Below, piece by piece: positions 1 through 64,000 of a stretch of 64,000 bases of DNA. A program made the translations under genes and the position numbers. The stretch is taken from positions 62,001-126,000 of the forward strand of contig JADZAI010000103.1 of assembly GCA_020852655.1 (NCBI GenBank), read 5' to 3'. The stretch is from Alphaproteobacteria bacterium. Lineage in GTDB: Bacteria; Pseudomonadota; Alphaproteobacteria; Micropepsales; Micropepsaceae. Numbering within the stretch: position 1 is the stretch's first letter; each line of letters starts with the position of its first letter. A model generated the notes under the pieces. It was not told where the DNA came from, did not search any database, and was given only the letters and a program-made list of their open reading frames with translations.

Positions 1-103
1 CGGTCCCGACTCTGCCATCTCATCCTCGCGCGATCTGGCGTGTTTCGCCCTGCCGACCGGTCATCTTGGCAGTGGCAGGGCTCACTGAACGATGGGCTTC
101 GCG

Positions 104-418
104 TTACGAGCCCTTCATGCGGGTCTTGGAAAGCGCGGTCTTGATCGCGCCATGCTCGACTTCGTGCGCCCGGATCGCGTCCTGGAGCATGTAGCCGAGA
201 TCCTTGGCTGCCTGCGGGCTCATCCAGACGATGCTGAAGGCTTCCTGCCTCAAGCTTTGGGCATTGCCGGCCTCGTCGCCAAGGGCCCTCAGTTTCTGGA
301 GCACAAGGCCGAAATTGTTGCCGTTGGACTGCACCTGGAAGCCGGAGGCAAAGGTCTCGGTCACGTTCATCGGCTTGAGATCCGCATCGTCATCCCAGCC
401 CGTCTGCTCAACAGCCAT
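104..418 (-). CDS. DUF3467-like hypothetical protein
   Basis: Small soluble protein of about 104 residues, with no signal peptide or membrane segment. The second half (a VQSN stretch, then a SPQAAKDL block and a helix ending in EHG) resembles DUF3467, a small uncharacterised bacterial family; this is a resemblance by eye. I chose the ATG at 418 because GGGGA lies six bases upstream. An ATG at 424 and a GTG at 481 are in frame but have weaker ribosome sites. It lies downstream of the epimerase and glycosyltransferase on the same strand, so it may be the last gene of that operon. Function unknown. Confidence 0.7.
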   Translation of the reverse strand: MAVEQTGWDDDADLKPMNVTETFASGFQVQSNGNNFGLVLQKLRALGDEAGNAQSLRQEAFSIVWMSPQAAKDLGYMLQDAIRAHEVEHGAIKTALSKTRMKGS

Positions 419-514
419 GTCCATTCCCCGCACCTTGTAGAGATTGATCGAACTCGAAGTCGTCCCGCCTGCTTGAACCACGCCGCAGCGGTTTTCGCCA
501 GCGCGCCGCGCCGG

Positions 515-1651
515 TCAACCCATGAGCTTGCGTGCCTGAAGCTCCGCATTGGCCGCCTGCGACCGGTCTTCCGGCAAAGGCTGCGTCCCGACCCACGCGG
601 CGAAGCGCTTCAGGCCGTCGTCCAGGCTGATGGCGGGCACATAGCCCAGCAGGTCGCGCAGCCGCCCCACGTCGGCGAAATTGTGCCGGATATCGCCGAG
701 GCGGAATTCGGACGTGATCTTGAGATCCGGCGCGCGACCGAAGGCCGCGCTGAGTTTCTCGGCGACGTCCTGCACGCTCGTCTTGATGCCCGATCCGACA
801 TTGATCGCGGCGGCCGTAACGTCGCTGCGCAGCGCCGCGATCACGGCATTGGCCACGTCCTCGACATGGACGAAGTCACGCGACTCCTGCCCGTCCTCGA
901 ACAGGGGCAAATGGAGCCCGCGGCGGATGCGCGTCGAGAAGATCGAGAGGATGCCGGTGTAGGGGTTCTGGAGCGACTGGCCCTCGCCATAGACATTCTG
1001 GAAGCGCATATTGACGAAGCCGATACCGAGCGATCCGCAGGAGATCGCTATCAACTGCTCCTGGGCGTATTTGGTTGCGGCATAGATCGAGGCGGGGCTG
1101 ATCCGGTCGTCCTCGCGGGTCGGGACAGCCTCCATGTCCGCCCCGCAGGACGGGCACGGAAATTCCCAGCGGTGCGCGCGGAGCTGTTCGGCGGGACGGC
1201 TGCCCGGCCACACGCGAACCTGCGGCGAGCAGGCGCGACAGACATAGGCGCCCTCGCCATAGATCGAGCGACTGGAGGCCAGCACGACCCGGCGCACGCT
1301 GCGCTGGGCCGTGTTCGCCAGGATATCGAGGAGCACCGCGGTGCCCTGGGCATTGACGTCGTTGTATTTGGCGATCTCGTACATCGACTGGCCGGTGCCG
1401 GTCTCGGCGGCCAGGTGGACGACGAACTCCGCCCCGTTCAGCGCATCGGCGAGGTCACGATGCGACGTCACGGAGCCGCGCCGGAACTCGATGCCCGGCT
1501 GGGCGAGCCAGTCGAGGCCGGACGGCACGCCGCCGTGAATCTGCGGCGAGAGAGTGTCGAGAATGCGAACCGCATAGCCCGCCGCCAGCAGGCCGCGCGT
1601 CAGGTGCGAGCCGATGAATCCGGCTCCGCCCGTCACCAGAACGAGAGACAT
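515..1651 (-). CDS. NAD-dependent nucleotide-sugar epimerase, dTDP-L-rhamnose 4-epimerase-like
   Basis: Extended short-chain dehydrogenase of 378 residues that should interconvert nucleotide sugars in the cytosol. The Rossmann motif TGGAGFIG is at residues 7-14 and the catalytic YAATK at 190-194. Between the core strands sits an insertion with two cysteine pairs (Cys138/141 and Cys166/169) that looks like a small zinc-binding knuckle. I recall this insertion from the dTDP-L-rhamnose 4-epimerase (WbiB/Tll) branch rather than from GalE, hence the call; exact substrate is uncertain. The ATG follows the glycosyltransferase stop by three bases, so the two are surely co-transcribed and likely serve the same glycan. 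Confidence 0.85.
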   Translation of the reverse strand: MSLVLVTGGAGFIGSHLTRGLLAAGYAVRILDTLSPQIHGGVPSGLDWLAQPGIEFRRGSVTSHRDLADALNGAEFVVHLAAETGTGQSMYEIAKYNDVNAQGTAVLLDILANTAQRSVRRVVLASSRSIYGEGAYVCRACSPQVRVWPGSRPAEQLRAHRWEFPCPSCGADMEAVPTREDDRISPASIYAATKYAQEQLIAISCGSLGIGFVNMRFQNVYGEGQSLQNPYTGILSIFSTRIRRGLHLPLFEDGQESRDFVHVEDVANAVIAALRSDVTAAAINVGSGIKTSVQDVAEKLSAAFGRAPDLKITSEFRLGDIRHNFADVGRLRDLLGYVPAISLDDGLKRFAAWVGTQPLPEDRSQAANAELQARKLMG

Positions 1652-1654
1652 GCC

Positions 1655-2362
1655 TCAGGCCGCGACGGATTGCGTCAGCGAGCGTTCGTACATGTCGCGC
1701 TCGGCGCGCCAGAGATCGCCGTAGTCGACGTCCTGGCAATTCGGGAACCACGGCCCGCCATTGGTGTAGTGGATGGCGTTGGGCGCCTTTTCGGGCTTGG
1801 GATACTCGCCCTCGAGGAAATTCCAGGTGAGCGGCAATTCGCCGATCAGGTTGTCGTCAGGAACCCAGCCGAAGCGATGCAGATAGGCCGGGCTCTGCGT
1901 GTTCACGACCTCGGGCGTCAGCGCCTTCACCGCCGGGTGTGCCCCGTTGAAGACCATGAAGGACGACCAGTTCTTGCGCGGATAGCTGGTCTGCACCTGG
2001 GCATCCATCTTGATCGCCGCCCGCGGGATGTAGTCGTGCTTCACCACATAGACCGCCTTGCTGTCGTCGAGATGGTCGAGCAGCGTCGTCACGTCCGCAG
2101 TCCACAGGAAGTCGCAGTCCATGAAGACGCTCCACCCGTCATGGGCTGCGATATAGGGCGTCAGGAAGCGGGTCAGCGAGAATTCCGTGGTCGCATTGTC
2201 GCCGGGGCGGGTGTAGAGGCCAAGCTCGCGCAGCATAGGCTGCACCAGACGATACAATTCGACCTTCGCCTTGGTGTGCCGCAGCAGGGAATGGCGGCAG
2301 ACCTGCCACGCGATATCCTCGCGGCTGTCATACCCGACATATAGCTTCAGACTCTTCGGCAT
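1655..2362 (-). CDS. Glycosyltransferase (GT-A type, GT8-like)
   Basis: Protein of about 235 residues. It opens with YVGYDSRED, has an MDCDFLW segment that acts like the metal-binding DxD of GT-A enzymes, and ends with an IHYTNGGPW block typical of small glycosyltransferases acting on surface polysaccharides. Cytosolic, no signal peptide. The frame stays open further upstream to 2758, but that part is unlike protein and runs through the divergent promoter of kdsD, so I start at the ATG at 2362 even though its ribosome site is weak. First gene of the leftward operon with the epimerase. Donor and acceptor are unknown. Confidence 0.82.
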   Translation of the reverse strand: MPKSLKLYVGYDSREDIAWQVCRHSLLRHTKAKVELYRLVQPMLRELGLYTRPGDNATTEFSLTRFLTPYIAAHDGWSVFMDCDFLWTADVTTLLDHLDDSKAVYVVKHDYIPRAAIKMDAQVQTSYPRKNWSSFMVFNGAHPAVKALTPEVVNTQSPAYLHRFGWVPDDNLIGELPLTWNFLEGEYPKPEKAPNAIHYTNGGPWFPNCQDVDYGDLWRAERDMYERSLTQSVAA

Positions 2363-2448
2363 GAGGTGAATTCGCCCTTGCAGCAACCGGTTAGGAGGCA
2401 GTCCCAGCCTTGCGGGCGTGTACATGCCGGAGGCAGGACTGTATAGAC

Positions 2449-2488
2449 GCTTTCGCGTTGCAGCATGCCCACTTGGCAAAGCGAAAGC
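2449..2488. promoter_or_regulatory. Inverted repeat in the divergent glycosyltransferase/kdsD promoter region
   Basis: Perfect 8-bp arms GCTTTCGC (2449-2456) and GCGAAAGC (2481-2488), separated by 24 bases, lie in the 189-base gap between two divergent genes. The position suits a regulator site or a leader hairpin for kdsD. I see no convincing -35/-10 pair to anchor it. Confidence 0.35.
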
Positions 2489-2551
2489 AATGTGTGTGCA
2501 TAGGGCAATCCGGGCGTTTTTCCGGCAGCATCGAGCGGTGGGGCGTCTCGT

Positions 2552-3559
2552 ATGACAGAGCTGAAGGTCCAGGAGATCGCGAGTCCCGATCAACTGGACA
2601 CGGCCATCCTCGACGCCGGCCTGAAGGCGCTCGAACTGGAGACGGAAGGCCTCCGGCTCCTGCGCCAGAGCCTGGGCGACCACTTCGTCTCCGCCACCAA
2701 GGCACTGATCAACCTGACCGGCCGGGCCATCGTCTGCGGCATCGGCAAGTCGGGCCATGTCGGCAACAAGATTGCGGCGACGCTAGCGTCGACCGGGACC
2801 CCGGCCTATTTCGTCCACGCGACCGAAGCCGCCCATGGCGACATGGGCATGATTTCGCGCAGCGACGTCGTGATCCTCATCTCCAATTCCGGCGAAACGG
2901 CCGAGCTGCTGCCGGTGATCAAGCATGCCGCGCGCCTGCGCATCCCGCTCATCGGCATCTCGTCGAACCCGCAATCGACGCTGATTCGCAACTCGAACAT
3001 CCCGCTCGTCCTGCCGTCGGCGCCGGAGGCCTGCCCGGTCGGCATCGCGCCGACGACATCGACGACCATGACGCTGGCGCTCGGCGATGCGCTCGCGATG
3101 GCGGCGATGGAGCAGCGCGGTTTCTCGCGCGACGATTTCCGCCTGCTGCATCCGGGCGGCAGCATCGGCCTCAGGCTGATGAAAGTGTCCGAGATCATGC
3201 ATCGCGGCGACCGCCTGCCGCTGGTCGAGCCGGGCACGCCGATGTCCGAGGTGATCGTGACGATGACCTCGAAGAGCTTCGGCGTCGCCGGGATAGCGGA
3301 CGGCGGCAAGCTGATCGGGGTCATCACCGACGGCGATCTCAGGCGCAATCTGGAGAAGCTGACGACGGCGGTCGCGCGGGACGTCATGTCCATGAACCCG
3401 CGCTATATCGCCGGATCGACACTGGCCGAGGACGCGCTGAAATACATGAACACGAGCAAGGTCACCGCATTGTTCGTCGTCGACGACGACACCAGCGCCG
3501 GGCCTCAGCCGATCGGCATCGTCAACGTCCACGACTTCCTGCGCCTCGGCCTGAGCTGA
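2552..3559 (+). CDS. kdsD: Arabinose-5-phosphate isomerase (KpsF/GutQ family)
   Basis: Converts D-ribulose 5-phosphate to D-arabinose 5-phosphate, the first step to Kdo for lipopolysaccharide or capsule. Length (335 residues) and layout match the family: an N-terminal SIS sugar-isomerase domain (about residues 40-185, with GIGKSGHVGNK and ISNSGET) followed by two CBS domains (about 205-335, with ITDGDLRR). It is the first gene of a rightward run of glycosyltransferases, which points to a Kdo-containing surface polymer. kdsB lies at 30479-31210. It could be a capsule-specific KpsF copy rather than the only isomerase of the cell. Confidence 0.95.
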   Translation: MTELKVQEIASPDQLDTAILDAGLKALELETEGLRLLRQSLGDHFVSATKALINLTGRAIVCGIGKSGHVGNKIAATLASTGTPAYFVHATEAAHGDMGMISRSDVVILISNSGETAELLPVIKHAARLRIPLIGISSNPQSTLIRNSNIPLVLPSAPEACPVGIAPTTSTTMTLALGDALAMAAMEQRGFSRDDFRLLHPGGSIGLRLMKVSEIMHRGDRLPLVEPGTPMSEVIVTMTSKSFGVAGIADGGKLIGVITDGDLRRNLEKLTTAVARDVMSMNPRYIAGSTLAEDALKYMNTSKVTALFVVDDDTSAGPQPIGIVNVHDFLRLGLS

Positions 3560-3606
3560 TCGATGTACCCCTTCGCAACCTGTCCGGCTCAGCGGCGCTG
3601 ATCCCT

Positions 3607-6600
3607 ATGGCCTTCTGGAAACGAATTCAGCGGCAACTCGTCGGCGGCTCCAGCGGAGCGTCGCCCAGGGACCTTGCCCTCGTCGCGGCGAGCGGGCTGT
3701 TCGATCGCGAATGGTATCTTGCGCAATACCCCGATGTCCGCGCGTCGAGCGGCGATCCGATAGCGCATTTCGTCGGCAATGGCGGGCGCGAAGGACGAGA
3801 CCCGGGACCGAAATTCAGCACGCGAGCCTACCTGGCGCGATATCCGGAAGTGGCCGGGTCGGGCCTCAATCCCCTGCTCCACTATCTCCGCACCGGTCAG
3901 TCTGAAGGCCGCCAGATCGAGCCGTCGGATCGCGCCGAGAAGGCGCCGGACGAGAACATTCCGCTGCTGCACAAAAGCGATCTGTTCGATGCAAAATGGT
4001 ATCGTACGCAGTACCCCGACATCGCGGCGGCCGGCATCGATCCGGCCGCGCACTATCTCGCGAGCGGTGCGAATGAGGGGCGCGACCCCGGCCCGCACTT
4101 CAGCACGGCGTGGTATCTCACCGAACACAAGGATATTGCAGCCACAGGCGCGAATCCTCTCGTCCATTATCTCCTCTCGGGGAAGGACGAGGGGCGCGCC
4201 ATCGCGCCGGCCGGTTCGGCGCCGGGCGTCGCGGTGCCCGGTATCCTGGCGGAAGTGACCCTGGTCGCGACGAGCGATCTCTTCAACCGCGCCTGGTATC
4301 TCTCGCACTACGCGGACATTGCCGAAGCCGAGGTCGATCCGGCGACGCACTACACGCGGCAGGGCTACAAGGAAGGCCGCGATCCCGGTCCGCGCTTCAG
4401 CACGAGCTGGTATCTGAACGAGAACAAGGACGTCGCGCGGGCCGGGCTCAATCCGCTGGTCCACTATCTGCGGGTCGGCAAGGCGGAAGGCCGCCCGAGC
4501 GGACCGAACCTCGCCGGACTGAAACTGAACGCCGCCGAGCGCGCACGCATGCTCACCGCGGCGAGCGTCGCAGGCGGCGCCGCGGCGGAGCGCAAGCCCG
4601 AGGCGGCGGCCGCCAAAAAGCCGGACGGTCAGACCAGGACTGTACCTCCGAAGGCCGGAGCAGCGAAGGGTGAGGCCTCGAAACCGAAGCCGGCTCCAGC
4701 CCGGTCCACGCCGGCGGCCAGGCCCGAAGCCGTTGCGAAGAAGCCCGTGGCACCGCAGCAGGCGGTGGTCGCCGCGCCCGCCGTCAGCGACGCAATGCTG
4801 CTGGCGACCTCGGAGTGGTTCGATTCCGAATGGTATCTGGCGCAATATCCGGAGACCGCGACGAGCGGCCTCGATCCGGTCGCCCACTATCTCGAACTTG
4901 GCGTGGTCGAAGGACGCGATCCCGGCCCGCGCTTCAGTACGAAGTGGTATCTTGCGGAGTATCCTGACGTCGCCGGCGCCGGCCACAATCCGCTCGTCCA
5001 CTATCTCAAGAACGGCAAGAGCGAAGGCCGCGAGATCGCGCCGTCGCCCCGCGGCGTCGGCCTGACGGCCGGCAAGGCCGCGCCACCGCTCTCCTTTGCC
5101 CGCAAGCCACCGACGATGCCGGCGGCGATCGCATGGCAGCGCGACCTCGATGCCGCGGCGGGCATTCAGATCGGCGGCGTCGCCTTGGGCACGCTCGGCG
5201 ACGACACCAGCGCATGGGCCGCCTCCGTAGCGGCCGTGCTGCGCAGCTTCGCGCGCCTCGCACGGGTCGAGAGCGAGGCTTTGCCGGAGGCGGAGGCGCA
5301 AACCGTCGTGCTGCGCGCGGCGGCCAAGCCGTCGCACTTGGGCGATGCCTGGTACATCAACGCCTTCGACATGCGCCTGCGCTTCCTGCCTTCGCAGGAG
5401 AAGGGTGTGGCGCGCGCCTATCAATATGCAGTCGCCAGCGCGACGCTCATGCTGATCGGCGAGGCGTTCGTGGGCGCGGCGGGGGGGTATCTCGACATTG
5501 CGCCGGGCAATCCCTTCTGCCCGATCCTGACGACGTTCAGCGACACGGACGGCACGCTGACGGCTGTTGAGATCCTGCCCTTCCCGTCGCTGTCGCGCGG
5601 CGGCCTGCACTATGGCGAGGCCTGCGCGCAGTCCGGCAATGCGGGTTACCTCGCCGATTTGCGCACGCTGTCCGACAGGCTCACGCAGCGCTGGCTCGAG
5701 CGTCCGGCGCCGGCCCTGGCCCATGTCGCCGTCGATATCACACGCGCGGTCGGCGCGGAGCCGATCTTCCAGCCGGCGATCCGCGAATGGCTCGGCGCCA
5801 TCATGGCGACGCCGCTGGAAGCGACGGGCACGCCCCAGAAGGCCGTCGTGGGGGAGTATCTGCGCGGCGCGCTGTCTACGGAGGTCACGGCGCGTAAAGC
5901 CGCCGAGTCCGACAATCATCCGCGCGCCGTGCTGACCATCCCCGGCGACGCGATCCCGACCATCTCGGCGATGATCGGCGAAGTCGGCTGTCCCAACGCC
6001 GACGCGATCGGCGCCTTCATCGTCGCCGACAATCTGACGGCCGTGCCGAAATGGCAGATCGCGCTGCCGCCCGACGCAGGACTGCGCGACCTCCAGCCCG
6101 GACCGGCGGACTTCCCGGTTCTGTCCTGGCCCTCCGCCGCAGCGAACGACACCGCCGCCGAGGTCCGAATCCCGCTCGCGATCCGCTTCCTCAGTGGTGC
6201 GCCGCTTTCCGAAGCCGAACTCGTGTTGCCTGCCGCGACACGATGGACGGCCGCCGCGCTATCGCGGCGCGGCGAAGAAGCCGCCGACAATTCCGTATCC
6301 GTCATCGTACCGCTGGGACAGTTGCCGGCGCGCGCCTTCGCCAATTTTATCGAAAGCCTGAAGCAGCAGACCGCCCCCGCAACGGAAGTCATCGTCGTGA
6401 GTCATGGCGCCCAGGCCGACCTTGCCGCGATGCGCGCGCAGCTCGCGCGCCAATTCCCCGGCCGCTATTTCGTCCTGGAACACGGCGGCGAGATCGCGGC
6501 GAGCCGGCGGGTCAACATGGCCGCGGCGATGGCAAGCGGGCGCTTCCTCCTGTTCGCCCAGGGCCTGCCGCTGCTCCAGGACCCGCGTACGCTCGAAGTG

Positions 6601-7077
6601 CTGTGCGCCATGGCCGGGCGAGAGGGTGTCGCGTCGGCCGGCTGCGTCGGAGTCGCCGAGGTCATCGCCGGGAAGAACCGATATTTCGAACTTCAGTCCG
6701 CCGGACTTTTCGGAACCGTAACCGGCGAAGACACGGCCGAATTTTTCTCCGCCAATGTGCAGGCCGCCCTGCCCTTCGCGACCTATCCCGTCGCGGCCAA
6801 TACGCCGGGCTTCTTCATGGTGCCGCGTGCGCGTTGGAGCGAACTCGGCGGATTCGACGCCGAGGTCTATCCTTCCCAGGGCGCCGAACTGGATTTTGCC
6901 CTGCGCGCGATCCGAGCCGGCGGAACGCATCTGTGCACCTCCGCCATCACCGCGACCGTCGAACTCGACCGTCCGCCGCCGAACCGTGCGCCGGCCCGCA
7001 CCGTCAAGTCGCTGAGCGCGTCCGACGTCGCCGCGCTGCGTGCCGCCTCCACCATCGTCACGGAATTGCACGGATGA
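3607..7077 (+). CDS. Large glycosyltransferase with eight WYL..YPDV repeats
   Basis: Protein of 1156 residues. Residues about 30-298 and 401-477 hold four double units (eight copies of about 35 residues) with the pattern WYL..YPDV....NPL.HYL..G..EGR. An Ala/Lys/Pro-rich linker (about 300-400) separates the third and fourth doubles. Residues about 480-890 are unrecognised. The C-terminal 895-1130 resembles a divergent family 2 glycosyltransferase, starting VSVIVPL and carrying the late GGFDAE..P..GAELDFALR block. The frame is open back to 2410, but that part overlaps kdsD in another frame; the ATG at 3607 fits. Its stop overlaps the next start (ATGA). Such repeats are known next to glycosyltransferases of rhizobial-type polysaccharide loci; their role is not known to me. 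Confidence 0.82.
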   Translation: MAFWKRIQRQLVGGSSGASPRDLALVAASGLFDREWYLAQYPDVRASSGDPIAHFVGNGGREGRDPGPKFSTRAYLARYPEVAGSGLNPLLHYLRTGQSEGRQIEPSDRAEKAPDENIPLLHKSDLFDAKWYRTQYPDIAAAGIDPAAHYLASGANEGRDPGPHFSTAWYLTEHKDIAATGANPLVHYLLSGKDEGRAIAPAGSAPGVAVPGILAEVTLVATSDLFNRAWYLSHYADIAEAEVDPATHYTRQGYKEGRDPGPRFSTSWYLNENKDVARAGLNPLVHYLRVGKAEGRPSGPNLAGLKLNAAERARMLTAASVAGGAAAERKPEAAAAKKPDGQTRTVPPKAGAAKGEASKPKPAPARSTPAARPEAVAKKPVAPQQAVVAAPAVSDAMLLATSEWFDSEWYLAQYPETATSGLDPVAHYLELGVVEGRDPGPRFSTKWYLAEYPDVAGAGHNPLVHYLKNGKSEGREIAPSPRGVGLTAGKAAPPLSFARKPPTMPAAIAWQRDLDAAAGIQIGGVALGTLGDDTSAWAASVAAVLRSFARLARVESEALPEAEAQTVVLRAAAKPSHLGDAWYINAFDMRLRFLPSQEKGVARAYQYAVASATLMLIGEAFVGAAGGYLDIAPGNPFCPILTTFSDTDGTLTAVEILPFPSLSRGGLHYGEACAQSGNAGYLADLRTLSDRLTQRWLERPAPALAHVAVDITRAVGAEPIFQPAIREWLGAIMATPLEATGTPQKAVVGEYLRGALSTEVTARKAAESDNHPRAVLTIPGDAIPTISAMIGEVGCPNADAIGAFIVADNLTAVPKWQIALPPDAGLRDLQPGPADFPVLSWPSAAANDTAAEVRIPLAIRFLSGAPLSEAELVLPAATRWTAAALSRRGEEAADNSVSVIVPLGQLPARAFANFIESLKQQTAPATEVIVVSHGAQADLAAMRAQLARQFPGRYFVLEHGGEIAASRRVNMAAAMASGRFLLFAQGLPLLQDPRTLEVLCAMAGREGVASAGCVGVAEVIAGKNRYFELQSAGLFGTVTGEDTAEFFSANVQAALPFATYPVAANTPGFFMVPRARWSELGGFDAEVYPSQGAELDFALRAIRAGGTHLCTSAITATVELDRPPPNRAPARTVKSLSASDVAALRAASTIVTELHG

Positions 7078-8618
7078 AGATCTGCGTCCTGATCCCGAAC
7101 GAGGACGCACTCGCCCAGGCCGGCGTTCGCATCCGCTACGGCCGCATTCAGCAGATTCTCGCCGCCCAAGGCCATGAGCTGAGCATCCAGGCGATCGATT
7201 CCTTCGCGACGCGCGCGCAATTCGTCCACGATGCCTACATCGTCAGCAAGGTCTACGATTCGCGCTCACTGGTCGTCGCGAGGCTGCTTGCCGGCACATC
7301 GATCCTGGTCGGCGCCGATCTTTTCGACGATTACTTCACGCAGCTCAACGACACGCGGCTCGTCCGCTTCCAGCAATGGATGCAGGCTTTCTGCGCATCG
7401 GCGAATTTCATGCTGTGCTCGACGCCTGCCATGCAGGATGTCGCCGGACAGTTCGCGCCGGGTGCGCCGAACCTCGTCATGAACGACCCCTCGCCGCCGG
7501 TCACTTCAGAAGCGATCGAGGCCGCCGCCGTCCGCAAGCTCGAAGAAGCGCGCGCGACCCGCACCCTGCGCATCGGCTGGTTCGGCGTCGGCGACAACCC
7601 GTATTTCGACGTCGGACTCTACGACCTTGCGCATTTCAGCGATGCGCTAGCCAAGCTGCGCGGGCGGGGTTTCGACGTGCAGCTCAGCATCCTTACGAAC
7701 CGCCGCGCACTCACGCCGGCCAACCTCGCGATGCTCGCGCGCCTTCCTGTGCCCTATGACATCGCGGAATGGAGCGAGGCCGCCGAACGCAAGCTGATCG
7801 AAGAGAGCCTCGTCTGCTTCCTGCCGGTGAACGGACAGAATTTCAGCATCGCGAAGTCGCTGAACCGCGCGGTATCGAGCCTCTCGGCCGGCACGCAGGT
7901 TCTTTCGCCGGGCTATCCGCTCTACCGGCCACTCGGCGATTTCGTCTACCGCAACGCCGATGCCTTTGCGGCCGACCTCGGCGCCGGCACGCTCGCCATC
8001 CGGCCGGAAACGATGCCGGGCCTGATGAATGTCCTGAAGTCCTGGGCCGACCCGGACGAGGAGGCGACTCGCTTCATCTCCTTCTTCGAGCGTATCCATC
8101 CCCGCACGCCGCCGACGCCGCCCAAGGAGGGCGTCCCGCCGACGGCAGCCGTGATCCACGGCCAGCGGTCCTCGGCCGACGCGCATAAATTCGCGCAGCG
8201 CCTGCGCATGCTGTCGGTCTCCAGCCCCTTCTGCCGGCTGAAGCTGAATTTCGATGCCCGCTTCGAATTCACCAGCGAAGGCGCCGTCGCCGCCTATGTC
8301 GCGGAGAAGTGGACGCTGCGCCTGCCCCGCCGCTCGCTCTCGGTGCTGAGCGATCACGGCCGCATCCTCGACACGGCCTATACGAAGGTCGACCTGGAGA
8401 AGATTCCCGGCAACCCGAATTTCGCGGCGGCCGGCCTCGGCCGCGCCAACACACTCGCATCGGTGACGGCGAGCTACCCCTCGACGATGGCCGACATCGA
8501 GAAGGTGCTCTCCTTCGTCTTCCCCGGCGTCGTCTCCTACTACTCCGAAAACGCGCGCCTGCCCTGGCGCGCGACCCAACAGGCGGCATCGGTCATGCTC
8601 GAGCGTCAGGCATCATGA
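7074..8618 (+). CDS. Glycosyltransferase, probable GT4-like
   Basis: Protein of 514 residues, cytosolic. It begins MKICVLIPNEDALAQAGVRIR, the usual first strand and glycine turn of a GT-B enzyme, and has a second Rossmann-like start at RIGWFGVGDNPYFD (about residue 163). The late S-AKSLNRAVSSLSAGTQVLSP stretch (about 259-280) resembles the sugar-nucleotide site of GT4 enzymes. The last 170 residues are not recognised. It is translationally coupled at both ends by ATGA overlaps, so the three large proteins are made together and may act in sequence on one glycan. The family call is moderate; the substrate cannot be told. Confidence 0.75.
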   Translation: MKICVLIPNEDALAQAGVRIRYGRIQQILAAQGHELSIQAIDSFATRAQFVHDAYIVSKVYDSRSLVVARLLAGTSILVGADLFDDYFTQLNDTRLVRFQQWMQAFCASANFMLCSTPAMQDVAGQFAPGAPNLVMNDPSPPVTSEAIEAAAVRKLEEARATRTLRIGWFGVGDNPYFDVGLYDLAHFSDALAKLRGRGFDVQLSILTNRRALTPANLAMLARLPVPYDIAEWSEAAERKLIEESLVCFLPVNGQNFSIAKSLNRAVSSLSAGTQVLSPGYPLYRPLGDFVYRNADAFAADLGAGTLAIRPETMPGLMNVLKSWADPDEEATRFISFFERIHPRTPPTPPKEGVPPTAAVIHGQRSSADAHKFAQRLRMLSVSSPFCRLKLNFDARFEFTSEGAVAAYVAEKWTLRLPRRSLSVLSDHGRILDTAYTKVDLEKIPGNPNFAAAGLGRANTLASVTASYPSTMADIEKVLSFVFPGVVSYYSENARLPWRATQQAASVMLERQAS

Positions 8619-10843
8619 TCAACCATGCCTTCTTCCTGCTGAACCTCGTCCAGGACGTGAACATCGTCCGGCCGCTGGTTTTCATGACAGCGCGGGATTT
8701 CGGCGCGCCGACGACACTGCTTGTCTCCCGCGACTTCATCCACCGCGACAAGTTCGGCATCTGGCAGGAAGAGATCGAGGAACTGCGCAAAGAGACCGGC
8801 GCGCGCGTCGTCATCTTCGCCCAGGAATGGGAGGCCGCGCAGGTCATGCTGGGCAAGGCCGGCCTTCTGGTCGCCGCCAGCGAATCCGCCCTCTCGGCCC
8901 ATACGCTGACGCACAACGTGCTGCGCCAGGCCCCACCCGGCTTCGTGAAGATCACGCTCCAGCACGGCTTTGAGTGCGTCGGCTTCCTTCAGAGCAAGGA
9001 TCACATCCTCGCCCACGGTCTCGGCGTCACCTTCGGCGCCGATATCGTCTGCGGCTGGTGCGAGCGCGAGCGGCTGACCTCGATGACGCCGTCGCAGGCC
9101 TCGAAGCTCTATGTCTCCGGCCCCCCCTTCGTGCTGCAACAGCGCAAGTCGGACGAGGCGCCGTTCCCCAGCCCCGTCGGCCTCGTCGCCGAGAATCTCC
9201 ACTCCGTGCGCCTGAACATCCAGGGCGACTTCAAGCAGGACTTCGTCCAGGTTTTCTCGGACTTCTGTGCCGAGATGGCGAAGGAGAATCTGATCGTCGC
9301 GCTGCGCCCGCACCCCGGCGGCCAGTATGTGCTGAAGAACAACGTCGTGATGCCGCGCAATGCGGTCATCAACAACAACCCGATCTACAAGGTCGACCTG
9401 TCGCGCTACGCCTACGGCATCTCGGCGCCATCCTCGGTCATCATCGACATGGTGGCCGCCGGCATTCCGACCGCCGTCTGGACCGACGCCGGCGGGACGA
9501 TGGATGCCGGCAACTACACCGGCCTCACGACGATCAGCACGCTCGACCAGTGGGTCGATTTCAGCAAGCGCGCCGTCGCCGAACCCCAATATTTCCTGGA
9601 CCAGCAGGCCGATTTCCTGCGCAACCAGCAGATGCCGGTCGACCCGGAAGACGTCTACAAGCGCTTCGCCGATCTGTTCGAACCGATCCTGCGCCCGGCG
9701 CGCAAGCCCGTGGTCGCGGGCGGCCCGGCCGAGCGCGTGATGTTCGTCGCCAACGGTCTCGTGCCGACGCTCCAGCTCAGCTTCCTCAAGCCCTTGCGCG
9801 CGCTCGTCGAGGCGGGCGAGATCGCGACCGGCTTCCTCACCGAAAGCGACATGCAGGAGCGCTTCGGCAACAGCCTGCATGACGAATCTGTCGGCGACTG
9901 GGCCGAGCAGCGGCTGTCGCAGTTCAAGCCGACCATGCTGGTGTTCTGCCGTTACAGCGGCCCACACTTCGAGGTGATGGCGGACTGGGCGCGCCGCAAC
10001 GACGTGCCGATGGTCTACCAGATCGACGACGACCTTTTGACCATTCCGCCGGATATCGGCCTCGGAAAGTTCAACCTGCACAACAATCCGAAACGCCTGG
10101 CTTCGGTGCGTCACCTGCTCGACACCGTCGACATCGTCTATTGCTCGACCGCGCGCCTGGAGGCCCGCATGCGTGAGCTCGGCGTGACGACGCCGATCGT
10201 CGTCGGCAATATCTACGCGTCGGGCGAAGTGATCCGCCAGGCCGAAGACCGCCCCGTGCGGCGCATCGGCTATATGGCGAGCGCCGACCATGCGCATAAC
10301 CTCACGATGATCCTGCCGGCGATCGTCGAATTCCTGCGCGCCAACCCCGAGGTCGGTTTCGAACTCTTCGGCTCGATCCCGAAACCTCCCGAGCTGGAAG
10401 AGTTCGGCGAGCGCATCACCTCGGCACCGCCGATCCGCAACTATGACCAGTTTCTGCAAGGTTTCGCCGAGCGCAGCTGGGACGTCGGCATCTGCCCGCT
10501 CGTCGCCATCCCCTTCAACCTGATGAAGGCGAACACGAAGTGGGTGGAATACACCGCCGTCGGCGCCGCCGTCGTGGCGAGCGCCGGCACGGTCTATGAC
10601 GAAGGCTGCGCCGACGATTGCGGCGTGCTCGCCGACACGACCGAGGAATGGCGCGCCGCCCTCCAGGCTTTCGCCGACGATCCGGGCGCACGCTTCGCCA
10701 TGGTCTCCCGCGCGCAGGAGAAGCTCCGTTCGTCTTACTCTCTCGACGAACTGCGTGCGCAGGTTTTGAAGCTGTTTGCAGACGTGCGCGCCAAGGCGGC
10801 GGAGCGCGATCAGGCACCGGCGCTTCGGGCCGCCGCCGAGTAG
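8615..10843 (+). CDS. Two-domain glycosyltransferase-type protein
   Basis: Protein of 742 residues built from two GT-B-like halves. The N-terminal half (1 to about 365) has LRPHPGG near residue 229 and a GISAPSSVIIDMVAAGIP block, both typical of CDP-glycerol glycerophosphotransferase or capsule polysaccharide-processing proteins. The C-terminal half (about 375-742) resembles GT4 glycosyltransferases: a QIDDDL segment, a RRIGYMAS strand start, and a late NTKWVEYTAVGAAVVAS acceptor/donor loop. Last gene of the kdsD run, coupled to the previous one by ATGA. Fusion of two transferase-like domains suggests two consecutive additions by one protein; this is inference. Confidence 0.8.
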   Translation: MINHAFFLLNLVQDVNIVRPLVFMTARDFGAPTTLLVSRDFIHRDKFGIWQEEIEELRKETGARVVIFAQEWEAAQVMLGKAGLLVAASESALSAHTLTHNVLRQAPPGFVKITLQHGFECVGFLQSKDHILAHGLGVTFGADIVCGWCERERLTSMTPSQASKLYVSGPPFVLQQRKSDEAPFPSPVGLVAENLHSVRLNIQGDFKQDFVQVFSDFCAEMAKENLIVALRPHPGGQYVLKNNVVMPRNAVINNNPIYKVDLSRYAYGISAPSSVIIDMVAAGIPTAVWTDAGGTMDAGNYTGLTTISTLDQWVDFSKRAVAEPQYFLDQQADFLRNQQMPVDPEDVYKRFADLFEPILRPARKPVVAGGPAERVMFVANGLVPTLQLSFLKPLRALVEAGEIATGFLTESDMQERFGNSLHDESVGDWAEQRLSQFKPTMLVFCRYSGPHFEVMADWARRNDVPMVYQIDDDLLTIPPDIGLGKFNLHNNPKRLASVRHLLDTVDIVYCSTARLEARMRELGVTTPIVVGNIYASGEVIRQAEDRPVRRIGYMASADHAHNLTMILPAIVEFLRANPEVGFELFGSIPKPPELEEFGERITSAPPIRNYDQFLQGFAERSWDVGICPLVAIPFNLMKANTKWVEYTAVGAAVVASAGTVYDEGCADDCGVLADTTEEWRAALQAFADDPGARFAMVSRAQEKLRSSYSLDELRAQVLKLFADVRAKAAERDQAPALRAAAE

Positions 10844-10845
10844 GT

Positions 10846-11508
10846 TCAGCCGCGTTTGATGAAGTGCATCATGGACCCCGTCGGGTAGGTCCAGTGACTC
10901 GCGAGAATGTAGGGCGAGCGCAGCATCTGTACCTCGTGCGCGCGCGTGAAGTCGATCACGGCATCCATGACCTCGCAGCCCGCGTAGCAGTCGTGCAGGA
11001 GCACGCTGCCGCCCGGCGCCAGCAGGTCGTACCAGTTCTTCATGTCGCGCATGCACCCGTCATACGAATGGTCGCCGTCTATGAAGAGCACGTCGAAGAG
11101 GCCGACCTCGGGGTAGCGCTTGTTCTGGGAGTCGCCGACGATCAGGCGGATGTCGGCCTCGATCTTGGCCTTGGCGAGCACCTTCTTCAGCCGCTCGTCG
11201 TCCTGCGGGGCGATGTCGACGGACCAGATCGGCACGCGGGGGTTGGCACATCCCATCAGGAAGGTGCTGCCGCCGTTGAAGCGGCCGATCTCGACGATGC
11301 CTTGCTTCGCGCGCTCGGCGACGATGAAGAGATACTCGCCCTCCCAGGGATCGAGGCGAATGAACTCCTGGGGAATCTCGGCTTTGGCCGCGAGGAAATG
11401 AATCCTCTTGTTGCGGCTCGTCTTCGCCCACGCCGTGTCGATGGGCGAATTGATGTGCTTGCGGCGGAAACCGCCGGAAAACCGTTCCAGAAACTCGCTC
11501 AGCTTCAC
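10846..11508 (-). CDS. Class I SAM-dependent methyltransferase (Methyltransf_24 type)
   Basis: Protein of 220 residues. The SAM-binding motif is VEIGRFNGGST, the acidic loop IWSVDIAP follows, and the LFIDGDHSYDG block with a later LLHDCY is characteristic of the Methyltransf_24/cephalosporin hydroxylase-like group often found in polysaccharide loci, where members methylate sugars. It ends tail-to-tail two bases from the preceding glycosyltransferase and stands at the downstream end of a leftward block. The substrate is probably a glycan hydroxyl, by context only. Confidence 0.85.
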   Translation of the reverse strand: MKLSEFLERFSGGFRRKHINSPIDTAWAKTSRNKRIHFLAAKAEIPQEFIRLDPWEGEYLFIVAERAKQGIVEIGRFNGGSTFLMGCANPRVPIWSVDIAPQDDERLKKVLAKAKIEADIRLIVGDSQNKRYPEVGLFDVLFIDGDHSYDGCMRDMKNWYDLLAPGGSVLLHDCYAGCEVMDAVIDFTRAHEVQMLRSPYILASHWTYPTGSMMHFIKRG

Positions 11509-11587
11509 GCAAGACCCCTTGCCGCCCGAACGCGCAGCTTAGCGCAAGCCGGCAGCCATTGGCACAAGCCTTTGCAGGCAGCTCCGC

Positions 11588-12346
11588 TCAGCCGGTGAAG
11601 TGCGACCGTTCGAGGCTGAGCCGGCCCCAGGTCTGGTCCGACGTGCCGATTTCCGGCACCCACATCATCAGATTTCGGCCTCCGGTCGGATAGGAGCCGG
11701 GCTCCACGCCGTGAAAGGAATTGTCGGTCTTCACGAACACAAAGAGCGAATTCGGCACGTTCGAAAACGTGCGAAGGAGGTCGAACTTCTCATGCCTGAA
11801 ATGCGGTGAGCGCCAGGCGGTGAAGCCGCGTTCCTTCGGCCGGTAGATGCTGGTGCCGAAGGCGGCAAAGCGATCGTCGCCGGGCAGGTAGAAGATCGCC
11901 GTGATGAACTTGTTCACAGCGTCGGTGTGCGGGCCGAGCGCGAAGTCGGCGTAGTCGCGCAGCAGCATCGTGCGCGAGCCGATCGGAACGCTCTCGCCCT
12001 CCGCCGTGCGGGCGATCTGCGATGCGCGGTGGGCAGCGGAGATCGGCAGGAGATGGCCGAACTTCGCGACCATCGCGTCCAGGAAGTCCTGCGAATTCAC
12101 GAGTCGCTCGATGCGGCGCCACATCCCGCCGATGGCTTTCGCGTTGCCGGGGTCCAGATTGAGGAAAAGCCGTGCTTCATAGGGTGCGGGATAGGTGTCG
12201 AAGCGCCTGTCTTCCGGCAGTTCGCGAAGCATCTGCGCATAGGTGTCGGAGGGAAACACATCGCGCACATAGCAATGCGGAAACGGATCGGCTTCGATCT
12301 CTGCCTGCGCGATGCGCGCGACGACATGCGCCTTGAGCTTCTGCAT
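11588..12346 (-). CDS. 2OG-Fe(II) oxygenase family protein
   Basis: Protein of 252 residues with the double-stranded beta-helix signature of iron/2-oxoglutarate oxygenases. His140 and Asp142 (in GPHTDA) and His212 (in NSFHGVEP) form the metal triad, and Arg224 (GGRNLMMW) is placed to bind 2-oxoglutarate. The N-terminal FPHCYVRDVFPSDTYAQM resembles prolyl-hydroxylase-like proteins in sugar clusters. Cytosolic, no signal peptide. Its place between methyltransferase, beta-helix protein and WcbI-type genes suggests hydroxylation of a glycan or of a protein linked to it. The substrate is unknown. Confidence 0.82.
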   Translation of the reverse strand: MQKLKAHVVARIAQAEIEADPFPHCYVRDVFPSDTYAQMLRELPEDRRFDTYPAPYEARLFLNLDPGNAKAIGGMWRRIERLVNSQDFLDAMVAKFGHLLPISAAHRASQIARTAEGESVPIGSRTMLLRDYADFALGPHTDAVNKFITAIFYLPGDDRFAAFGTSIYRPKERGFTAWRSPHFRHEKFDLLRTFSNVPNSLFVFVKTDNSFHGVEPGSYPTGGRNLMMWVPEIGTSDQTWGRLSLERSHFTG

Positions 12347-12404
12347 TCAACCCGCCCATAACCGGCCGCGACCATAGTATCGGCCACCCCGGCGTCAAGC
12401 GATC

Positions 12405-13673
12405 CTAGAAGCCCTGGTAGTCGGCCTTGAGCGCGCCTTCGACCGTACAGTTGACCACCCGGTTCGGCTTGTTGCCGGTGGTATCCGGCGGAACGTCGGA
12501 CAGGAAGCCGAACTTCATGCTGGCGTTCGGATCGGTCGAGCGCGCGACGCAGTTCTGGAACACGAGGTCGCGGGGATAGCCGGGCGCGTCCGGCGCCTTC
12601 ATGATGCCGAAGCCATAGGACCGCCCTGAGGCATAATTGCCGAGCACGTCCAGCGACTGGCACGAGTCGAACAGGATCGACTGCGTCGGCGGCAGGTCGC
12701 GGAACTGCGAAGCCTTGGTCACGAACCCGCCGATGCCGCACCTTCGCGCAACGGTATTCATGACCTTCCCGTCGCTCGTCGCATGGACGAACTTGAACCC
12801 GTAGGTGAAGCAGTCCTCCGCCTGGCCATCGTGGATTTCGAAGGTCGAGTTGCCGACCGAGCCCGAAAAATCGAGACCCTGCCCCAGCCGGGCAATCTTC
12901 GGCGCGAGAAACTTGAATCGATGGCAACCCGAAATGCCGAAGCCACGATTGTTGTCGTGCGTCGTCGTGCCTTGGGCCGTGCCCGACAGGTCGTGGATGT
13001 CGGCGTTCTCGAACGTGAAATCCGTGCAACGCGCCAGGAAGACACCGTGCATGCAGTCGTCGTCGGGATGTACGTCCAACTGGTAGTGGAAATCGTGAAC
13101 CGTCACCGCCTTGGCCGAAAAATTGGCGCAGTCGATCAGCGCCACACCAGAGCCGATGCCGCCGCCGAACACCTCCAGGCCGCTGATCGAGAAATTCTTG
13201 CCCGAGTAGATGAACAGCCCGCCTGTCTTGGTGATCGATTCCTTGCCCGTGTGTTCGCTGCCGTTGCCGCGGCGGTCGATCGTCACGTTGTCGATCACGA
13301 AGTCCGACGCGTTGCGGATCTCGACGGTACGCCGCGTTTCGCCATCGGGCTCGAGCTGGACCAGCTTGGCGTTGACGAGCCCCCTGAAGTTGCGGCCGAG
13401 CTTCAGGTCGCCGCCGACTGCGTAGGTCTTGCCGCCGCCGTCCACCACCGAACCGGCATTCAGCGCCCGCGTCAGCGCCCTGGCGTCGTCGGTGACGCCG
13501 TCTCCGGCCGCGCCGAGGTCCGTCGCAAAGGCCTGGAGGCCGCCGGCGAGCAGCGGATGCGCCCGGGCGAGGGTCCCATAGGCGACGGCGGCGCCACCGA
13601 AGAACGCCCCGCGCAGCAACTGGCGGCGGGAAACCACCAGCCCGCTCCGCCGCGATTCAAGCAAGGAAGCCAT
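12405..13673 (-). CDS. Tat-exported right-handed beta-helix protein (pectate lyase-like fold)
   Basis: Protein of 422 residues. The N-terminus has a twin-arginine signal (SRRQLLRG at about residues 15-22 followed by a small-residue hydrophobic stretch ending ARAHP), so it is folded in the cytosol and exported. Right after the signal comes FATDLGAAGDGVTDDARAL, the opening of pectate-lyase/phage tailspike-like beta-helices, then repeated short strands with NVTID, FSISGL, FTFENADI, FKFLAPKI. Likely binds, cleaves or epimerises an extracellular polysaccharide, perhaps the one made here. A GGAGGG ribosome site precedes the ATG. No catalytic residues can be assigned by eye. Confidence 0.82.
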   Translation of the reverse strand: MASLLESRRSGLVVSRRQLLRGAFFGGAAVAYGTLARAHPLLAGGLQAFATDLGAAGDGVTDDARALTRALNAGSVVDGGGKTYAVGGDLKLGRNFRGLVNAKLVQLEPDGETRRTVEIRNASDFVIDNVTIDRRGNGSEHTGKESITKTGGLFIYSGKNFSISGLEVFGGGIGSGVALIDCANFSAKAVTVHDFHYQLDVHPDDDCMHGVFLARCTDFTFENADIHDLSGTAQGTTTHDNNRGFGISGCHRFKFLAPKIARLGQGLDFSGSVGNSTFEIHDGQAEDCFTYGFKFVHATSDGKVMNTVARRCGIGGFVTKASQFRDLPPTQSILFDSCQSLDVLGNYASGRSYGFGIMKAPDAPGYPRDLVFQNCVARSTDPNASMKFGFLSDVPPDTTGNKPNRVVNCTVEGALKADYQGF

Positions 13674-13790
13674 CCAGCCCTCCCGAACCGTTCGCCGCCC
13701 GGATTTCCTTCATCCGACGCCGCCTTCAGCGGCGCAGAGGCAAGCTTGAAAAACGCGCAAACGGCCGCGATCCGTCGCGCCGGCGCCCTT

Positions 13791-15851
13791 TCAGGCGCGA
13801 ACCGCAGCCTTCGCCTTCTTCACCGGCTTGGCGAGGCCTTCGTCGAGCCGCTCCTCGTCGCAGATCACCGCGGCGCCCGCCTCGAACTCGGCCGACATCA
13901 GGCCCGACGGCGCCGGCTTTGCCGGGGCCGGCGCCGGGCGGGCCGGCTGCGTCATCGCCGCAGGCGTCGCCAGATTGCCGTAGTGCGACAGGAACAGCCG
14001 CATCACATGGCTCACCGCCGCCGGTTCCACCGAGCGCAGATCCTCCTCGAAATAGGCGCCGCGGGCGTGATTGCCGGTGACGATCTCGTAGGACGGGAAG
14101 TAGGCGACGTTCTCGTGCCCCTTCGCGATCTGCTCGGCCGCAACGCGCAGCACGGCCTTGCTGTAAGTGGTGGAGACCAGCACATGCCGATTTTCATAGG
14201 TCGCGACCAGCGGCACCGGCGAAACCGTCAGGATCACGCGCGCCGCCGGATTGACCTTGGCGAGTTCGGCGAGAAACGCGTTCATGTCGGCGACGACGTC
14301 TTCGACGCCGAGGTTGATGAAGCGGTATTTCGACACGTCGATCTGGTCGGTGACGACGCCCGGGGCAGTCGGGAAAACCGTTCCGTCCACGGTCGATTCC
14401 CACGTCTCGGTGAGGCCGAGCGTGAAGACGAAGACGTCGAGCCGCTCGAACATCTCGCGCACGGCGGCGAAATGGCGGTCACGATCGGCCACCAGCTTCG
14501 CTTCGCTTGCAAATCCGTCCGGTTCGACGCTCGAGCGCAGCGGATCGACGAATTTGCCGTCCGGACGGCGCCAGATCGAATCGACCGGCGTGCGGCTGCG
14601 ATAGGCGTGCTGGATCAGCTGGAGCAGCTGGCGCGAGGTATAGATGTTGCCGTAGCGCGCCGAGAACAGGCCGTACTGGCGTTCCGCCTTAGCCTCCTCG
14701 CTCATCCCCTTCGAACCGGGCTCGGCGACGTAGTAGTTGTATCCGCTGCCCTTCAGTGCCCGCGCGATGTGCTGGGCAAAGCAACTGCCGGCGGTCGCGA
14801 CCCTGGTGTCGCGCGCGATCGTGAAGACCGGCCGCACGACGGGATCGACCTCTTCTCGCGCCGGCCCGGCGACGGCGTTGCGCCAGAACTGATAGTCGGG
14901 CAGCCCGCGATAGGGATTGGTGGTCGAGCGCGGCGGTGCAGCCGGCCGGCGCTTGCGCTCGTCCAGCACCTCGTCGAGCCTCAGGAAGCGCTTGTCGTTG
15001 AACCGCTGGCAGACGAGCGCGTCGGGGTTTTTCAGCTCACCATAGGTCGTGTAGGACGAAGCGAGATAGGCGTCGAGCTCCATCACCTTGCGGCTTTCGC
15101 CCATCTTCTTGGCACCGTTGCCCGTCTTGAAGATGAAGCTGCCGCGCAGTCCGATATTTTCGGCGACGCCGGGATAGACCGGCCACACGATGTTGTCGAC
15201 CAGCCGGTCGCTCATCACGTCTTCCGGGTTCAGCGCGAGAGGCTTTGCGCCGATCAGTCCGGTGAGCTTGCGCGCCATGTCGGCGAGCACGAGCAGCTTG
15301 GGATGGTTGACGATGTGCATGAACGGCTTGCGGGCGGCCCAGCCGTCGAACAAATCGTCCAGCGGCAGGTCGGTGTTGCGCGCCGATTCGAGAAGAAGCG
15401 TGCGGCCTTCCTCCCAGTAGTCGAGATAGCCGAGCCGCCGGAAGACGTCCGGCGTGAACAGCTCTTTCACCTCGTCCAGCGGTACGCCCTTCTTCCAGGC
15501 ATAGAGCGCGATCGCGGAGGTCAGCCCACCGGTCGCGCCGCCGAGCTGCTGGCCCTCGTGGAAGGCATAGACCGCGTCGGGATGGAGACCCATGAAGTAG
15601 ATCGCGGGCACGGTGCGGATCGTACCCTTCCAGCCCTGGTTCTCGGCCTCGGCGCGCAGCGTCGGGGCCATCTGCGGCTGCGTGAATATCTGTCCGACGT
15701 CGGCGAAGAGGCCTGCCACCGCGCCCTTCTGGCGCACGAAAGGCCCCCACATCTGGGAGACGATCGCGCGGTCGGGAAGCATCAGGCTGAGACAGTCGGC
15801 GATGATCGGCATCTGACAATTGCCGACCAGCAGGATCTTGTTTCCGCTCAT
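13791..15851 (-). CDS. WcbI-like domain fused to GSCFA domain
   Basis: Protein of 686 residues combining two families. The N-terminal part starts ILLVGNCQMPIIADCL, the hallmark of WcbI-type capsule proteins (putative acetyltransferases), with a GLHPD block near residue 90. Residues about 340-600 are a GSCFA domain: ATAGSCFAQHIARAL, then NIYTSRQLLQL, FTLGLTETW and TVSPVPL. The GSCFA family belongs to the wider SGNH-like group. The last 60 residues are Ala/Pro/Lys-rich and probably disordered. No signal peptide, so it acts in the cytosol. The two domains together suggest acyl transfer on, or removal from, glycan precursors. Confidence 0.85.
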   Translation of the reverse strand: MSGNKILLVGNCQMPIIADCLSLMLPDRAIVSQMWGPFVRQKGAVAGLFADVGQIFTQPQMAPTLRAEAENQGWKGTIRTVPAIYFMGLHPDAVYAFHEGQQLGGATGGLTSAIALYAWKKGVPLDEVKELFTPDVFRRLGYLDYWEEGRTLLLESARNTDLPLDDLFDGWAARKPFMHIVNHPKLLVLADMARKLTGLIGAKPLALNPEDVMSDRLVDNIVWPVYPGVAENIGLRGSFIFKTGNGAKKMGESRKVMELDAYLASSYTTYGELKNPDALVCQRFNDKRFLRLDEVLDERKRRPAAPPRSTTNPYRGLPDYQFWRNAVAGPAREEVDPVVRPVFTIARDTRVATAGSCFAQHIARALKGSGYNYYVAEPGSKGMSEEAKAERQYGLFSARYGNIYTSRQLLQLIQHAYRSRTPVDSIWRRPDGKFVDPLRSSVEPDGFASEAKLVADRDRHFAAVREMFERLDVFVFTLGLTETWESTVDGTVFPTAPGVVTDQIDVSKYRFINLGVEDVVADMNAFLAELAKVNPAARVILTVSPVPLVATYENRHVLVSTTYSKAVLRVAAEQIAKGHENVAYFPSYEIVTGNHARGAYFEEDLRSVEPAAVSHVMRLFLSHYGNLATPAAMTQPARPAPAPAKPAPSGLMSAEFEAGAAVICDEERLDEGLAKPVKKAKAAVRA

Positions 15852-15897
15852 GCAGTCTCCGCCGTAAACCCAAGCCAGCGCCGAACCGGTCGCGCGG

Positions 15898-16746
15898 CTA
15901 CTTCGCAGCCTTCTTGGTCAGGCGCACGGTGATGCGGCGCGCCTGGTTCTCGGGATAGTCCATGTAGTCGTCGATCGCCTCGCGATATTCGACATTGTTC
16001 GGCTTCCACTTGATGCGCGTGACGTCATAGCCGTTGAGCTTCGCCGCCAGCTTGATGAAGCCCCAGCTCGCGACGCCGGACAGCGACATCTGCTCTTCCG
16101 CGCGCTCGCGGATCGCCATCGAGGGGTCTTCCGAATCCTCCAGGCGGAACTTGATGACCGCCTCATCGGTCTTCAGCGAGCCGGTGTCGAGGATGATGCA
16201 TTCCGGATTGAACGACGTCATCAGGCGCAGCAGGCGATAGTGATCCGTGACGTGGTAGAAGATGCCGAGGCAGAAGACGGTGTCGAACGTGTCAGGCCCG
16301 CCGTGCTTCTTCACGATCTCGCGCATGTCATAGATGTCGCCGCAGGCGAAGGTGTAGCGCTTGGGGTCGATGTCCTTGAAGTCGGGCAGGCCGCGGTCGA
16401 TCAGTTCCTGGCGGCCTTCGATCGCGAAGACCGACTTCGCGCCCGCCTGGAGCGCCGCGTAGGTCCAGCGCCCATTATGCGCTGCAAGATCGAGAATCCG
16501 CTTGCCTTTGATGTAGGGAATGTTGGCATCGATGATCTTCTTGTGGCGTTCGATCATCCGCTGGGCGTTCTTGTCCGAGACGTTTTGTCCCGCGCCCTTC
16601 AGAAATGACGAATCCTTGGGAAATGGTGCCATTCGTTCCTCGTCCATGGCCCGCTGTCGCCGGGCCCAATCTTCCGATGTGTCGCCATAGAGCGCGCCGC
16701 GCCGCCCCGCGCCGGCAAACCTATCGGCGTATGAAGCGATTGTCAT
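15898..16746 (-). CDS. Class I SAM-dependent methyltransferase
   Basis: Protein of 282 residues. The SAM motif is ILDLAAHNGRWTYAAL, with the acidic loop VFAIEGRQELIDRG and motif FDTVFCLGIFYHVTDHYRLL. It resembles methyltransferases associated with sugar or lipid tailoring. The frame is open to 16914, but I start at the ATG at 16746 because the upstream part is Arg/Pro-rich and would run into the start of the divergent oxygenase gene. First gene of the leftward block 16746-10846, sharing a promoter region of about 150 bases (16747-16897) with the rightward genes. Confidence 0.85.
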   Translation of the reverse strand: MTIASYADRFAGAGRRGALYGDTSEDWARRQRAMDEERMAPFPKDSSFLKGAGQNVSDKNAQRMIERHKKIIDANIPYIKGKRILDLAAHNGRWTYAALQAGAKSVFAIEGRQELIDRGLPDFKDIDPKRYTFACGDIYDMREIVKKHGGPDTFDTVFCLGIFYHVTDHYRLLRLMTSFNPECIILDTGSLKTDEAVIKFRLEDSEDPSMAIRERAEEQMSLSGVASWGFIKLAAKLNGYDVTRIKWKPNNVEYREAIDDYMDYPENQARRITVRLTKKAAK

Positions 16747-16897
16747 TACGCTAGTGCGAAATGAACCACGCGGCGGGGGCGGTCGCCGGCCGCGTTTGCC
16801 TTGTTTCGGGCCGGAGCGGGGGCTAAAAATCAGGTTTGCGCCGGCCCGGCAGGGCAGGCGTCTTCCGTCCTTCACGAGAGGCAAGTATCGCAGAGCC

Positions 16898-17782
16898 ATG
16901 GCGACGATCATCAAGCATCCCGGCGTTGAGGACTATTTCGTCGAACGGACTCTGGACGAGATCACAGCGGCCCCGAACGGGCTGATCCCCGATTACGAAG
17001 CGAACCGGTTGATCTTGTTGAAGAATTACCGCGTCGATGTCGATTTCGACGCCTTCGCCCAGATGAGCCAGAACACGGCCGGGGCCGACAAGAACCTGCG
17101 CAAGACGCTGAAGAAGCTGTCGGCCAACCACATCATGGCGGCAACTCCCGAGTCCAAGGACCCGATCCATCGGGCCATCATCGACGTGCTCTGCAAGAAG
17201 GACCCCGCCCTCTTCCAGCGCGTCCAGACGGGCATGCTGTCGGCGCACAAGGAGGTCATGCGCCTCTTCAAGAGCTGCTTCCCGCAATACGAATATTTCC
17301 GCGTGATCCCCAGCGTCCGCCTCACCCAGACGCTGTTCGAGAACCTGCACTGGGACAACCACCAGATCGACGACGACTTCCAGCAGGTCCGCATCTTCGT
17401 GAACCTGGATCACCGTCCGCGCATCTGGAACGTCAGCCACAACTTCGTCAGCTATGCGCGCGAGGTCTACAAGGACCACCATCTCGAGCAGTTTGCGGGC
17501 CGCGATCCCAACGAGATGAACGACTATATCTGCGGCAAGATCCTGGGTGGCACATCCGGCGCCTGCACCGACACGCTGCCGCGTCATGTGGTGGCGTTCG
17601 ATCCGGGCGAGGTCTGGTTCGGGGAGTCCCGGATGATCTCGCACCAGATCTATTACGGCGAGCGGGCCATGGTTTACATGTTCTTCGTGAAGCCCGAGGG
17701 CATGCTGGATCGCGGTCGCCGCTTCAACGCGCAGGTCGAAAGCCTGCACAAATCCTTCGCCCGCGAGCCGGCGCTCGCCTGA
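16898..17782 (+). CDS. Putative 2OG-Fe(II) oxygenase (Kdo hydroxylase-like layout)
   Basis: Protein of 294 residues. His151 and Asp153 (in LHWDNHQ), followed by VRIFVNLDHRPRIWNVSH, and a distal His249 (ISHQIYYG) with Arg256 give the HxD...H and 2-oxoglutarate-binding pattern of iron/2OG oxygenases. The arrangement recalls the Kdo 3-hydroxylase family, but overall similarity is unproven. Cytosolic. I chose the ATG at 16898; residues upstream of it are Arg/Pro-rich and overlap the divergent methyltransferase promoter. It starts the rightward run that continues with the sulfotransferase, so it may hydroxylate a sugar later modified. Confidence 0.68.
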   Translation: MATIIKHPGVEDYFVERTLDEITAAPNGLIPDYEANRLILLKNYRVDVDFDAFAQMSQNTAGADKNLRKTLKKLSANHIMAATPESKDPIHRAIIDVLCKKDPALFQRVQTGMLSAHKEVMRLFKSCFPQYEYFRVIPSVRLTQTLFENLHWDNHQIDDDFQQVRIFVNLDHRPRIWNVSHNFVSYAREVYKDHHLEQFAGRDPNEMNDYICGKILGGTSGACTDTLPRHVVAFDPGEVWFGESRMISHQIYYGERAMVYMFFVKPEGMLDRGRRFNAQVESLHKSFAREPALA

Positions 17783-17865
17783 GCCCCGCCAGCCCCGAAC
17801 GCACCGCTTGTTGCTGCAGTGCGGCATGATAAGACATTTGCGACAGTTTGAGTTTCGAGGGCGGT

Positions 17866-18861
17866 ATGGCGGTCGACACGTTGGATCCTGCGGCAAAGGC
17901 GGCGCGCAAGGCCGAAAAGCTCAAGCGGCTTTCCGGTGACGCGTCCGACGGCGCCGTTCCGGGAGGGATTCCGGACGACATCCAGCGCGGCCTCGACGCG
18001 ACCTCGGCCTTCTTCGAGCGTGCGGTCTTCATCGCCGGCATGGGCCGCAGCGGCACGACGCTGCTGCTTCGGCTGATCGATGGCCATCCGGAGGTGTTCC
18101 TCGTCCCGCATGAGTCCATGGTGTTCACCCATTTCCTCGCGTCCTTCCGCAACAAGGGCGACGTGAAGGCGGTGGCGGACGGCGTCACCCAACGCTTCGG
18201 CAAGATGATGACCGACAAGGGTCATCTCGCCGAGGGCAAGGAATTCCTGCACCGGTCGCTGCCCGTCCGCCTGCGGGGCAAGGAAAAGCTGGGCCGCGCG
18301 GTCTTCCGCGACCTGCTCGCCTGCCTGACCCTCGAGCACAGTCCGGCCGACAAGCGCATGTGGCTGGAGAAGACGCCCAAGAACGAAGTCCATCTGGCCG
18401 AGATTTTCGAGAATTTCCCGAAGGCGAAGGTCATCTTCAACATCCGCGACCCCCGCGCCGTCTATGCGTCGAACGTGAAGGGCAATGTCCGCAACACCAC
18501 GCCCGCCGGCGTCGCGCATAGCTGGGCCCAGAGATTGAATCTCATGCTCGACTTCCTCGCCGCCAATCCCGGCCGGCGCGAACGTGTCTTCTTCACCCGC
18601 TACGAGGATTACGTCGGCCGCCCGGACTACGAGATTCCGCGCATGCTGAATTTCCTTGGCATCGATCCGAATGTCGAGCTCAAGCCGACCTTTCACGGCG
18701 AATCCTGGTCCGGCAATTCCTACGATGCCAAGGCCAACACGCCGGGGAAGATCGACGACAAGAAGATCAACGCCTGGCGCAACGAGATTTCGGCCGAAGA
18801 CGCGGCGATCATCGCGCGCGAAGCGGCGTTCGAAATGTCGCTGGTCGGCTACAAGGATTGA
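17866..18861 (+). CDS. PAPS-dependent sulfotransferase family protein
   Basis: Protein of 331 residues. The 5'-phosphosulfate-binding loop GMGRSGTT is at residues 58-65 and the 3'-phosphate-binding stretch VIFNIRDPRAVYAS at about 190-203, the two defining motifs of PAPS sulfotransferases. FTRYEDYVGRP and a late LNFLGID follow as in bacterial carbohydrate/tyrosyl sulfotransferases. Cytosolic, no signal. Start at the ATG at 17866 behind GAGGG; a TTG at 17848 is in frame but less likely. PAPS supply is encoded 5 kb away (cysD, cysNC) together with the PAP phosphatase cysQ, which suggests it sulfates the locally made glycan. Confidence 0.88.
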   Translation: MAVDTLDPAAKAARKAEKLKRLSGDASDGAVPGGIPDDIQRGLDATSAFFERAVFIAGMGRSGTTLLLRLIDGHPEVFLVPHESMVFTHFLASFRNKGDVKAVADGVTQRFGKMMTDKGHLAEGKEFLHRSLPVRLRGKEKLGRAVFRDLLACLTLEHSPADKRMWLEKTPKNEVHLAEIFENFPKAKVIFNIRDPRAVYASNVKGNVRNTTPAGVAHSWAQRLNLMLDFLAANPGRRERVFFTRYEDYVGRPDYEIPRMLNFLGIDPNVELKPTFHGESWSGNSYDAKANTPGKIDDKKINAWRNEISAEDAAIIAREAAFEMSLVGYKD

Positions 18862-19056
18862 GGCCTCTCGCCGGGCCGCCACGCACCAGCTTGGCCGCCC
18901 TTCCGTCATCGCCTAAGGTTGTGACACCGTGAGCAGACGGCGACCCGGGGCTGCGTTATCGCCAGCCGACGCCCGATGCGGAACCGTCGCGAGCCCCCGA
19001 GACCGTCGAATGCCCGAAATGAGCCTGCACCGTCCCGGCTGGACCCCGCCCTCCGC

Positions 19057-20778
19057 ATGAATTCCGCGATCGCAAAACCTCTGCCGTCCCGCGACAGCGC
19101 GACCGTCATCGACCGGATCATCCAGCGTTGGCGCGATGCGCCCGAGACGCCGGCCTTTCACATGCGCACGCCGCAGGGCGACCGGACGATCACGCGCGCC
19201 GACGTCCTGTCGCGCAGTCATCAATGGGCCGAGCATTACCGCCGCAATGGTCTGAAGCGCGGCGACCTCGTCATCGTGCTGATCGACTACCGGCCCGACC
19301 TCATCCACGCCTTCGTCGGCGCGATGATCGCCGGCTGCATCCCCTCCTACATGCCCTACTCGACGGCCAAGCAGGACCCGGCGCTCTATCTGCGTTCGCA
19401 TGTCGAGCTCTTCCGCCGCATCAAGGCCAAGGCCGTGGTGACCGTGGAGTCCTGGCTCTCGGATTTCGGCGACGTCTTCTCGGACGAGCCGTTCGCCGTC
19501 CTGAAGGCCGAGGACTTCGCCGCGGCGCCGCCGCCTGCCCCGGCCGATCCGGGTCACTGGTCTGAGCCCGTGGGCGTCGAGGATATCGCGCTGCTCCAGC
19601 ACAGCTCGGGCACGACGAACCTGAAGAAGGGGGTCGCGCTCAGCCACCGCGCGATCCTCGCGCAGGCCGACGCCTATGGCGACGCGATCGACCTCTCGCC
19701 CGACGACATCATCGTCTCGTGGCTGCCGCTCTATCACGACATGGGCCTGATGGCCTGTTTCATCCTGCCGCTCGTGAACGGCATCCCGGTCGTTATGACC
19801 GATCCCTTCATCTGGGTGCGCGAGCCCCATCTCCTGTTCGACGCGATCGAGCAGTTCGGTGGCACGCTCTGCTGGCTGCCGAACTTCGCCTATCACCATC
19901 TCGCGCGCGTCTGCGGCGACGGCAAGCGCTACGACCTCTCGCGCATGCGCGCTTTCATCGACTGCTCGGAGCCCTGCAAGGAAGAGACCTTCCGCCTCTT
20001 CGAAGCGACCTTCGCGCCGATGGGCGTACGCCGCGGCCAGCTCCAGACCTGCTACGCGATGGCCGAGACGACCTATGCCGCGACGCAGTCGAAGATCGGC
20101 GAACCTACCCGCAGCGTCACGGCCGAGACGGCGCTCCTTGTCGATACCGGCGAGGTCAGGCTCACATCGGACGAAACCAAAGGCATGACGTTCCTCTCGG
20201 TCGGGCGGCCCCTCGACGGCACGGAAATCCGTATCGTCGACGACGCGAACCGGCCGCTCGGCGAAGGCCGTACCGGCGAGATCTCGATCAAGAGCTCCTG
20301 CCTTTTCTCCGGCTATTTCGAGCTGCCGGAGCAGACGGCCGAGGTGCTTCAGGACGGCTGGTACCGCAGCGGCGATCTCGGCTTCCTGCTGGACGGCGAA
20401 CTCTACATCACCGGCCGCAAGAAAGAGCTCATCATCGTGCGCGGCAGGAACTTCTTCGCACACGACATCGAGTATGTTGCGACCACATGTGCCGGGGTGA
20501 AGCCCGGACGCGCGGTGGCGGTCGGCGTCTTCAATGCGGCTGTCGGCAGCGAGGAAGTCGTCATCATCGCCGAAACGCAGGTGCCGAACCCGCCCGAAGC
20601 CCGCAAGATCGCCGTCGGCGTGAAGGCCGCGCTCGACGAGCGCATGGGCCTTCAGGTGCGCAGCGTCCACCTGGTCGAGCCGGGCTGGCTCATCAAGACC
20701 ACCAGCGGCAAGATCAGCCGCAAGGAAAATCTCGCGAAATACACGGCATCGACGCGTACGGGTGCTAATAAGAGTTAG
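19057..20778 (+). CDS. Fatty acyl-AMP ligase / AMP-dependent synthetase
   Basis: Adenylate-forming enzyme of 573 residues. It has the core motifs LLQHSSGTTNLKKG, a WYRSGDLGF block, GRKKELIIVRGRN (the GRN following is the pattern of fatty acyl-AMP ligases that load carrier proteins rather than CoA) and a C-terminal TTSGKISRK lysine. It should activate a fatty or other carboxylic acid as acyl-AMP and pass it to the carrier protein encoded 20 bases downstream. Start at the ATG at 19057; the frame is open further up but Arg/Pro-rich. Neighbours make an acylation cassette for a glycan or small lipid-like product. Confidence 0.88.
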   Translation: MNSAIAKPLPSRDSATVIDRIIQRWRDAPETPAFHMRTPQGDRTITRADVLSRSHQWAEHYRRNGLKRGDLVIVLIDYRPDLIHAFVGAMIAGCIPSYMPYSTAKQDPALYLRSHVELFRRIKAKAVVTVESWLSDFGDVFSDEPFAVLKAEDFAAAPPPAPADPGHWSEPVGVEDIALLQHSSGTTNLKKGVALSHRAILAQADAYGDAIDLSPDDIIVSWLPLYHDMGLMACFILPLVNGIPVVMTDPFIWVREPHLLFDAIEQFGGTLCWLPNFAYHHLARVCGDGKRYDLSRMRAFIDCSEPCKEETFRLFEATFAPMGVRRGQLQTCYAMAETTYAATQSKIGEPTRSVTAETALLVDTGEVRLTSDETKGMTFLSVGRPLDGTEIRIVDDANRPLGEGRTGEISIKSSCLFSGYFELPEQTAEVLQDGWYRSGDLGFLLDGELYITGRKKELIIVRGRNFFAHDIEYVATTCAGVKPGRAVAVGVFNAAVGSEEVVIIAETQVPNPPEARKIAVGVKAALDERMGLQVRSVHLVEPGWLIKTTSGKISRKENLAKYTASTRTGANKS

Positions 20779-20798
20779 GTCTCAGCGGGGTGGATACC

Positions 20799-21056
20799 AT
20801 GTCCGAAAACAAGCAGGTGATGGACGAACTGGTCCAGTTGATCCGTTTCACGTTCGGGGCAGATGACTCTGTTCCGGTCACGCGCGAGACGGTAGCCTTC
20901 GACATAGACGGGTGGGATTCGCTTTCGCACGCAACGCTATTGATCATGGTCGAGAAGAAATTCGGCATCCAGATCACAAATGAGGAAGGCGAGAGCCTGG
21001 ACGACGTAGGCATGCTCGCCGACTTGATAGAACGAAAGGCCGGCAAGGCCAGCTAA
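20799..21056 (+). CDS. Acyl carrier protein
   Basis: Carrier protein of 85 residues. Ser41 in GWDSLSH is the phosphopantetheine attachment site, followed by the amphipathic LLIMVEKKFGIQ helix of ACPs. The ATG at 20799 has GGGGTGG about six bases upstream; a GTG at 20790 is in frame. Placed directly after the acyl-AMP ligase and overlapping the next gene by one base (TAATG), it is most likely a dedicated carrier for that ligase rather than the fatty-acid-synthesis ACP. Confidence 0.92.
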   Translation: MSENKQVMDELVQLIRFTFGADDSVPVTRETVAFDIDGWDSLSHATLLIMVEKKFGIQITNEEGESLDDVGMLADLIERKAGKAS

Positions 21057-21967
21057 TGACGGTTGATACCAGTAGAAATTACGAGACGCTGGTCGGCCGC
21101 GACGGCTGGCTGTTCATGACGAAGATCGACGGCCTGTTCGAGAAGCACAGGGGCGAGATCACGCTTTCCGAGGCCGAACTGCGCCAGTGGCAGTTGACGC
21201 TGGAGTTGCGCCGGGGCTGGCTCAACTATCGCGGGATCAAATACGCCTTCGTCGTCGCACCCAACAAGGCGAGCATCTACACGGAGTTCCTGCCCGACGG
21301 CTATCCGATCTCGGACAAGCGTCCGCTCGTGGTGCTGAAAGACTATCTGGCGCGGAATTCCGATTTCCGCATCATCGACCCGGCCGATCACCTGCGCGCC
21401 CAGAAGGGCGGCAAGCGCGAACTCTATTACCGCACCGACGAACACTGGAACGACGTCGGCGCATTCAAGGCCTACCAATATATCCTGCGCCAATTGCCGG
21501 GGGGCACGAAGCTGGATGCCGTCGAGCGCTCACGCCTCGAGGAGAAGCCGCGCAATTTTGTCGGCGAGCTGGCCGCGGTGCTGCCGACGCCCTATCAGGA
21601 GAAGTCGTTCCAGGTCTCGATCACCGGCGCGCAGTCGTCCCTCGCCTATCGCAACAAGCCCAAGGGCCGCGGCACCGTCGAGGTGCGCCTCAGCAAGAAC
21701 ACCGCGCTGCCTAGGGCCGTGATGTTCCGCGACTCCTTCGCCTCGGCGCTCCTGCCTTACGTTGCGGAGTCTTTCAGCCGCATCGTCTCCGTGAGTTCGC
21801 GCCAGATGCTCTTCGACCTGATCGAGAGCGAGAAGCCCGACATCGTCATCACCGAGATGGTCGAACGCTATCTCGACCCGGCGCCCGACGACATCAAGAT
21901 GAAGAGCTTCGAGGATTTCTGCGGCGTGCCGCTGGCGACGATCAAGGACGTGACGCTGAAAGACTAG
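21056..21967 (+). CDS. AlgX/AlgJ-like SGNH acyltransferase-type protein without signal peptide
   Basis: Protein of 303 residues. It shows the AlgX/AlgJ pattern: GRDGWLF near the N-terminus, Asp128 and His130 in TDEHWND, and Ser227 in FRDSF, which together form the catalytic triad of these O-acetyltransferase-type SGNH proteins. The usual family members are exported, yet here no signal peptide or membrane helix is visible, and one-base coupling (TAATG) to the carrier-protein gene makes the start secure. It may transfer the acyl group from the carrier protein to a glycan in the cytosol; that role is inferred. Ends tail-to-tail with the TauE gene. Confidence 0.75.
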   Translation: MTVDTSRNYETLVGRDGWLFMTKIDGLFEKHRGEITLSEAELRQWQLTLELRRGWLNYRGIKYAFVVAPNKASIYTEFLPDGYPISDKRPLVVLKDYLARNSDFRIIDPADHLRAQKGGKRELYYRTDEHWNDVGAFKAYQYILRQLPGGTKLDAVERSRLEEKPRNFVGELAAVLPTPYQEKSFQVSITGAQSSLAYRNKPKGRGTVEVRLSKNTALPRAVMFRDSFASALLPYVAESFSRIVSVSSRQMLFDLIESEKPDIVITEMVERYLDPAPDDIKMKSFEDFCGVPLATIKDVTLKD

Positions 21968-22024
21968 CGGTCGGGCAGTACCCGCCGGGCTTGTGCCGCC
22001 GGCCGGTTCGGATCGCCCGCCGTC

Positions 22025-22816
22025 CTAAACGACCTTCGCCCACTGTAGGCCCTGCCAGATGGCGAGGCCGATGACGACAAGGCCGACGATCCACGTCATG
22101 CGCGACGCCGGAAGCACGCGGGTGACGCGCGCCGCCAGCGGCGCGGCGATGAGGCCGCCGGCGATCAACCCCAGCACAGGCCAGAGATTCTGGGTCAGTT
22201 CGGTTGCCTGGTCCCAATGCCCCGTCAGGAGCATGGTGATGAACGAAACCGAAACGGCCACCGCCACGAAGAATTCCGCCGTATTGGTAGAGCCGATCGC
22301 GACGCGCGGCTCGACGCCCGAACCGATCAGCGTCGTGGTGACCGTCGGCCCCCAGCCGCCGCCGCCCATGGCATCCAGGAAGCCGCCGACCGTGCCGAGC
22401 GGCAGCGCGCCGCTGAAATCGCGCTTGGTCGCCGCGATGCGGACCCGCATGGAACGGGTCAGGATGATGACGCCCATGATCGCCAGATAGGTGATGATGA
22501 TCGGCTTCACCGTGTTCGGCGGGATTGTGGTCAGGACATAGGCGCCCACGACACCTCCGGTGATGCCGCCGGCGGCCAGCCAGAAAGCCAGGCGCGGCAC
22601 GGTGTTGCCGAAGCGCACATGCGCCCACGCCGAGGCCGCGCAGGTGAAGACCTTGGAGGCGTGGACGCTGGCCGAAACATTCGCCGGCGGAATGCCGAAG
22701 GCCAGCAGGAACGTCGCCGAGGTCACCCCATAGGCCATGCCGACCGCCCCATCGACCAACTGGGCGAGGAAACCCACAGCCATGAAGATGAGAAAGCTCG
22801 CGAGGGTGGGGTCCAT
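22025..22816 (-). CDS. TauE/SafE family sulfite/organosulfonate exporter
   Basis: Integral membrane protein of 263 residues with about eight hydrophobic segments and the paired family signatures GFLAQLVDGAVGMAYG near the N-terminus and GGFLDAMGGGGWGP in the middle. Family members are anion exporters (sulfite, sulfoacetate and similar). The ATG at 22816 has GGAAAG upstream; the 44 in-frame residues further up are not protein-like. Divergent from cysD, which fits removal of toxic sulfite or another sulfur anion made during sulfate use; the actual substrate is not shown by sequence. Confidence 0.88.
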   Translation of the reverse strand: MDPTLASFLIFMAVGFLAQLVDGAVGMAYGVTSATFLLAFGIPPANVSASVHASKVFTCAASAWAHVRFGNTVPRLAFWLAAGGITGGVVGAYVLTTIPPNTVKPIIITYLAIMGVIILTRSMRVRIAATKRDFSGALPLGTVGGFLDAMGGGGWGPTVTTTLIGSGVEPRVAIGSTNTAEFFVAVAVSVSFITMLLTGHWDQATELTQNLWPVLGLIAGGLIAAPLAARVTRVLPASRMTWIVGLVVIGLAIWQGLQWAKVV

Positions 22817-23134
22817 CGTGGTCTTTCCGCCGGTGGGCGAACGCAGAGTTGGGCCGCCTCCAGACAGGCGGTGGGTCGAACGGGCTGGCGCGCAGGAGCC
22901 CCCCGCGCCCGAAACCGACAACGGCCATGGAACGGCGTCCACCGTCAAGCCTTACGCCCGTCCGCGATGCCATTTCCTCCCCGCGGACGGCCCGCTTTGA
23001 CATCCGGGGCCAAGCTGACCCAAATGGCGCAAACAAGAAGAGCTGGCATCGATGCCCGGAGGGCATCGGGTTTAGTCTTTGCGTCCTTGTAGGGAGGGCG
23101 GCTAAAGGAAGGCCCGAATTGGGGAAAATCCTGC
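22817..23134. promoter_or_regulatory. Divergent intergenic region tauE-like/cysD with perfect hairpin
   Basis: A 318-base gap without a convincing gene. It must hold the promoters for the exporter and for cysD. Positions 23050-23068 form a perfect 8-bp hairpin, CGATGCCC and GGGCATCG around GGA, 67 bases before the cysD start; it could be an operator or a leader structure. I recognise no known riboswitch. Confidence 0.5.
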
Positions 23135-24034
23135 GTGTCGTTAACCCACCTCCAGCGTCTCGAAGCCGAAAGCATTCACATCATGAGGGAGGTGGTCGCG
23201 GAAGCGGAGCGCCCCGTGATGCTCTATTCGGTCGGAAAAGATTCGTCCGTGATGCTGCATTTGGCAGCCAAGGCGTTCTATCCGTCGCGTCCGCCCTTCC
23301 CGCTCCTCCATGTCGACACGACGTGGAAGTTCAAAGCGATGTACGAGATGCGGGATCGCATGTCGAAGGAGATCGGCGCCGACCTTCTCGTCTACAAGAA
23401 CCCTGAGGCGCTGGCCCAGAACATCAATCCGTTCGACCACGGATCGTCGCTTCACACCGACATCTGGAAGACGCAAGGGCTGAAGCAGGCGCTCGACCAT
23501 TACGGCTTCGACGTCGCCTTCGGCGGCGCCCGCCGCGACGAGGAGAAGTCGCGCGCCAAGGAACGCATCTTCTCCTTCCGCAACGCCGCCCATCGCTGGG
23601 ACCCCAAGGACCAGCGCCCCGAGCTCTGGCGCCTCTACAACGCCCGCAAGCACAAGGGCGAATCGATCCGCGTCTTCCCGATCTCCAACTGGACCGAGCT
23701 CGACATCTGGCAATACATCCACCTGGAGAACATCCCGATCGTCCCGCTCTATTTCTCGGCCCCGCGTCCTGTCGTGAACCGCGACGGCACGCTCATCATG
23801 GTCGATGACGAGCGCATGCGGCTGAACCCGGGGGAAACGCCCGAGGTCAAGTCGGTCCGCTTCCGCACGCTCGGCTGCTATCCGCTCACCGGCGCGGTCG
23901 AGAGCACGGCCGAAACGCTTCCCCAGATCATCCAGGAGATGCTGCTGACCTCGACCTCCGAACGCCAGGGCCGCAAGATCGACCACGATCAGGCCGCCTC
24001 GATGGAGAAGAAGAAGCAGGAGGGCTATTTCTGA
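23135..24034 (+). CDS. cysD: Sulfate adenylyltransferase subunit 2
   Basis: Small, catalytic subunit of ATP sulfurylase (299 residues, normal length), forming APS from sulfate and ATP in the cytosol. The PP-loop-type [11 protein letters not shown] is near residue 30, with [16 protein letters not shown] and [12 protein letters not shown] as in all CysD. Start is a GTG behind GGGGA; the first residues [13 protein letters not shown] match the family's usual beginning, so no internal ATG is better. The stop overlaps the cysNC start by one base (TGATG), ensuring paired production. Confidence 0.97.
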
Positions 24035-25935
24035 TGGCCCACCAGGACGCCCTCATCGCGCAGGACATCGACGCCTATCTCAAGGTCCACGAGACCAAGA
24101 GCATGCTGCGCTTCCTCACCTGCGGCTCGGTCGACGACGGCAAGTCGACGCTGATCGGCCGGCTGCTCTACGATTCGAAGATGATCTTCGAGGACCAGCT
24201 CGCAGCCCTCGAATCCGATTCCAAGACGGTCGGCACCCAGGGCGGCGCGATCGACTTCGCCCTCCTCGTCGACGGCCTCGCCGCCGAACGCGAACAGGGC
24301 ATCACCATCGACGTCGCCTATCGCTTCTTCTCGACCGAAAAGCGCAAGTTCATCGTCGCCGACACGCCCGGCCACGAACAATACACCCGCAACATGGTCA
24401 CCGGTGCCTCGACCGCCGACGCCGCCATCATCCTCATCGACGCGCGCAAGGGCGTCCTCACCCAGACGCGCCGGCACTCCTACCTCGTCAAGCTGCTCGG
24501 CATCCGTCACGTCATCCTCGCCATCAACAAGATGGACCTGGTGAACTGGTCGCGCGAGACGTTCGACAAAATCCTCGCCGACTATCGTGTCTTCGCCGAG
24601 AAGATCGGCATCACGACCTTCACCGCCATCCCCATGTCGGCGCTGAACGGCGACAACATCCTGGATCGTTCGGCGCATACACCCTGGTATGACGGACCGA
24701 CGCTGATGGGCCTGCTGGAGGTGCTGCCCGTCGAGGACGACCTCGCGGCGAAGCCCTTCCGCATGCCGGTCCAGTGGGTCAACCGCCCCAATCTCGACTT
24801 CCGCGGCTTCTCGGGCCTCGTCGCCACCGGCACGGTGAAGCGCGGCGACCAGATTCGCGCGCTTCCCTCGGCCCGCACCAGCACGGTCGAGCGCATCGTC
24901 ACCAAGGACGGCGACCTCGAGCAGGCCGTTGCAGGCCAGTCGATCACGATCACCCTCAAGGACGAGATCGACATCAGCCGCGGCGACGTCATCGTCTGCG
25001 CCAACGCACCGGCCCAGGTCGCCGACCAGTTCGAAACGACCATCGTCTGGATGGACGACCAGCCCATGCTGCCGGGCCGCGCGCTGCTCATGAAGCTCGG
25101 CGCGCGCACCGTCGGCGCCTCGATCACCGAGCCGAAATACAAGGTCAACGTCAACACGATGGAGCACGTCGCCGCCAAGCGGCTCGAGCTCAACGAGATC
25201 GGCGTCTGCAACGTATCGCTCGATACCCCGGTCGCCTTCGAAGCCTACACCGAGAGCCGCGACCTCGGCGGCTTCATCCTGATCGACCGGTTCACCAACC
25301 GCACCGCCGGCGCCGGGATGATCCATTTCGCGCTCCGCCGCAGCGAGAATATCCATTGGCAGGCGCTCGAGGTCAGCAAGGCGGCGCGCGCTTCGCTCAA
25401 GCGCCAGTCGCCAGCCGTGCTGTGGTTCACGGGGCTTTCGGGCGCCGGCAAGTCGACGATCGCCAATCTGGTCGAGAAGAAGCTGCACTCGCTCGGCCGC
25501 CACACCTATCTGCTCGACGGCGACAATGTGCGTCACGGTCTCAACCGCGACCTCGGCTTCACCGACGAGGACCGCGTCGAGAATATCCGCCGCGTCGCCG
25601 AGGTCTCGCGCCTGATGGCCGAGGCCGGACTCATCGTGCTCGTCTCGTTCATCTCGCCCTTCCGCGCCGAGCGCCGCATGGCGCGCACCCGGGTGGGCGA
25701 CGAGGATTTCATCGAGATCCACATCGACACGCCGCTGGCCGTCGCGGAGAGCCGGGACGTGAAGGGCCTCTACAAGAAGGCCCGGGCCGGCCAGCTCAAG
25801 AACTTCACCGGCATCGACTCGCCCTACGAAACGCCGGAAGCCCCGGAGCTTCGCATCGACACGACCGACCTCTCGCCCGAGGAAGCGGCCGAGCAGATCT
25901 GTGCCTATCTCCAGTCGCGGGGTAGCCATGCCTGA
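24034..25935 (+). CDS. cysNC: Bifunctional sulfate adenylyltransferase subunit 1 / adenylylsulfate kinase
   Basis: Fusion of 633 residues. The N-terminal GTPase (CysN) has [21 protein letters not shown] and NKMDL and drives APS formation with CysD. The C-terminal APS kinase (CysC) begins about residue 455, with P-loop GLSGAGKST near 466, [10 protein letters not shown], and the [10 protein letters not shown] lid, and makes PAPS. The NodQ-like fusion is common in alphaproteobacteria. PAPS here can feed sulfate assimilation or the sulfotransferase at 17866-18861. Overlaps cysQ by eight bases. Confidence 0.97.
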
Positions 25936-26680
25936 CCATGCCGCCGATGCCGAACTCGCGGCGCATATCGCCACAGAGGCCGGACGCATCCTGCTCCAGG
26001 TGCGCGACAGCGGCCTCTTCAGGGACAAGGCCCTCGGCGATGCCGGCGACGGCGTCGCCCAGGCCTTCATCTCGCGGGCGCTGAAGGCCGCGCGGCCCGA
26101 CGATGCCGTCCTGTCCGAAGAAGAGGCGGCCAATGCGTCCCGCACCGGCGCGTCGCGCGTCTGGATCGTCGATCCGCTCGACGGCACGCGGGAATATTCC
26201 GAAGGACGCAGCGACTGGGCCGTCCATATCGCGCTGACGATCGACGGCACGCCGGTCGCCGGCGCCGTCGCCCTGCCCGGCCTCGACATCACCTTCGAGA
26301 CCGCCGAGCCGCCGGCCATCCCGGCCGCCGAGGAAGCCCCCTTGCGCATGCTCGTCAGCCGCACCCGCGCCTCGAAGGAGGTCCTTGCCGTCGCCGAGCA
26401 GCTCGGCGCGACGCTCGTCCCGATGGGGTCGGCCGGCGCAAAGGCGATGGCCGTCCTGCGCGGCGAGGCCGATGTCTACCTGCACTCGGGCGGCCAGTAT
26501 GAGTGGGATTCCTGCGCGCCCGTAGCGGTCGCCATCGCGGCCGGCCTGCATGCCTCGCGCGCCGACGGCTCGTCGTGCCTCTATAATCGCGACGATCCCT
26601 ACATGCCCGATCTGCTCATCTGCCGCCGCGAGCATGCCGACCGTGTAATCGCCGCGATGGCCGCCGCGCTGCCCGCCTGA
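25928..26680 (+). CDS. cysQ: 3'(2'),5'-bisphosphate nucleotidase
   Basis: Inositol-monophosphatase-fold enzyme of 250 residues that hydrolyses PAP, the by-product of PAPS use, to AMP. Metal-binding motifs are LSEEE and [12 protein letters not shown], with the later [13 protein letters not shown]. Start at the ATG at 25928 inside the end of cysNC, so the two are translationally coupled. Clearing PAP matters both for PAPS reductase and for sulfotransferases, which fits the sulfation genes upstream. The extreme C-terminus abuts a convergent glycosyltransferase with no gap. Confidence 0.95.
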
Positions 26681-27976
26681 TCAGCCGTCGATCGCCCGGC
26701 GCGCTTCGGCGTGGCCGGGATCGAGGCTGAGCACCGCCTCCCAATAGCGCCGCGCCGCCGCCGCATCGCCCGCCGCGGCGAAATGGCGGGCGAAGATCAG
26801 CGGCGCGCAGGCGCTCCTGTCGCCCGTCTGCACCTTCAGCACTTCGGACCATGTCTTCGCCGCGCGCGGCTCGTCGCGCGCGAGTTTCAGCCGGACCATC
26901 TCCTTCAGGAAGCGCGGCTCGCCGAGCGCGTCGGGATCGCGCGGGAAACGCGCCGCGCCATGCGCGATCGCCGCTTCATACTCCGCGTCGTCGCCGGCTT
27001 CCCGCAAGGCCGCCGCACTGTCCCACAGCACCTGCCCCCGCCTTCGCGCCAGCGCTTCGTTGGCCGTGCGCCGGTCGCCGAAGCCGGCATCGATCAGCCC
27101 AAGCTCGGCGTTCAGGCGGATGATCTTGTGGATGCGCGAATCCGTCGGCGGCGTCCGGTCGAGCGTGTCTTCCAGCACCACGCTCGTCTGTCCGAAGCCT
27201 TCCTCGTCATAGATCGCCGCGTTCGAATGCAGCCCTTCCGCGCCGATATACTTGCCGTAGCACGCGACCGTGTTGACCCGCGCCGCCCCGGTCAGCAGGC
27301 AGGCATAGGACTTCGCGACGTCCTGCGTCGTGCCCGGTGCATGGAAGCCCCAGCCGTGGAAGAGCTGCACGATGCGGTCGTTGTCGCGCATGCGGTAATT
27401 CGTCGCCAGCGCAATGCGCAGATATTCCTCGACGAACGGCCGCTGGCGCAGCCACTGGCGCCGCGTCAGGCCGAAACCCCAATGCGGGCCCAGCGGCCCC
27501 AGCATCGGCGCATCCGCCGGCCGGCCCTCTAGCGGCGTCTGGTGCATGCCATAGGCCGCAACATAGCCGATCCGCGGATTCGCGACGGCGAAACCCAGCA
27601 GCGTGTCCAGCGATGCGAGGTAATGCGGTCCCAGCCATAGATCGTCTTCGAGGAAGATCGCCGCCTCCTCGCCGAGATGCTCGAAGGCGAGCCGCTCCGC
27701 CCGGTCGAAATTCCCGGCAACACCGAGGTTGAAGCGCGACGCGAGCACCTGCCCGCCCGGAAAGAGGCTGCGGAACGCCGCAATGTTCTCCGCGATCAGC
27801 CGCGGCTTGCAATGCAGGCGGTTCGTGTCGGCGTCGACGGCACCGTCCTGGAGCAGGAAGATGCGGCTCTCGTCCAGCGAGACGCCCGCCTGCGCGCGGA
27901 GCGATTCCAGCACCTGCCCCAGATAGTCGGGCCGGTTGAAGCACAGGATGAAGATCGGAAAGCGCTGCGCCGTCAT
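26681..27976 (-). CDS. Glycosyltransferase with C-terminal TPR-like repeats
   Basis: Protein of 431 residues. The first 280 residues look like a GT-A transferase: PIFILCFNRPDYLGQVLESL, a NLGVAGNFDRAERLAFEHL stretch, and FLEDDLW as the metal-binding acidic motif, with a layout close to GNT-I-like enzymes. The remaining 150 residues are Ala/Arg-rich paired helices resembling TPRs, ending with YWEAVLSLDPGHAEARRAI. The ATG overlaps the stop of the upstream methyltransferase-like gene by four bases. Acceptor unknown. Confidence 0.82.
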   Translation of the reverse strand: MTAQRFPIFILCFNRPDYLGQVLESLRAQAGVSLDESRIFLLQDGAVDADTNRLHCKPRLIAENIAAFRSLFPGGQVLASRFNLGVAGNFDRAERLAFEHLGEEAAIFLEDDLWLGPHYLASLDTLLGFAVANPRIGYVAAYGMHQTPLEGRPADAPMLGPLGPHWGFGLTRRQWLRQRPFVEEYLRIALATNYRMRDNDRIVQLFHGWGFHAPGTTQDVAKSYACLLTGAARVNTVACYGKYIGAEGLHSNAAIYDEEGFGQTSVVLEDTLDRTPPTDSRIHKIIRLNAELGLIDAGFGDRRTANEALARRRGQVLWDSAAALREAGDDAEYEAAIAHGAARFPRDPDALGEPRFLKEMVRLKLARDEPRAAKTWSEVLKVQTGDRSACAPLIFARHFAAAGDAAAARRYWEAVLSLDPGHAEARRAIDG

Positions 27977-28557
27977 CCGAAATCGAACAAAGTCTGCATG
28001 AGGTCGAGGTGAAGCGCCCGCCGGTTGACGTTCGCACGCTTGCGGAAGACGGCGAGCGTGTCGATCGTCTCGTGCGTGTCGAAATATTTCTCCGCGACCG
28101 AATAGCCGTGGCGCCGCGCATAGTCGTGGCAGAGCACCGTGACGTCGTCCCTTGCCAGCAAGGCACAGGTCAGCAGCGCGGCGAGCCGGAAGCGGCCGTC
28201 GACGAGGATGAGGTCGAAGGCGATATCGTCCTTCAGGAACGGCGCGATCGCGTAGAGCGGCCAGTTGCGGATCTTCTCCGTTCCGGCCGGCGCGCCCCAG
28301 GCCGCCGTCGCGCCGACGTCGATGTGATGGAAGGCCAACCGGCCCGACGCCACCGCCTGCGCGACCTCCGGATGCTCATGCAGCTTGCGGATCCAGCCGA
28401 TGTCGGTGTCGACCGAGCGCATCAGGCCGCGGCACTGCTGCACGGCGCGCAGCGTGCTGCCGCCGCAGCCATATTCCAGATAGCCGCCGGCCAGGCTGAG
28501 ATGGCGCGTGAAGGCTGCGGCCTCCGCATCCGTCATCGCCAGGGGAAGATCGATCAT
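27973..28557 (-). CDS. Methyltransferase-like protein (SAM-fold)
   Basis: Protein of 194 residues. A YLEYGCGGSTLRAV motif stands where SAM-binding glycine motif I lies, and FDLILVDGRFRLAAL followed by VLCHDY matches the later motifs of class I methyltransferases that sit in sugar clusters. It is short for the class, lacking C-terminal additions. Four-base overlap (ATGA) with the downstream glycosyltransferase indicates a two-gene operon. Whether it really transfers methyl groups is unproven. Confidence 0.75.
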   Translation of the reverse strand: MIDLPLAMTDAEAAAFTRHLSLAGGYLEYGCGGSTLRAVQQCRGLMRSVDTDIGWIRKLHEHPEVAQAVASGRLAFHHIDVGATAAWGAPAGTEKIRNWPLYAIAPFLKDDIAFDLILVDGRFRLAALLTCALLARDDVTVLCHDYARRHGYSVAEKYFDTHETIDTLAVFRKRANVNRRALHLDLMQTLFDFG

Positions 28558-28683
28558 CGGCCGGTTCCTGCCGTGTGCGCTCCTCCGTTACCGGCGTCCC
28601 GCGCCCTGCGCAACGTGCCTCCGCGCTGGCACGAAGCGGGCGCCCATGCTAGCTGCGGCGTTCCCGGTCGACCCCCACAAAGC

Positions 28684-29634
28684 ATGGCATTTCCCATCAC
28701 GCCCTTGATCCAGGTGGCCGAGCGCGATGCCGTCCTGAAAGGCCGCGCCGAGGTCTGCCTGACGGCCCTGCGCGCGCTGACCCTTGCGGAGTTCGGCCGG
28801 CTCATGTTCGCGCTCCCGGATGCGCGGCTGCCGGGCCTGTCGCGCCTGCTGCCGCGCATGGCCTCGGTCGAGGTCCAGCTCGACTGGACCGGTTCGAGCG
28901 GCGACGGCCTGCTGGAACAGACCCTCGGCTTCGTCGGCCAGGCGGCGGACGCCTATCGCGCAGCCACCGGCCGCAGCCTGGCGGGTGCGCGCATCCTCGA
29001 CTTCGGCTGCGGCTACGGGCGGATGCTGCGCCTGATGACCTACTACGCCGACCCCGAGCGCATCTTCGGGTGCGATCCCTGGGATCGTTCCATCGCGATC
29101 TGCCGGGAAGACGGCGTCCTCGCCCAGCTCGCGGTCTCCGATTACCTGCCGGCGGCATTGCCGTTTCAGGGCCGCTTCGACTTCATCTACGCCTATTCGG
29201 TCTTCACCCATCTCTCGCGCCGGGCGACGCATGCCTGCCTCGACACGCTCAGCGGATACCTGGCGCCCGGTGGCGTGCTCATCATCACGACCCGGCCCGA
29301 GGGTTACTGGGCCGGCGACGCCGGCACGCGCGCCAAGGGCCTCGACGGCGTCCTGACCGAAGAGTATCGCAAGACCGGCTTCGCCTTCCGCCCGCATCGC
29401 CGCGAGCCCGTCGATGGCGACATCACCTATGGCGAAGCGACGATGTCGCTGGACTATATCCGCGACAATTTTCCCGCCTATCGCATCGCCGGCAGCATGC
29501 CCTCGGCCGCCGACCCGCTCCAAATCGTCGTCGTCCTTCAACCCGCGGAAGCCGCGGTCGTTCCGGCCGCCGTTCCCCCGGCAAAGCCCGGTCTGATGGG
29601 CCGGCTCGCCTCACGCCTGCGCGGCGATCGGTAA
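28684..29634 (+). CDS. Class I SAM-dependent methyltransferase
   Basis: Protein of 316 residues with motif ILDFGCGYGRMLRLM at about residue 105, RIFGCDPWDRSI, and FDFIYAYSVFTHLS, then LAPGGVLIITTRP: a complete set of class I methyltransferase motifs. The frame is open far upstream but overlaps the divergent gene, so I use the ATG at 28684. It faces the methyltransferase-like/glycosyltransferase pair across 126 bases. Probably acts on a sugar or lipid of the envelope, by context. Confidence 0.85.
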   Translation: MAFPITPLIQVAERDAVLKGRAEVCLTALRALTLAEFGRLMFALPDARLPGLSRLLPRMASVEVQLDWTGSSGDGLLEQTLGFVGQAADAYRAATGRSLAGARILDFGCGYGRMLRLMTYYADPERIFGCDPWDRSIAICREDGVLAQLAVSDYLPAALPFQGRFDFIYAYSVFTHLSRRATHACLDTLSGYLAPGGVLIITTRPEGYWAGDAGTRAKGLDGVLTEEYRKTGFAFRPHRREPVDGDITYGEATMSLDYIRDNFPAYRIAGSMPSAADPLQIVVVLQPAEAAVVPAAVPPAKPGLMGRLASRLRGDR

Positions 29635-29725
29635 ACGAACTTTCGTCTTTCCCACGCTGCCGAAAGCCTTTGTTTACCCCGATCCCGCAGATTTGGCCTG
29701 ATTGGGCGGAGCGAGCGGGGCGCGG

Positions 29726-30373
29726 GTGGCTGTCGACGACCAGGCATTGGATCAGGCCGCGCCGTCGCGCGCCGAGGCCTACCTGCTGGGCGGCATCGCG
29801 GACGAGCGCCGCCATCGCCGCATCTTCATCAGCCTGCCCGTCCGCTTCATGATCGCCGATCAGGGCGAGCATCGTGGCGTGCTGTTCGACATGTCGCCCG
29901 GCGGGCTTTCGCTGACGACCGATGTGCGCCCGGCCATCGGCACGCGGGCGGTGCTCTATGTCGACGATATCGGCCGGGTCGAAGGCGTCGTCTCGCGCCA
30001 TCACCCCTATGGTTTCGCGGTTCGCCTCGCCTCCACCCAGAACCGCCGCGACAAGATCGCCGAACGGCTGATCTTCCACGCCAACCGTCATCGTCTGCGC
30101 GACGAACAACTGCGCGTCCACGAACGCATCGAGAGCGACCAGGAATCGCGCTGTGTGATGCCGGACGGGACCGACGTCGTCTGCCGCGTCGTCGATCTTT
30201 CGCTGTCGGGCGCCGCGATCGCCATCGACCCGCAGCCGCCGATCGGAACCGAAGTCATGCTGGGCCGCATGCTGGGACGCATCGTGCGCCACATCCCGCA
30301 CGGCGTCGCGATCCACTTCGCGATCAAGGCCAACTCGCACACCGTCCTCAGCGACCGCCTGGGCCGCCGCTAG
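29726..30373 (+). CDS. Tandem PilZ-domain protein
   Basis: Protein of about 215 residues with two PilZ domains, the receptor module for cyclic di-GMP. The first has the basic patch DERRHRR followed by VLFDMSPGGLS; the second has ESR and VDLSLSGAAI. The basic motif of the second is weaker, so only the first may bind the nucleotide. Start is uncertain: GTG at 29726 with GCGGGG upstream is preferred over TTG at 29702. Near glycan genes, it could tie polysaccharide output to cyclic di-GMP. Confidence 0.85.
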   Translation: MAVDDQALDQAAPSRAEAYLLGGIADERRHRRIFISLPVRFMIADQGEHRGVLFDMSPGGLSLTTDVRPAIGTRAVLYVDDIGRVEGVVSRHHPYGFAVRLASTQNRRDKIAERLIFHANRHRLRDEQLRVHERIESDQESRCVMPDGTDVVCRVVDLSLSGAAIAIDPQPPIGTEVMLGRMLGRIVRHIPHGVAIHFAIKANSHTVLSDRLGRR

Positions 30374-30439
30374 AGCAAATCCAGGAAAAGTGCGAAGCGG
30401 TTTTCCGTCCGGAATTGCGTCAAGACAAAGAGATAGAGC
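30372..30439. repeat. Palindromic intergenic repeat (RIME-like)
   Basis: Just after the PilZ stop lies a stretch with GGAAAAGTGCGAAGCGG and TTTTCC arms, then GGAATTGCG and an AGAGATAGAGC end. I recognise it as a type of mosaic palindrome scattered between genes in Rhizobiales-like genomes. Only one copy is seen here. It may act as a transcript end for the convergent PilZ and kdsB genes. Confidence 0.6.
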
Positions 30440-30478
30440 GGTGCAGCGATTCCATGAAACGCGGCACCGCCATAGGCT

Positions 30479-31210
30479 TCAGCGCGCGGCGAGGGCGGCG
30501 CGCGCCTTTTCGAGGTCGTGCGGCGTATCGACACCCAGCGGCACGCCGGCGACCCGTGCCACCGCGATCGTCATGCCCGCTTCCAGCGCCCTGAGCTGTT
30601 CCAGCTTTTCCCGCTTCTCCAGCGGCGACGGCGGCAGCGCGACAAAGCGCTCCAGCGCGGCCCGGCGATAGGCGTAGATGCCGATATGGTGGAACAGCTC
30701 GCCCTCGCCCCAGGGCGCGGTGGCCCGCGTGAAATAGAGGGCGCGCCCCCGCTCCCCGCACGCGTCCCACGCCACGACGGCTTTGACGACGTTCGGATTG
30801 TCGCGGTCCTCTTCCGCGCACGGCGCCACCAGCGTCGCCATGTCGGCGCCGCTCGCCGCCAGCGCATCGGCCACCGCCGCAACGGCCTCCGGCTCCAGCG
30901 TCGGCAGGTCGCCCTGCACATTGACGATCACGTCATGCGCACCCGCCGCATCCAGCTTGCGCAGGGCCTCGAAGATGCGGTCCGAGCCGGAAGGGTGGTT
31001 CGGATCGGTCAGCACCGCCTCGCCGCCCGAGCCCTCCACCGCCGCCGCGATCTCGCCTTCCGCGCAGGCGACCGCCACCCGCGCGAAACCCGCTTCGCGC
31101 GCCCGCTCGAGCACCTGCACGATCATCGGCTTGCCGGCGATGTCCGCCAGCGGCTTGCCCGGCAGCCGGGTCGAGGCCATGCGGGCGGGGATCAGGACGA
31201 TGGGGTTCAT
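30479..31210 (-). CDS. kdsB: 3-deoxy-manno-octulosonate cytidylyltransferase
   Basis: Makes CMP-Kdo from Kdo and CTP. Protein of 243 residues, normal length, with the nucleotide-binding [14 protein letters not shown] at residue 8, a VNVQGDLP segment, and [12 protein letters not shown] near residue 180. I start at the ATG at 31210, which puts the conserved IPARMAST at the expected distance; 23 in-frame residues upstream are not typical. Works downstream of kdsD (2552-3559); the Kdo-8-phosphate synthase and phosphatase genes are not in this window. Confidence 0.96.
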
Positions 31211-31387
31211 GAGGACTGCCAGACACGAAATTGCCGCACGCTTAGCCGCTGGCCGGGCCGCCAACAAGCCGCGCCTCACGAAGGCCTGACCGCCCGGCCT
31301 TTACCGTTCAGCAACCATTCAGCCCGCCGCGCGTAGTGGCCTCTGGTAGAGTGGCGGTGCATGGGCGCCGCCCGCGGAGGATTGGAT

Positions 31388-32446
31388 ATGTTTCGTGCGC
31401 GCCGGGTGCTGACCGCAGTCGCACTCCTGGGCGGACTTGGCACAGCGGGCTGTGTCGGCGCCGGCTACGACAGCTACGGATACGGCGGAGGAACCTATGT
31501 CGGTTCGTCCTACGACGACGGCTATTACGGCGACGGATACTACGACGACGCCTATTACGACGACGGCTACGATTTCGGGCTCGCCTATGGCTACTACCCG
31601 AACCAGGGCTACTACCGGCGCGGCGGCTATTATTACAACGACTACTACCCCGGCTACATCTTCGGCGACGGCGGCTACTGGTACAACTCGGTCTGGTACC
31701 GCCGCCCGATCGTGAACTACGTCTACTACAACAAGCACCGCCACCACCGGCACGACCGCGATTGGAAGGACCGCGACCGCGGGAATGACCGCGACCACGA
31801 CCGTCGCGACCGCCTGCGCGATCGCAACCGTGACGGCCGCGCCGACATCTACAATCCGCGCGACCGCGACCGGGACGGAAGCTGGCGCGACCAGAACGGC
31901 AACCGCGTCCGCGACCGCAACTATGACGGCACGCCCGACCGCGTGCGCCCGCGCGACCGCAACCCTGAGCGCGCCGGCGTGAACACGCAGGAAGAGACGC
32001 GCGAATATCGCCCGCGCAGCCGCGACCGCGACGACAGCTGGCGCGAGCGCGCGAACGAGCGCGAACGGCGCAATGTCCAGCGCCAGCGCGACGACAGCCC
32101 CGGCTATCGTCAGCGCGAACCCCGCGAACGCGTGCGTGACGAGACGCGGTCCTACCGCGAGGAAACGCGTCGCACCCGGATCGGCGAGCCGTCCGACGTC
32201 CGTGGCGTCGGCGGCAACGACGACAGCCGGCGCAGCTACCGGGCGCCCGAGCGCGAGGAGCGCGTCCGTGTCGAGCGGGCACAGCCGAACTATGAGCGGG
32301 CGCCCGCCAGCTACGAGCGCGCACCGCGGGCCGAGCCCGAAGCCCAGCCGCAGCGCGCCGGCGTTCGCGACGACAGCGGCAACAGCAACCGCAATGGCAG
32401 CGACGACGGCAACACCCGCCGCCGCGGCCGCGGATCGGACGAATAG
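31388..32446 (+). CDS. Low-complexity Tyr/Gly- then Arg/Asp-rich putative lipoprotein
   Basis: Protein of 352 residues with an N-terminal signal whose end LGTAGC resembles a lipobox. Residues about 25-110 are Gly/Tyr/Asp repeats (YYGDGYYDD type), then from about 120 to the end the chain is dominated by Arg, Asp and Asn (RDRDRDG type) and must be disordered. It would be an outer-membrane or periplasmic lipoprotein. Composition rather than homology is all that can be said. It precedes a glycine-zipper envelope protein on the same strand after 103 bases. Confidence 0.75.
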   Translation: MFRARRVLTAVALLGGLGTAGCVGAGYDSYGYGGGTYVGSSYDDGYYGDGYYDDAYYDDGYDFGLAYGYYPNQGYYRRGGYYYNDYYPGYIFGDGGYWYNSVWYRRPIVNYVYYNKHRHHRHDRDWKDRDRGNDRDHDRRDRLRDRNRDGRADIYNPRDRDRDGSWRDQNGNRVRDRNYDGTPDRVRPRDRNPERAGVNTQEETREYRPRSRDRDDSWRERANERERRNVQRQRDDSPGYRQREPRERVRDETRSYREETRRTRIGEPSDVRGVGGNDDSRRSYRAPEREERVRVERAQPNYERAPASYERAPRAEPEAQPQRAGVRDDSGNSNRNGSDDGNTRRRGRGSDE

Positions 32447-32549
32447 GTCTCCGCCCGGAACGACCCGTCCAGGCAGGCGTTCAACGCGCGACAGGAAAGC
32501 GGCAGGCACCCCCCCCCGAAGGGCGCCGCCGCCAGCAAGGAGACCGTTC

Positions 32550-33050
32550 ATGCTCACCAAGCTCATGACGTCGGCTGCCGCGGCCCTGATGCTCCTCGGC
32601 GCAGCGGGCACGGCCGAAGCGCGCGATCGCTACGACTGTGGCTACAACCGCAACAACGAAGCCGCCGGTGCGATCGCGGGCGCGATCATCGGCGGCGTCA
32701 TCGGCAACCGAGTGTTTCGCGGCGAGCGCGGGCTGGGCACCGTGGGCGGCGCAATCCTCGGCGGCGTGGCTGGCTCGCAGCTCGCGCGCAGCGGCGACGA
32801 CTGCGATCGTTATTACGCCTCGAACGCCTATTACGACGCCTTCGAGCACCGCCGCCCGTACGAACGCGTGCGCTGGGAAAATCCGCGCTCGCGCAATTAC
32901 GGCTATATCGTGCCGGCGGACTATTACCGCGACCGCAACGGCCGCCAGTGCCGCAACTACGAGCAGGAGATCTGGGTGAACGGCCACCGCGAGATCGCGG
33001 AAGGCACCGCCTGCCGCACCCGCGACGGCACCTGGCGGATCATCGACTAG
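32550..33050 (+). CDS. Glycine-zipper 2TM-domain envelope protein
   Basis: Protein of 166 residues with a signal peptide ending near GTAEA. Residues about 38-80 form a glycine zipper (GAIAGAIIGGVIGN and GGAILGGVAGSQ), as in 17-kDa surface antigen and related outer-membrane proteins. The C-terminus has paired cysteines and a CRTRDGTWRIID ending common to that group. A canonical AAGGAG precedes the ATG. Likely outer-membrane associated. Confidence 0.85.
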   Translation: MLTKLMTSAAAALMLLGAAGTAEARDRYDCGYNRNNEAAGAIAGAIIGGVIGNRVFRGERGLGTVGGAILGGVAGSQLARSGDDCDRYYASNAYYDAFEHRRPYERVRWENPRSRNYGYIVPADYYRDRNGRQCRNYEQEIWVNGHREIAEGTACRTRDGTWRIID

Positions 33051-33062
33051 CTTCAGGAACAG

Positions 33063-33094
33063 CGAAGGCGCGGGAAGCGAAGCCCGCGCCTTCG
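33063..33094. terminator. Hairpin between convergent genes
   Basis: Perfect 12-bp stem, CGAAGGCGCGGG and CCCGCGCCTTCG, with an 8-base loop, between the glycine-zipper gene and a convergent gene. There is no clear T run on either side, so termination efficiency is unsure. Confidence 0.6.
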
Positions 33095-33147
33095 TTCGCC
33101 ATGGCCCGCGCCGCGCGAAAGCGCCGCGCGGGCCTCTCATTCACACC

Positions 33148-33591
33148 CTACTGAAGCGCCTTCATCATTTCGGCCTGACACTCCTGGCCGGCCGCCTTCA
33201 CCTGCGGGTCGATCCGGTCGTAGATCGCGCCGGCGTCCGCTTCGCTGATCCCGTATTCGGCGACCATGATCGAGATCGCGTTCTGGCGATCCTTGGCCTC
33301 ATCACCTTGCGAAGACATGGCCATCTCCGGCGTCGTCTTGGCGAGGACCCGCAGGACCTTGCCGCCATCGTCGCCCATGGTGGCGATCTTGTCGGTCATG
33401 CAGGTGCACATCTGCCCCATCGCCGCCTCGATCTTCGGCTTCTGCTCGGGCGGCATCTGCTGCTCCTCGAGCGCCTTCATGGTCAGCGCCACGCAGTTCG
33501 CCCGCGCATCTTCCTTGTCGTCCGCATACGCGGGCATCGCCGCGCCCGCCGCGATCAGTGCGGCGAGCGTCACCAACTTCAACTTCATCAC
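33148..33591 (-). CDS. Periplasmic hypothetical protein
   Basis: Protein of 147 residues with a clear signal peptide (Lys-rich start, hydrophobic core, cleavage near AYADD). The mature part is helical and Met-rich with four cysteines, two of them in MCTCM, so disulfides or metal binding are possible. I do not recognise a family. A second ATG lies one codon inside (33588). It ends tail-to-tail after the hairpin, with the enoyl-CoA hydratase gene 31 bases downstream of its start on the same strand. Confidence 0.72.
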   Translation of the reverse strand: MMKLKLVTLAALIAAGAAMPAYADDKEDARANCVALTMKALEEQQMPPEQKPKIEAAMGQMCTCMTDKIATMGDDGGKVLRVLAKTTPEMAMSSQGDEAKDRQNAISIMVAEYGISEADAGAIYDRIDPQVKAAGQECQAEMMKALQ

Positions 33592-33622
33592 ATCCCTCCC
33601 TTGCCGGCGCCGGCCTCTCGGC

Positions 33623-34408
33623 TCAGCGTCCCTTCCACTTTGGCGGCCGCTTCTGTGCGAACGCCAATGGCCCCTCGATAAGGTCTTCCGACTTGAACAT
33701 GGCCTGAACGGCCTCGTAGTTGCGCTGGTTCTCGGTCGCGGCCTGGAGAGAAGGCTCGTCGAGGCCCTTCAGCACGGCTTCCTTGGAGGCGCGGATGGAC
33801 ATCGGCGAGCACTCGGCGATCAGCGCCGCCCATTTCTTCGCCGTGGCCAGCAGCTCGGCCTGCGGCACGACGTCGTTGACGAAGCCCAGTTCCTTGCCCT
33901 CGGCCGCCGACACCCGGCGGCCGGTCAGGATCATGCCCATGGCGCGCTTGAGGCCGATCTGACGCGGCAGCCGGTGCAGGCCGCCGGCCAGTGCGGCGAG
34001 GCCGACGCGCGGCTCGGGCAGCGCGAAGATCGCGTTGTCCGAGGCGATGATGAGATCGCAGGCCAGCGCGATTTCGAAGCCGCCGCCCATCGCAACGCCG
34101 TTGACAGCGGCGATGACCGGCTTGTTCAGGTTGAAGCGCGCCGTCAGGCCGGCAAATCCGGTCTTCGGCGTGCTCATCGGCTTGCCGCTCGCCTGGTAGA
34201 CGAGATCGTTGCCCGCCGAGAAGGCCCGCTCGCCGGCGCCGGTGATGACGGCCACCCAGAGCGAGGGATCGGCAGCGAACTCGTTGAACACCGTCTCCAG
34301 TTCGTGATTCGCCGGGGGATGCAGCGCATTCATCTGGGCGGGACGATTGATCGTCACCACCAGCACGCTGCCGTCGCGTTCGACGGTGCAGAATTCGCGG
34401 TCGGTCAT
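33623..34408 (-). CDS. Enoyl-CoA hydratase/isomerase family protein
   Basis: Crotonase-fold protein of 261 residues. The oxyanion-hole segments are RAFSAGNDL (about residue 66) and NGVAMGGGFEIALACD (about 103); a catalytic glutamate-type position occurs in LPEPRVGLAALAGG. It probably hydrates or isomerises an acyl-CoA in fatty acid or aromatic degradation; no neighbours specify which. Start at the ATG at 34408; upstream residues in frame are unlike the family. Confidence 0.9.
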   Translation of the reverse strand: MTDREFCTVERDGSVLVVTINRPAQMNALHPPANHELETVFNEFAADPSLWVAVITGAGERAFSAGNDLVYQASGKPMSTPKTGFAGLTARFNLNKPVIAAVNGVAMGGGFEIALACDLIIASDNAIFALPEPRVGLAALAGGLHRLPRQIGLKRAMGMILTGRRVSAAEGKELGFVNDVVPQAELLATAKKWAALIAECSPMSIRASKEAVLKGLDEPSLQAATENQRNYEAVQAMFKSEDLIEGPLAFAQKRPPKWKGR

Positions 34409-34528
34409 AAGCGTTTCCGTTTCCTTAATTATGTCGCGGCAAAGAATGGTGCGGGGCCGCGGCGGGATTTGCAAGGAAATGTCGGCGCGTCCTTACGACC
34501 GCAAATGCGACCCCCGGGCGCAGGATCT

Positions 34529-35257
34529 ATGACCGCTTCGACCGCAACGCTTGATCAGGCCAATCCCCGTTTCGCCCTTTCCATCAACGGAAAGGTCTAC
34601 GGTCCCTATTCGGCGCAGCAGATGCGGACCTACGTGGCGGAAGGCCGCGTCACCGCCGCATCGCTCGTGTCACGCGACAACGGCGCCTGGATCGCAGCAT
34701 CGGACGACCCGACCCTGGCGGAGGCTTTCTCGGCCAAGACCGAGACGGCTGCGCCGGTCGCGACGCCGGTTACCAGAATCACGCCCCAGCCGGTCGCACG
34801 GGTCGCTACGACGCCCGCGCCGGCGCTGAGCGCGCGCGAGGCCTTTCTGAAGGAGCTCGAGGGCGTACGCAGCCTCAAGACCCCGACATTCGCCGCGCCC
34901 GCCCAGAAGGCGGCACCGCAGCCGGCCGAACGCCGCCGCACGGCCCGCACCGAAGAGCCCGACGAGCGCGACGTACCCGAGGCTGCGAACTTCGTGCTGA
35001 TCTTCGACGTCAAGTCGCGCGGCCACGGCAAGCTCGAAGAAGACATCATGAACATGGGCCGGTCGGTGAAGATCCTGCCCGGCATCTGGCTGCTCAACGG
35101 CCCCTATACAGCCGGCAGCATCCGCAACCAGCTCCTCCACCATTTCGGCACGCTCGATTCGTTCTTCATCATCGACGCGTCGCGCGACAAGCTCGCCTGG
35201 TTCAATCTCGGCCCCGAGGTGGATTCGCAGATCCGCCAGGTCTGGCGCCGCTCCTAA
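34529..35257 (+). CDS. GYF_2-domain protein with Cas2/SinR-like C-terminal domain
   Basis: Protein of 242 residues in three parts. Residues about 14-60 match a GYF_2 domain (FALSINGKVYGPYSAQQM, later GAWIAASDDP). Residues 65-150 are Ala/Pro/Arg-rich linker. Residues about 152-242 look like a ferredoxin-like fold with the strand order of Cas2/SinR proteins: NFVLIFDVKS, helix KLEEDIMNMG, strands around GIWLLNGPYT, helix GSIRNQLLHHFG, strand SFFIIDASRDKLAWFNL. The usual nuclease Asp position could be the D of FDV. There is no CRISPR array nearby. Start at the ATG at 34529. Function unknown. Confidence 0.72.
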   Translation: MTASTATLDQANPRFALSINGKVYGPYSAQQMRTYVAEGRVTAASLVSRDNGAWIAASDDPTLAEAFSAKTETAAPVATPVTRITPQPVARVATTPAPALSAREAFLKELEGVRSLKTPTFAAPAQKAAPQPAERRRTARTEEPDERDVPEAANFVLIFDVKSRGHGKLEEDIMNMGRSVKILPGIWLLNGPYTAGSIRNQLLHHFGTLDSFFIIDASRDKLAWFNLGPEVDSQIRQVWRRS

Positions 35258-35365
35258 GCCCATCCGGCGGGCCGATTTCCGCGTAACGTGATCGCCGGAA
35301 CGCAACGGGGGGTTATATCGACGCCGCGCGCGTGCTTTATCCTGCCGCCCCTGACGGAATCGACC

Positions 35366-35521
35366 ATGCGCCGCCGCTTCAAATCCCTCGGCATGTTCCT
35401 GCTCGGCTTCGTGCTGGGCACGGCGCTGTCCGTCGCATTCGCACAGGCCGTGCGGGCCGAGCCCGAGGAATTGCCGGGCTATGACCTGCCGGTGACCACG
35501 GCCGCCCACGCCACCCTTTAG
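35366..35521 (+). CDS. Small secreted or membrane-anchored protein
   Basis: Protein of 51 residues: a basic start MRRRFKS, a hydrophobic stretch GMFLLGFVLGTALSVAFAQAV, then a short acidic tail. It could be a signal peptide with a 20-residue mature peptide or a single membrane anchor. No family recognised. Its stop overlaps, tail-to-tail, the last four bases of the YbjN-like gene. A weak call; it may be longer upstream. Confidence 0.45.
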   Translation: MRRRFKSLGMFLLGFVLGTALSVAFAQAVRAEPEELPGYDLPVTTAAHATL

Positions 35522-36033
35522 GGCGCGATCTTCGTCTCCGCGTTCTCCATCACCTCGCGCCACCAATCGAGGATTTCCTTGACGGTCTGGCGCGTGGCGC
35601 CGCCCTGGATCGTCTGCGACATCGAGATGCCCAGCTTGCCGTCGGAGGTCAGATACGCGCAGCCGAAAAGCTGCGACTGGTTATAGGCGTTGACCATCTG
35701 AAGCGTCGCCGGCCTCTTGGCTTCGAAGGACCGGGTCAGCACGATGTCGAAGCAGCCCTTGTTCTCCTCGCAGCGATACAGCCCCGCCTGGAAGTCGTAT
35801 TCGTTGCCGTTGGCGTCGCGATAGAGGCCGAGCACGACGGGGATGCCCTTCTCGGTGACGGTCAGTTCGCCGGCCCAGCCGATCTCCTGCACGATCGACA
35901 GCAGCTCATCGCCGGTGATGCGCTCCATCAGCTTGCCCGGCGCGGCGGGCTTCGCCGGTTCCTCCGCCGCCGCCGGCATCACCGCCAGTCCGGCCATCGC
36001 CACGAGGCGCAGCCATTTCAACAACCCTCCCAT
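35518..36033 (-). CDS. YbjN-domain periplasmic protein
   Basis: Protein of 171 residues with a signal peptide (cleavage near AAAEE). The remainder resembles YbjN domains: EIGWAGELTVTEKGIPVVLG, then MVNAYNQSQLFGCAYLTSDGKLG, the most typical block of the family. YbjN-like proteins have a type III secretion chaperone-like fold; their role is unclear. Probably translated with the carbonic anhydrase gene upstream, ten bases away on the same strand. Confidence 0.8.
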   Translation of the reverse strand: MGGLLKWLRLVAMAGLAVMPAAAEEPAKPAAPGKLMERITGDELLSIVQEIGWAGELTVTEKGIPVVLGLYRDANGNEYDFQAGLYRCEENKGCFDIVLTRSFEAKRPATLQMVNAYNQSQLFGCAYLTSDGKLGISMSQTIQGGATRQTVKEILDWWREVMENAETKIAP

Positions 36034-36043
36034 GTCGTCCCCC

Positions 36044-36574
36044 TCAGCCGAGCGGCTTCAGCCCGGCGCGATAGCGCTTCCAGTTTTCGACGTAGTGCTC
36101 CGCCCCCACCGCCAGCATCGTCGCCGCCTTCTCGTCGAGCTGGCGGATAACCCGGCCCGGCGCACCCATGACCACCGAGTTATCGGGGATTTCCTTGTTC
36201 TCGCCGATGAAGGTGTTGGCGCCGATCAGGCAGTTCTTCCCGATCCTCGTCTTGTTGAGGATGATCGAGCCGATCCCGATCAGCGAGCCGTCGCCGATCG
36301 TGCAGCCGTGCAGCATCACCAGATGCCCCACCGTCACGTTCCTGCCGAGCGTCAGCGGCGCGCCGTAGTCGGTATGGAGAACCGACCCGTCCTGCACGTT
36401 CGAGTTCTCGCCGATGACGATGGGATCGTTGTCGCCCCGGATGGTCGCGCCGAACCAGACGCTCGCATTGTGCAGCAGCGTCACGTTGCCGACCACGACG
36501 GCGTTCGGGGCGATCCAGTAGGACCCGTCCGCCGGCAGCTTAGGCTGGACGTCCCCCAACGCGTAAAAGGCCAT
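36044..36574 (-). CDS. Gamma-carbonic anhydrase family protein
   Basis: Left-handed beta-helix protein of 176 residues made of hexapeptide repeats (VVVGNV, VWFGAT, PIVIGENSNVQDG, TLGRNVTVG, CTIGDGS). The zinc-binding histidines are in VLHTD and VGHLVMLHGC, the standard set of the gamma-carbonic anhydrase group (PaaY/YrdA). Cytosolic. Many members have weak or no anhydrase activity, so the exact reaction is open. Confidence 0.92.
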   Translation of the reverse strand: MAFYALGDVQPKLPADGSYWIAPNAVVVGNVTLLHNASVWFGATIRGDNDPIVIGENSNVQDGSVLHTDYGAPLTLGRNVTVGHLVMLHGCTIGDGSLIGIGSIILNKTRIGKNCLIGANTFIGENKEIPDNSVVMGAPGRVIRQLDEKAATMLAVGAEHYVENWKRYRAGLKPLG

Positions 36575-36657
36575 GATCCGGCTCCCAAGATGGCTCGCAA
36601 TCCGCTTAGCCCGGCCGGGCGCCTGTGTTAAGGCCGGACAGGAGTTTCGGGGATATC

Positions 36658-36933
36658 ATGGACGCCAACGAACTGATCGGCCTCATCGCCGCCGCGCTCA
36701 CGACGGGCGCCTTCGTGCCGCAGGCCTGGCGGACCTGGCGCACCCGTTCGGCCGCGGATTTCTCGACCGGCTGGGTGGTGCTCTTCGGAACCGGCGTTGC
36801 GCTCTGGCTGGGCTACGGCCTCGTCCTCGGCTCGGTTCCGCTGATCGCCTCGAACACCGTCACCCTGGCACTGGTCGCCGCCATTGCCTGGGTCAAATTC
36901 ATGCCGCAAACGCCCGCTAGAGGGACTGCATGA
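36658..36933 (+). CDS. SemiSWEET sugar transporter
   Basis: Membrane protein of 91 residues with three hydrophobic segments and the PQ-loop block TTGAFVPQAWRTWRTRSAADFS, typical of bacterial SemiSWEETs, which dimerise to pass sugars. The ATG at 36658 has GGGGA just upstream. It overlaps the next gene by four bases (ATGA), so they form an operon. Confidence 0.9.
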   Translation: MDANELIGLIAAALTTGAFVPQAWRTWRTRSAADFSTGWVVLFGTGVALWLGYGLVLGSVPLIASNTVTLALVAAIAWVKFMPQTPARGTA

Positions 36934-37445
36934 TGCAACGCCTTCTCCTTGCCGCCGTCCTCGCCTTCGGAGCTGCGCCCGCGCACGCCGAGGATGAGCC
37001 GACGCTCGAACAGCTCGCCCTTGACGGCATCCGCGCCTGCATGTCGATCGCCGAGGGCCGCGACCCGGCGGCGGCCGCGGCGATCTTCGGTCTGACGGCG
37101 CAGGACAAGGTCTTCGTCCGCGAGACGGATCGCGGCAAGATCGAATTGCTGCCGCCTGACGCGGACCGCAAATCGTGCCGTACCCAGATCTACGCCCTCG
37201 ATCTCGACGACACCGTGATGTGGGACACGGTAAAGGGCTTCCTGACCACGCCGCCCCAGGCCTATTCGCCGCTCCAGTCGCGGATCGCCGAAAGCCTCGG
37301 CAGCTACGCTTCACGAACGTCGATCTGGGCGGCATCCGGCGGCACCGACGGCACGGTGGCGCTCGTGACTCTCTACGAGGTGCTCGCCAACGAGTATTAT
37401 CACGGGCCGAAGATTCTCATCGACTTCCTGATCAACAAGAAGTGA
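36930..37445 (+). CDS. Periplasmic hypothetical protein
   Basis: Protein of 171 residues with a signal peptide (cleavage near AHAEDE) and two cysteines in the mature part (RACMS and KSCRT) that could pair. No family recognised. Coupled by ATGA overlap to the SemiSWEET gene and followed after 13 bases by a membrane protein, so the three genes are probably one transcript. Confidence 0.72.
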   Translation: MMQRLLLAAVLAFGAAPAHAEDEPTLEQLALDGIRACMSIAEGRDPAAAAAIFGLTAQDKVFVRETDRGKIELLPPDADRKSCRTQIYALDLDDTVMWDTVKGFLTTPPQAYSPLQSRIAESLGSYASRTSIWAASGGTDGTVALVTLYEVLANEYYHGPKILIDFLINKK

Positions 37446-37458
37446 CGCAGCGCCGGCG

Positions 37459-38610
37459 ATGATCGGCCGCATCGCCTTCTTCCTGCTCGTCGGCACCATC
37501 GCGCTCGGCGCCTGCGCGCTCGTCTTCGACTGGCGTGTGACGCTGCCCCCCGATCTCGCCGCAGCGATCGGCTGGCGCGAAGGCCTCAGCGACGAGCAAC
37601 TCGTCGACGCCGACGTCGCCTGGTACGTCAACGACGAGAAGATCCGCCGCAAGGTCGACGATGCCGTCGGGCGCGAGGACGCCACCGACGCCATGCTCTG
37701 GCTCGACATGGCGCGCCGGCTGAACATTCCGGTTGCCGGCGGCCTCGAAGCCGCCGCCTATGCGCTGAAGGCGCGCGAGGACAGCCTCGAAACCCAGTTC
37801 TCCGACTATGTCTCCGGCTTCGTCACCGGCAGCAGCGACAGCCTCGCCGGCCTCGCCGGTGCGGTGACGTCTGATCTCACCGTCTACGGCGACCTGCGCG
37901 ACATCGTCGGCGAAGGCGGCAAGATGCTCGCCGGCGAGGACTATTCCGAGTTCATCCTCGGATTGTCCGTGGTCGGACTGGCGGCGACCGTCGGCACGGT
38001 CGCGACCGGCGGCGGCGGTGTCGTCGTCAAGGCCGGCATATCCTTCGTGAAATTCGCCAAACGCGCCGGCCACATGACCGCCGCCTTCGCCGCACGCCTG
38101 ACCCGCCTCGCCGGCGATGCCGTCGACCTCCCCGCCTTCAAGCAGACGCTGCGCCGCCTCGATCTCACCGACCCCACCGGCTCCTGGAAGATACTCACCG
38201 ACTACGCCGCGACGGTGAGAGGCGCGCGCATCTTCGACGTGCTCGGCAAGCTGGAGAATATCCGCGAAGCCGTCGGCACCACCGAGGCGCTGCGCCTGCT
38301 CAAGCGCATGGAGAAGATCGAGGACGTCGACGACATCTACGACGTGACCAAAGCCGCCGGAAAGCGCACGCGCGGCGTCCTGGAGCTGACCGGCAAGTCG
38401 TCGATGCGCGCCATCAAATACACCGCGAACGTCCTCCAGATTCTCTTCGAATATGTCTGGGCGCTCGCGCTCTGGGTCGGCGGCCTCGTCGCCGCGATCC
38501 TGCTGCGCGTCACGATCTCCGCCTGGCGCCTCGGCCGCTGGGCGCTGCGCCGGATACGCCGCAATCGCGCCCGCCATGCCGCCGCATCCTTGCGGTTAAG
38601 CACCCGTTAA
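37459..38610 (+). CDS. Membrane-associated hypothetical protein
   Basis: Protein of 383 residues. An N-terminal membrane segment (IAFFLLVGTIALGACALVF) is followed by a soluble part, a glycine-rich hydrophobic stretch around residue 170-195 (LSVVGLAATVGTVATGGGG), a helical region, and a C-terminal membrane segment (YVWALALWVGGLVAAIL) with an Arg-rich tail. I have seen similar proteins annotated only as hypothetical. Likely a cell-envelope protein; function unknown. Confidence 0.72.
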   Translation: MIGRIAFFLLVGTIALGACALVFDWRVTLPPDLAAAIGWREGLSDEQLVDADVAWYVNDEKIRRKVDDAVGREDATDAMLWLDMARRLNIPVAGGLEAAAYALKAREDSLETQFSDYVSGFVTGSSDSLAGLAGAVTSDLTVYGDLRDIVGEGGKMLAGEDYSEFILGLSVVGLAATVGTVATGGGGVVVKAGISFVKFAKRAGHMTAAFAARLTRLAGDAVDLPAFKQTLRRLDLTDPTGSWKILTDYAATVRGARIFDVLGKLENIREAVGTTEALRLLKRMEKIEDVDDIYDVTKAAGKRTRGVLELTGKSSMRAIKYTANVLQILFEYVWALALWVGGLVAAILLRVTISAWRLGRWALRRIRRNRARHAAASLRLSTR

Positions 38611-38931
38611 CCACACCGGCCGAGTCTCGATCCCGGCCGGAGTCGCGGAAGAGTCGAAAAAACTTCGCCGCAACGCCGCGTCCTTCGAGTAGCGTCGAAG
38701 GCAACGTCGATTCGGGCACGGTCCATGTTGGCCGCGCCCATGTTGCGAAGGGGAGACGCCCCAGGGTGATGGAGCTTCGGCGGTCTGGCCGAGCAATCCT
38801 GACACCGGTTCCCGGCGGAACGCCGCGCGGAACAGGGCGAACCTCGCACCCCCAAAGCCATTCCGTCCGCGGCCACACTGCCGCGCGCACGGCTGTTTGC
38901 GTCAGGTCTCTTCTAGTGAAAGGACGACACG
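38611..38931. other. 321-base non-coding gap before phoH
   Basis: No convincing gene. It holds a perfect 7-bp inverted repeat, CCTTCGA and TCGAAGG, around GTAGCG at 38682-38701, which may serve as an operator or terminator. The phoH ribosome site AAGGA lies at the right end. Small open frames on the minus strand look like chance GC-rich frames. Confidence 0.5.
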
Positions 38932-39684
38932 ATGGCGAAGCGGGCAACGCGTGAGAAAGCGCGTGGCTATGAGGATCGGTCCCCGTCGAAAGTAAGAGCG
39001 CTATTCCCCGACAAGCCAGCCTGGAGCCCTGTCGAGCGCGACGAGGAGCGCCGCGACAAGTCCTACGTCCGCAACGTCCGCCCCTGTTCCGACAACCAGC
39101 GCCTGCTTCTGGAGGCGATCGACAGCAAGAACGTCGTCGTCGCCCTCGGGCCGGCCGGCACCGGCAAGACTTATCTGGCGATCGCCAAGGCGGTCGAAGC
39201 CTTCGAAGCCGGCAAGATCGGCCGCATCATCCTCACCCGCCCCGCCGTCGAAGCGGGCGAGAGCCTGGGCTTCCTGCCGGGCGCCCTCGAAGACAAGCTC
39301 GCCCCTTACCTCCGCCCGCTCTACGACGCGCTGTCGGATCGTCTCGGTGCGAAGCGGCTGAAGCTGCTGCTCGGCGACGGCTCGATCGAGATCGCGCCGG
39401 TCGCCTATATGCGCGGCCGCACGCTCAACAATGCCTTCGTCGTGATCGACGAGGTGCAGAACTGCACCTACGGCCAGATCAAGATGATGCTGACCCGCCT
39501 CGGCTGGCACTCCACGATGGTGCTGACCGGCGACCCGGACCAGAGCGATCTCCTGCCCGGGCTCTCCGGCCTCTCCCAGGTCGGCGAGAAACTCGCACGC
39601 CTCCCCGACGTCGCCGTCGTCCAGCTCGGCGACCGCGACATCGTCCGCCACCCCCTCGTCGCGAGCATGCTCACGGTGCTTTGA
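38932..39684 (+). CDS. PhoH family ATPase
   Basis: Protein of 250 residues with a P-loop ALGPAGTGKTYLAI (about residue 71) and acidic Walker B VVIDEVQNC, plus the family block GRTLNNAFVVIDE and LTGDPDQSDL. PhoH-type ATPases are linked to RNA metabolism and stress; the length matches the shorter PhoH form without extra nuclease domain. ATG follows AGGA at good distance. Confidence 0.92.
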   Translation: MAKRATREKARGYEDRSPSKVRALFPDKPAWSPVERDEERRDKSYVRNVRPCSDNQRLLLEAIDSKNVVVALGPAGTGKTYLAIAKAVEAFEAGKIGRIILTRPAVEAGESLGFLPGALEDKLAPYLRPLYDALSDRLGAKRLKLLLGDGSIEIAPVAYMRGRTLNNAFVVIDEVQNCTYGQIKMMLTRLGWHSTMVLTGDPDQSDLLPGLSGLSQVGEKLARLPDVAVVQLGDRDIVRHPLVASMLTVL

Positions 39685-39747
39685 CGGCCGGCCTCGGCAA
39701 TCGGCGCTTCGCCCGGTATGGGCGGAGCGTTCGCGTGTTCGCCTGCC

Positions 39748-39823
39748 GAGAACGTGATCCAGCCCACATTTTGGGGTTGATCGTGATATACGTCACATGC
39801 AAGACCGCGCCGATCACGTTCTC
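39748..39823. promoter_or_regulatory. Crp-type site with flanking 12-bp inverted repeat
   Basis: Between phoH and the Crp-type regulator lies GTGATATACGTCAC at 39783-39796, which fits the Crp core GTGA-N6-TCAC exactly. It is nested between exact 12-bp arms GAGAACGTGATC (39748-39759) and GATCACGTTCTC (39812-39823). The regulator's own helix-turn-helix has RETVARVL, as expected for GTGA recognition, so autoregulation is likely. Confidence 0.72.
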
Positions 39824-39874
39824 TAGCTCACGGCTGTGATTTGGCTCACGGCTGAGCGCTTGGAGGGCTCCGCG

Positions 39875-40651
39875 ATGTTGGATGGCGTCATGTCGGGTGG
39901 ATCTGAATCCCATACCGCTTCGGCTCCGGCCGATCATGGGCATCTGTCGGAAGGACGTGCCGCACTGGCAGCCTTTCCGCTCTTCAAGGATGCATCGGCG
40001 CCCAGTCACGACCTGATCCTGCGCCAGGCCAATCTGCGCCGCTGCAATGCGGACGAGGAAATCCTCAGCCGCGACGAGCAGGCCGGCGACGTCTACTTCG
40101 TCCTGAAGGGCGAGGTGCGTGTGGTGAACTACTCGGCGACCGGCCGCGAGGTCGCCTATGCGATCGTCCCCGCCGGCGGCTATTTCGGCGAGCTGTCGGC
40201 GATCGACGGCCGCCCCCGCTCGGCGAGCGTCCTGGCGGTCGACGACTGCCTGCTCGCCACCCTCGCGCCCTCGGCCTTCAAGGAGCTGCTGGCGACCGAT
40301 TCGATCATCGCGATGCGGGTGATGGACAAGCTGGTCCGCATCATCCGCGCCGCCGACAACCGCATCCTCGACCTCGCCACCCTCTCGGCCTATCAGCGCG
40401 TCTATGTCGAGATCCTGAGGATGAAGAAGCCCGATCCCGTGCGGCCCAATTCGTGGCTGATCTATCCGCTGCCCACCCAGGCGCAGATTGCCGCCCTCGC
40501 CTCCACGACGCGCGAGACCGTGGCTCGCGTTCTCTCCCAGCTCAGCCACGATCATATCGCCGAGCGCAAGTCGAAGACGCTCTACATCCGCGATCTCGCC
40601 CGGCTCCAGGACCTCGCCGCCAAGAGCGGCCAGAGCGAAGGCAAGCACTGA
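39875..40651 (+). CDS. Crp/Fnr family regulator, Crp-like
   Basis: Protein of 258 residues: N-terminal cyclic-nucleotide-binding domain with GGYFGELSAIDGRPRSASVL, the phosphate-binding cassette typical of cAMP-type receptors, a long dimer helix around residue 165, and a winged helix-turn-helix with TQAQIAALASTTRETVARVL. There are no N-terminal cysteines for an iron-sulfur cluster, so it is Crp- rather than Fnr-like. Start at the ATG at 39875 behind GGAGG; a GTG at 39836 is also in frame. A Crp site lies in its own promoter. Confidence 0.9.
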   Translation: MLDGVMSGGSESHTASAPADHGHLSEGRAALAAFPLFKDASAPSHDLILRQANLRRCNADEEILSRDEQAGDVYFVLKGEVRVVNYSATGREVAYAIVPAGGYFGELSAIDGRPRSASVLAVDDCLLATLAPSAFKELLATDSIIAMRVMDKLVRIIRAADNRILDLATLSAYQRVYVEILRMKKPDPVRPNSWLIYPLPTQAQIAALASTTRETVARVLSQLSHDHIAERKSKTLYIRDLARLQDLAAKSGQSEGKH

Positions 40652-40674
40652 GGGCAACCCCGCCGCCGAAACGC

Positions 40675-40703
40675 AAAACGGCCGGCGCGTCGCCGGCCGT
40701 TTT
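40675..40703. terminator. Bidirectional terminator
   Basis: Perfect 13-bp stem AAAACGGCCGGCG / CGCCGGCCGTTTT with a 3-base loop, between the Crp-type gene and the convergent SDR gene. The A/T ends give T runs on both strands, suited to stopping both transcripts. Confidence 0.88.
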
Positions 40704-40723
40704 CATTTCACGCCGCGGGGCTC

Positions 40724-41605
40724 TCAGGCCGCCGGGAGTTCGAGCCGTTCGAGGTCGGCGATCAAACCCGGCCCTGCCGGCTTCCAGCCCAATCGCATCC
40801 TCGTTTGCGCACTCGAGGCCGGCATATTGAGGCCGACGAAGAACGCCATCCAGCCGAAATGCGCCTCGGTTTGATCAGGGGCGAGCGATCTGACAGGCAG
40901 GCGCAGGCGCTCCCCCAGCGCCTCGGCGATCGCTTTGGCCGATACGCCCTCCTCCGCGACCGCGTGATATTTGGCGCCGCGCTCGCTCTTCTCGAGTGCG
41001 AGCCTGTAGAGGCGGGCGACGTCGCCCATATGCGCTGCCGGCCATCGATTCGTCCCCTCGCCGACATAGGCCGACACACGCTTCTCCAGCGCGATCGCGA
41101 TGAGGGGGCTGACGAGCCCCTGCTTGCGGGTGTCGTGCACCTGCGGGAGTCGCACGATCGACACGTTGGCCCCGCGCGCCGCCGCGGCGTTCGCAGCCTC
41201 TTCCGAGGCGGCGCGAGGCAGAACGGCGGACGACAGCGGCACGCCGGCCTCCATGGCGAGTTGGCCGGCCGCGCCCGTCGAGATGCCCGACGTGACGATC
41301 AGCGGGCGGTCCGATCCGGCCAACGCCGCGCCCAGCGCTTCGACCACCTTCCGGTCGTCCTCGCAATTCTCCAGATAGCGCGAAAAATCGTGATTGAAGG
41401 CGAGATGGATGACCCCGTCGGCCTTGGCTGCGCCCGCCCTCAGGCTCCCAAGATCGCCCCGATGCGCCTCGACGCCCATCGCCGCCAGTGCGCGCACCCC
41501 CTCGTCCGACCGGGTGAGGCCGATCACCTGATGACCGTGCGCCAGCAATTCCTGGCTGACCGCCGATCCGATGAAGCCCGTCGCGCCCGTGACAAATACC
41601 CGCAT
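40724..41605 (-). CDS. NAD(P)-dependent short-chain dehydrogenase/NAD-epimerase-like protein
   Basis: Extended SDR-like protein of 293 residues with Rossmann motif VTGATGFIGSAV at the start and GDLGSLR, HLAFNH, and SGIST segments. The usual YxxxK is not clear, so it is in the atypical SDR group, often reductases of small aldehydes or quinones. Start at the ATG at 41605 behind GGAGAGG; an ATG five codons up overlaps that site. Divergent from a XRE regulator, which probably controls it. Confidence 0.85.
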   Translation of the reverse strand: MRVFVTGATGFIGSAVSQELLAHGHQVIGLTRSDEGVRALAAMGVEAHRGDLGSLRAGAAKADGVIHLAFNHDFSRYLENCEDDRKVVEALGAALAGSDRPLIVTSGISTGAAGQLAMEAGVPLSSAVLPRAASEEAANAAAARGANVSIVRLPQVHDTRKQGLVSPLIAIALEKRVSAYVGEGTNRWPAAHMGDVARLYRLALEKSERGAKYHAVAEEGVSAKAIAEALGERLRLPVRSLAPDQTEAHFGWMAFFVGLNMPASSAQTRMRLGWKPAGPGLIADLERLELPAA

Positions 41606-41657
41606 GAACCGCCTCTCCATTTACCGGCGAGCTATGTGCGCCTATAGTTCATCCTGT

Positions 41658-41673
41658 TAAAGTAGTGACTTTA
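41658..41673. promoter_or_regulatory. Perfect inverted repeat, putative operator of SDR/XRE pair
   Basis: TAAAGT and ACTTTA flank AGTG, a perfect 16-base palindrome in the divergent promoter. It is bracketed by near-repeats ATCCTGTTA (41651) and ATCCTGGTA (41673). A TATAAT at 41680-41685 is the likely -10 for the regulator, with TTAAAG 17 bases upstream. This would place the palindrome between -35 and -10. Confidence 0.68.
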
Positions 41674-41683
41674 TCCTGGTATA

Positions 41684-42538
41684 ATGGGTGACAGGATGGC
41701 AGACGCGACCCTCGGCGAAAACCCCCTCGGGGCCTATCTGAAGGACCGCCGCGCCAAGCTGGATCCGGCCATGCTCGGCTATCCGCCGGGCCGCCGCCGC
41801 ACGCCGGGCCTGCGCCGCGAAGAGGTCGCGCAGCGCGCCAATATCAGCCCCACCTGGTATACGTGGCTGGAGCAGGGCCGCGGCGGCGCGCCCTCGGTGG
41901 ACGTGCTCAACCGCATCGCGTCGGCGCTGATGCTGACCGATGTCGAACGCGAGCACATCTTCCTCCTCGGCCTCGGCCATCCGCCCGAAGTCCGCTACGA
42001 AAGGGGACCCGGCGTCTCGCCGCGCCTCCAGCGCGTGCTGGATGCGCTGGAGCCGAGCCCGGCGCTCATCCGCACCGCCACCTGGGATGTGATCGCCTGG
42101 AATCGCGCCGTGCCGATCCTGCTGGTCGACTACGGCGCGCTGCCGCCGGAGCGCCGCAACATCCTCCGTTCGCTGTTCCTGGATCCGCGCGCCCGCGACG
42201 CCCAGTACGATTGGCACAGCGTCGCCCGCTACGTGCTGGGCGCCTTCCGCGCCGATGTGGCCCGGGCCGGCGCCTCCGAGGCCGTGAAGACCATCGTCGA
42301 CGACCTGAGCGCCCGCAGCCCCGAGTTCAAAGCCATGTGGCGCGAGACCGAGATCCCGAGCCCCCACGGCGACGGCATCAAGCACATCCGCCATCCCGTT
42401 CTCGGCCCCATCACCTTCGAATACTCCGCCTTCGCCGTCGACGGCCGCTCCGACCTCAGCATGATCGTCTACAACCCGGTCGCCGAAGCGGACCTCCAGC
42501 GGATCCACGCGCTCATCGGGGCCGGTGAACCTGCCTAA
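41684..42538 (+). CDS. XRE-family regulator with MmyB-like ligand-binding domain
   Basis: Protein of 284 residues. N-terminal helix-turn-helix of the XRE type (TPGLRREEVAQRANISPTWYT) and C-terminal MmyB-like ligand-binding domain with RTATWDVIAWNRA and the final SFAVDGRSDLSMIVYNP-type strand. Such regulators are usually encoded divergently from the SDR they control, exactly as here. The first ATG (41684) overlaps a TATAAT; if that is the -10, translation would begin at the ATG at 41696 almost without a leader. Confidence 0.9.
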   Translation: MGDRMADATLGENPLGAYLKDRRAKLDPAMLGYPPGRRRTPGLRREEVAQRANISPTWYTWLEQGRGGAPSVDVLNRIASALMLTDVEREHIFLLGLGHPPEVRYERGPGVSPRLQRVLDALEPSPALIRTATWDVIAWNRAVPILLVDYGALPPERRNILRSLFLDPRARDAQYDWHSVARYVLGAFRADVARAGASEAVKTIVDDLSARSPEFKAMWRETEIPSPHGDGIKHIRHPVLGPITFEYSAFAVDGRSDLSMIVYNPVAEADLQRIHALIGAGEPA

Positions 42539-42593
42539 GGCGAGAGTTGTCGAGCCGCTTTTCCGACCTCGCCCCTGCCACTAGGGTGGATTC

Positions 42594-43649
42594 ATGACGC
42601 TCGCCCTCACCTACCCGATGCAGTCCCGCGGAACGCCCTGGCCGGCCGCGGAATGGCCCCGCGGCAAACTGCCCGCCGCCACCGATGCGGCCCGACTGGA
42701 TGCCCTGCTGAACCAGGCCTTCTCTTCGGATGCGCACGACGCGATGGGCGAGACACATGCCTTCCTCGCCATCCAGGGCGGCCGCATCGTCGCCGAGCGC
42801 TATGCCGGTGGCGCCCATACGGCCGCGTCGACCTATCCGTCCTGGTCGATGGCCAAGAGCATCACCCAGCTCCTGATCGGTTTCCTCGCGGCAGAGGACG
42901 CGATCGATGTCGACGCGCCGATCAACGCGCCCGAATGGCAGGGCGAGGACGACCCGCGCGGCGCGCTGACCTGGACCCAGCTCCTGCACATGTCGAGCGG
43001 CCTCGCCTTCGTCGAGGATTATGTCGACGGCAGCCGATCCGACGTCATCGAGATGCTCTTCAACAGCGGCAAGGACGACGTCGCCGCCTATGCCGCCGCG
43101 AAGCCGCTCGCGCATGAACCCGACACCGTCTTCAACTACGCCAGCGGCACCTCGAACATCCTCGCCCGTGCGATGGGGCTGAAGGTCGGGCGGCGGCGCG
43201 AGAACGTGAAGGCCTTTATGCAGGCGCGCCTTTTCGGCCCGCTCGGCGTCACCAGCGCCCTCCCGAAATTCGACGAGAAGGGCACCTTCATCGGCTCGTC
43301 CTATTGCTTCATGACAGCGGAGGATTTCGCCCGCATCGGCCTCCTCGCCTTGCGCGGCGGCCAGTGGGAAGGCCGCCGCCTGCTGCCGCAGAGCTGGATC
43401 GACTTCGCCCGCACGCCCGGCCCGGTGCAGGGCACCGACGGTCGCGGCTACGGCGCGCACTGGTGGCTGGAGATGTTCTCACCGGGCGGCTTCTCGATGA
43501 ACGGATATGCCGGCCAGTGGGTCGCCTGCTGCCCCGACCGCGACCTCATCGTCGTGCGCCACGGCAACTCCGTGAACGAAGCGGCGGCCCTGAAGCAGGA
43601 AGCCGCACTGGAATGGGTGAAGCAGGCGATGTCCTGCTTCGGGGCATAG
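42594..43649 (+). CDS. Serine hydrolase, beta-lactamase/esterase class C family
   Basis: Protein of 351 residues with the SxxK motif Ser85-Met-Ala-Lys88, a FNYASG segment at the YxN position, and a late HWWLEMF and GYAGQW block, as in 6-aminohexanoate-dimer hydrolase or esterase EstB-like enzymes. No signal peptide is seen, so it is probably a cytosolic esterase or amidase rather than a beta-lactamase. Located 55 bases after the XRE regulator. Confidence 0.85.
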   Translation: MTLALTYPMQSRGTPWPAAEWPRGKLPAATDAARLDALLNQAFSSDAHDAMGETHAFLAIQGGRIVAERYAGGAHTAASTYPSWSMAKSITQLLIGFLAAEDAIDVDAPINAPEWQGEDDPRGALTWTQLLHMSSGLAFVEDYVDGSRSDVIEMLFNSGKDDVAAYAAAKPLAHEPDTVFNYASGTSNILARAMGLKVGRRRENVKAFMQARLFGPLGVTSALPKFDEKGTFIGSSYCFMTAEDFARIGLLALRGGQWEGRRLLPQSWIDFARTPGPVQGTDGRGYGAHWWLEMFSPGGFSMNGYAGQWVACCPDRDLIVVRHGNSVNEAAALKQEAALEWVKQAMSCFGA

Positions 43650-43660
43650 GGGAAGAAACG

Positions 43661-44160
43661 ATGCGCGATCTGCTTCGCATGGGGTCCACCGCCGGCGCGC
43701 TGCTGAAGCAGCGGGGCGAACGCATTGCGATCGGCGAAACCTCGGCCGGCGGACTGATCTCCGCCGCGCTGCTTGCGGTGCCCGGCGCCTCGGCCTATTT
43801 CGCCGGCGGCGCCATCACCTATTCCGCCCGCTCGATCCGCGGCCTTGCCGGCATCTCGCTGGAGGAGATGCGCGCCAAGGGCATCCGCTCCTCCTCCGAG
43901 CCCTACGCCCAGCTCCTCGCCGAGACGATCCGCCTGAAGCACGGCGACGGCGTCACCTGGGGCCTCTCGGAAACCGGTGCCGCCGGGCCCGGCGGCAACC
44001 CCTATGGCGACCCCTCCGGCCACACCTGCATGGCCGTCGACGGCCCTATCAAGGCGGTCCGCACATTGCGCACCGGCCTCGACGACCGCGTCGAAAACAT
44101 GTGGCTCTTCGCCGAAGCCAGCCTCCAGCTCCTCGTCGAGGTCCTGGAGGCTGCGCCCCG

Positions 44161-44164
<4 letters not shown>
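43661..44164 (+). CDS. CinA C-terminal domain protein (NMN amidohydrolase type)
   Basis: Protein of 167 residues matching the stand-alone CinA C-terminal domain (PncC), which deamidates nicotinamide mononucleotide. Motifs are AIGETSAGGLISAAL, VPGASAYFAGGAITYS and SETGAAGPGG. The catalytic Ser and Thr of GETSAGG are present. Follows the hydrolase by 11 bases with GGGGAAG upstream, so co-transcribed. Ends by four-base overlap with alanine dehydrogenase, convergent. Confidence 0.88.
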
Positions 44165-45279
<1,115 letters not shown>

Positions 45280-45324
45280 CGTTGCCTCCTGAAAGGGCCG
45301 CCGGATGGCCGCCGCAGCTTGGCC

Positions 45325-45918
45325 TCAGCCTAGCATCCCGACGCCGTCGTCCTCCAGCTTCAGCCAGCCGTGGCGCACGCGCCCTGTCGCCGCATCCCAG
45401 CAGAAGACATGGCCTCCCCCCGCGGCCTGGTCGCGCGTCCGTGAGATCGGCTCCTCCAACAGGTGGCAGAGCAGCAGCGTCCCCACCGCCCCGTGCCCGA
45501 CGAACAGGATGTCGCCGGCCCGGGCACCGGCCACGACGCCGCGCACGGCCGACACGATACGCGCCTGGGCGTCGGCCGCCCGCTCCCAGCCCCGGACGCT
45601 TTCCCTGGGCCGGGCGAAGAAGGCGTCGGCCGTCGCCTCGAACTCCGCCGGCTCCAGATATCCCGTCGCCGACCGGTCGTTCTCGTGCATGTCGGCCCGG
45701 GCGGCGGGGTCGATGCCCCGGGCCGCCCCGATGATCGCCGCCGTCTCGACCGCCTTCCGCTCTGCCGACGACACGATCGTCGTGACGCCGGAGGTCCACT
45801 TTGCCGCCCCGGCCACCGCCGCACGCGCCTGACCGACATCGCTGAGCTCCCAATCGGGCGCCTTCACGGCGGGGTCGATCCGCACCTGCGGATGCGTCAG
45901 ATAGAAGGCGCGGTGCAT
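45325..45918 (-). CDS. Histidine phosphatase family protein with altered RHG motif
   Basis: Protein of 197 residues in the phosphoglycerate-mutase-like fold. The usual RHG is THP here (FYLTHPQV), so the phosphorylated His is kept but the following Arg partner is missing, while the second VGHGAVGT His is present. A SSAERKAVETAAI block holds the normal middle Arg. It may still work as a phosphatase or be regulatory. ATG at 45918, four bases from the end of the aminotransferase gene. Confidence 0.82.
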   Translation of the reverse strand: MHRAFYLTHPQVRIDPAVKAPDWELSDVGQARAAVAGAAKWTSGVTTIVSSAERKAVETAAIIGAARGIDPAARADMHENDRSATGYLEPAEFEATADAFFARPRESVRGWERAADAQARIVSAVRGVVAGARAGDILFVGHGAVGTLLLCHLLEEPISRTRDQAAGGGHVFCWDAATGRVRHGWLKLEDDGVGMLG

Positions 45919-45922
45919 CGGA

Positions 45923-47245
45923 TCAGGCTGCGGCGCCCAGCGCCTCGGCAACACGGCCGAAGATCTCGTCGAGATCGCCTTCCGTCGCGATCAGCGGCGG
46001 CGAGAAGGCGATCGTGTCGCCCGCCACGCGCACCATGACGTCCTTCTCGAAGAAGAGCGTCTTCATCAGCTCGAAGCCGCGCTTGCCCGGCGCCCCGTCG
46101 ATCGGGTCGAGGTCGAAGGCCGCGGCGAGTCCGACATTGCGGATGTCGGCAACATGCGGTTTGCCCCTCAGCGCATGGACGCCGCGCTCGAACGCCTTTT
46201 CCAGATCGCGCGCCCGGGCGAAGAGGCCCTCGTCGCGATAGAGGTCGAGCGTCGCGCAGGCCGCGGCGGCGGCAAGCGGGTGGCCCGAATAGGTGTAGCC
46301 GTGGAACATGTCGATCGCATGGTCCGGGCCGGTCATGAAGGCGTCGTAGATCTTCTTGTCGACCAGCACGCCGCCCATCGGCGCCGCCCCCGAGGTCACG
46401 CCCTTCGCAAATGTCAGGAGGTCCGGCGTCACGCTGAAACGCTCTGCCGCGAAGGCCGCGCCGACGCGGCCGAATCCGGTGATGACCTCGTCGAAGATCA
46501 GCAGGATGCCGTGCTTCGCCGTGATCTCGCGCAGCCGCTGGAGATAGCCGACCGGCGGCGGCAGCACACCCGTCGAACCGGCGACCGGCTCCACGATCAC
46601 CGCAGCGATGGTCGAGGCGTCGTGCAGGGCGATCAGCTTCTCCAACTCGTCCGCCAGATGCGCGCCCCACTCGGGCAGGCCCTTCGACCAGTGCTGTTCC
46701 TTGCGGTTATAGGTCGCCGGCAGGTGGTCGGCCTGGAAGGCGAGTGCGTTGAACCACTTCTTGTTGTTGACGATGCCGCCGGCGCTGATCCCCGCCATGC
46801 CGACGCCGTGATAGGCGCGCTCGCGACCGATGACGCGGGTCCGCGTCCCTTCGCCTTTCACGCGGTGATAGGCGACCGCCAGCTTCACCGCCGTGTCGGT
46901 CGATTCACTGCCGGAGTTGGTGAAGAAGACGTGGTCCAGGTCGCCCGGTGCCAGCGCCGCGATCTTGGCCGCCGCCTCGAACACCTTGGGATGGCCGAAC
47001 TGGAAGGTCGGCGCGAAGTCCAGCGTTGCCGCGGCCTCCTGGATCGCCTTGACGATCGGTTCCCGGCAGTGACCCGCATTGGCGCACCACAGACCCGCCG
47101 CGGCGTCCAGGATCTTGCGGCCTTCGAGGTCGAAATAATGCATGCCCTCCGCCCGCGCGACGATGCGCGGGTTGCGCTTGAACTCGCGGTTCGGCGTGAA
47201 GGGCAGCCAGAAGGCTTCGAGTTGATTGGTCGGAAGCGCCGTCAT
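45923..47245 (-). CDS. Class III PLP-dependent aminotransferase (omega-amino acid:pyruvate type)
   Basis: Protein of 440 residues. PLP-binding Lys is at about residue 281 in FAKGVTSG, with NSGSESTDTAVKLA, RERAYHGVG, and IFDEVITGFGR as further family marks. Resembles beta-alanine:pyruvate or putrescine-type aminotransferases, producing alanine that ald can deaminate. Likely one operon with the phosphatase downstream. The exact amino donor is unknown. Confidence 0.92.
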   Translation of the reverse strand: MTALPTNQLEAFWLPFTPNREFKRNPRIVARAEGMHYFDLEGRKILDAAAGLWCANAGHCREPIVKAIQEAAATLDFAPTFQFGHPKVFEAAAKIAALAPGDLDHVFFTNSGSESTDTAVKLAVAYHRVKGEGTRTRVIGRERAYHGVGMAGISAGGIVNNKKWFNALAFQADHLPATYNRKEQHWSKGLPEWGAHLADELEKLIALHDASTIAAVIVEPVAGSTGVLPPPVGYLQRLREITAKHGILLIFDEVITGFGRVGAAFAAERFSVTPDLLTFAKGVTSGAAPMGGVLVDKKIYDAFMTGPDHAIDMFHGYTYSGHPLAAAAACATLDLYRDEGLFARARDLEKAFERGVHALRGKPHVADIRNVGLAAAFDLDPIDGAPGKRGFELMKTLFFEKDVMVRVAGDTIAFSPPLIATEGDLDEIFGRVAEALGAAA

Positions 47246-47299
47246 GATCCTGCCTGCATCGATCGTTGGCAGGCACCTTAGCCAAAGGCGGCGCGAACC

Positions 47300-47614
47300 T
47301 CAAAAGGGCAAGGGCATCAACGCGATGAGCGGCACGAAGAGCAGGCCCAGGGCGAAACTCCAGAGCGAGGCGATCGCCAGCACGATCGGAAGATAGGCCG
47401 GGGGCTGTTCCGCCCGGGACCGTATCGCGTTGGCGGTGAGGATCGCCGGCCCGGTGAAGATGGTCAGCCCCACCGCCGCCAGGCGCATCGCCTCGTTCGA
47501 CGGCTTCAGCGCGTATTCCTCGCGTCCCGTCATCAGCATGAAGCCGCTGGCGATGACGCCCGACGCCACGTAGCCGCTCGCGATGATCAAGACGAAGAGT
47601 ACGACTTCGTGCAT
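47300..47614 (-). CDS. Small membrane protein
   Basis: Protein of 104 residues with three hydrophobic segments (near 5-30, 44-62 and 75-100) and a short polar loop REEYALKPSNEA. A similar group of small inner-membrane proteins is common in alphaproteobacteria but has no known role that I can name. Follows the aminotransferase upstream by 54 bases on the same strand. Confidence 0.75.
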   Translation of the reverse strand: MHEVVLFVLIIASGYVASGVIASGFMLMTGREEYALKPSNEAMRLAAVGLTIFTGPAILTANAIRSRAEQPPAYLPIVLAIASLWSFALGLLFVPLIALMPLPF

Positions 47615-47697
47615 GGCTTGCCCCGATTAAGCCAGGTTAACAAAAGCTTTCATGCATCCTCTGCGCCGCGGCGCAGTGTCCCGAAGCGGGACAATCC

Positions 47698-47967
47698 TCA
47701 GTCGTGCTCCAGGGAAGGCGGCAACTGCACCTCGGGCTTTTCCTTGCGAAACCGGGAAAGCGGCAGGCGGACCAGCTCGTCGCCGTTGGCGTCGAGATAG
47801 ATGACGACCGGCTCGGCCTGGGCTTGCGAAGGGTTCGCCTGTCCACAATCCTCCGCAGGGTCGCTACAGGGGGTGGTTTGGGGCTTGTCGCCATCCTTGT
47901 TCACGGCGGCGAGCGCCGGTAAGGCAAAGGCGCCCACAACAAGGCCCGCCAGAAGAATCCTGTTCAT
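47698..47967 (-). CDS. Small secreted hypothetical protein
   Basis: Protein of 89 residues with a signal peptide (MNRILLAGLVV, cleavage near ALAAV), then a short part with two cysteines (PCSDPAEDC) and an YLDANGDELVRLPLSRFR segment. No family recognised. I start at the ATG at 47967; longer frames upstream are not protein-like. Divergent from the next gene across 54 bases. Confidence 0.7.
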   Translation of the reverse strand: MNRILLAGLVVGAFALPALAAVNKDGDKPQTTPCSDPAEDCGQANPSQAQAEPVVIYLDANGDELVRLPLSRFRKEKPEVQLPPSLEHD

Positions 47968-48021
47968 GACAGCATCCGTCGCTGTTCCGTTTTCCGAAGA
48001 GCGAACTGCAATGCGGGGACC

Positions 48022-48783
48022 ATGGCCGACGTGCCGATGCGGGACTCGCACGCAATGACGGCCCACGACAACGAGCCGGAGGAAAGGCCGAGCTGGCTCT
48101 ACCCGCTCATCATCTTCGTCATCACCGCCGCGATCGGCGCGGTGATCCTGTGGCTCTATATCGGCCCCGGCATCGACGACCTGCTCGGCGGCAACGCAAC
48201 GCCGACGGCGGAAGCCGAGGTCGCCGACGTCGCCATCGCGGGACGCCACTTCGCGATTCCCGCCAACTACATCCGCCTGCCTTCGGCCCGCGGCGGCGGC
48301 GACATGGGCGAGATCGAGCTCAACGCCCTCCTGCCCGACCTGCGCGGCTTCATGCTGGGCGACGACGACGCGCTGAACGACGTGACGCGCAACTCGTCCG
48401 TCGTCACCATCCTCATCAAGGCCGGCGCCCCCGACATGTCGGACCGCGAGCGCTTCGACCGCATCTATGCCCGCAACGCCGATCCGGCGAAGCAGCCCTT
48501 CGAATATGCCGGCTTCACCGTCACCGCGATGGCCGACAGTTCAGGCTATGCCGGCCAGCAGGTCTTCTCGCGCAGCGTCGGGGACGATTTCGTCGTGATC
48601 CTCTGCGGCGGCGACGATCACGGCAACAGTATCGGCGGCCTGTGCCAGCGCGAGATGGCGTGGGGCGACGGCCTCACTGTCGCCTACGCCTTCCGCGGCG
48701 GCCATCTGACGTCGTGGGAAGACCTCGACAAATCGGTGAAGACGCTGATCGGCGCTTTCCAGGCGCCGGCGGCGAACCCCTAG
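48022..48783 (+). CDS. Single-pass membrane protein, hypothetical
   Basis: Protein of 253 residues with one membrane segment (LYPLIIFVITAAIGAVILWLY) after a short acidic cytosolic part, and a 190-residue periplasmic domain with repeated short strands and two cysteines (VILCGGDD and GLCQREM) that may pair. No family recognised. ATG at 48022 has GGGGA just upstream; a second ATG at 48055 is also possible. Ends tail-to-tail over four bases with the cupin-like gene. Confidence 0.75.
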   Translation: MADVPMRDSHAMTAHDNEPEERPSWLYPLIIFVITAAIGAVILWLYIGPGIDDLLGGNATPTAEAEVADVAIAGRHFAIPANYIRLPSARGGGDMGEIELNALLPDLRGFMLGDDDALNDVTRNSSVVTILIKAGAPDMSDRERFDRIYARNADPAKQPFEYAGFTVTAMADSSGYAGQQVFSRSVGDDFVVILCGGDDHGNSIGGLCQREMAWGDGLTVAYAFRGGHLTSWEDLDKSVKTLIGAFQAPAANP

Positions 48784-49736
48784 TGCCCGAGCGGGGCGAA
48801 GGCCCCCTGCGGCGCGAATGCGACGACACCGCCGCGCGTCGCCGCGTCCAGCTTGAACTCGATCGGCCGGCGGGCGCTGCGCTTCTGCTCCACCCACTTC
48901 ATGCGGCGCATCACACCCTGTAGCACCGCCTTCGCCGCATAGCCCGGCCCCGACAGCGCGCGCGAACGCGGCGCGTAGCCGAAGCGATGGCGCAGGAAGC
49001 CGTTGGCGAGATTCACCTTGTGGCGCCGCACGATTTCGTCGGACCAGTGCTCGCTGGTCAGCGAGACGTTGAGCATGTCGTGATTCTCGACGCGATGCGG
49101 TGCGTTCAGCGGCCAGTGCGCCATGTCGCCGGGCCCAAGCTCCAGCACCGTTGCATGCGCGTCGAACCAGTCATGATAGGGCACGTCTTCCTCGATCCCG
49201 AAGAGCGCGATGTCTTCCAGGTTCTCCGGCGCGAGGAACGGCTTGTCGGTCGGGTAGATCAGGATGCGCTTGCGTCCGTGGATCTGCCACAGTGCCTGCC
49301 CCGGCAGGTCGCAGTGATAATAGACCTGCGCCTTGGGCGAGGAGACGAGGATGCCCATCGACGTGTTGAACATCGGCGCACCCGGCGCGCGGACCGCGAT
49401 CTCCTCATAGGCGGCGTCGAGCAGATCGGCGTAGCGCCGGTCGACCGATCTCACGCTGCGCAGGTTCAGCCACATGCGCCCTTGCGCGATCCAGTCGATC
49501 ACGTCGCGCCCCTTCAGCCCGCCGAGTTCGCCTTCCTTCCAGAAGCGCCGGCCGCCCTGCGCGCCCATATGGATCAGGCTGTAATGCTGGCGCGGATAGG
49601 CGTCGATCAGTTCGGCGATCGCATCGAGCGTGAAGAGCGGCGACTGGTGCAGCGCATGCGCGACCTTCAGCGGGACGTGCCCCCACTGTTCGGCGTAGCC
49701 GGGCTTCCAGTCGGTGAAGATGGTCTGTGTCGCCAC
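48780..49736 (-). CDS. Cupin-like/JmjC-type 2OG oxygenase-like protein
   Basis: Protein of about 318 residues. His141 and Asp143 (YYHCDLPGQ), with LWQIHGRKRILIYP and the distal His214 in PLNAPHRVEN, form the metal site of cupin_8/JmjC-type oxygenases. Start is taken as the GTG at 49736; no ATG gives the right N-terminus. Possible protein or glycan hydroxylase. Cytosolic. The last 60 residues are Arg-rich. Confidence 0.78.
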   Translation of the reverse strand: MATQTIFTDWKPGYAEQWGHVPLKVAHALHQSPLFTLDAIAELIDAYPRQHYSLIHMGAQGGRRFWKEGELGGLKGRDVIDWIAQGRMWLNLRSVRSVDRRYADLLDAAYEEIAVRAPGAPMFNTSMGILVSSPKAQVYYHCDLPGQALWQIHGRKRILIYPTDKPFLAPENLEDIALFGIEEDVPYHDWFDAHATVLELGPGDMAHWPLNAPHRVENHDMLNVSLTSEHWSDEIVRRHKVNLANGFLRHRFGYAPRSRALSGPGYAAKAVLQGVMRRMKWVEQKRSARRPIEFKLDAATRGGVVAFAPQGAFAPLGH

Positions 49737-49796
49737 GAGAAGTCTCTGCGTCCCAATCCGGTGCGGCGCGGGGCCGCGGGCTCGGACTGCAAGCTG

Positions 49797-49872
49797 CGTT
49801 CCGCCCCGTATAGGCGCGGAACGGTTTCGACTTGGTGGCGCGACACGGTTGACGGGGCTTAACCAAGCCCCG
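49797..49872. terminator. Two hairpins after the DUF3126 gene
   Basis: Two perfect inverted repeats lie in the gap: CGGGGCTT/AAGCCCCG around AACC (49853-49872) and CGTTCCGC/GCGGAACG around 11 bases (49797-49823). They are downstream of the DUF3126 stop and upstream of the cupin-like gene, so may end the first or regulate the second. T runs are poor. Confidence 0.5.
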
Positions 49873-49888
49873 CCCGGTGCGCGGCAGC

Positions 49889-50107
49889 CTACTTCACGCT
49901 GTCGAGGTCGATGTCGAGGATCGCCATGTTGAACTGGTACGAGATTTCGCCGTCTTCCTCGTCCTTCGAAACAACGCCGATGAAGTCGGAACCGAGATAG
50001 ACTTCGACCGAGTCCTTGATGTTCTGGCGCGGGCGCAGATTGATCGCCTCGTTGCGGAACGTCATGCGAAGATAGGTTTCGACGCGGAGCATTTCCTTGC
50101 GGTCCAT
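49889..50107 (-). CDS. DUF3126 family protein
   Basis: Protein of 72 residues. The pattern VETYLRMTFRNEAINLRPRQ, DSVEVYLG, FIGVVSKDEEDGEISYQFNMAILDIDL fits DUF3126, a small family found across alphaproteobacteria and of unknown function. Soluble. Start at the ATG at 50107. Confidence 0.88.
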   Translation of the reverse strand: MDRKEMLRVETYLRMTFRNEAINLRPRQNIKDSVEVYLGSDFIGVVSKDEEDGEISYQFNMAILDIDLDSVK

Positions 50108-50206
50108 GCGGCAACTCCTGAGATGTCTGGGCACGCCGCATGGCGGCGCCGGGATGAAGGGCGCGGAAACTGGCCCGCAGCTTCCCGTAAATCAAGGCCG
50201 CAGCCG

Positions 50207-51478
50207 ATGAAGCTCGGCCCCACCTGGTACGAAGCGAGCGGCATCCCCGTTCCCGCCCGCCCGGCGCTGGCCGGCGAAACGACCGCCGATGTCTGCGTCG
50301 TCGGCGCCGGATTTGCCGGCCTCTCCGCCGCCCTCCATCTCGCGCAGGCCGGGCTGCGGACCATCGTGCTGGAGGCCCGCGCGGTCGGCGGCGGTGCCTC
50401 GGGCCGCAACGGCGGCCAGATCCATTCGGGCCAGCGCGTCGACCAGGAGGTGCTGGAGAAGGACCTCGGCCTCCCCGAAGCCCGCCGCCTCTGGGAGCTC
50501 GGCGTCGAGGCGAACACCCTCATCAGGGCGCTGATCCGCGACCACGCCATCCCCTGCGACCTTCGCGAGGGCCTGATCCACGTCGCCTGGAAGCCGCGCC
50601 ACGGCCCGGAACTGCGGGCCTATGGCGCGCATCTGGAGAAGACCTACGGCGTCCCGATGCGGTGGATTCCGCCGGAGGAAATCCCGCGCTGGGTCGCCAG
50701 CCCGCGCTATCACGGCGGCATTGTGGATGAGGGCGGCGGCCACCTCCACCCGCTGAACTTCACCCGCGGCCTCGCCGCCGCCGCCGGAGCGGCCGGCGCG
50801 ACGATCTACGAGGACACGCGCGCGACCGTCGTCGACTCGACCGCCGCCGGTGTCGTCGTCCGCACCAATGCCGGCCTCGTCCGCGCCCGCCACGCCATTC
50901 TCGCCTGCGACACCTGGCTCGGCGATCTCGACCGCAAGTCCGCCGCGACCGTGCTTCCGATCAACAGCTTCGTGTTGACCACCGCCCCCCTCGGCGCCGA
51001 ACGTGCGGCCGCGCTGATCCCCTCCGCCTCAGCCGTCTCCGACACCAAATTCGTCGTCGACTATTACCGCCTGACGCCCGACCACCGCCTGCTCTTCGGC
51101 GGCGGCGAGACCTATGGCCCGGGCTACCCGTCCGACCTGAAATCCTTCATCCGCAGGCCGATGCTGCGCGTCTTCCCGCAACTCGCCGACGTGGAGATCG
51201 CGCACGCCTGGGGCGGTGCGGTCGGCATCACGCTGTCGCGCATGCCGCATTTCGGCTGGTCGAAGCCCAACGTCGCCTTCGCGCACGGCTTCTCGGGCCA
51301 AGGCGTCGCCATCGCGACGCTCGCCGGCAAGCTGCTCGCCGAAGCCGCGCAGGGCACGCTCGAACGCTTCGACGTCTACGCGCGGCTGAAGCATGCACCG
51401 ATCCCCGGCGGACGCCTTTTCCGCACGCCCATCATGGCCCTCGGGATGCTCTGGTACGCGCTGCGCGACCGGCTCTAG
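50207..51478 (+). CDS. FAD-dependent amine/amino-acid oxidase (gamma-glutamylputrescine oxidase-like)
   Basis: DAO-family flavoprotein of 423 residues. FAD-binding ADVCVVGAGFAGLSAALHLA is near residue 27, GGGASGRNGGQIHSGQ follows as in PuuB, and HGFSGQGVA is the C-terminal flavin contact. It would oxidise an amine or N-methylated amino acid, forming H2O2. The class III aminotransferase elsewhere in the window could act on the same polyamine pathway. ATG at 50207 with AAGG upstream. Ends overlapping cysE by four bases, convergent. Confidence 0.9.
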   Translation: MKLGPTWYEASGIPVPARPALAGETTADVCVVGAGFAGLSAALHLAQAGLRTIVLEARAVGGGASGRNGGQIHSGQRVDQEVLEKDLGLPEARRLWELGVEANTLIRALIRDHAIPCDLREGLIHVAWKPRHGPELRAYGAHLEKTYGVPMRWIPPEEIPRWVASPRYHGGIVDEGGGHLHPLNFTRGLAAAAGAAGATIYEDTRATVVDSTAAGVVVRTNAGLVRARHAILACDTWLGDLDRKSAATVLPINSFVLTTAPLGAERAAALIPSASAVSDTKFVVDYYRLTPDHRLLFGGGETYGPGYPSDLKSFIRRPMLRVFPQLADVEIAHAWGGAVGITLSRMPHFGWSKPNVAFAHGFSGQGVAIATLAGKLLAEAAQGTLERFDVYARLKHAPIPGGRLFRTPIMALGMLWYALRDRL

Positions 51479-52302
51479 ATGTCGAAATCCGAGACGATCT
51501 GTTCCAGGAAATTCTGGTTCATCGCGTGGCTCGGCGCATCGCAGCCGGCGCAGCCGATCACCTTCGCCGGCACGCCCGCCGCCGTGCAGTTCTCCGGCAC
51601 CCGCTGAAGCACCACGCTGCCCGCGCCGACGCGGCTATGCGCGCCGATCTCGATATTGCCGAGGATCGTCGCGTTGGCGCCGATCATCACGCCCTTTCGC
51701 ACCTTCGGGTGACGGTCGCCGCGCTCCTTGCCCGTGCCGCCCAGCGTCACGCCGTGCAGCATCGAGACGTCGTCCTCCACCACCGCCGTCTCGCCGATCA
51801 CGACGCCCGTCGCGTGGTCGATGAAGACGCCCTGCCCGATCTTCGCCGCCGGATGGATGTCCGCCCCGAACGTCTCGGAGATGCGGTTCTGGACATGCAG
51901 CGCCATCCACACCCGGCCCGCCCGCCACAGCCAGTTGGCCACGCGGTAGGATTCGAGCGCGTGGAACCCCTTGAAGAACAGGAACGGCTGCACCAGCCCG
52001 CGCGACGCCGGATCGCGCTCGCGGATCGCCGCGAGATCCGCCCGAACCGCGCGACCGATTTCCGGCGAATCCGAGAACGCCGCCAGGAACGTGTCGCGCA
52101 TCTTCATCGCGCTGGTGTCGGCATTGCCCAGCTTGTTCGCGAGGTGGAACGAGAGCGCCTCTTCCAGCCGCCCATGCGTCAGGATCGTGCCGTGGACGAA
52201 GCTTGCGAGGTCCGGCTCGCCCCGCGCGATGGCATCCGCCTCGGCCCGCAGCGTCGACCAGACGGGGTCGATGGTGGCGACCTTCTCGGCTAAAGCGCTC
52301 AT
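51475..52302 (-). CDS. cysE: Serine O-acetyltransferase
   Basis: First step of cysteine synthesis (serine plus acetyl-CoA to O-acetylserine). Protein of 275 residues with the N-terminal helical domain and the left-handed beta-helix with DHATGVVIGETAVVEDDVSM and LHGVTLGGTGK, the family's active-site block. The C-terminal tail ends DFDI rather than the usual GDGI-I but keeps the terminal Ile that docks into cysteine synthase. Not linked to the cysDNC block. Confidence 0.96.
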   Translation of the reverse strand: MSALAEKVATIDPVWSTLRAEADAIARGEPDLASFVHGTILTHGRLEEALSFHLANKLGNADTSAMKMRDTFLAAFSDSPEIGRAVRADLAAIRERDPASRGLVQPFLFFKGFHALESYRVANWLWRAGRVWMALHVQNRISETFGADIHPAAKIGQGVFIDHATGVVIGETAVVEDDVSMLHGVTLGGTGKERGDRHPKVRKGVMIGANATILGNIEIGAHSRVGAGSVVLQRVPENCTAAGVPAKVIGCAGCDAPSHAMNQNFLEQIVSDFDI

Positions 52303-52372
52303 CTCTGCTCCCCGGCATTCTTGTAGGGTCGAAACTTAGGGGCTGCATCCCGGCCCGAAAAGGGGCGAGTCG

Positions 52373-52966
52373 TCACGGCGCCTTGAGGACCCTCGCCCCG
52401 AGCCCGTCGGGCAGGTCGCCGGCCACCGCCATCTGGTGGACCCGCAAGAGGCCCGCGACGGTCAGGGAATCCGTGATTCGCCCGTCCAGGCACATCGCGA
52501 GCGCCTCCTGAAACGGCATGCGGCGCGCCACCAGGTCGGCCTCCGTATCGTCCCGCTCGCCCGTCGCCGCCGTCAGGCCGGTGGCGAGGAACAGATAGGC
52601 GACCTCGTTCGTCACCGAATTCGACAGATGCATCTTGAGGATTTCGCGCCACGTCCCGGCCGCCAGCGAGGCCTCTTCCGCCAGCTCGCGCTTGATCGCC
52701 TCCAGCGGCGGTTCCCCCGGCTCCGCGCCGCCCTCCGGCAATTCCCAGGAGAATATATCCAGCGGAAACCGGTGCTGGCCCACCAAGGTCACGGTGCCGT
52801 CGTCGTGCAGCGGGACGACTCCGGTCGCGGCGCGCTTGAAATCTACGGTCGTATAGTCGAAGCGCCGCCCGGACGGTGCCGAGACGTCGTAAGCGGTCAG
52901 TTCGATCCACGGATTCGCGAACAGGCTTGTGCCTGCGTGGATCGTCAGCGTACCTCGTTTCTTCAA
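52373..52966 (-). CDS. NUDIX hydrolase
   Basis: Protein of 197 residues. The Nudix box reads GGAEPGEPPLEAIKRELAEE, with all catalytic Glu and Arg positions kept and only the last Gly replaced by Ser. The surroundings (QHRFPLDIFSWELPEGG) resemble ADP-sugar pyrophosphatases. Start is a TTG at 52966; no ATG or GTG fits better, and no clean ribosome site is seen. Downstream of the small membrane protein by 16 bases, so co-transcribed. Confidence 0.85.
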   Translation of the reverse strand: MKKRGTLTIHAGTSLFANPWIELTAYDVSAPSGRRFDYTTVDFKRAATGVVPLHDDGTVTLVGQHRFPLDIFSWELPEGGAEPGEPPLEAIKRELAEEASLAAGTWREILKMHLSNSVTNEVAYLFLATGLTAATGERDDTEADLVARRMPFQEALAMCLDGRITDSLTVAGLLRVHQMAVAGDLPDGLGARVLKAP

Positions 52967-52982
52967 TGGAAACAGGAGCTTG

Positions 52983-53147
52983 TCATCGCCCTGGGATGAA
53001 GCCGTTGGAGATCATCCGGCTTCCCCGGGCGCGGAAGAAAGCCGCCTCCAGGCGGTCGCTTCGGCGGACGACGGCGGAGCGCGCCGCCACGACCGCAAAA
53101 GCCAGCAAGACAACGGTTGCCACTATCGTAAACGTGATCCAGCCCAT
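52983..53147 (-). CDS. Small single-pass membrane protein
   Basis: A 54-residue frame too short for many gene finders: MGWITFTIVATVVLLAFAVV forms a membrane helix, followed by a basic cytosolic tail (SAVVRRSDRLEAAFFRARG). GGGGAACAG precedes the ATG at 53147. It ends 16 bases before the NUDIX gene on the same strand, and fills most of an otherwise empty gap. No family recognised. Confidence 0.6.
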   Translation of the reverse strand: MGWITFTIVATVVLLAFAVVAARSAVVRRSDRLEAAFFRARGSRMISNGFIPGR

Positions 53148-53180
53148 CTGTTCCCCGGCCTCACGTGTTGCACTGCGACG

Positions 53181-53209
53181 TTACAAGGTAATCCTTGAAA
53201 GTCTAATAA
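53181..53209 (+). promoter_or_regulatory. Probable sigma-70-type promoter for nitroreductase gene
   Basis: TTACAA and TAATAA with a spacer of 17 bases lie in an AT-rich island within GC-rich surroundings, 64 bases before the nitroreductase ATG. The -10 differs from consensus at one or two positions. Confidence 0.45.
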
Positions 53210-53272
53210 TAACTGCCTGCGCCACCGAGAAAATTTGCAAATTGTTCATACTTCGCCCATGACCCCGTAACC

Positions 53273-53890
53273 ATGCGACCGCTCCTTCCGCCCGACCGTC
53301 TTAACGCACCTGCGAAAGACACGATCAACCTCCTGTTGTCCCGCCGGTCCGGATCGGCGAAGGCGATGGGGGTACCAGGCCCCTCCCCGGCCGAGCTCGA
53401 CCAAATCCTCAGCGCCGCCACCCGGGTCCCCGATCACGGCAAGCTGACCCCCTGGCGCTTCGTCGTCTTCGAGGGTGCCGCACGGGAAGCCTTCGGCGAG
53501 CGTCTCGCCAGCCTCTTCCGCGAGGCGAACCCGGGCGCCATCGACGAACTCGTCGCCTTCGAGCGTGACCGCTTCCTCCGTGCGCCGACCGTGGTCGCGG
53601 TGATCAGCCGCGCCCTCGGCAACGCCAAGGTGCCTGAGTGGGAGCAGGTGCTTTCGGCCGGCGCGGTCTGCATGACGCTTCTCACCGCGACCCATGCGCT
53701 GGGATACACCGGATCGTGGATCACCGAGTGGTACGCCTATGACGAGCGCGTCCGTCCGCTGCTGGGTCTGGCGCCGCACGAGCGCGTCGCCGGCTTCGTC
53801 TATCTCGGCACGCCGCGTGCAGAGCTCGAAGATCGTCCGCGTCCGGAGCTTTCGGACATCGTCACGCGCTGGCGGCCGCCCGCGCTCTAA
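53273..53890 (+). CDS. Nitroreductase family protein (YdjA type)
   Basis: FMN-dependent reductase of 205 residues, short as in YdjA-type nitroreductases. LLSRRSGSAKAM, AATRVPDHGKLTPWRFVVF and GYTGSWITEWYAYD match the family's flavin-binding parts. Cytosolic. Substrate could be a nitro compound or quinone; unknown. Ends by four-base overlap with a convergent phosphatase gene. Confidence 0.88.
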   Translation: MRPLLPPDRLNAPAKDTINLLLSRRSGSAKAMGVPGPSPAELDQILSAATRVPDHGKLTPWRFVVFEGAAREAFGERLASLFREANPGAIDELVAFERDRFLRAPTVVAVISRALGNAKVPEWEQVLSAGAVCMTLLTATHALGYTGSWITEWYAYDERVRPLLGLAPHERVAGFVYLGTPRAELEDRPRPELSDIVTRWRPPAL

Positions 53891-54537
53891 GCCGCCTTCT
53901 TGCGGCGGATGCGGTCGCGCAGCTTGCGCAGCCGCGCAGGATCGAGCCGGCGCGGACGCGGCGCCGCGATCGCGACGTCGCGTTCATAGACCACCGTGTT
54001 CCAGAAGCGCGCGCGATGCGCGCCTTGCAGCTTGCGCCAGCCTTTCAGGCGCAGCGTTCGCCCCAGGATCGCATTGAAATATCCGTGGGCGACGAGGACC
54101 GCGATACCTTCGCGCTCGGCTTCCGAGATCAGCAGGTCGACCGCCTTTCGCGCCCGATGCTTCGACTGGCCGTAGCTTTCGATGCCGGGCTTGAACCCGC
54201 TATGCCACGCGACGCGCGAGATCACGGCCCACGCCGGGGCTTTCAGGCGAATGCCCGGCACCGGCGGCGAGGCGAGCGGCGACTCCGTAAACAGCGGCGT
54301 CGAGACGAGTTCGGCCTGCGGCAGCAGCGTGCGCGCGCTCTGGATCGAGCGTTCCAGCTCGCTCGCGTAGACCCGCTTCGTGCCTTTGAGGAGGTCGCAC
54401 AACTCCTGCGGCGGCGCGTTCTCGCCGTCCAGGCCGGCGGCCTGATAGTCGTCGATATAGCGCGCAAAGGCCGCGTGGCCGATCCAGCGGCTCCGGCCCA
54501 TCGCGGGCCGCCCATGTCGCACGAGCACGATTCTCAT
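53887..54537 (-). CDS. Histidine phosphatase family protein
   Basis: Protein of 216 residues with RHGRPAMG (catalytic RHG) at the N-terminus, YASELERSIQSA, and the second histidine in VAHGYFN. Unlike the phosphatase at 45325-45918, all signature residues are intact. The C-terminus is very basic (RLRKLRDRIRRKK). ATG at 54537 gives the usual start MRIVLVRHG; an ATG four codons earlier is also possible. Substrate unknown. Confidence 0.88.
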   Translation of the reverse strand: MRIVLVRHGRPAMGRSRWIGHAAFARYIDDYQAAGLDGENAPPQELCDLLKGTKRVYASELERSIQSARTLLPQAELVSTPLFTESPLASPPVPGIRLKAPAWAVISRVAWHSGFKPGIESYGQSKHRARKAVDLLISEAEREGIAVLVAHGYFNAILGRTLRLKGWRKLQGAHRARFWNTVVYERDVAIAAPRPRRLDPARLRKLRDRIRRKKAA

Positions 54538-54604
54538 CGGCGCCACCATACGCAGCGGCGGCGCGGACGCTAGCGGTCACGGCGCAGGGACTACCAAAAA
54601 CCGC

Positions 54605-54630
54605 AAGGGCCGGCTTGGCGACCGGCCCTT
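54605..54630 (-). terminator. Rho-independent terminator of the EF-hand gene
   Basis: A 9-bp stem AAGGGCCGG/CCGGCCCTT with an 8-base loop lies 15 bases after the EF-hand stop (minus strand), followed after GCGG by a T run (54596-54600). Confidence 0.78.
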
Positions 54631-54644
54631 TGGTAACCGAGAGA

Positions 54645-55091
54645 TTAAGGCTGGGCCTCGTCCTCGTCATGGTGTTCGTGCCAGGCCTTGCGGCGCTCCT
54701 TCATCGCGTCGCGCGCGGCGTCGCGCTCGGCCTGCGTCACCACGCCGTCGCCGTCCTTGTCGGCGCGCATCAGCTTCGCGGCGGCGACGTTGCCGAGTTC
54801 GGCCGCCGTGATCTTGCCGTCGCCGTCCGCATCCGGGCGCTCGAACAGGCGCGGCGCTTCATCCGGCGTCACGACGCCGTCGCTGTTGGCATCCAGCCGC
54901 TTCAGGCGGGCCTCGCCGCTCGCGCGCGCTTCGTCGGCCGACAAATTGCCGTCCTTGTTCGTATCGAGCCGCTCCATCATGTCGCCGTGGCGGCCTTTCC
55001 CGCGATGCTCGCCATGCTCGTGCGCAAGAGCAACGGCCGGAACGGCGATCAGCGCCGCGGCGGCGATCAGATAGGTCTTTTTCACTTGCAA
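54645..55091 (-). CDS. Secreted four-EF-hand calcium-binding protein
   Basis: Protein of 148 residues with a signal peptide (cleavage near ALAHE). The mature part has a His-rich start and four EF-hand loops: DTNKDGNLSADE, DANSDGVVTPDE, DADGDGKITAAE, DKDGDGVVTQAE. A periplasmic calcium buffer or sensor; the His/Glu-rich tail (HEHHDEDE) could bind other metals. Own terminator at 54605-54630. Neighbour of the MscS channel on the same strand. Confidence 0.9.
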   Translation of the reverse strand: MQVKKTYLIAAAALIAVPAVALAHEHGEHRGKGRHGDMMERLDTNKDGNLSADEARASGEARLKRLDANSDGVVTPDEAPRLFERPDADGDGKITAAELGNVAAAKLMRADKDGDGVVTQAERDAARDAMKERRKAWHEHHDEDEAQP

Positions 55092-55127
55092 TCTCCTCAG
55101 TGGCGTCCCGCAGACGCATATGCAGCT

Positions 55128-55955
55128 TCAACGCGCCATCGCTGTGATCTCCGTCGCCGCATCCACCGGTTCCACCGGCTCCGTCTTCAGGACGCGGCTG
55201 CCTTCCTCGGCGAGATCCCAGCGCGTCTGCCAGTAATCCGGCGTCGCCGCCCAGGTGCGCAGCAGGATCTTCAGCGTGTCGTCGCCGGTCTCCGAGACGA
55301 CCGCGCGCGGCGCCGGATCCTTCAGCACCTTCGGATGCGCCTGCGCGATGCCTCTCAGCGCCGTCTTCGCCTGCGCCACGTCTTCGCCCGCCTTCAGGGT
55401 GAACAGCAGGTCGATCCGCCGCCTCGGATTGCGTGAGTAGTTGATGATCGACTTGTTCCAGAGGCTCTGGTTCGGCACGAAGCGATAGACGCCTTCACCG
55501 GTTTGCAGTGTCGAGGCGAAGAGCCCGAGCTCCGTCACCGTACCGCTGATATTGCCTTCGGCTTCGATCGCGTCGCCGACGCGGAACGGCCGCAGCCACA
55601 GGAGCATCAGCCCTGCCGCGATGTTCGAAAGAGTCCCTTGCAGGGCGAGGCCGATGGCGAGACCCGCCGCGCCGATCACCGCCAGCATCGACGCGATCTG
55701 CACGCCGAGCTGACCCAGCACCGCGACGAAGGTGATGATCAGCACGAAATAGCGCGCCAGTCCGGCTATGACGGGCGTCAGCGTCTGGTCGATCTGATGG
55801 CGGCTCTCCAGCACCGAACGGATCAGGCGGCTGGCCCAGCCCGCAATGAAATAGCCCGCGGCCAGGATGACCAGCGCGGCGATGAGATTGGGGATCGCCG
55901 CAACCAGCCACGCTGCGGCCTGGTTGAAGAAGACTTCGATCTGCTCGCGATTCAC
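55128..55955 (-). CDS. Small-conductance mechanosensitive channel (MscS family)
   Basis: Inner-membrane channel of 275 residues: three N-terminal hydrophobic segments, the pore-lining GAAGLAIGLALQGTLSNIAAG and the beta domain PFRVGDAIEAEGNISGTVTELGLF. Opens under osmotic stress. Start is GTG at 55955 with GGAG six bases upstream; longer frames in the direction of the divergent SDR are not protein-like. Confidence 0.92.
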   Translation of the reverse strand: MNREQIEVFFNQAAAWLVAAIPNLIAALVILAAGYFIAGWASRLIRSVLESRHQIDQTLTPVIAGLARYFVLIITFVAVLGQLGVQIASMLAVIGAAGLAIGLALQGTLSNIAAGLMLLWLRPFRVGDAIEAEGNISGTVTELGLFASTLQTGEGVYRFVPNQSLWNKSIINYSRNPRRRIDLLFTLKAGEDVAQAKTALRGIAQAHPKVLKDPAPRAVVSETGDDTLKILLRTWAATPDYWQTRWDLAEEGSRVLKTEPVEPVDAATEITAMAR

Positions 55956-56075
55956 ACAGTGCTCCGCAATGACGGACACGCCTGGAACGCATGGCATTCC
56001 GGCCCGGATCCCGACGCGGAACCCTTGACGCTGGACGCCGTCACGGTCGACCCTGCCGGCAAGGAGGAATTTCAA

Positions 56076-56879
56076 ATGTCAGACGAACCCATGCGCCTCG
56101 ACGGCAAGGTCGCCATCGTCACAGGCTCCGCCACCGGCATAGGCGCCTCGGCGGCCCGCAAGCTCGCCGCCCGTGGCGCCGCCGTCGTGATCAACTATTC
56201 GAAGAGCCGCGCCGAGGCCGAGGAGACCAAGGCCGAGATCGACAACGCCGGCGGCAAGACCCTGCTCGTCCAGGCCGACATCTCCGCCGACGCCGACTGC
56301 CGCCGCATGGCGCAGACGACGATCGACGCCTTCGGCCGCATCGACATCCTGGTCAACAACGCCGGCACGACCAAGATCGTCGACCACGGCAATCTCGACG
56401 GCCTCGAGGTCGAGGACTGGCACCGGATCTATCAGACCAACGTCGTCGGCGCCTTCCAGATGATCCGCGCCTGCGTCCCCGCGCTGAAGGCCCACGGCCA
56501 CGGCGCCGTCGTCAACGTCTCCTCGATCGCCGGCGTCACCGGCATCGGCTCTTCGATCGCCTACGCCGCCTCCAAGGGCGCCATGAACACCATGACGATC
56601 AGCCTGGCCCGCGCCCTCTCGCCGGAAATCCGCGTGAATGCCGTCTGTCCCGGCTTCGTCGGCACCCGCTGGTTCAGCGACGCGCTCGGCCGCGAGACCT
56701 TCGAGAAGATGATTGCCGTTCAGGAGGCCACCATGCCTCTGAAGCGCGCCGGCACGCCCGACGACGTCGCCGACACGATCATGTTCTTCTGCACCGAAGG
56801 GTCGAAGCACATCACCGGCGAGTTCATCATGACGGATGCCGGCCTGCATCTTTCGATGACACCCCTTGCCCGCCGCTGA
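56076..56879 (+). CDS. Short-chain dehydrogenase/reductase
   Basis: Classical SDR of 267 residues: TGSATGIGASAARKL cofactor site, NNAGTT, Ser in VNVSSIAGV, and YAASKGAM catalytic Tyr-Lys. Close to FabG-type and glucose-dehydrogenase-like enzymes. A near-perfect AAGGAGG lies upstream of the ATG at 56076. Substrate unknown. Confidence 0.93.
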   Translation: MSDEPMRLDGKVAIVTGSATGIGASAARKLAARGAAVVINYSKSRAEAEETKAEIDNAGGKTLLVQADISADADCRRMAQTTIDAFGRIDILVNNAGTTKIVDHGNLDGLEVEDWHRIYQTNVVGAFQMIRACVPALKAHGHGAVVNVSSIAGVTGIGSSIAYAASKGAMNTMTISLARALSPEIRVNAVCPGFVGTRWFSDALGRETFEKMIAVQEATMPLKRAGTPDDVADTIMFFCTEGSKHITGEFIMTDAGLHLSMTPLARR

Positions 56880-57127
56880 GCAGGAGATGCCTATATTCTG
56901 CTCAATCGTCGCGGCCGCCTGAAAATTGGGCCGAACTGTCGCTGAAACAGCACAGGTTTTTGCATCGCACCAATTGTCTTTTCCTGAAGTTCGCTAATTC
57001 TGGCGCTGTCTTTATGGCAGTGCAGCATGGCGCTGTGCAGTCGAGGGGATTTGGTTAAGCCCTTGTTAGAAGGGCTACCGGCACAACATTCCCACGACGG
57101 CGCAGGCCGGAACTTAGGGGACAAACG

Positions 57128-57820
57128 ATGAAAAAGATTCTGTTGGCAGCGGCGAGCGCGGCGGCCCTGATGGCTGGCCCCGCGCTGGCGGAAGAGGAAG
57201 CGGCCGGGCCCTGGTCGATTTCGGGCACGGTGTCGCTCACTAGCAACTATGTGTTCCGCGGCTTCACCCAGACGCTGGAAGACCCGGCGATCCAGGCGGG
57301 TGTGACCTTGGCCCATGAGAGCGGCTTCTATGCCGGCTTCTGGGGTTCGAACGTCGACTTCGGCGACGGCGAATCCGACCTCGAGACCGATTTCTATGTC
57401 GGCTACGGCGGCTCGCTCGGCGAGAACACCACCTACGACCTGAATATCACCTATTACGCCTATCCGGGCACGCCGGGCGACTTCGACTACGACTATGTCG
57501 AATTCATCGCCGGCATCACGCATGACTTCGACGTCGCCACGGTCGGCGTGAAGGGCGCCTATACGCCGGAATTCTTCGGCCATATCGGCGACGCCTTCTG
57601 GCTGGGCGGCAACCTGACCGTTCCGCTGGACGACTACTTCTCCGTCAGCGGCAACATCGGCGAGCAGTGGTTCGACGAGGACGGCTTCGACGACTATTTC
57701 CACTACGACGTCGGCGTCACCGCGACCTATGAAAGCGTCTCGCTCGACCTGCGCTACGTCGGCACCGACGTCCATGACCTCGACGAGTATTTCGTCGCGA
57801 CGCTGGGCTTCGGCTTCTGA
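57128..57820 (+). CDS. TorF family putative porin
   Basis: Outer-membrane protein of 230 residues with a signal peptide (cleavage ALAEE). The start GTVSLTSNYVFRGFTQTLEDPAIQ and ending with aromatic-rich antiparallel strands to LGFGF fits the TorF (Gcw_chp) family. Likely a small beta-barrel for nutrient passage. A 248-base gap lies before it with no further gene seen. Terminator at 57843-57872. Confidence 0.9.
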   Translation: MKKILLAAASAAALMAGPALAEEEAAGPWSISGTVSLTSNYVFRGFTQTLEDPAIQAGVTLAHESGFYAGFWGSNVDFGDGESDLETDFYVGYGGSLGENTTYDLNITYYAYPGTPGDFDYDYVEFIAGITHDFDVATVGVKGAYTPEFFGHIGDAFWLGGNLTVPLDDYFSVSGNIGEQWFDEDGFDDYFHYDVGVTATYESVSLDLRYVGTDVHDLDEYFVATLGFGF

Positions 57821-57842
57821 GCCGGCCGGCCATAATCTGAAG

Positions 57843-57872
57843 GAAACGGCCCGGCCCACGCCGGGCCGTTTC
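57843..57872. terminator. Bidirectional terminator after torF-type gene
   Basis: Perfect 13-bp stem GAAACGGCCCGGC/GCCGGGCCGTTTC with a CCAC loop, four bases before the end of the convergent hydrolase gene. Serves both genes. Confidence 0.82.
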
Positions 57873-57875
57873 GTT

Positions 57876-58655
57876 TCAGGCGTCGAGGAAGGCCAGCACC
57901 GCGTCCTTCGTCACCCGGTCGCCCACCGCCGTCATGTGATCGCGCCGCGGCACGATCCGCGCCTCCGCGCCCGGTATCAGCTTCGCCAGCGGCTCCGGCG
58001 ATCCGGTGATCGCATCCGTCTCGCCGCAGATCACCAGCACCGGCGCCCGAATGGTCGCCAGCGCCGCCGCCCCTGCCGTCGTCCGCGGCCGGCGCCAGCA
58101 GGCCGCCAGCGCCACGCGATCCTGCTTCTGCGCATCGGCAAACACCCGGAAGCCCCTGGCGCCGGGATCGGTGATCGTCGACGGGTCCGCCGCCAGCAGC
58201 GCCTCCGGCACCGAATCCTTCAGCGGCGACGGCGTCAGGTAATTCGCGCCCAGCCCACCCAGCACCGCCCGCCGCACGCGCGAGGGATGATCCAGCAGCA
58301 GCCGGATCGTCACCATCGCCCCCATCGAATAGCCGAAGACGTCGGCCTCTCGGACGTCGCAGGCGTCCAGCACCGCGGCGCAATCCGCCGCCAGCAGCCC
58401 CTCGTCATAGTCCGCGGCCGCATGGCTCGCCTCGCTCTCGCCATGCCCGCGATGGTCGAAGGCGATGACCCGCCGCCCGGCGGCTGCGAAGCTCCGGTAC
58501 CAGCCCGGCACGACCCAGTTCGTCCGCCGGCTCGAGGCGAAGCCGTGCACCAGCAGCACCGGAACTCCTCCGCCCCCGGACGATGCCTGTATGTCCTCAT
58601 AAACCACCCGCAGCGTGCCGCCCGCAGCGCGCGGTACCATCAGCGATGACGCCAT
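57876..58655 (-). CDS. Alpha/beta hydrolase
   Basis: Protein of 259 residues with the nucleophile elbow GYSMG (Ser), an Asp in GETDAITG, and His in RRDHMTAVGD. The N-terminal VLLVHGF and FDHRGHGES complete the fold. Probably a carboxylesterase or similar; no signal peptide. Start at the ATG at 58655 behind GGAG, an ATG five codons earlier being less likely. Confidence 0.92.
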   Translation of the reverse strand: MASSLMVPRAAGGTLRVVYEDIQASSGGGGVPVLLVHGFASSRRTNWVVPGWYRSFAAAGRRVIAFDHRGHGESEASHAAADYDEGLLAADCAAVLDACDVREADVFGYSMGAMVTIRLLLDHPSRVRRAVLGGLGANYLTPSPLKDSVPEALLAADPSTITDPGARGFRVFADAQKQDRVALAACWRRPRTTAGAAALATIRAPVLVICGETDAITGSPEPLAKLIPGAEARIVPRRDHMTAVGDRVTKDAVLAFLDA

Positions 58656-58757
58656 GAGACCAGACTCCAAACAGCGGATTGCCGGTTCGCGCCGGCACGG
58701 TCTTTCCTACGCAGCGGAACCGGCGAATGCTATTGCGTGTCCGCCGAGGAGCAGCCG

Positions 58758-60017
58758 ATGAACCTGGACCAGTTGAAGCGTGACGCCTGCGCCGCCATCG
58801 ACGCCATGCGGGCGGAACTGATCGACGTCTCCCACTACATCCACGCCAATCCGGAACTCGCCTTCAAGGAACAGAAGGCCGCCGGGCGCCTCGCCCGCTC
58901 GGTCGAGCATGCCGGCCTGTCGGTCGAGCGCGGCGCCTTCGGGGTCGGCACCGCCTATGCCAGCGAGTTCGGCAAGGCCGGCGGCAGCACCGTCGCCATC
59001 CTCTCCGAATACGACGCCCTGCCCGGCATCGGCCACGCCTGCGGCCACAACGTCATCGCCGCCATGGGCCTCGGCGCGGCGCTCGGCCTTGCCAGGCTTG
59101 GCGCCGCCCTGCCCGGCCGCGTGCGCTATCTCGGCACCCCTGCCGAAGAAGGCGGCGGCGGCAAGGAATACATGGCCCAGCGCGGCGCCTTCGACGGCGT
59201 CACCGCGGCCATGATGGTCCACTCCGCGGGCTACGACATGGAATCCATGCCCTGCATCGCCATCGCGACGGTGGAGGTCACCTATCACGGCGTCGCCGCC
59301 CATGCCTCGGCGATGCCCCATCGCGGCATCAACGCCCTCGATGCCGTCATCCTGTCCTACCAGGGCATCGCCGCCCTCCGGCAGCACATCCGCCACACCG
59401 AGCGCATTCACGGCATCATCACCGAGGGCGGCCTCGCCCCCAACATCGTGCCGAAGCGCGCCGCCGCGACCTGGTTCGTCCGCGCCGCCGACACCAAGGA
59501 CCTCGCCGTCCTCAAGAAGCGCGTCGAGGGCTGCTTCCAGGCCGGCGCCTTCGCGACCGGCTGCAAGGTCGACATCGAATGGGCCGCCGTCGACTATCTC
59601 GACCTCAAGACCAGTTGGCCCATCGCCAAGGCGTACCGCCGCAACGCCGAGTCGCTCGGCCGCACCTTCCGCGAGGTCTCCTCCCTGCCGCCCGGCTCGT
59701 CCGGCTCCACCGACATGGGCAATGTCAGCCACCGGGTGCCGTCGATCCACCCGATGATCGCCGTCGGCCCCTCCGACGCCGTCATCCACAACGAGGCCTT
59801 CACCGCCCACGCCGCCTCGCCCATGGCCGACCAGGCGGTCATCGACGGCGCCAAGGCCATGGCCATGACTTCGCTCGATCTCTTCTGCGACGCCACCTTG
59901 CGGGATTCGGCCGGATCGGCCTTCGAAACCGATGCCGCGGTGAGCCGCGAGGCGCTCAAACGGGCCTTCGATCCGAACGGAAAGCTCGACGCCATCGCCG
60001 GCTGCGGCTGCTGTTAA
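58758..60017 (+). CDS. M20 family amidohydrolase/metallopeptidase
   Basis: Protein of 419 residues. Metal and catalytic segments GHACGHN, PAEEGGGG and MMVHSAGYD place it with the aminobenzoyl-glutamate hydrolase/carboxypeptidase-like amidohydrolases (AbgB/p-aminobenzoyl type). Cytosolic. It ends in an odd GCGCC tail. Start at the ATG at 58758 behind GAGGAG; a GTG seven codons earlier is possible. Confidence 0.9.
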   Translation: MNLDQLKRDACAAIDAMRAELIDVSHYIHANPELAFKEQKAAGRLARSVEHAGLSVERGAFGVGTAYASEFGKAGGSTVAILSEYDALPGIGHACGHNVIAAMGLGAALGLARLGAALPGRVRYLGTPAEEGGGGKEYMAQRGAFDGVTAAMMVHSAGYDMESMPCIAIATVEVTYHGVAAHASAMPHRGINALDAVILSYQGIAALRQHIRHTERIHGIITEGGLAPNIVPKRAAATWFVRAADTKDLAVLKKRVEGCFQAGAFATGCKVDIEWAAVDYLDLKTSWPIAKAYRRNAESLGRTFREVSSLPPGSSGSTDMGNVSHRVPSIHPMIAVGPSDAVIHNEAFTAHAASPMADQAVIDGAKAMAMTSLDLFCDATLRDSAGSAFETDAAVSREALKRAFDPNGKLDAIAGCGCC

Positions 60018-60151
60018 CCTGTTGGCTGTCCTTAAAAAGCCGCAGTTCTGCTCTTGCCTTCGCGTTTGCGTAAAGACATCTTGCGCCGCAAATGGCTAAC
60101 AGGGGTCTGGCCCGCTGACGGGGCGCGGCGGGGCCAGGGGATATTTTCCAT

Positions 60152-61666
60152 ATGTCGCAATTGGTCATGACCCAACTGGGTACCGGATACGCCATCTGGT
60201 CCCAGCTCGGTGACGTGCTCATCACGGTTGCCTGGGTCGCGTTCGTTCTGTCTCTGATCGTCGTCTGCGCCCTCGGCACGCATCTTCTGGTCATCACCGG
60301 CACCTTCCTTGCGAACCGCAAGAAGGGCATGGCCATCGAAGCCCAGCTCGCCGGCATTCCGCTTCCGGCCGAGCTGCCGCGCGTCCTCATCCAGCTCCCG
60401 ACCTTCAACGAAGGCGGCGTTGTGGAGCGCGCGCTCGAATCCGCCGCTGCGATCGACTGGCCGCGTGACAGGCTGCGCATCCAGCTCCTCGACGATTCCA
60501 ACGACGGCACCGACGTCATCGGCCAGGCCAAGATCCAGGAGCTGCGCGCCCGCGGTGTCGATGCCCAACTGATCCACCGCACCAACCGCGAAGGCTACAA
60601 GGCCGGCGCGCTCAAGAACGGCCTGCTGCACGACGACAGCGAATACGTCGCCATCTTCGACGCCGATTTCATCCCGCCGAAGGACATCCTGAGGCGCACC
60701 ATCGGCCCGCTCGCCGCCGACCAGCGCCTCGCCTATGTCCAGACCCGCTGGGAGCACATCAACCAGGATGAGAATCTGCTGACCCGCGCGCAGTCGCTGA
60801 TGCTCGACGCGCATTTCGCGGTCGAGCAGGCCGCCCGCAACTGGTCGGGCCTCTTCATGCCCTTCAACGGCACCGGCGGCATCTGGCGCCGCGCCGCCAT
60901 CGACGACGCGGGCGGCTGGGAAGGCGACACGCTGACCGAGGACATCGACCTCGCGATCCGCGCGAGCCTGCGCGGCTGGCAGACCGCCTTCATGCCTTCG
61001 GTCGCGATCCCCGGCGAACTGCCGGAAAACGTGCCGGCGTGGCGCCAGCAGCAGTTCCGCTGGACGAAGGGCTTCACCCAGGTGGCGATGAAGCTGCTGC
61101 CGAGCGTCTACCGCTCGCCGCGCCTGACCTTCATCCAGAAATTCGCCATGACTTTCCAGCTCTTCCAGGGCTGGGCCTATCCCGCCGGCGCCGTGGCGCT
61201 GTTCTCGGCGCTGTCCGCGATGGTCCTGACCTCGACGCAGCCCTGGGGCATCTTCTTCCTCGGCGTCTTCTCGACCGTCTTCGGCGGCTTCACCGTCTTC
61301 GCCATGACCGCAACCGGCCAGTGGGCATTGAAGCGCAAGCCGACCGTGAAGACCTTCATCGCCTTCCTCTCGATGCTCGCCCTCAACGGCGGCCTTACGC
61401 TCTCCAACACCCGCTCGATCTGGGAAGCCCTGCGCGGCACCCCCTCGGCCTTCGTGCGCACCCCCAAGGGCCGCGACGCGGAGCTCGACAAGGCGCGGCC
61501 CACCAAGGGCCATAGCGGCATGGGCGAGCTGATCCTCGCCGTCGGTGCCGTTGCCGTCGCGATCTGGGACGAGGCCTGGTACTCGCCCTTCTTCGCCCTC
61601 ACCGTCTTCGGCCTCGCCCTCGTCGGCGCCGCGTCGCTGACCGCGCAGCTCAACCGCCAGGCCTGA
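60152..61666 (+). CDS. Family 2 glycosyltransferase, cellulose-synthase-like
   Basis: Processive-type glycosyltransferase of 504 residues with one N-terminal and about four C-terminal membrane segments. The D,D,D,QxxRW set is complete: LLDDSND, FDADF, TEDIDL and QQQFRW. FNEGGVVERAL and NREGYKAGAL complete the pattern. It would polymerise or add sugars to a lipid or polysaccharide at the inner membrane. No BcsB/PilZ partner adjoins it. Start at the ATG at 60152. Confidence 0.92.
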   Translation: MSQLVMTQLGTGYAIWSQLGDVLITVAWVAFVLSLIVVCALGTHLLVITGTFLANRKKGMAIEAQLAGIPLPAELPRVLIQLPTFNEGGVVERALESAAAIDWPRDRLRIQLLDDSNDGTDVIGQAKIQELRARGVDAQLIHRTNREGYKAGALKNGLLHDDSEYVAIFDADFIPPKDILRRTIGPLAADQRLAYVQTRWEHINQDENLLTRAQSLMLDAHFAVEQAARNWSGLFMPFNGTGGIWRRAAIDDAGGWEGDTLTEDIDLAIRASLRGWQTAFMPSVAIPGELPENVPAWRQQQFRWTKGFTQVAMKLLPSVYRSPRLTFIQKFAMTFQLFQGWAYPAGAVALFSALSAMVLTSTQPWGIFFLGVFSTVFGGFTVFAMTATGQWALKRKPTVKTFIAFLSMLALNGGLTLSNTRSIWEALRGTPSAFVRTPKGRDAELDKARPTKGHSGMGELILAVGAVAVAIWDEAWYSPFFALTVFGLALVGAASLTAQLNRQA

Positions 61667-61687
61667 AGCCCGCCATACCATTCATAA

Positions 61688-61714
61688 AAAGGGCGGCCCC
61701 CGGGGCCGCCCTTT
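61688..61714. terminator. Bidirectional terminator
   Basis: An 11-bp stem AAAGGGCGGCC/GGCCGCCCTTT with a CCCGG loop between the glycosyltransferase and the convergent receptor gene. T-rich on both strands outside the stem. Confidence 0.82.
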
Positions 61715-61744
61715 GTCTTTCTACAACCGGCCCCCGCCGTAGGT

Positions 61745-64000
61745 TCAGAATTCGTAACGAATTCCGAGCTGGATTTGCCAGAGCGACGACGGCACGCGGA
61801 CCTGAAGGCCCTGCTCGGGATCGCCGATCGTGCCGCTATACACGTAACAGGTCTTCTGCGCGCAGGTGACGCCGTCGGTGACCGTTCCCTCGGGGACGAT
61901 GGCGCCGCTGACGACACCGGTCGTCGGGAAGAAGGTCGGCGCCGAATAGCGTCCCCAATCCTTGTTCAGCAGATTGCCGAGGTTGAAGATGTTGAACTCC
62001 AGCGTCACGGAGTGCCCTTCGTAGACCTCGATCTCCTGCGCGACGCTGAGGTCGAAGCGCGTCGTCCAGGGACCGAAGAATTCGTTCCGCGGCGCGATCC
62101 CGCCGGCATACCGCGCCAGCCCGCTCTTCTGGAGATAGTCGTTGAAGGCCGAGAGGTTGAAGCCGGGCGCGAACTGGACCCGGGCATCCGATGTCGCCGT
62201 CACCAGGCCGTCGGCATTGGCTTGCGGCACATAGATCAGGTTGCGAAAATTGTTGCCGTTACCGCCGAACGGGTTGTTGTTGTAGACATAGCTGAACGGC
62301 GCGCCCGACGTGCTCTGGCCGAACAGGCGGATCTTTGTCGGACTGCCTTCGAAAATCTCGTATTTCAGGTCGGCCGTCATCGTGTAGCGGTGCCGGCGCT
62401 CATACTCCGAGCGGCCGACCGTGATGTCGTTGAGGTTGATGACCGCACGCTGCTGGTAGTTCGAGTCCGCGGTCGAAGCGGTGCCGCCGCCGAAATCGGT
62501 GACGTCCGACCACACATAGCCGAGATTCAGCTTGAAGGCGCCGCGATCGAACGCCCAGGTTTTCTCGCCGGCGAAGATGATGAACTGGCCCTCGCCTTCG
62601 CTGCGGTTGGTCAGCATTAGGTCGCGGCTGAAGGCCGGGCGATCGGTACGCGTCCCATATCGGACACGGCCGAGATCCGAGTCCGGCGCCGGCAGCAGGG
62701 TCGGATCGGGCGCGTTGCAGTTCAGCGTGCCGAACTCGCATGTCCGCAGATCGACCCACTGGAGCTGGTCCAGCGCCTGCATGTGCATGTACTCGGCAGA
62801 GAACTGCCAACCCTGATAGGTGACGTCGGCGCCGATGTTCCAGCGCCAGATCGACGGCAGCGCAAAGCCGGGGTCGAGTGCGTTGACCGGACCGCTGGCG
62901 CTCTGCGCGTTCAGCAGGTCCTGAAGCGCGTCGGGCACCGGGAACAGGTTGAACCCGTTCTGCGCGATGAAATCGCGCGCCGGCAGCGTACCGCCCACGA
63001 CGGACTGGCCGGGGTTGCCGAGGATCTCGAGATAGCTGATGCCGTCGTTCGAATAGTTGTTCGACAGCCAGACATTGGGACTGCCGCCCGAATAGCGCCC
63101 GATGCCGCCGCGGAGCGTGATCGTCGCTCCCTCGTCCTCGGTCGGCACCGCGTAGCTGAACGACGCACGCGGCAGCCAGATGTCGAGGCCTTCGAGCGTC
63201 TTGGTGTTCGGGAAGCCGTAGGCGTCCAGGAAGCCCTGATTGAGCTTGATGCTGCCTTCGGACTCGTACCAGTCGTAGCGGAGGCCCGCCATGACGGTGA
63301 GGTGATCCGTGACGTCGAAGTCGTCCTGGATATAGAGCGAATTGATGTTGTAGCCCCAGTCGGCCGAGGCGTCCGCCGGGTTGTTCGAGCCGGCATTGGC
63401 ATAGCGGATCGGCTGCTGGCCGCGGCCGCTCGACAGGCGGCTGTCGGGACCGGCCGCCAGCAGCCCGTTGGCAAAGTCCGCGATCGAGTCGAAGCGGTAC
63501 TGGCCGAGCGATCCCTGGACGAAGCCGTTGAAGATATCGAGCATCTTGCGCTCGTAGCCGCCGGTGATGACGTGGCGATCGAGCGTGTAAGTGCCCGTCA
63601 GCTTGACGATGTCGAAGGTCGTGTCGAGCACGTTGAAGTGCCGGAACTGGTCCGGGCCGAGCCAGACATAGCCGTCGTCCGCGTTGCCCTGGACGTTGTC
63701 GAGCCCCGGCGTGCGCACCGCGATCTCGGGGAATTCCGTCCCGCCGAGCGGCGATTGCGCGGCATCGATCTCCACGCGGCCGATACGAAGCTCCGTCGAG
63801 AAATTATCCGTCCAGTCCGAAAAGACCTGTAGCGAATAGGAATCCAGCTTCTCGGAGTCGAGATAGTAGTTCGAGCCGAGGCCGATCTGCGGCAGCGTCG
63901 TGGACGTGTTGTTGTGGTTGAACGACAGCGTGCCGCCTTCGGCATGGCTGTACGAGAACTGCGCGCGATGCGCGTCGGTGATGTTCCAGCTGATCTTCGC
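61745..64000 (-). CDS. TonB-dependent receptor, Oar-like (partial, N-terminus outside window)
   Basis: The frame is open across the right edge at 64000, giving the last 751 residues; signal peptide, plug and TonB box lie outside. Aromatic-rich strand pairs (TFDIVKLTGTYTLDRHVITGGYERKMLD, SLYIQDDFDVTDHLTVMAGLRYDWYE in shorter pieces) form an outer-membrane barrel and the chain ends in GIRYEF with the terminal Phe used for barrel assembly. Resembles Oar-type receptors, which take up or bind large ligands. A cysteine pair near the C-terminus (CAQKTCYVY) may link a loop. Confidence 0.88.
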   Translation of the reverse strand, partial: AKISWNITDAHRAQFSYSHAEGGTLSFNHNNTSTTLPQIGLGSNYYLDSEKLDSYSLQVFSDWTDNFSTELRIGRVEIDAAQSPLGGTEFPEIAVRTPGLDNVQGNADDGYVWLGPDQFRHFNVLDTTFDIVKLTGTYTLDRHVITGGYERKMLDIFNGFVQGSLGQYRFDSIADFANGLLAAGPDSRLSSGRGQQPIRYANAGSNNPADASADWGYNINSLYIQDDFDVTDHLTVMAGLRYDWYESEGSIKLNQGFLDAYGFPNTKTLEGLDIWLPRASFSYAVPTEDEGATITLRGGIGRYSGGSPNVWLSNNYSNDGISYLEILGNPGQSVVGGTLPARDFIAQNGFNLFPVPDALQDLLNAQSASGPVNALDPGFALPSIWRWNIGADVTYQGWQFSAEYMHMQALDQLQWVDLRTCEFGTLNCNAPDPTLLPAPDSDLGRVRYGTRTDRPAFSRDLMLTNRSEGEGQFIIFAGEKTWAFDRGAFKLNLGYVWSDVTDFGGGTASTADSNYQQRAVINLNDITVGRSEYERRHRYTMTADLKYEIFEGSPTKIRLFGQSTSGAPFSYVYNNNPFGGNGNNFRNLIYVPQANADGLVTATSDARVQFAPGFNLSAFNDYLQKSGLARYAGGIAPRNEFFGPWTTRFDLSVAQEIEVYEGHSVTLEFNIFNLGNLLNKDWGRYSAPTFFPTTGVVSGAIVPEGTVTDGVTCAQKTCYVYSGTIGDPEQGLQVRVPSSLWQIQLGIRYEF

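Follow-up and report, generated by a model that had tools for sequence, protein, structure and literature searches.

Three consecutive genes within a probable glycan cluster

The window analyzed here is a stretch of 64,000 nucleotides from an alphaproteobacterium of the family Micropepsaceae. Three consecutive genes lie on its plus strand. The first (19057..20778) encodes a fatty acyl-AMP ligase (FAAL) of 573 aa that matches the Pfam AMP-binding family with an E value of 1.5e-53; an earlier in-frame ATG of this open reading frame is found at 18976. Its nearest solved structures are the FAALs 3kxw (1.4e-78) and 3pbk (1.8e-74), both above CoA ligases, and by sequence comparison the ligase is of the FAAL type, closer to FAALs than to acyl-CoA ligases. 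After a gap of 20 bases follows the gene of a specialised acyl carrier protein (ACP) of 85 aa on the plus strand (20799..21056), with its ATG at 20799 and a stop codon ending at 21056. The Pfam PP-binding score of this protein, 15.4 bits, is below the cut-off of 20.8, and we call it a carrier because of its DSL motif and its match with 2lml (E = 7.5e-14), the closest solved carrier protein, which we take to be GmACP3, a specialised ACP from Geobacter metallireducens. Ser41 within IDGWDSLSH is the DSL serine, the phosphopantetheine site, and it is conserved in the carrier of genome G216 described below. The stop codon of the ACP gene has one base in common with the ATG of the third gene (21056..21967, plus strand), which encodes an AlgX-like SGNH protein (PF16822) of 303 aa, a probable acyltransferase that is predicted to be cytosolic. 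The three-gene row and its one-base coupling, described in an earlier reading made from the sequence only, are thus as reported.

The surroundings include genes for glycan synthesis and sulfation. A sulfotransferase gene (17848..18861, plus strand; Sulfotransfer_3, 1.3e-24) is directly upstream of the cassette. A WcbI-GSCFA fusion gene on the minus strand (13791..15851; GSCFA 1.2e-54, WcbI 1.2e-20) is a second candidate for glycan acylation in the cluster. Downstream, the supply of the sulfate donor is represented by CysD, the small subunit of sulfate adenylyltransferase (23135..24034, plus strand; NCBIfam CysD, above cut-off), and a CysN-CysC fusion of sulfate adenylyltransferase and APS kinase (24034..25935, plus strand; NCBIfam PRK05506, 1076 bits). 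The window also encodes glycosyltransferases, methyltransferases and a PAPS-making module. From this gene content, the product of the cluster is likely a sulfated, acylated surface glycan.

Several other features were seen in this region. Within 22025-25935, the minus strand encodes a predicted membrane protein, TauE-like by eye and with no NCBIfam match, beside CysD and CysNC. The sulfate donor module adjoins the acylation cassette in the window, and a CysD-like gene is also near the FAAL-ACP locus of G077 (L186). An ORF of 855 aa in the glycan region (6051-8618, plus strand) has no Pfam match.

Fold, triad and location of the AlgX-like protein

The third protein of the cassette matches the Pfam family ALGX (PF16822) with an E value of 8.4e-20 and 72 bits, against a curated cut-off of 26.5. 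Asp128, His130 and Ser227, the triad proposed in the sequence-only reading, were correctly placed; they are invariant in a 42-sequence alignment, form the permuted triad of a DxH motif and a serine, and align with motifs of PatB1. The AlphaFold model has a mean pLDDT of 93.5 and a pTM of 0.92. A Foldseek search of the PDB with this model returned, at E < 0.001, solely PatB1, AlgJ, a DHHW protein and AlgX. The 11 chains have E values from 7.4e-13 to 6.3e-8, the best being 7.4e-13 for PatB1 and AlgJ, and TM-scores to the query of 0.53-0.68. In the profile alignment, the serine motif FRDSFASALLPYVAESF of the window protein corresponds to the motif KDSFANAIVPHLAQSF of PatB1.

The maximal hydropathy over 19 residues is 1.14, and the in-frame codons 5' of the ATG encode an Arg-rich rather than a hydrophobic peptide; no export is therefore predicted for the protein. 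This agrees with the earlier statement that it has neither signal peptide nor membrane helix. A C-terminal TPR region of the O-acetyltransferase-TPR (TviD) type was absent from the window protein in a Pfam search. Membership in the TviD family was also considered and rejected, because neither the window protein nor related proteins gave an NCBIfam TviD match.

The cassette in other genomes and its variable third gene

A search for conserved neighborhoods, which the sequence-only reading had suggested, recovered the FAAL-ACP-AlgX order in three other genomes (G216, G776 and G661), spread over two further families of the class. In G216 (locus L025) the genes are on the minus strand, with the FAAL at 10542-12239, the ACP at 10288-10545 and the AlgX-like protein at 8792-10291. 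G776 is a second genome of the same genus as G216. In G661 (locus L197), from another family, the AlgX-like gene is at 8499-9884 with the carrier and FAAL genes immediately upstream. The FAALs of the window and G216 are 35% identical and their carriers 39% identical. The AlgX proteins of these three cassettes carry C-terminal TPR repeats, and no separate transferase was seen beside them. Like the window cassette, that of G776 adjoins a sulfotransferase gene (L188:12200-12910; Sulfotransfer_2, 9.4e-7). The recurrence of the cassette in three other genomes indicates that the arrangement is not due to chance. A search of 60 near relatives of the window genome gave no homologue of the AlgX-like protein at E values up to 0.001, and the gene is therefore patchy in its distribution.

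We also surveyed the third slot by moving outward from FAAL genes and checking the neighboring ORFs. A stand-alone FAAL-ACP pair is accompanied by WcbI in G473, G418, G523 and G220, above the Pfam cut-off, and in G383, just below it (FAAL-ACP-WcbI loci L189, L198, L199, L201 and L184). Two of these WcbI proteins have weak TPR matches. In G177 the pair is found with a DUF2920 alpha/beta-hydrolase protein, and the same was assigned to G044 by similarity at the ORF start. A polysaccharide cluster of Mesorhizobium combines a different AMP ligase and a carrier with a GNAT acetyltransferase, some genomes have a FAAL and a carrier fused to a hexapeptide or PlsC-type acyltransferase, and one locus has a FAAL with an MBOAT and a GDSL protein. 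The third gene of the G077 locus starts with a WcbI-like GNCQ and was not counted since it has no Pfam match. Judged by gene content, acid activation and the carrier are the constant part of these loci and the transferase fold is the variable part. The acyl groups of some FAAL-ACP pairs may end up in lipids or polyketides.

In an observation apart from this survey, a Rhodobacteraceae SC52 plasmid (L183:7059-11912) encodes consecutively a carrier protein, a HAD-IIIC (FkbH-type) protein, an MBOAT and a hypothetical protein, with a sulfotransferase and a sulfate-activation gene nearby. This row is possibly another carrier-fed acylation system.

Indirectly, the best argument for assigning the transfer step to the AlgX-like protein is that other acyltransferases occur in the third slot. 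An editing or regulatory hydrolase, a thioesterase or de-O-acylase that strips acyl groups from the carrier or from the glycan, is an unlikely reading of the protein; in that case the transfer itself would fall to a different enzyme. The SGNH fold does serve esterases too, AlgJ and AlgX are acetylesterases in vitro (PMC9487903), and the WcbI-GSCFA protein is another candidate for acylation within the window. Against this, the nearest folds are those of O-acetyltransferases, and the third gene is of the transferase type in other FAAL-ACP loci, with no further transferase next to AlgX in the three other cassettes.

The FAAL-ACP-WcbI loci bear on WcbI itself. WcbI binds CoA but showed no activity alone, and another module was proposed to be necessary (PMC4104973). 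Because FAAL-ACP-WcbI loci exist, we suggest that the carrier protein could be this module. More generally, there may be an undescribed class of carrier-fed cytosolic glycan acylation systems, with a donor module of acid-AMP ligase and specialised carrier that would stay constant and a transferase (AlgX-like, WcbI, GNAT, alpha/beta hydrolase, hexapeptide or PlsC type) that could be swapped. The ACP would then be the missing partner of WcbI, and the SGNH branch of the class would consist of the helix-free AlgX-like proteins. We hold this generalization tentatively, at somewhat below even odds.

Two kinds of AlgX-like proteins

From a scan of genome contigs and from genome searches, 136 AlgX domains were collected, and an N-terminal helix was called at a hydropathy cut-off of 1.6. 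An MBOAT neighbor was found at 78 of the 86 helix-bearing loci; the other 8 have a helix with no MBOAT found. Among the 50 helix-free loci, 10 have an MBOAT neighbor, several of these being cut-short ORFs or proteins just below the hydropathy cut-off, although not each was checked. Of the remainder, 36 have no MBOAT and 4 rows have a FAAL-ACP neighbor. These 4 cassette rows represent three genomes, as G776 was sampled twice; G661 was added later. Classified by helix and neighborhood, AlgX-like proteins are of two kinds, an exported set nearly always beside an MBOAT and a helix-free set without it; the window protein belongs to the latter.

In the first tree, the AlgX proteins of G216 and G776 were on a long branch among the MBOAT partners, and the addition of G661 shifted both to the helix-free side. 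In this later tree a branch with SH-aLRT 86 has the MBOAT-linked set on one side; the four cassette proteins group with the helix-free set, although the joining branch is weak (SH-aLRT 51). A single origin for three cassette AlgX proteins was not rejected by the AU test (p = 0.36), and a four-member clade is not established.

Members of the helix-free set are found in ABC-type capsule clusters on E. coli plasmids, in polysaccharide clusters of Phyllobacterium and at other sites, and most have no FAAL or ACP nearby; loci that lack both are in Phyllobacterium, Microvirga, Methylobacterium, Agrobacterium and E. coli. Since such proteins are common, the carrier is the unusual part of the cassette. 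They would need another donor, for example acetyl-CoA. The same five taxa give some ground for a reading, in our judgment quite improbable, in which the FAAL and ACP work for a lipid- or polyketide-like pathway of their own, and the co-transcribed AlgX-like protein performs ordinary cytosolic O-acetylation from acetyl-CoA. Against it is the close-spaced or overlapping three-gene order that is kept in three other genomes with different surroundings.

Individual loci add to the range of this family. The window genome (G000) encodes on contig 43 a second helix-free AlgX-like protein of 318 aa (L031:9299-10255), with no FAAL, ACP or MBOAT nearby. At L029:8828-10408, one protein contains both a sulfotransferase domain and a helix-free AlgX-like domain. 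In the ABC-transporter polysaccharide clusters of E. coli plasmids pYLMB20b and pPSJ-12_1 (L006 and L007), the AlgX-like protein is annotated as hypothetical and has no nearby MBOAT. A viral contig (L114:7720-9810) encodes a C-terminal AlgX-like domain behind an N-terminus that is AT3 acyltransferase-like by eye. Pseudomonas phages such as JBD44 carry an MBOAT and AlgX-like pair (gp41 and gp40, L022:4301-6912), for which modification of host surface glycans is possible. We considered these phage proteins as a model for the cytosolic type, and as AlgX plus MBOAT pairs they were uninformative.

A neighborhood search found no MBOAT near the window cassette. One MBOAT was detected in the window genome, which is 91% complete; it is on another contig and is followed by a gene for a membrane-anchored protein with an N-terminal helix. 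This neighbor is likely the partner of the only MBOAT detected. The sequence-only reading would have been contradicted by homologues that are exported or always accompanied by an MBOAT; the clade of the window protein is neither exported nor MBOAT-adjacent. That the cassette works with this distant MBOAT in the manner of AlgI/AlgJ/AlgX, its AlgX-like protein being exported by an unusual route, is very improbable, because the MBOAT, although the one such gene detected in the genome, has its own membrane-anchored neighbor and because the window protein and its cassette homologues lack a signal or helix.

Proposed mechanism

We propose that the FAAL would adenylate a carboxylic acid and load the acyl group onto the carrier, on the phosphopantetheine arm attached to Ser41. 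From this thioester the AlgX-like protein would move the acyl group to Ser227, the serine of its Asp-His-Ser triad. A hydroxyl would then receive the group before export, either on a repeat unit of the surface glycan or on a nucleotide-sugar or lipid-linked precursor. All of this would occur in the cytosol, in a cluster that also makes a sulfated sugar. The activate-load-transfer route suggested earlier is supported at the level of gene content, as the order is conserved and the third slot is swapped for other soluble acyltransferases.

We estimate a probability of about 0.62 that the cassette is a cytosolic, carrier-fed O-acylation system, similar to Dlt without the membrane step. Gene identity and order, fold, triad conservation, the lack of an export signal and of a linked MBOAT, and cassette conservation were obtained by computation; carrier loading, the acyl-serine intermediate, the glycan acceptor and the nature of the acid are inferred.

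To our knowledge, the AlgX family is known solely outside the inner membrane and with a membrane partner, and SGNH glycan O-acylation has been described as requiring a membrane step in which an MBOAT or AT3 protein exports the acyl group from the cell. If our reading is true, enzymes of the AlgX fold act on the donor side of the membrane too, with a dedicated carrier as the source of the acyl group. Such a system could let bacteria attach acids besides acetate, and would provide a testable answer as to the partner needed by WcbI-type capsule enzymes.

Comparison with known systems

The sequence-only reading knew of no described pathway with this combination. Literature searches of open-licence papers likewise found no description of it; the novelty does not extend to carrier-dependent cytosolic glycan acylation as such, which is already known from LpxA and VexE. 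LpxA performs acyl-ACP-dependent acylation of a UDP-sugar in the cytosol. VexE likewise acylates a UDP-sugar in the cytosol and depends on acyl-ACP (PMC9597891). Both resemble the window proposal in this respect, but their folds are unrelated to that of the AlgX-like protein.

AlgJ and AlgX of the AlgI/AlgJ/AlgX system share Pfam family, fold and triad with the window protein. However, AlgI/AlgJ/AlgX and PatA/PatB are periplasmic systems fed by an acyl-CoA-dependent MBOAT, whereas the window protein has neither an export signal nor an MBOAT. In the Vi antigen system, whose polymer is synthesized in the cytoplasm, O-acetylation is performed by TviD, which has a TPR region at its C-terminus (PMC9597891). 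The AlgX proteins of three of the four cassettes share such a region, but the window protein does not, and the catalytic residues of TviD, Cys18 and His253 (PMC11187135), differ from Asp128/His130/Ser227. WcbI-type O-acetyltransferases occupy in other FAAL-ACP loci the slot that is AlgX-like in the window. For the carrier, GmACP3 (2lml) is the nearest solved protein.

DltA is the ligase of the Dlt system. The Dlt pathway (DltA-DltC-DltB-DltX-DltD) for D-alanylation of teichoic acid has in common with the window cassette an AMP-forming ligase, a dedicated carrier and an SGNH-fold protein with a catalytic serine (PMC12148441). Its parts include a carrier, an MBOAT, a shuttle peptide and an SGNH protein, and other MBOAT-SGNH pathways are said to be without such a carrier (PMC12148441). 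The window operon differs in that it has no MBOAT corresponding to DltB, its SGNH protein is unanchored and predicted to be cytosolic, and its ligase is of the FAAL type. By this analogy, which the sequence-only reading did not name, Dlt is the closest working analogue of the window cassette.
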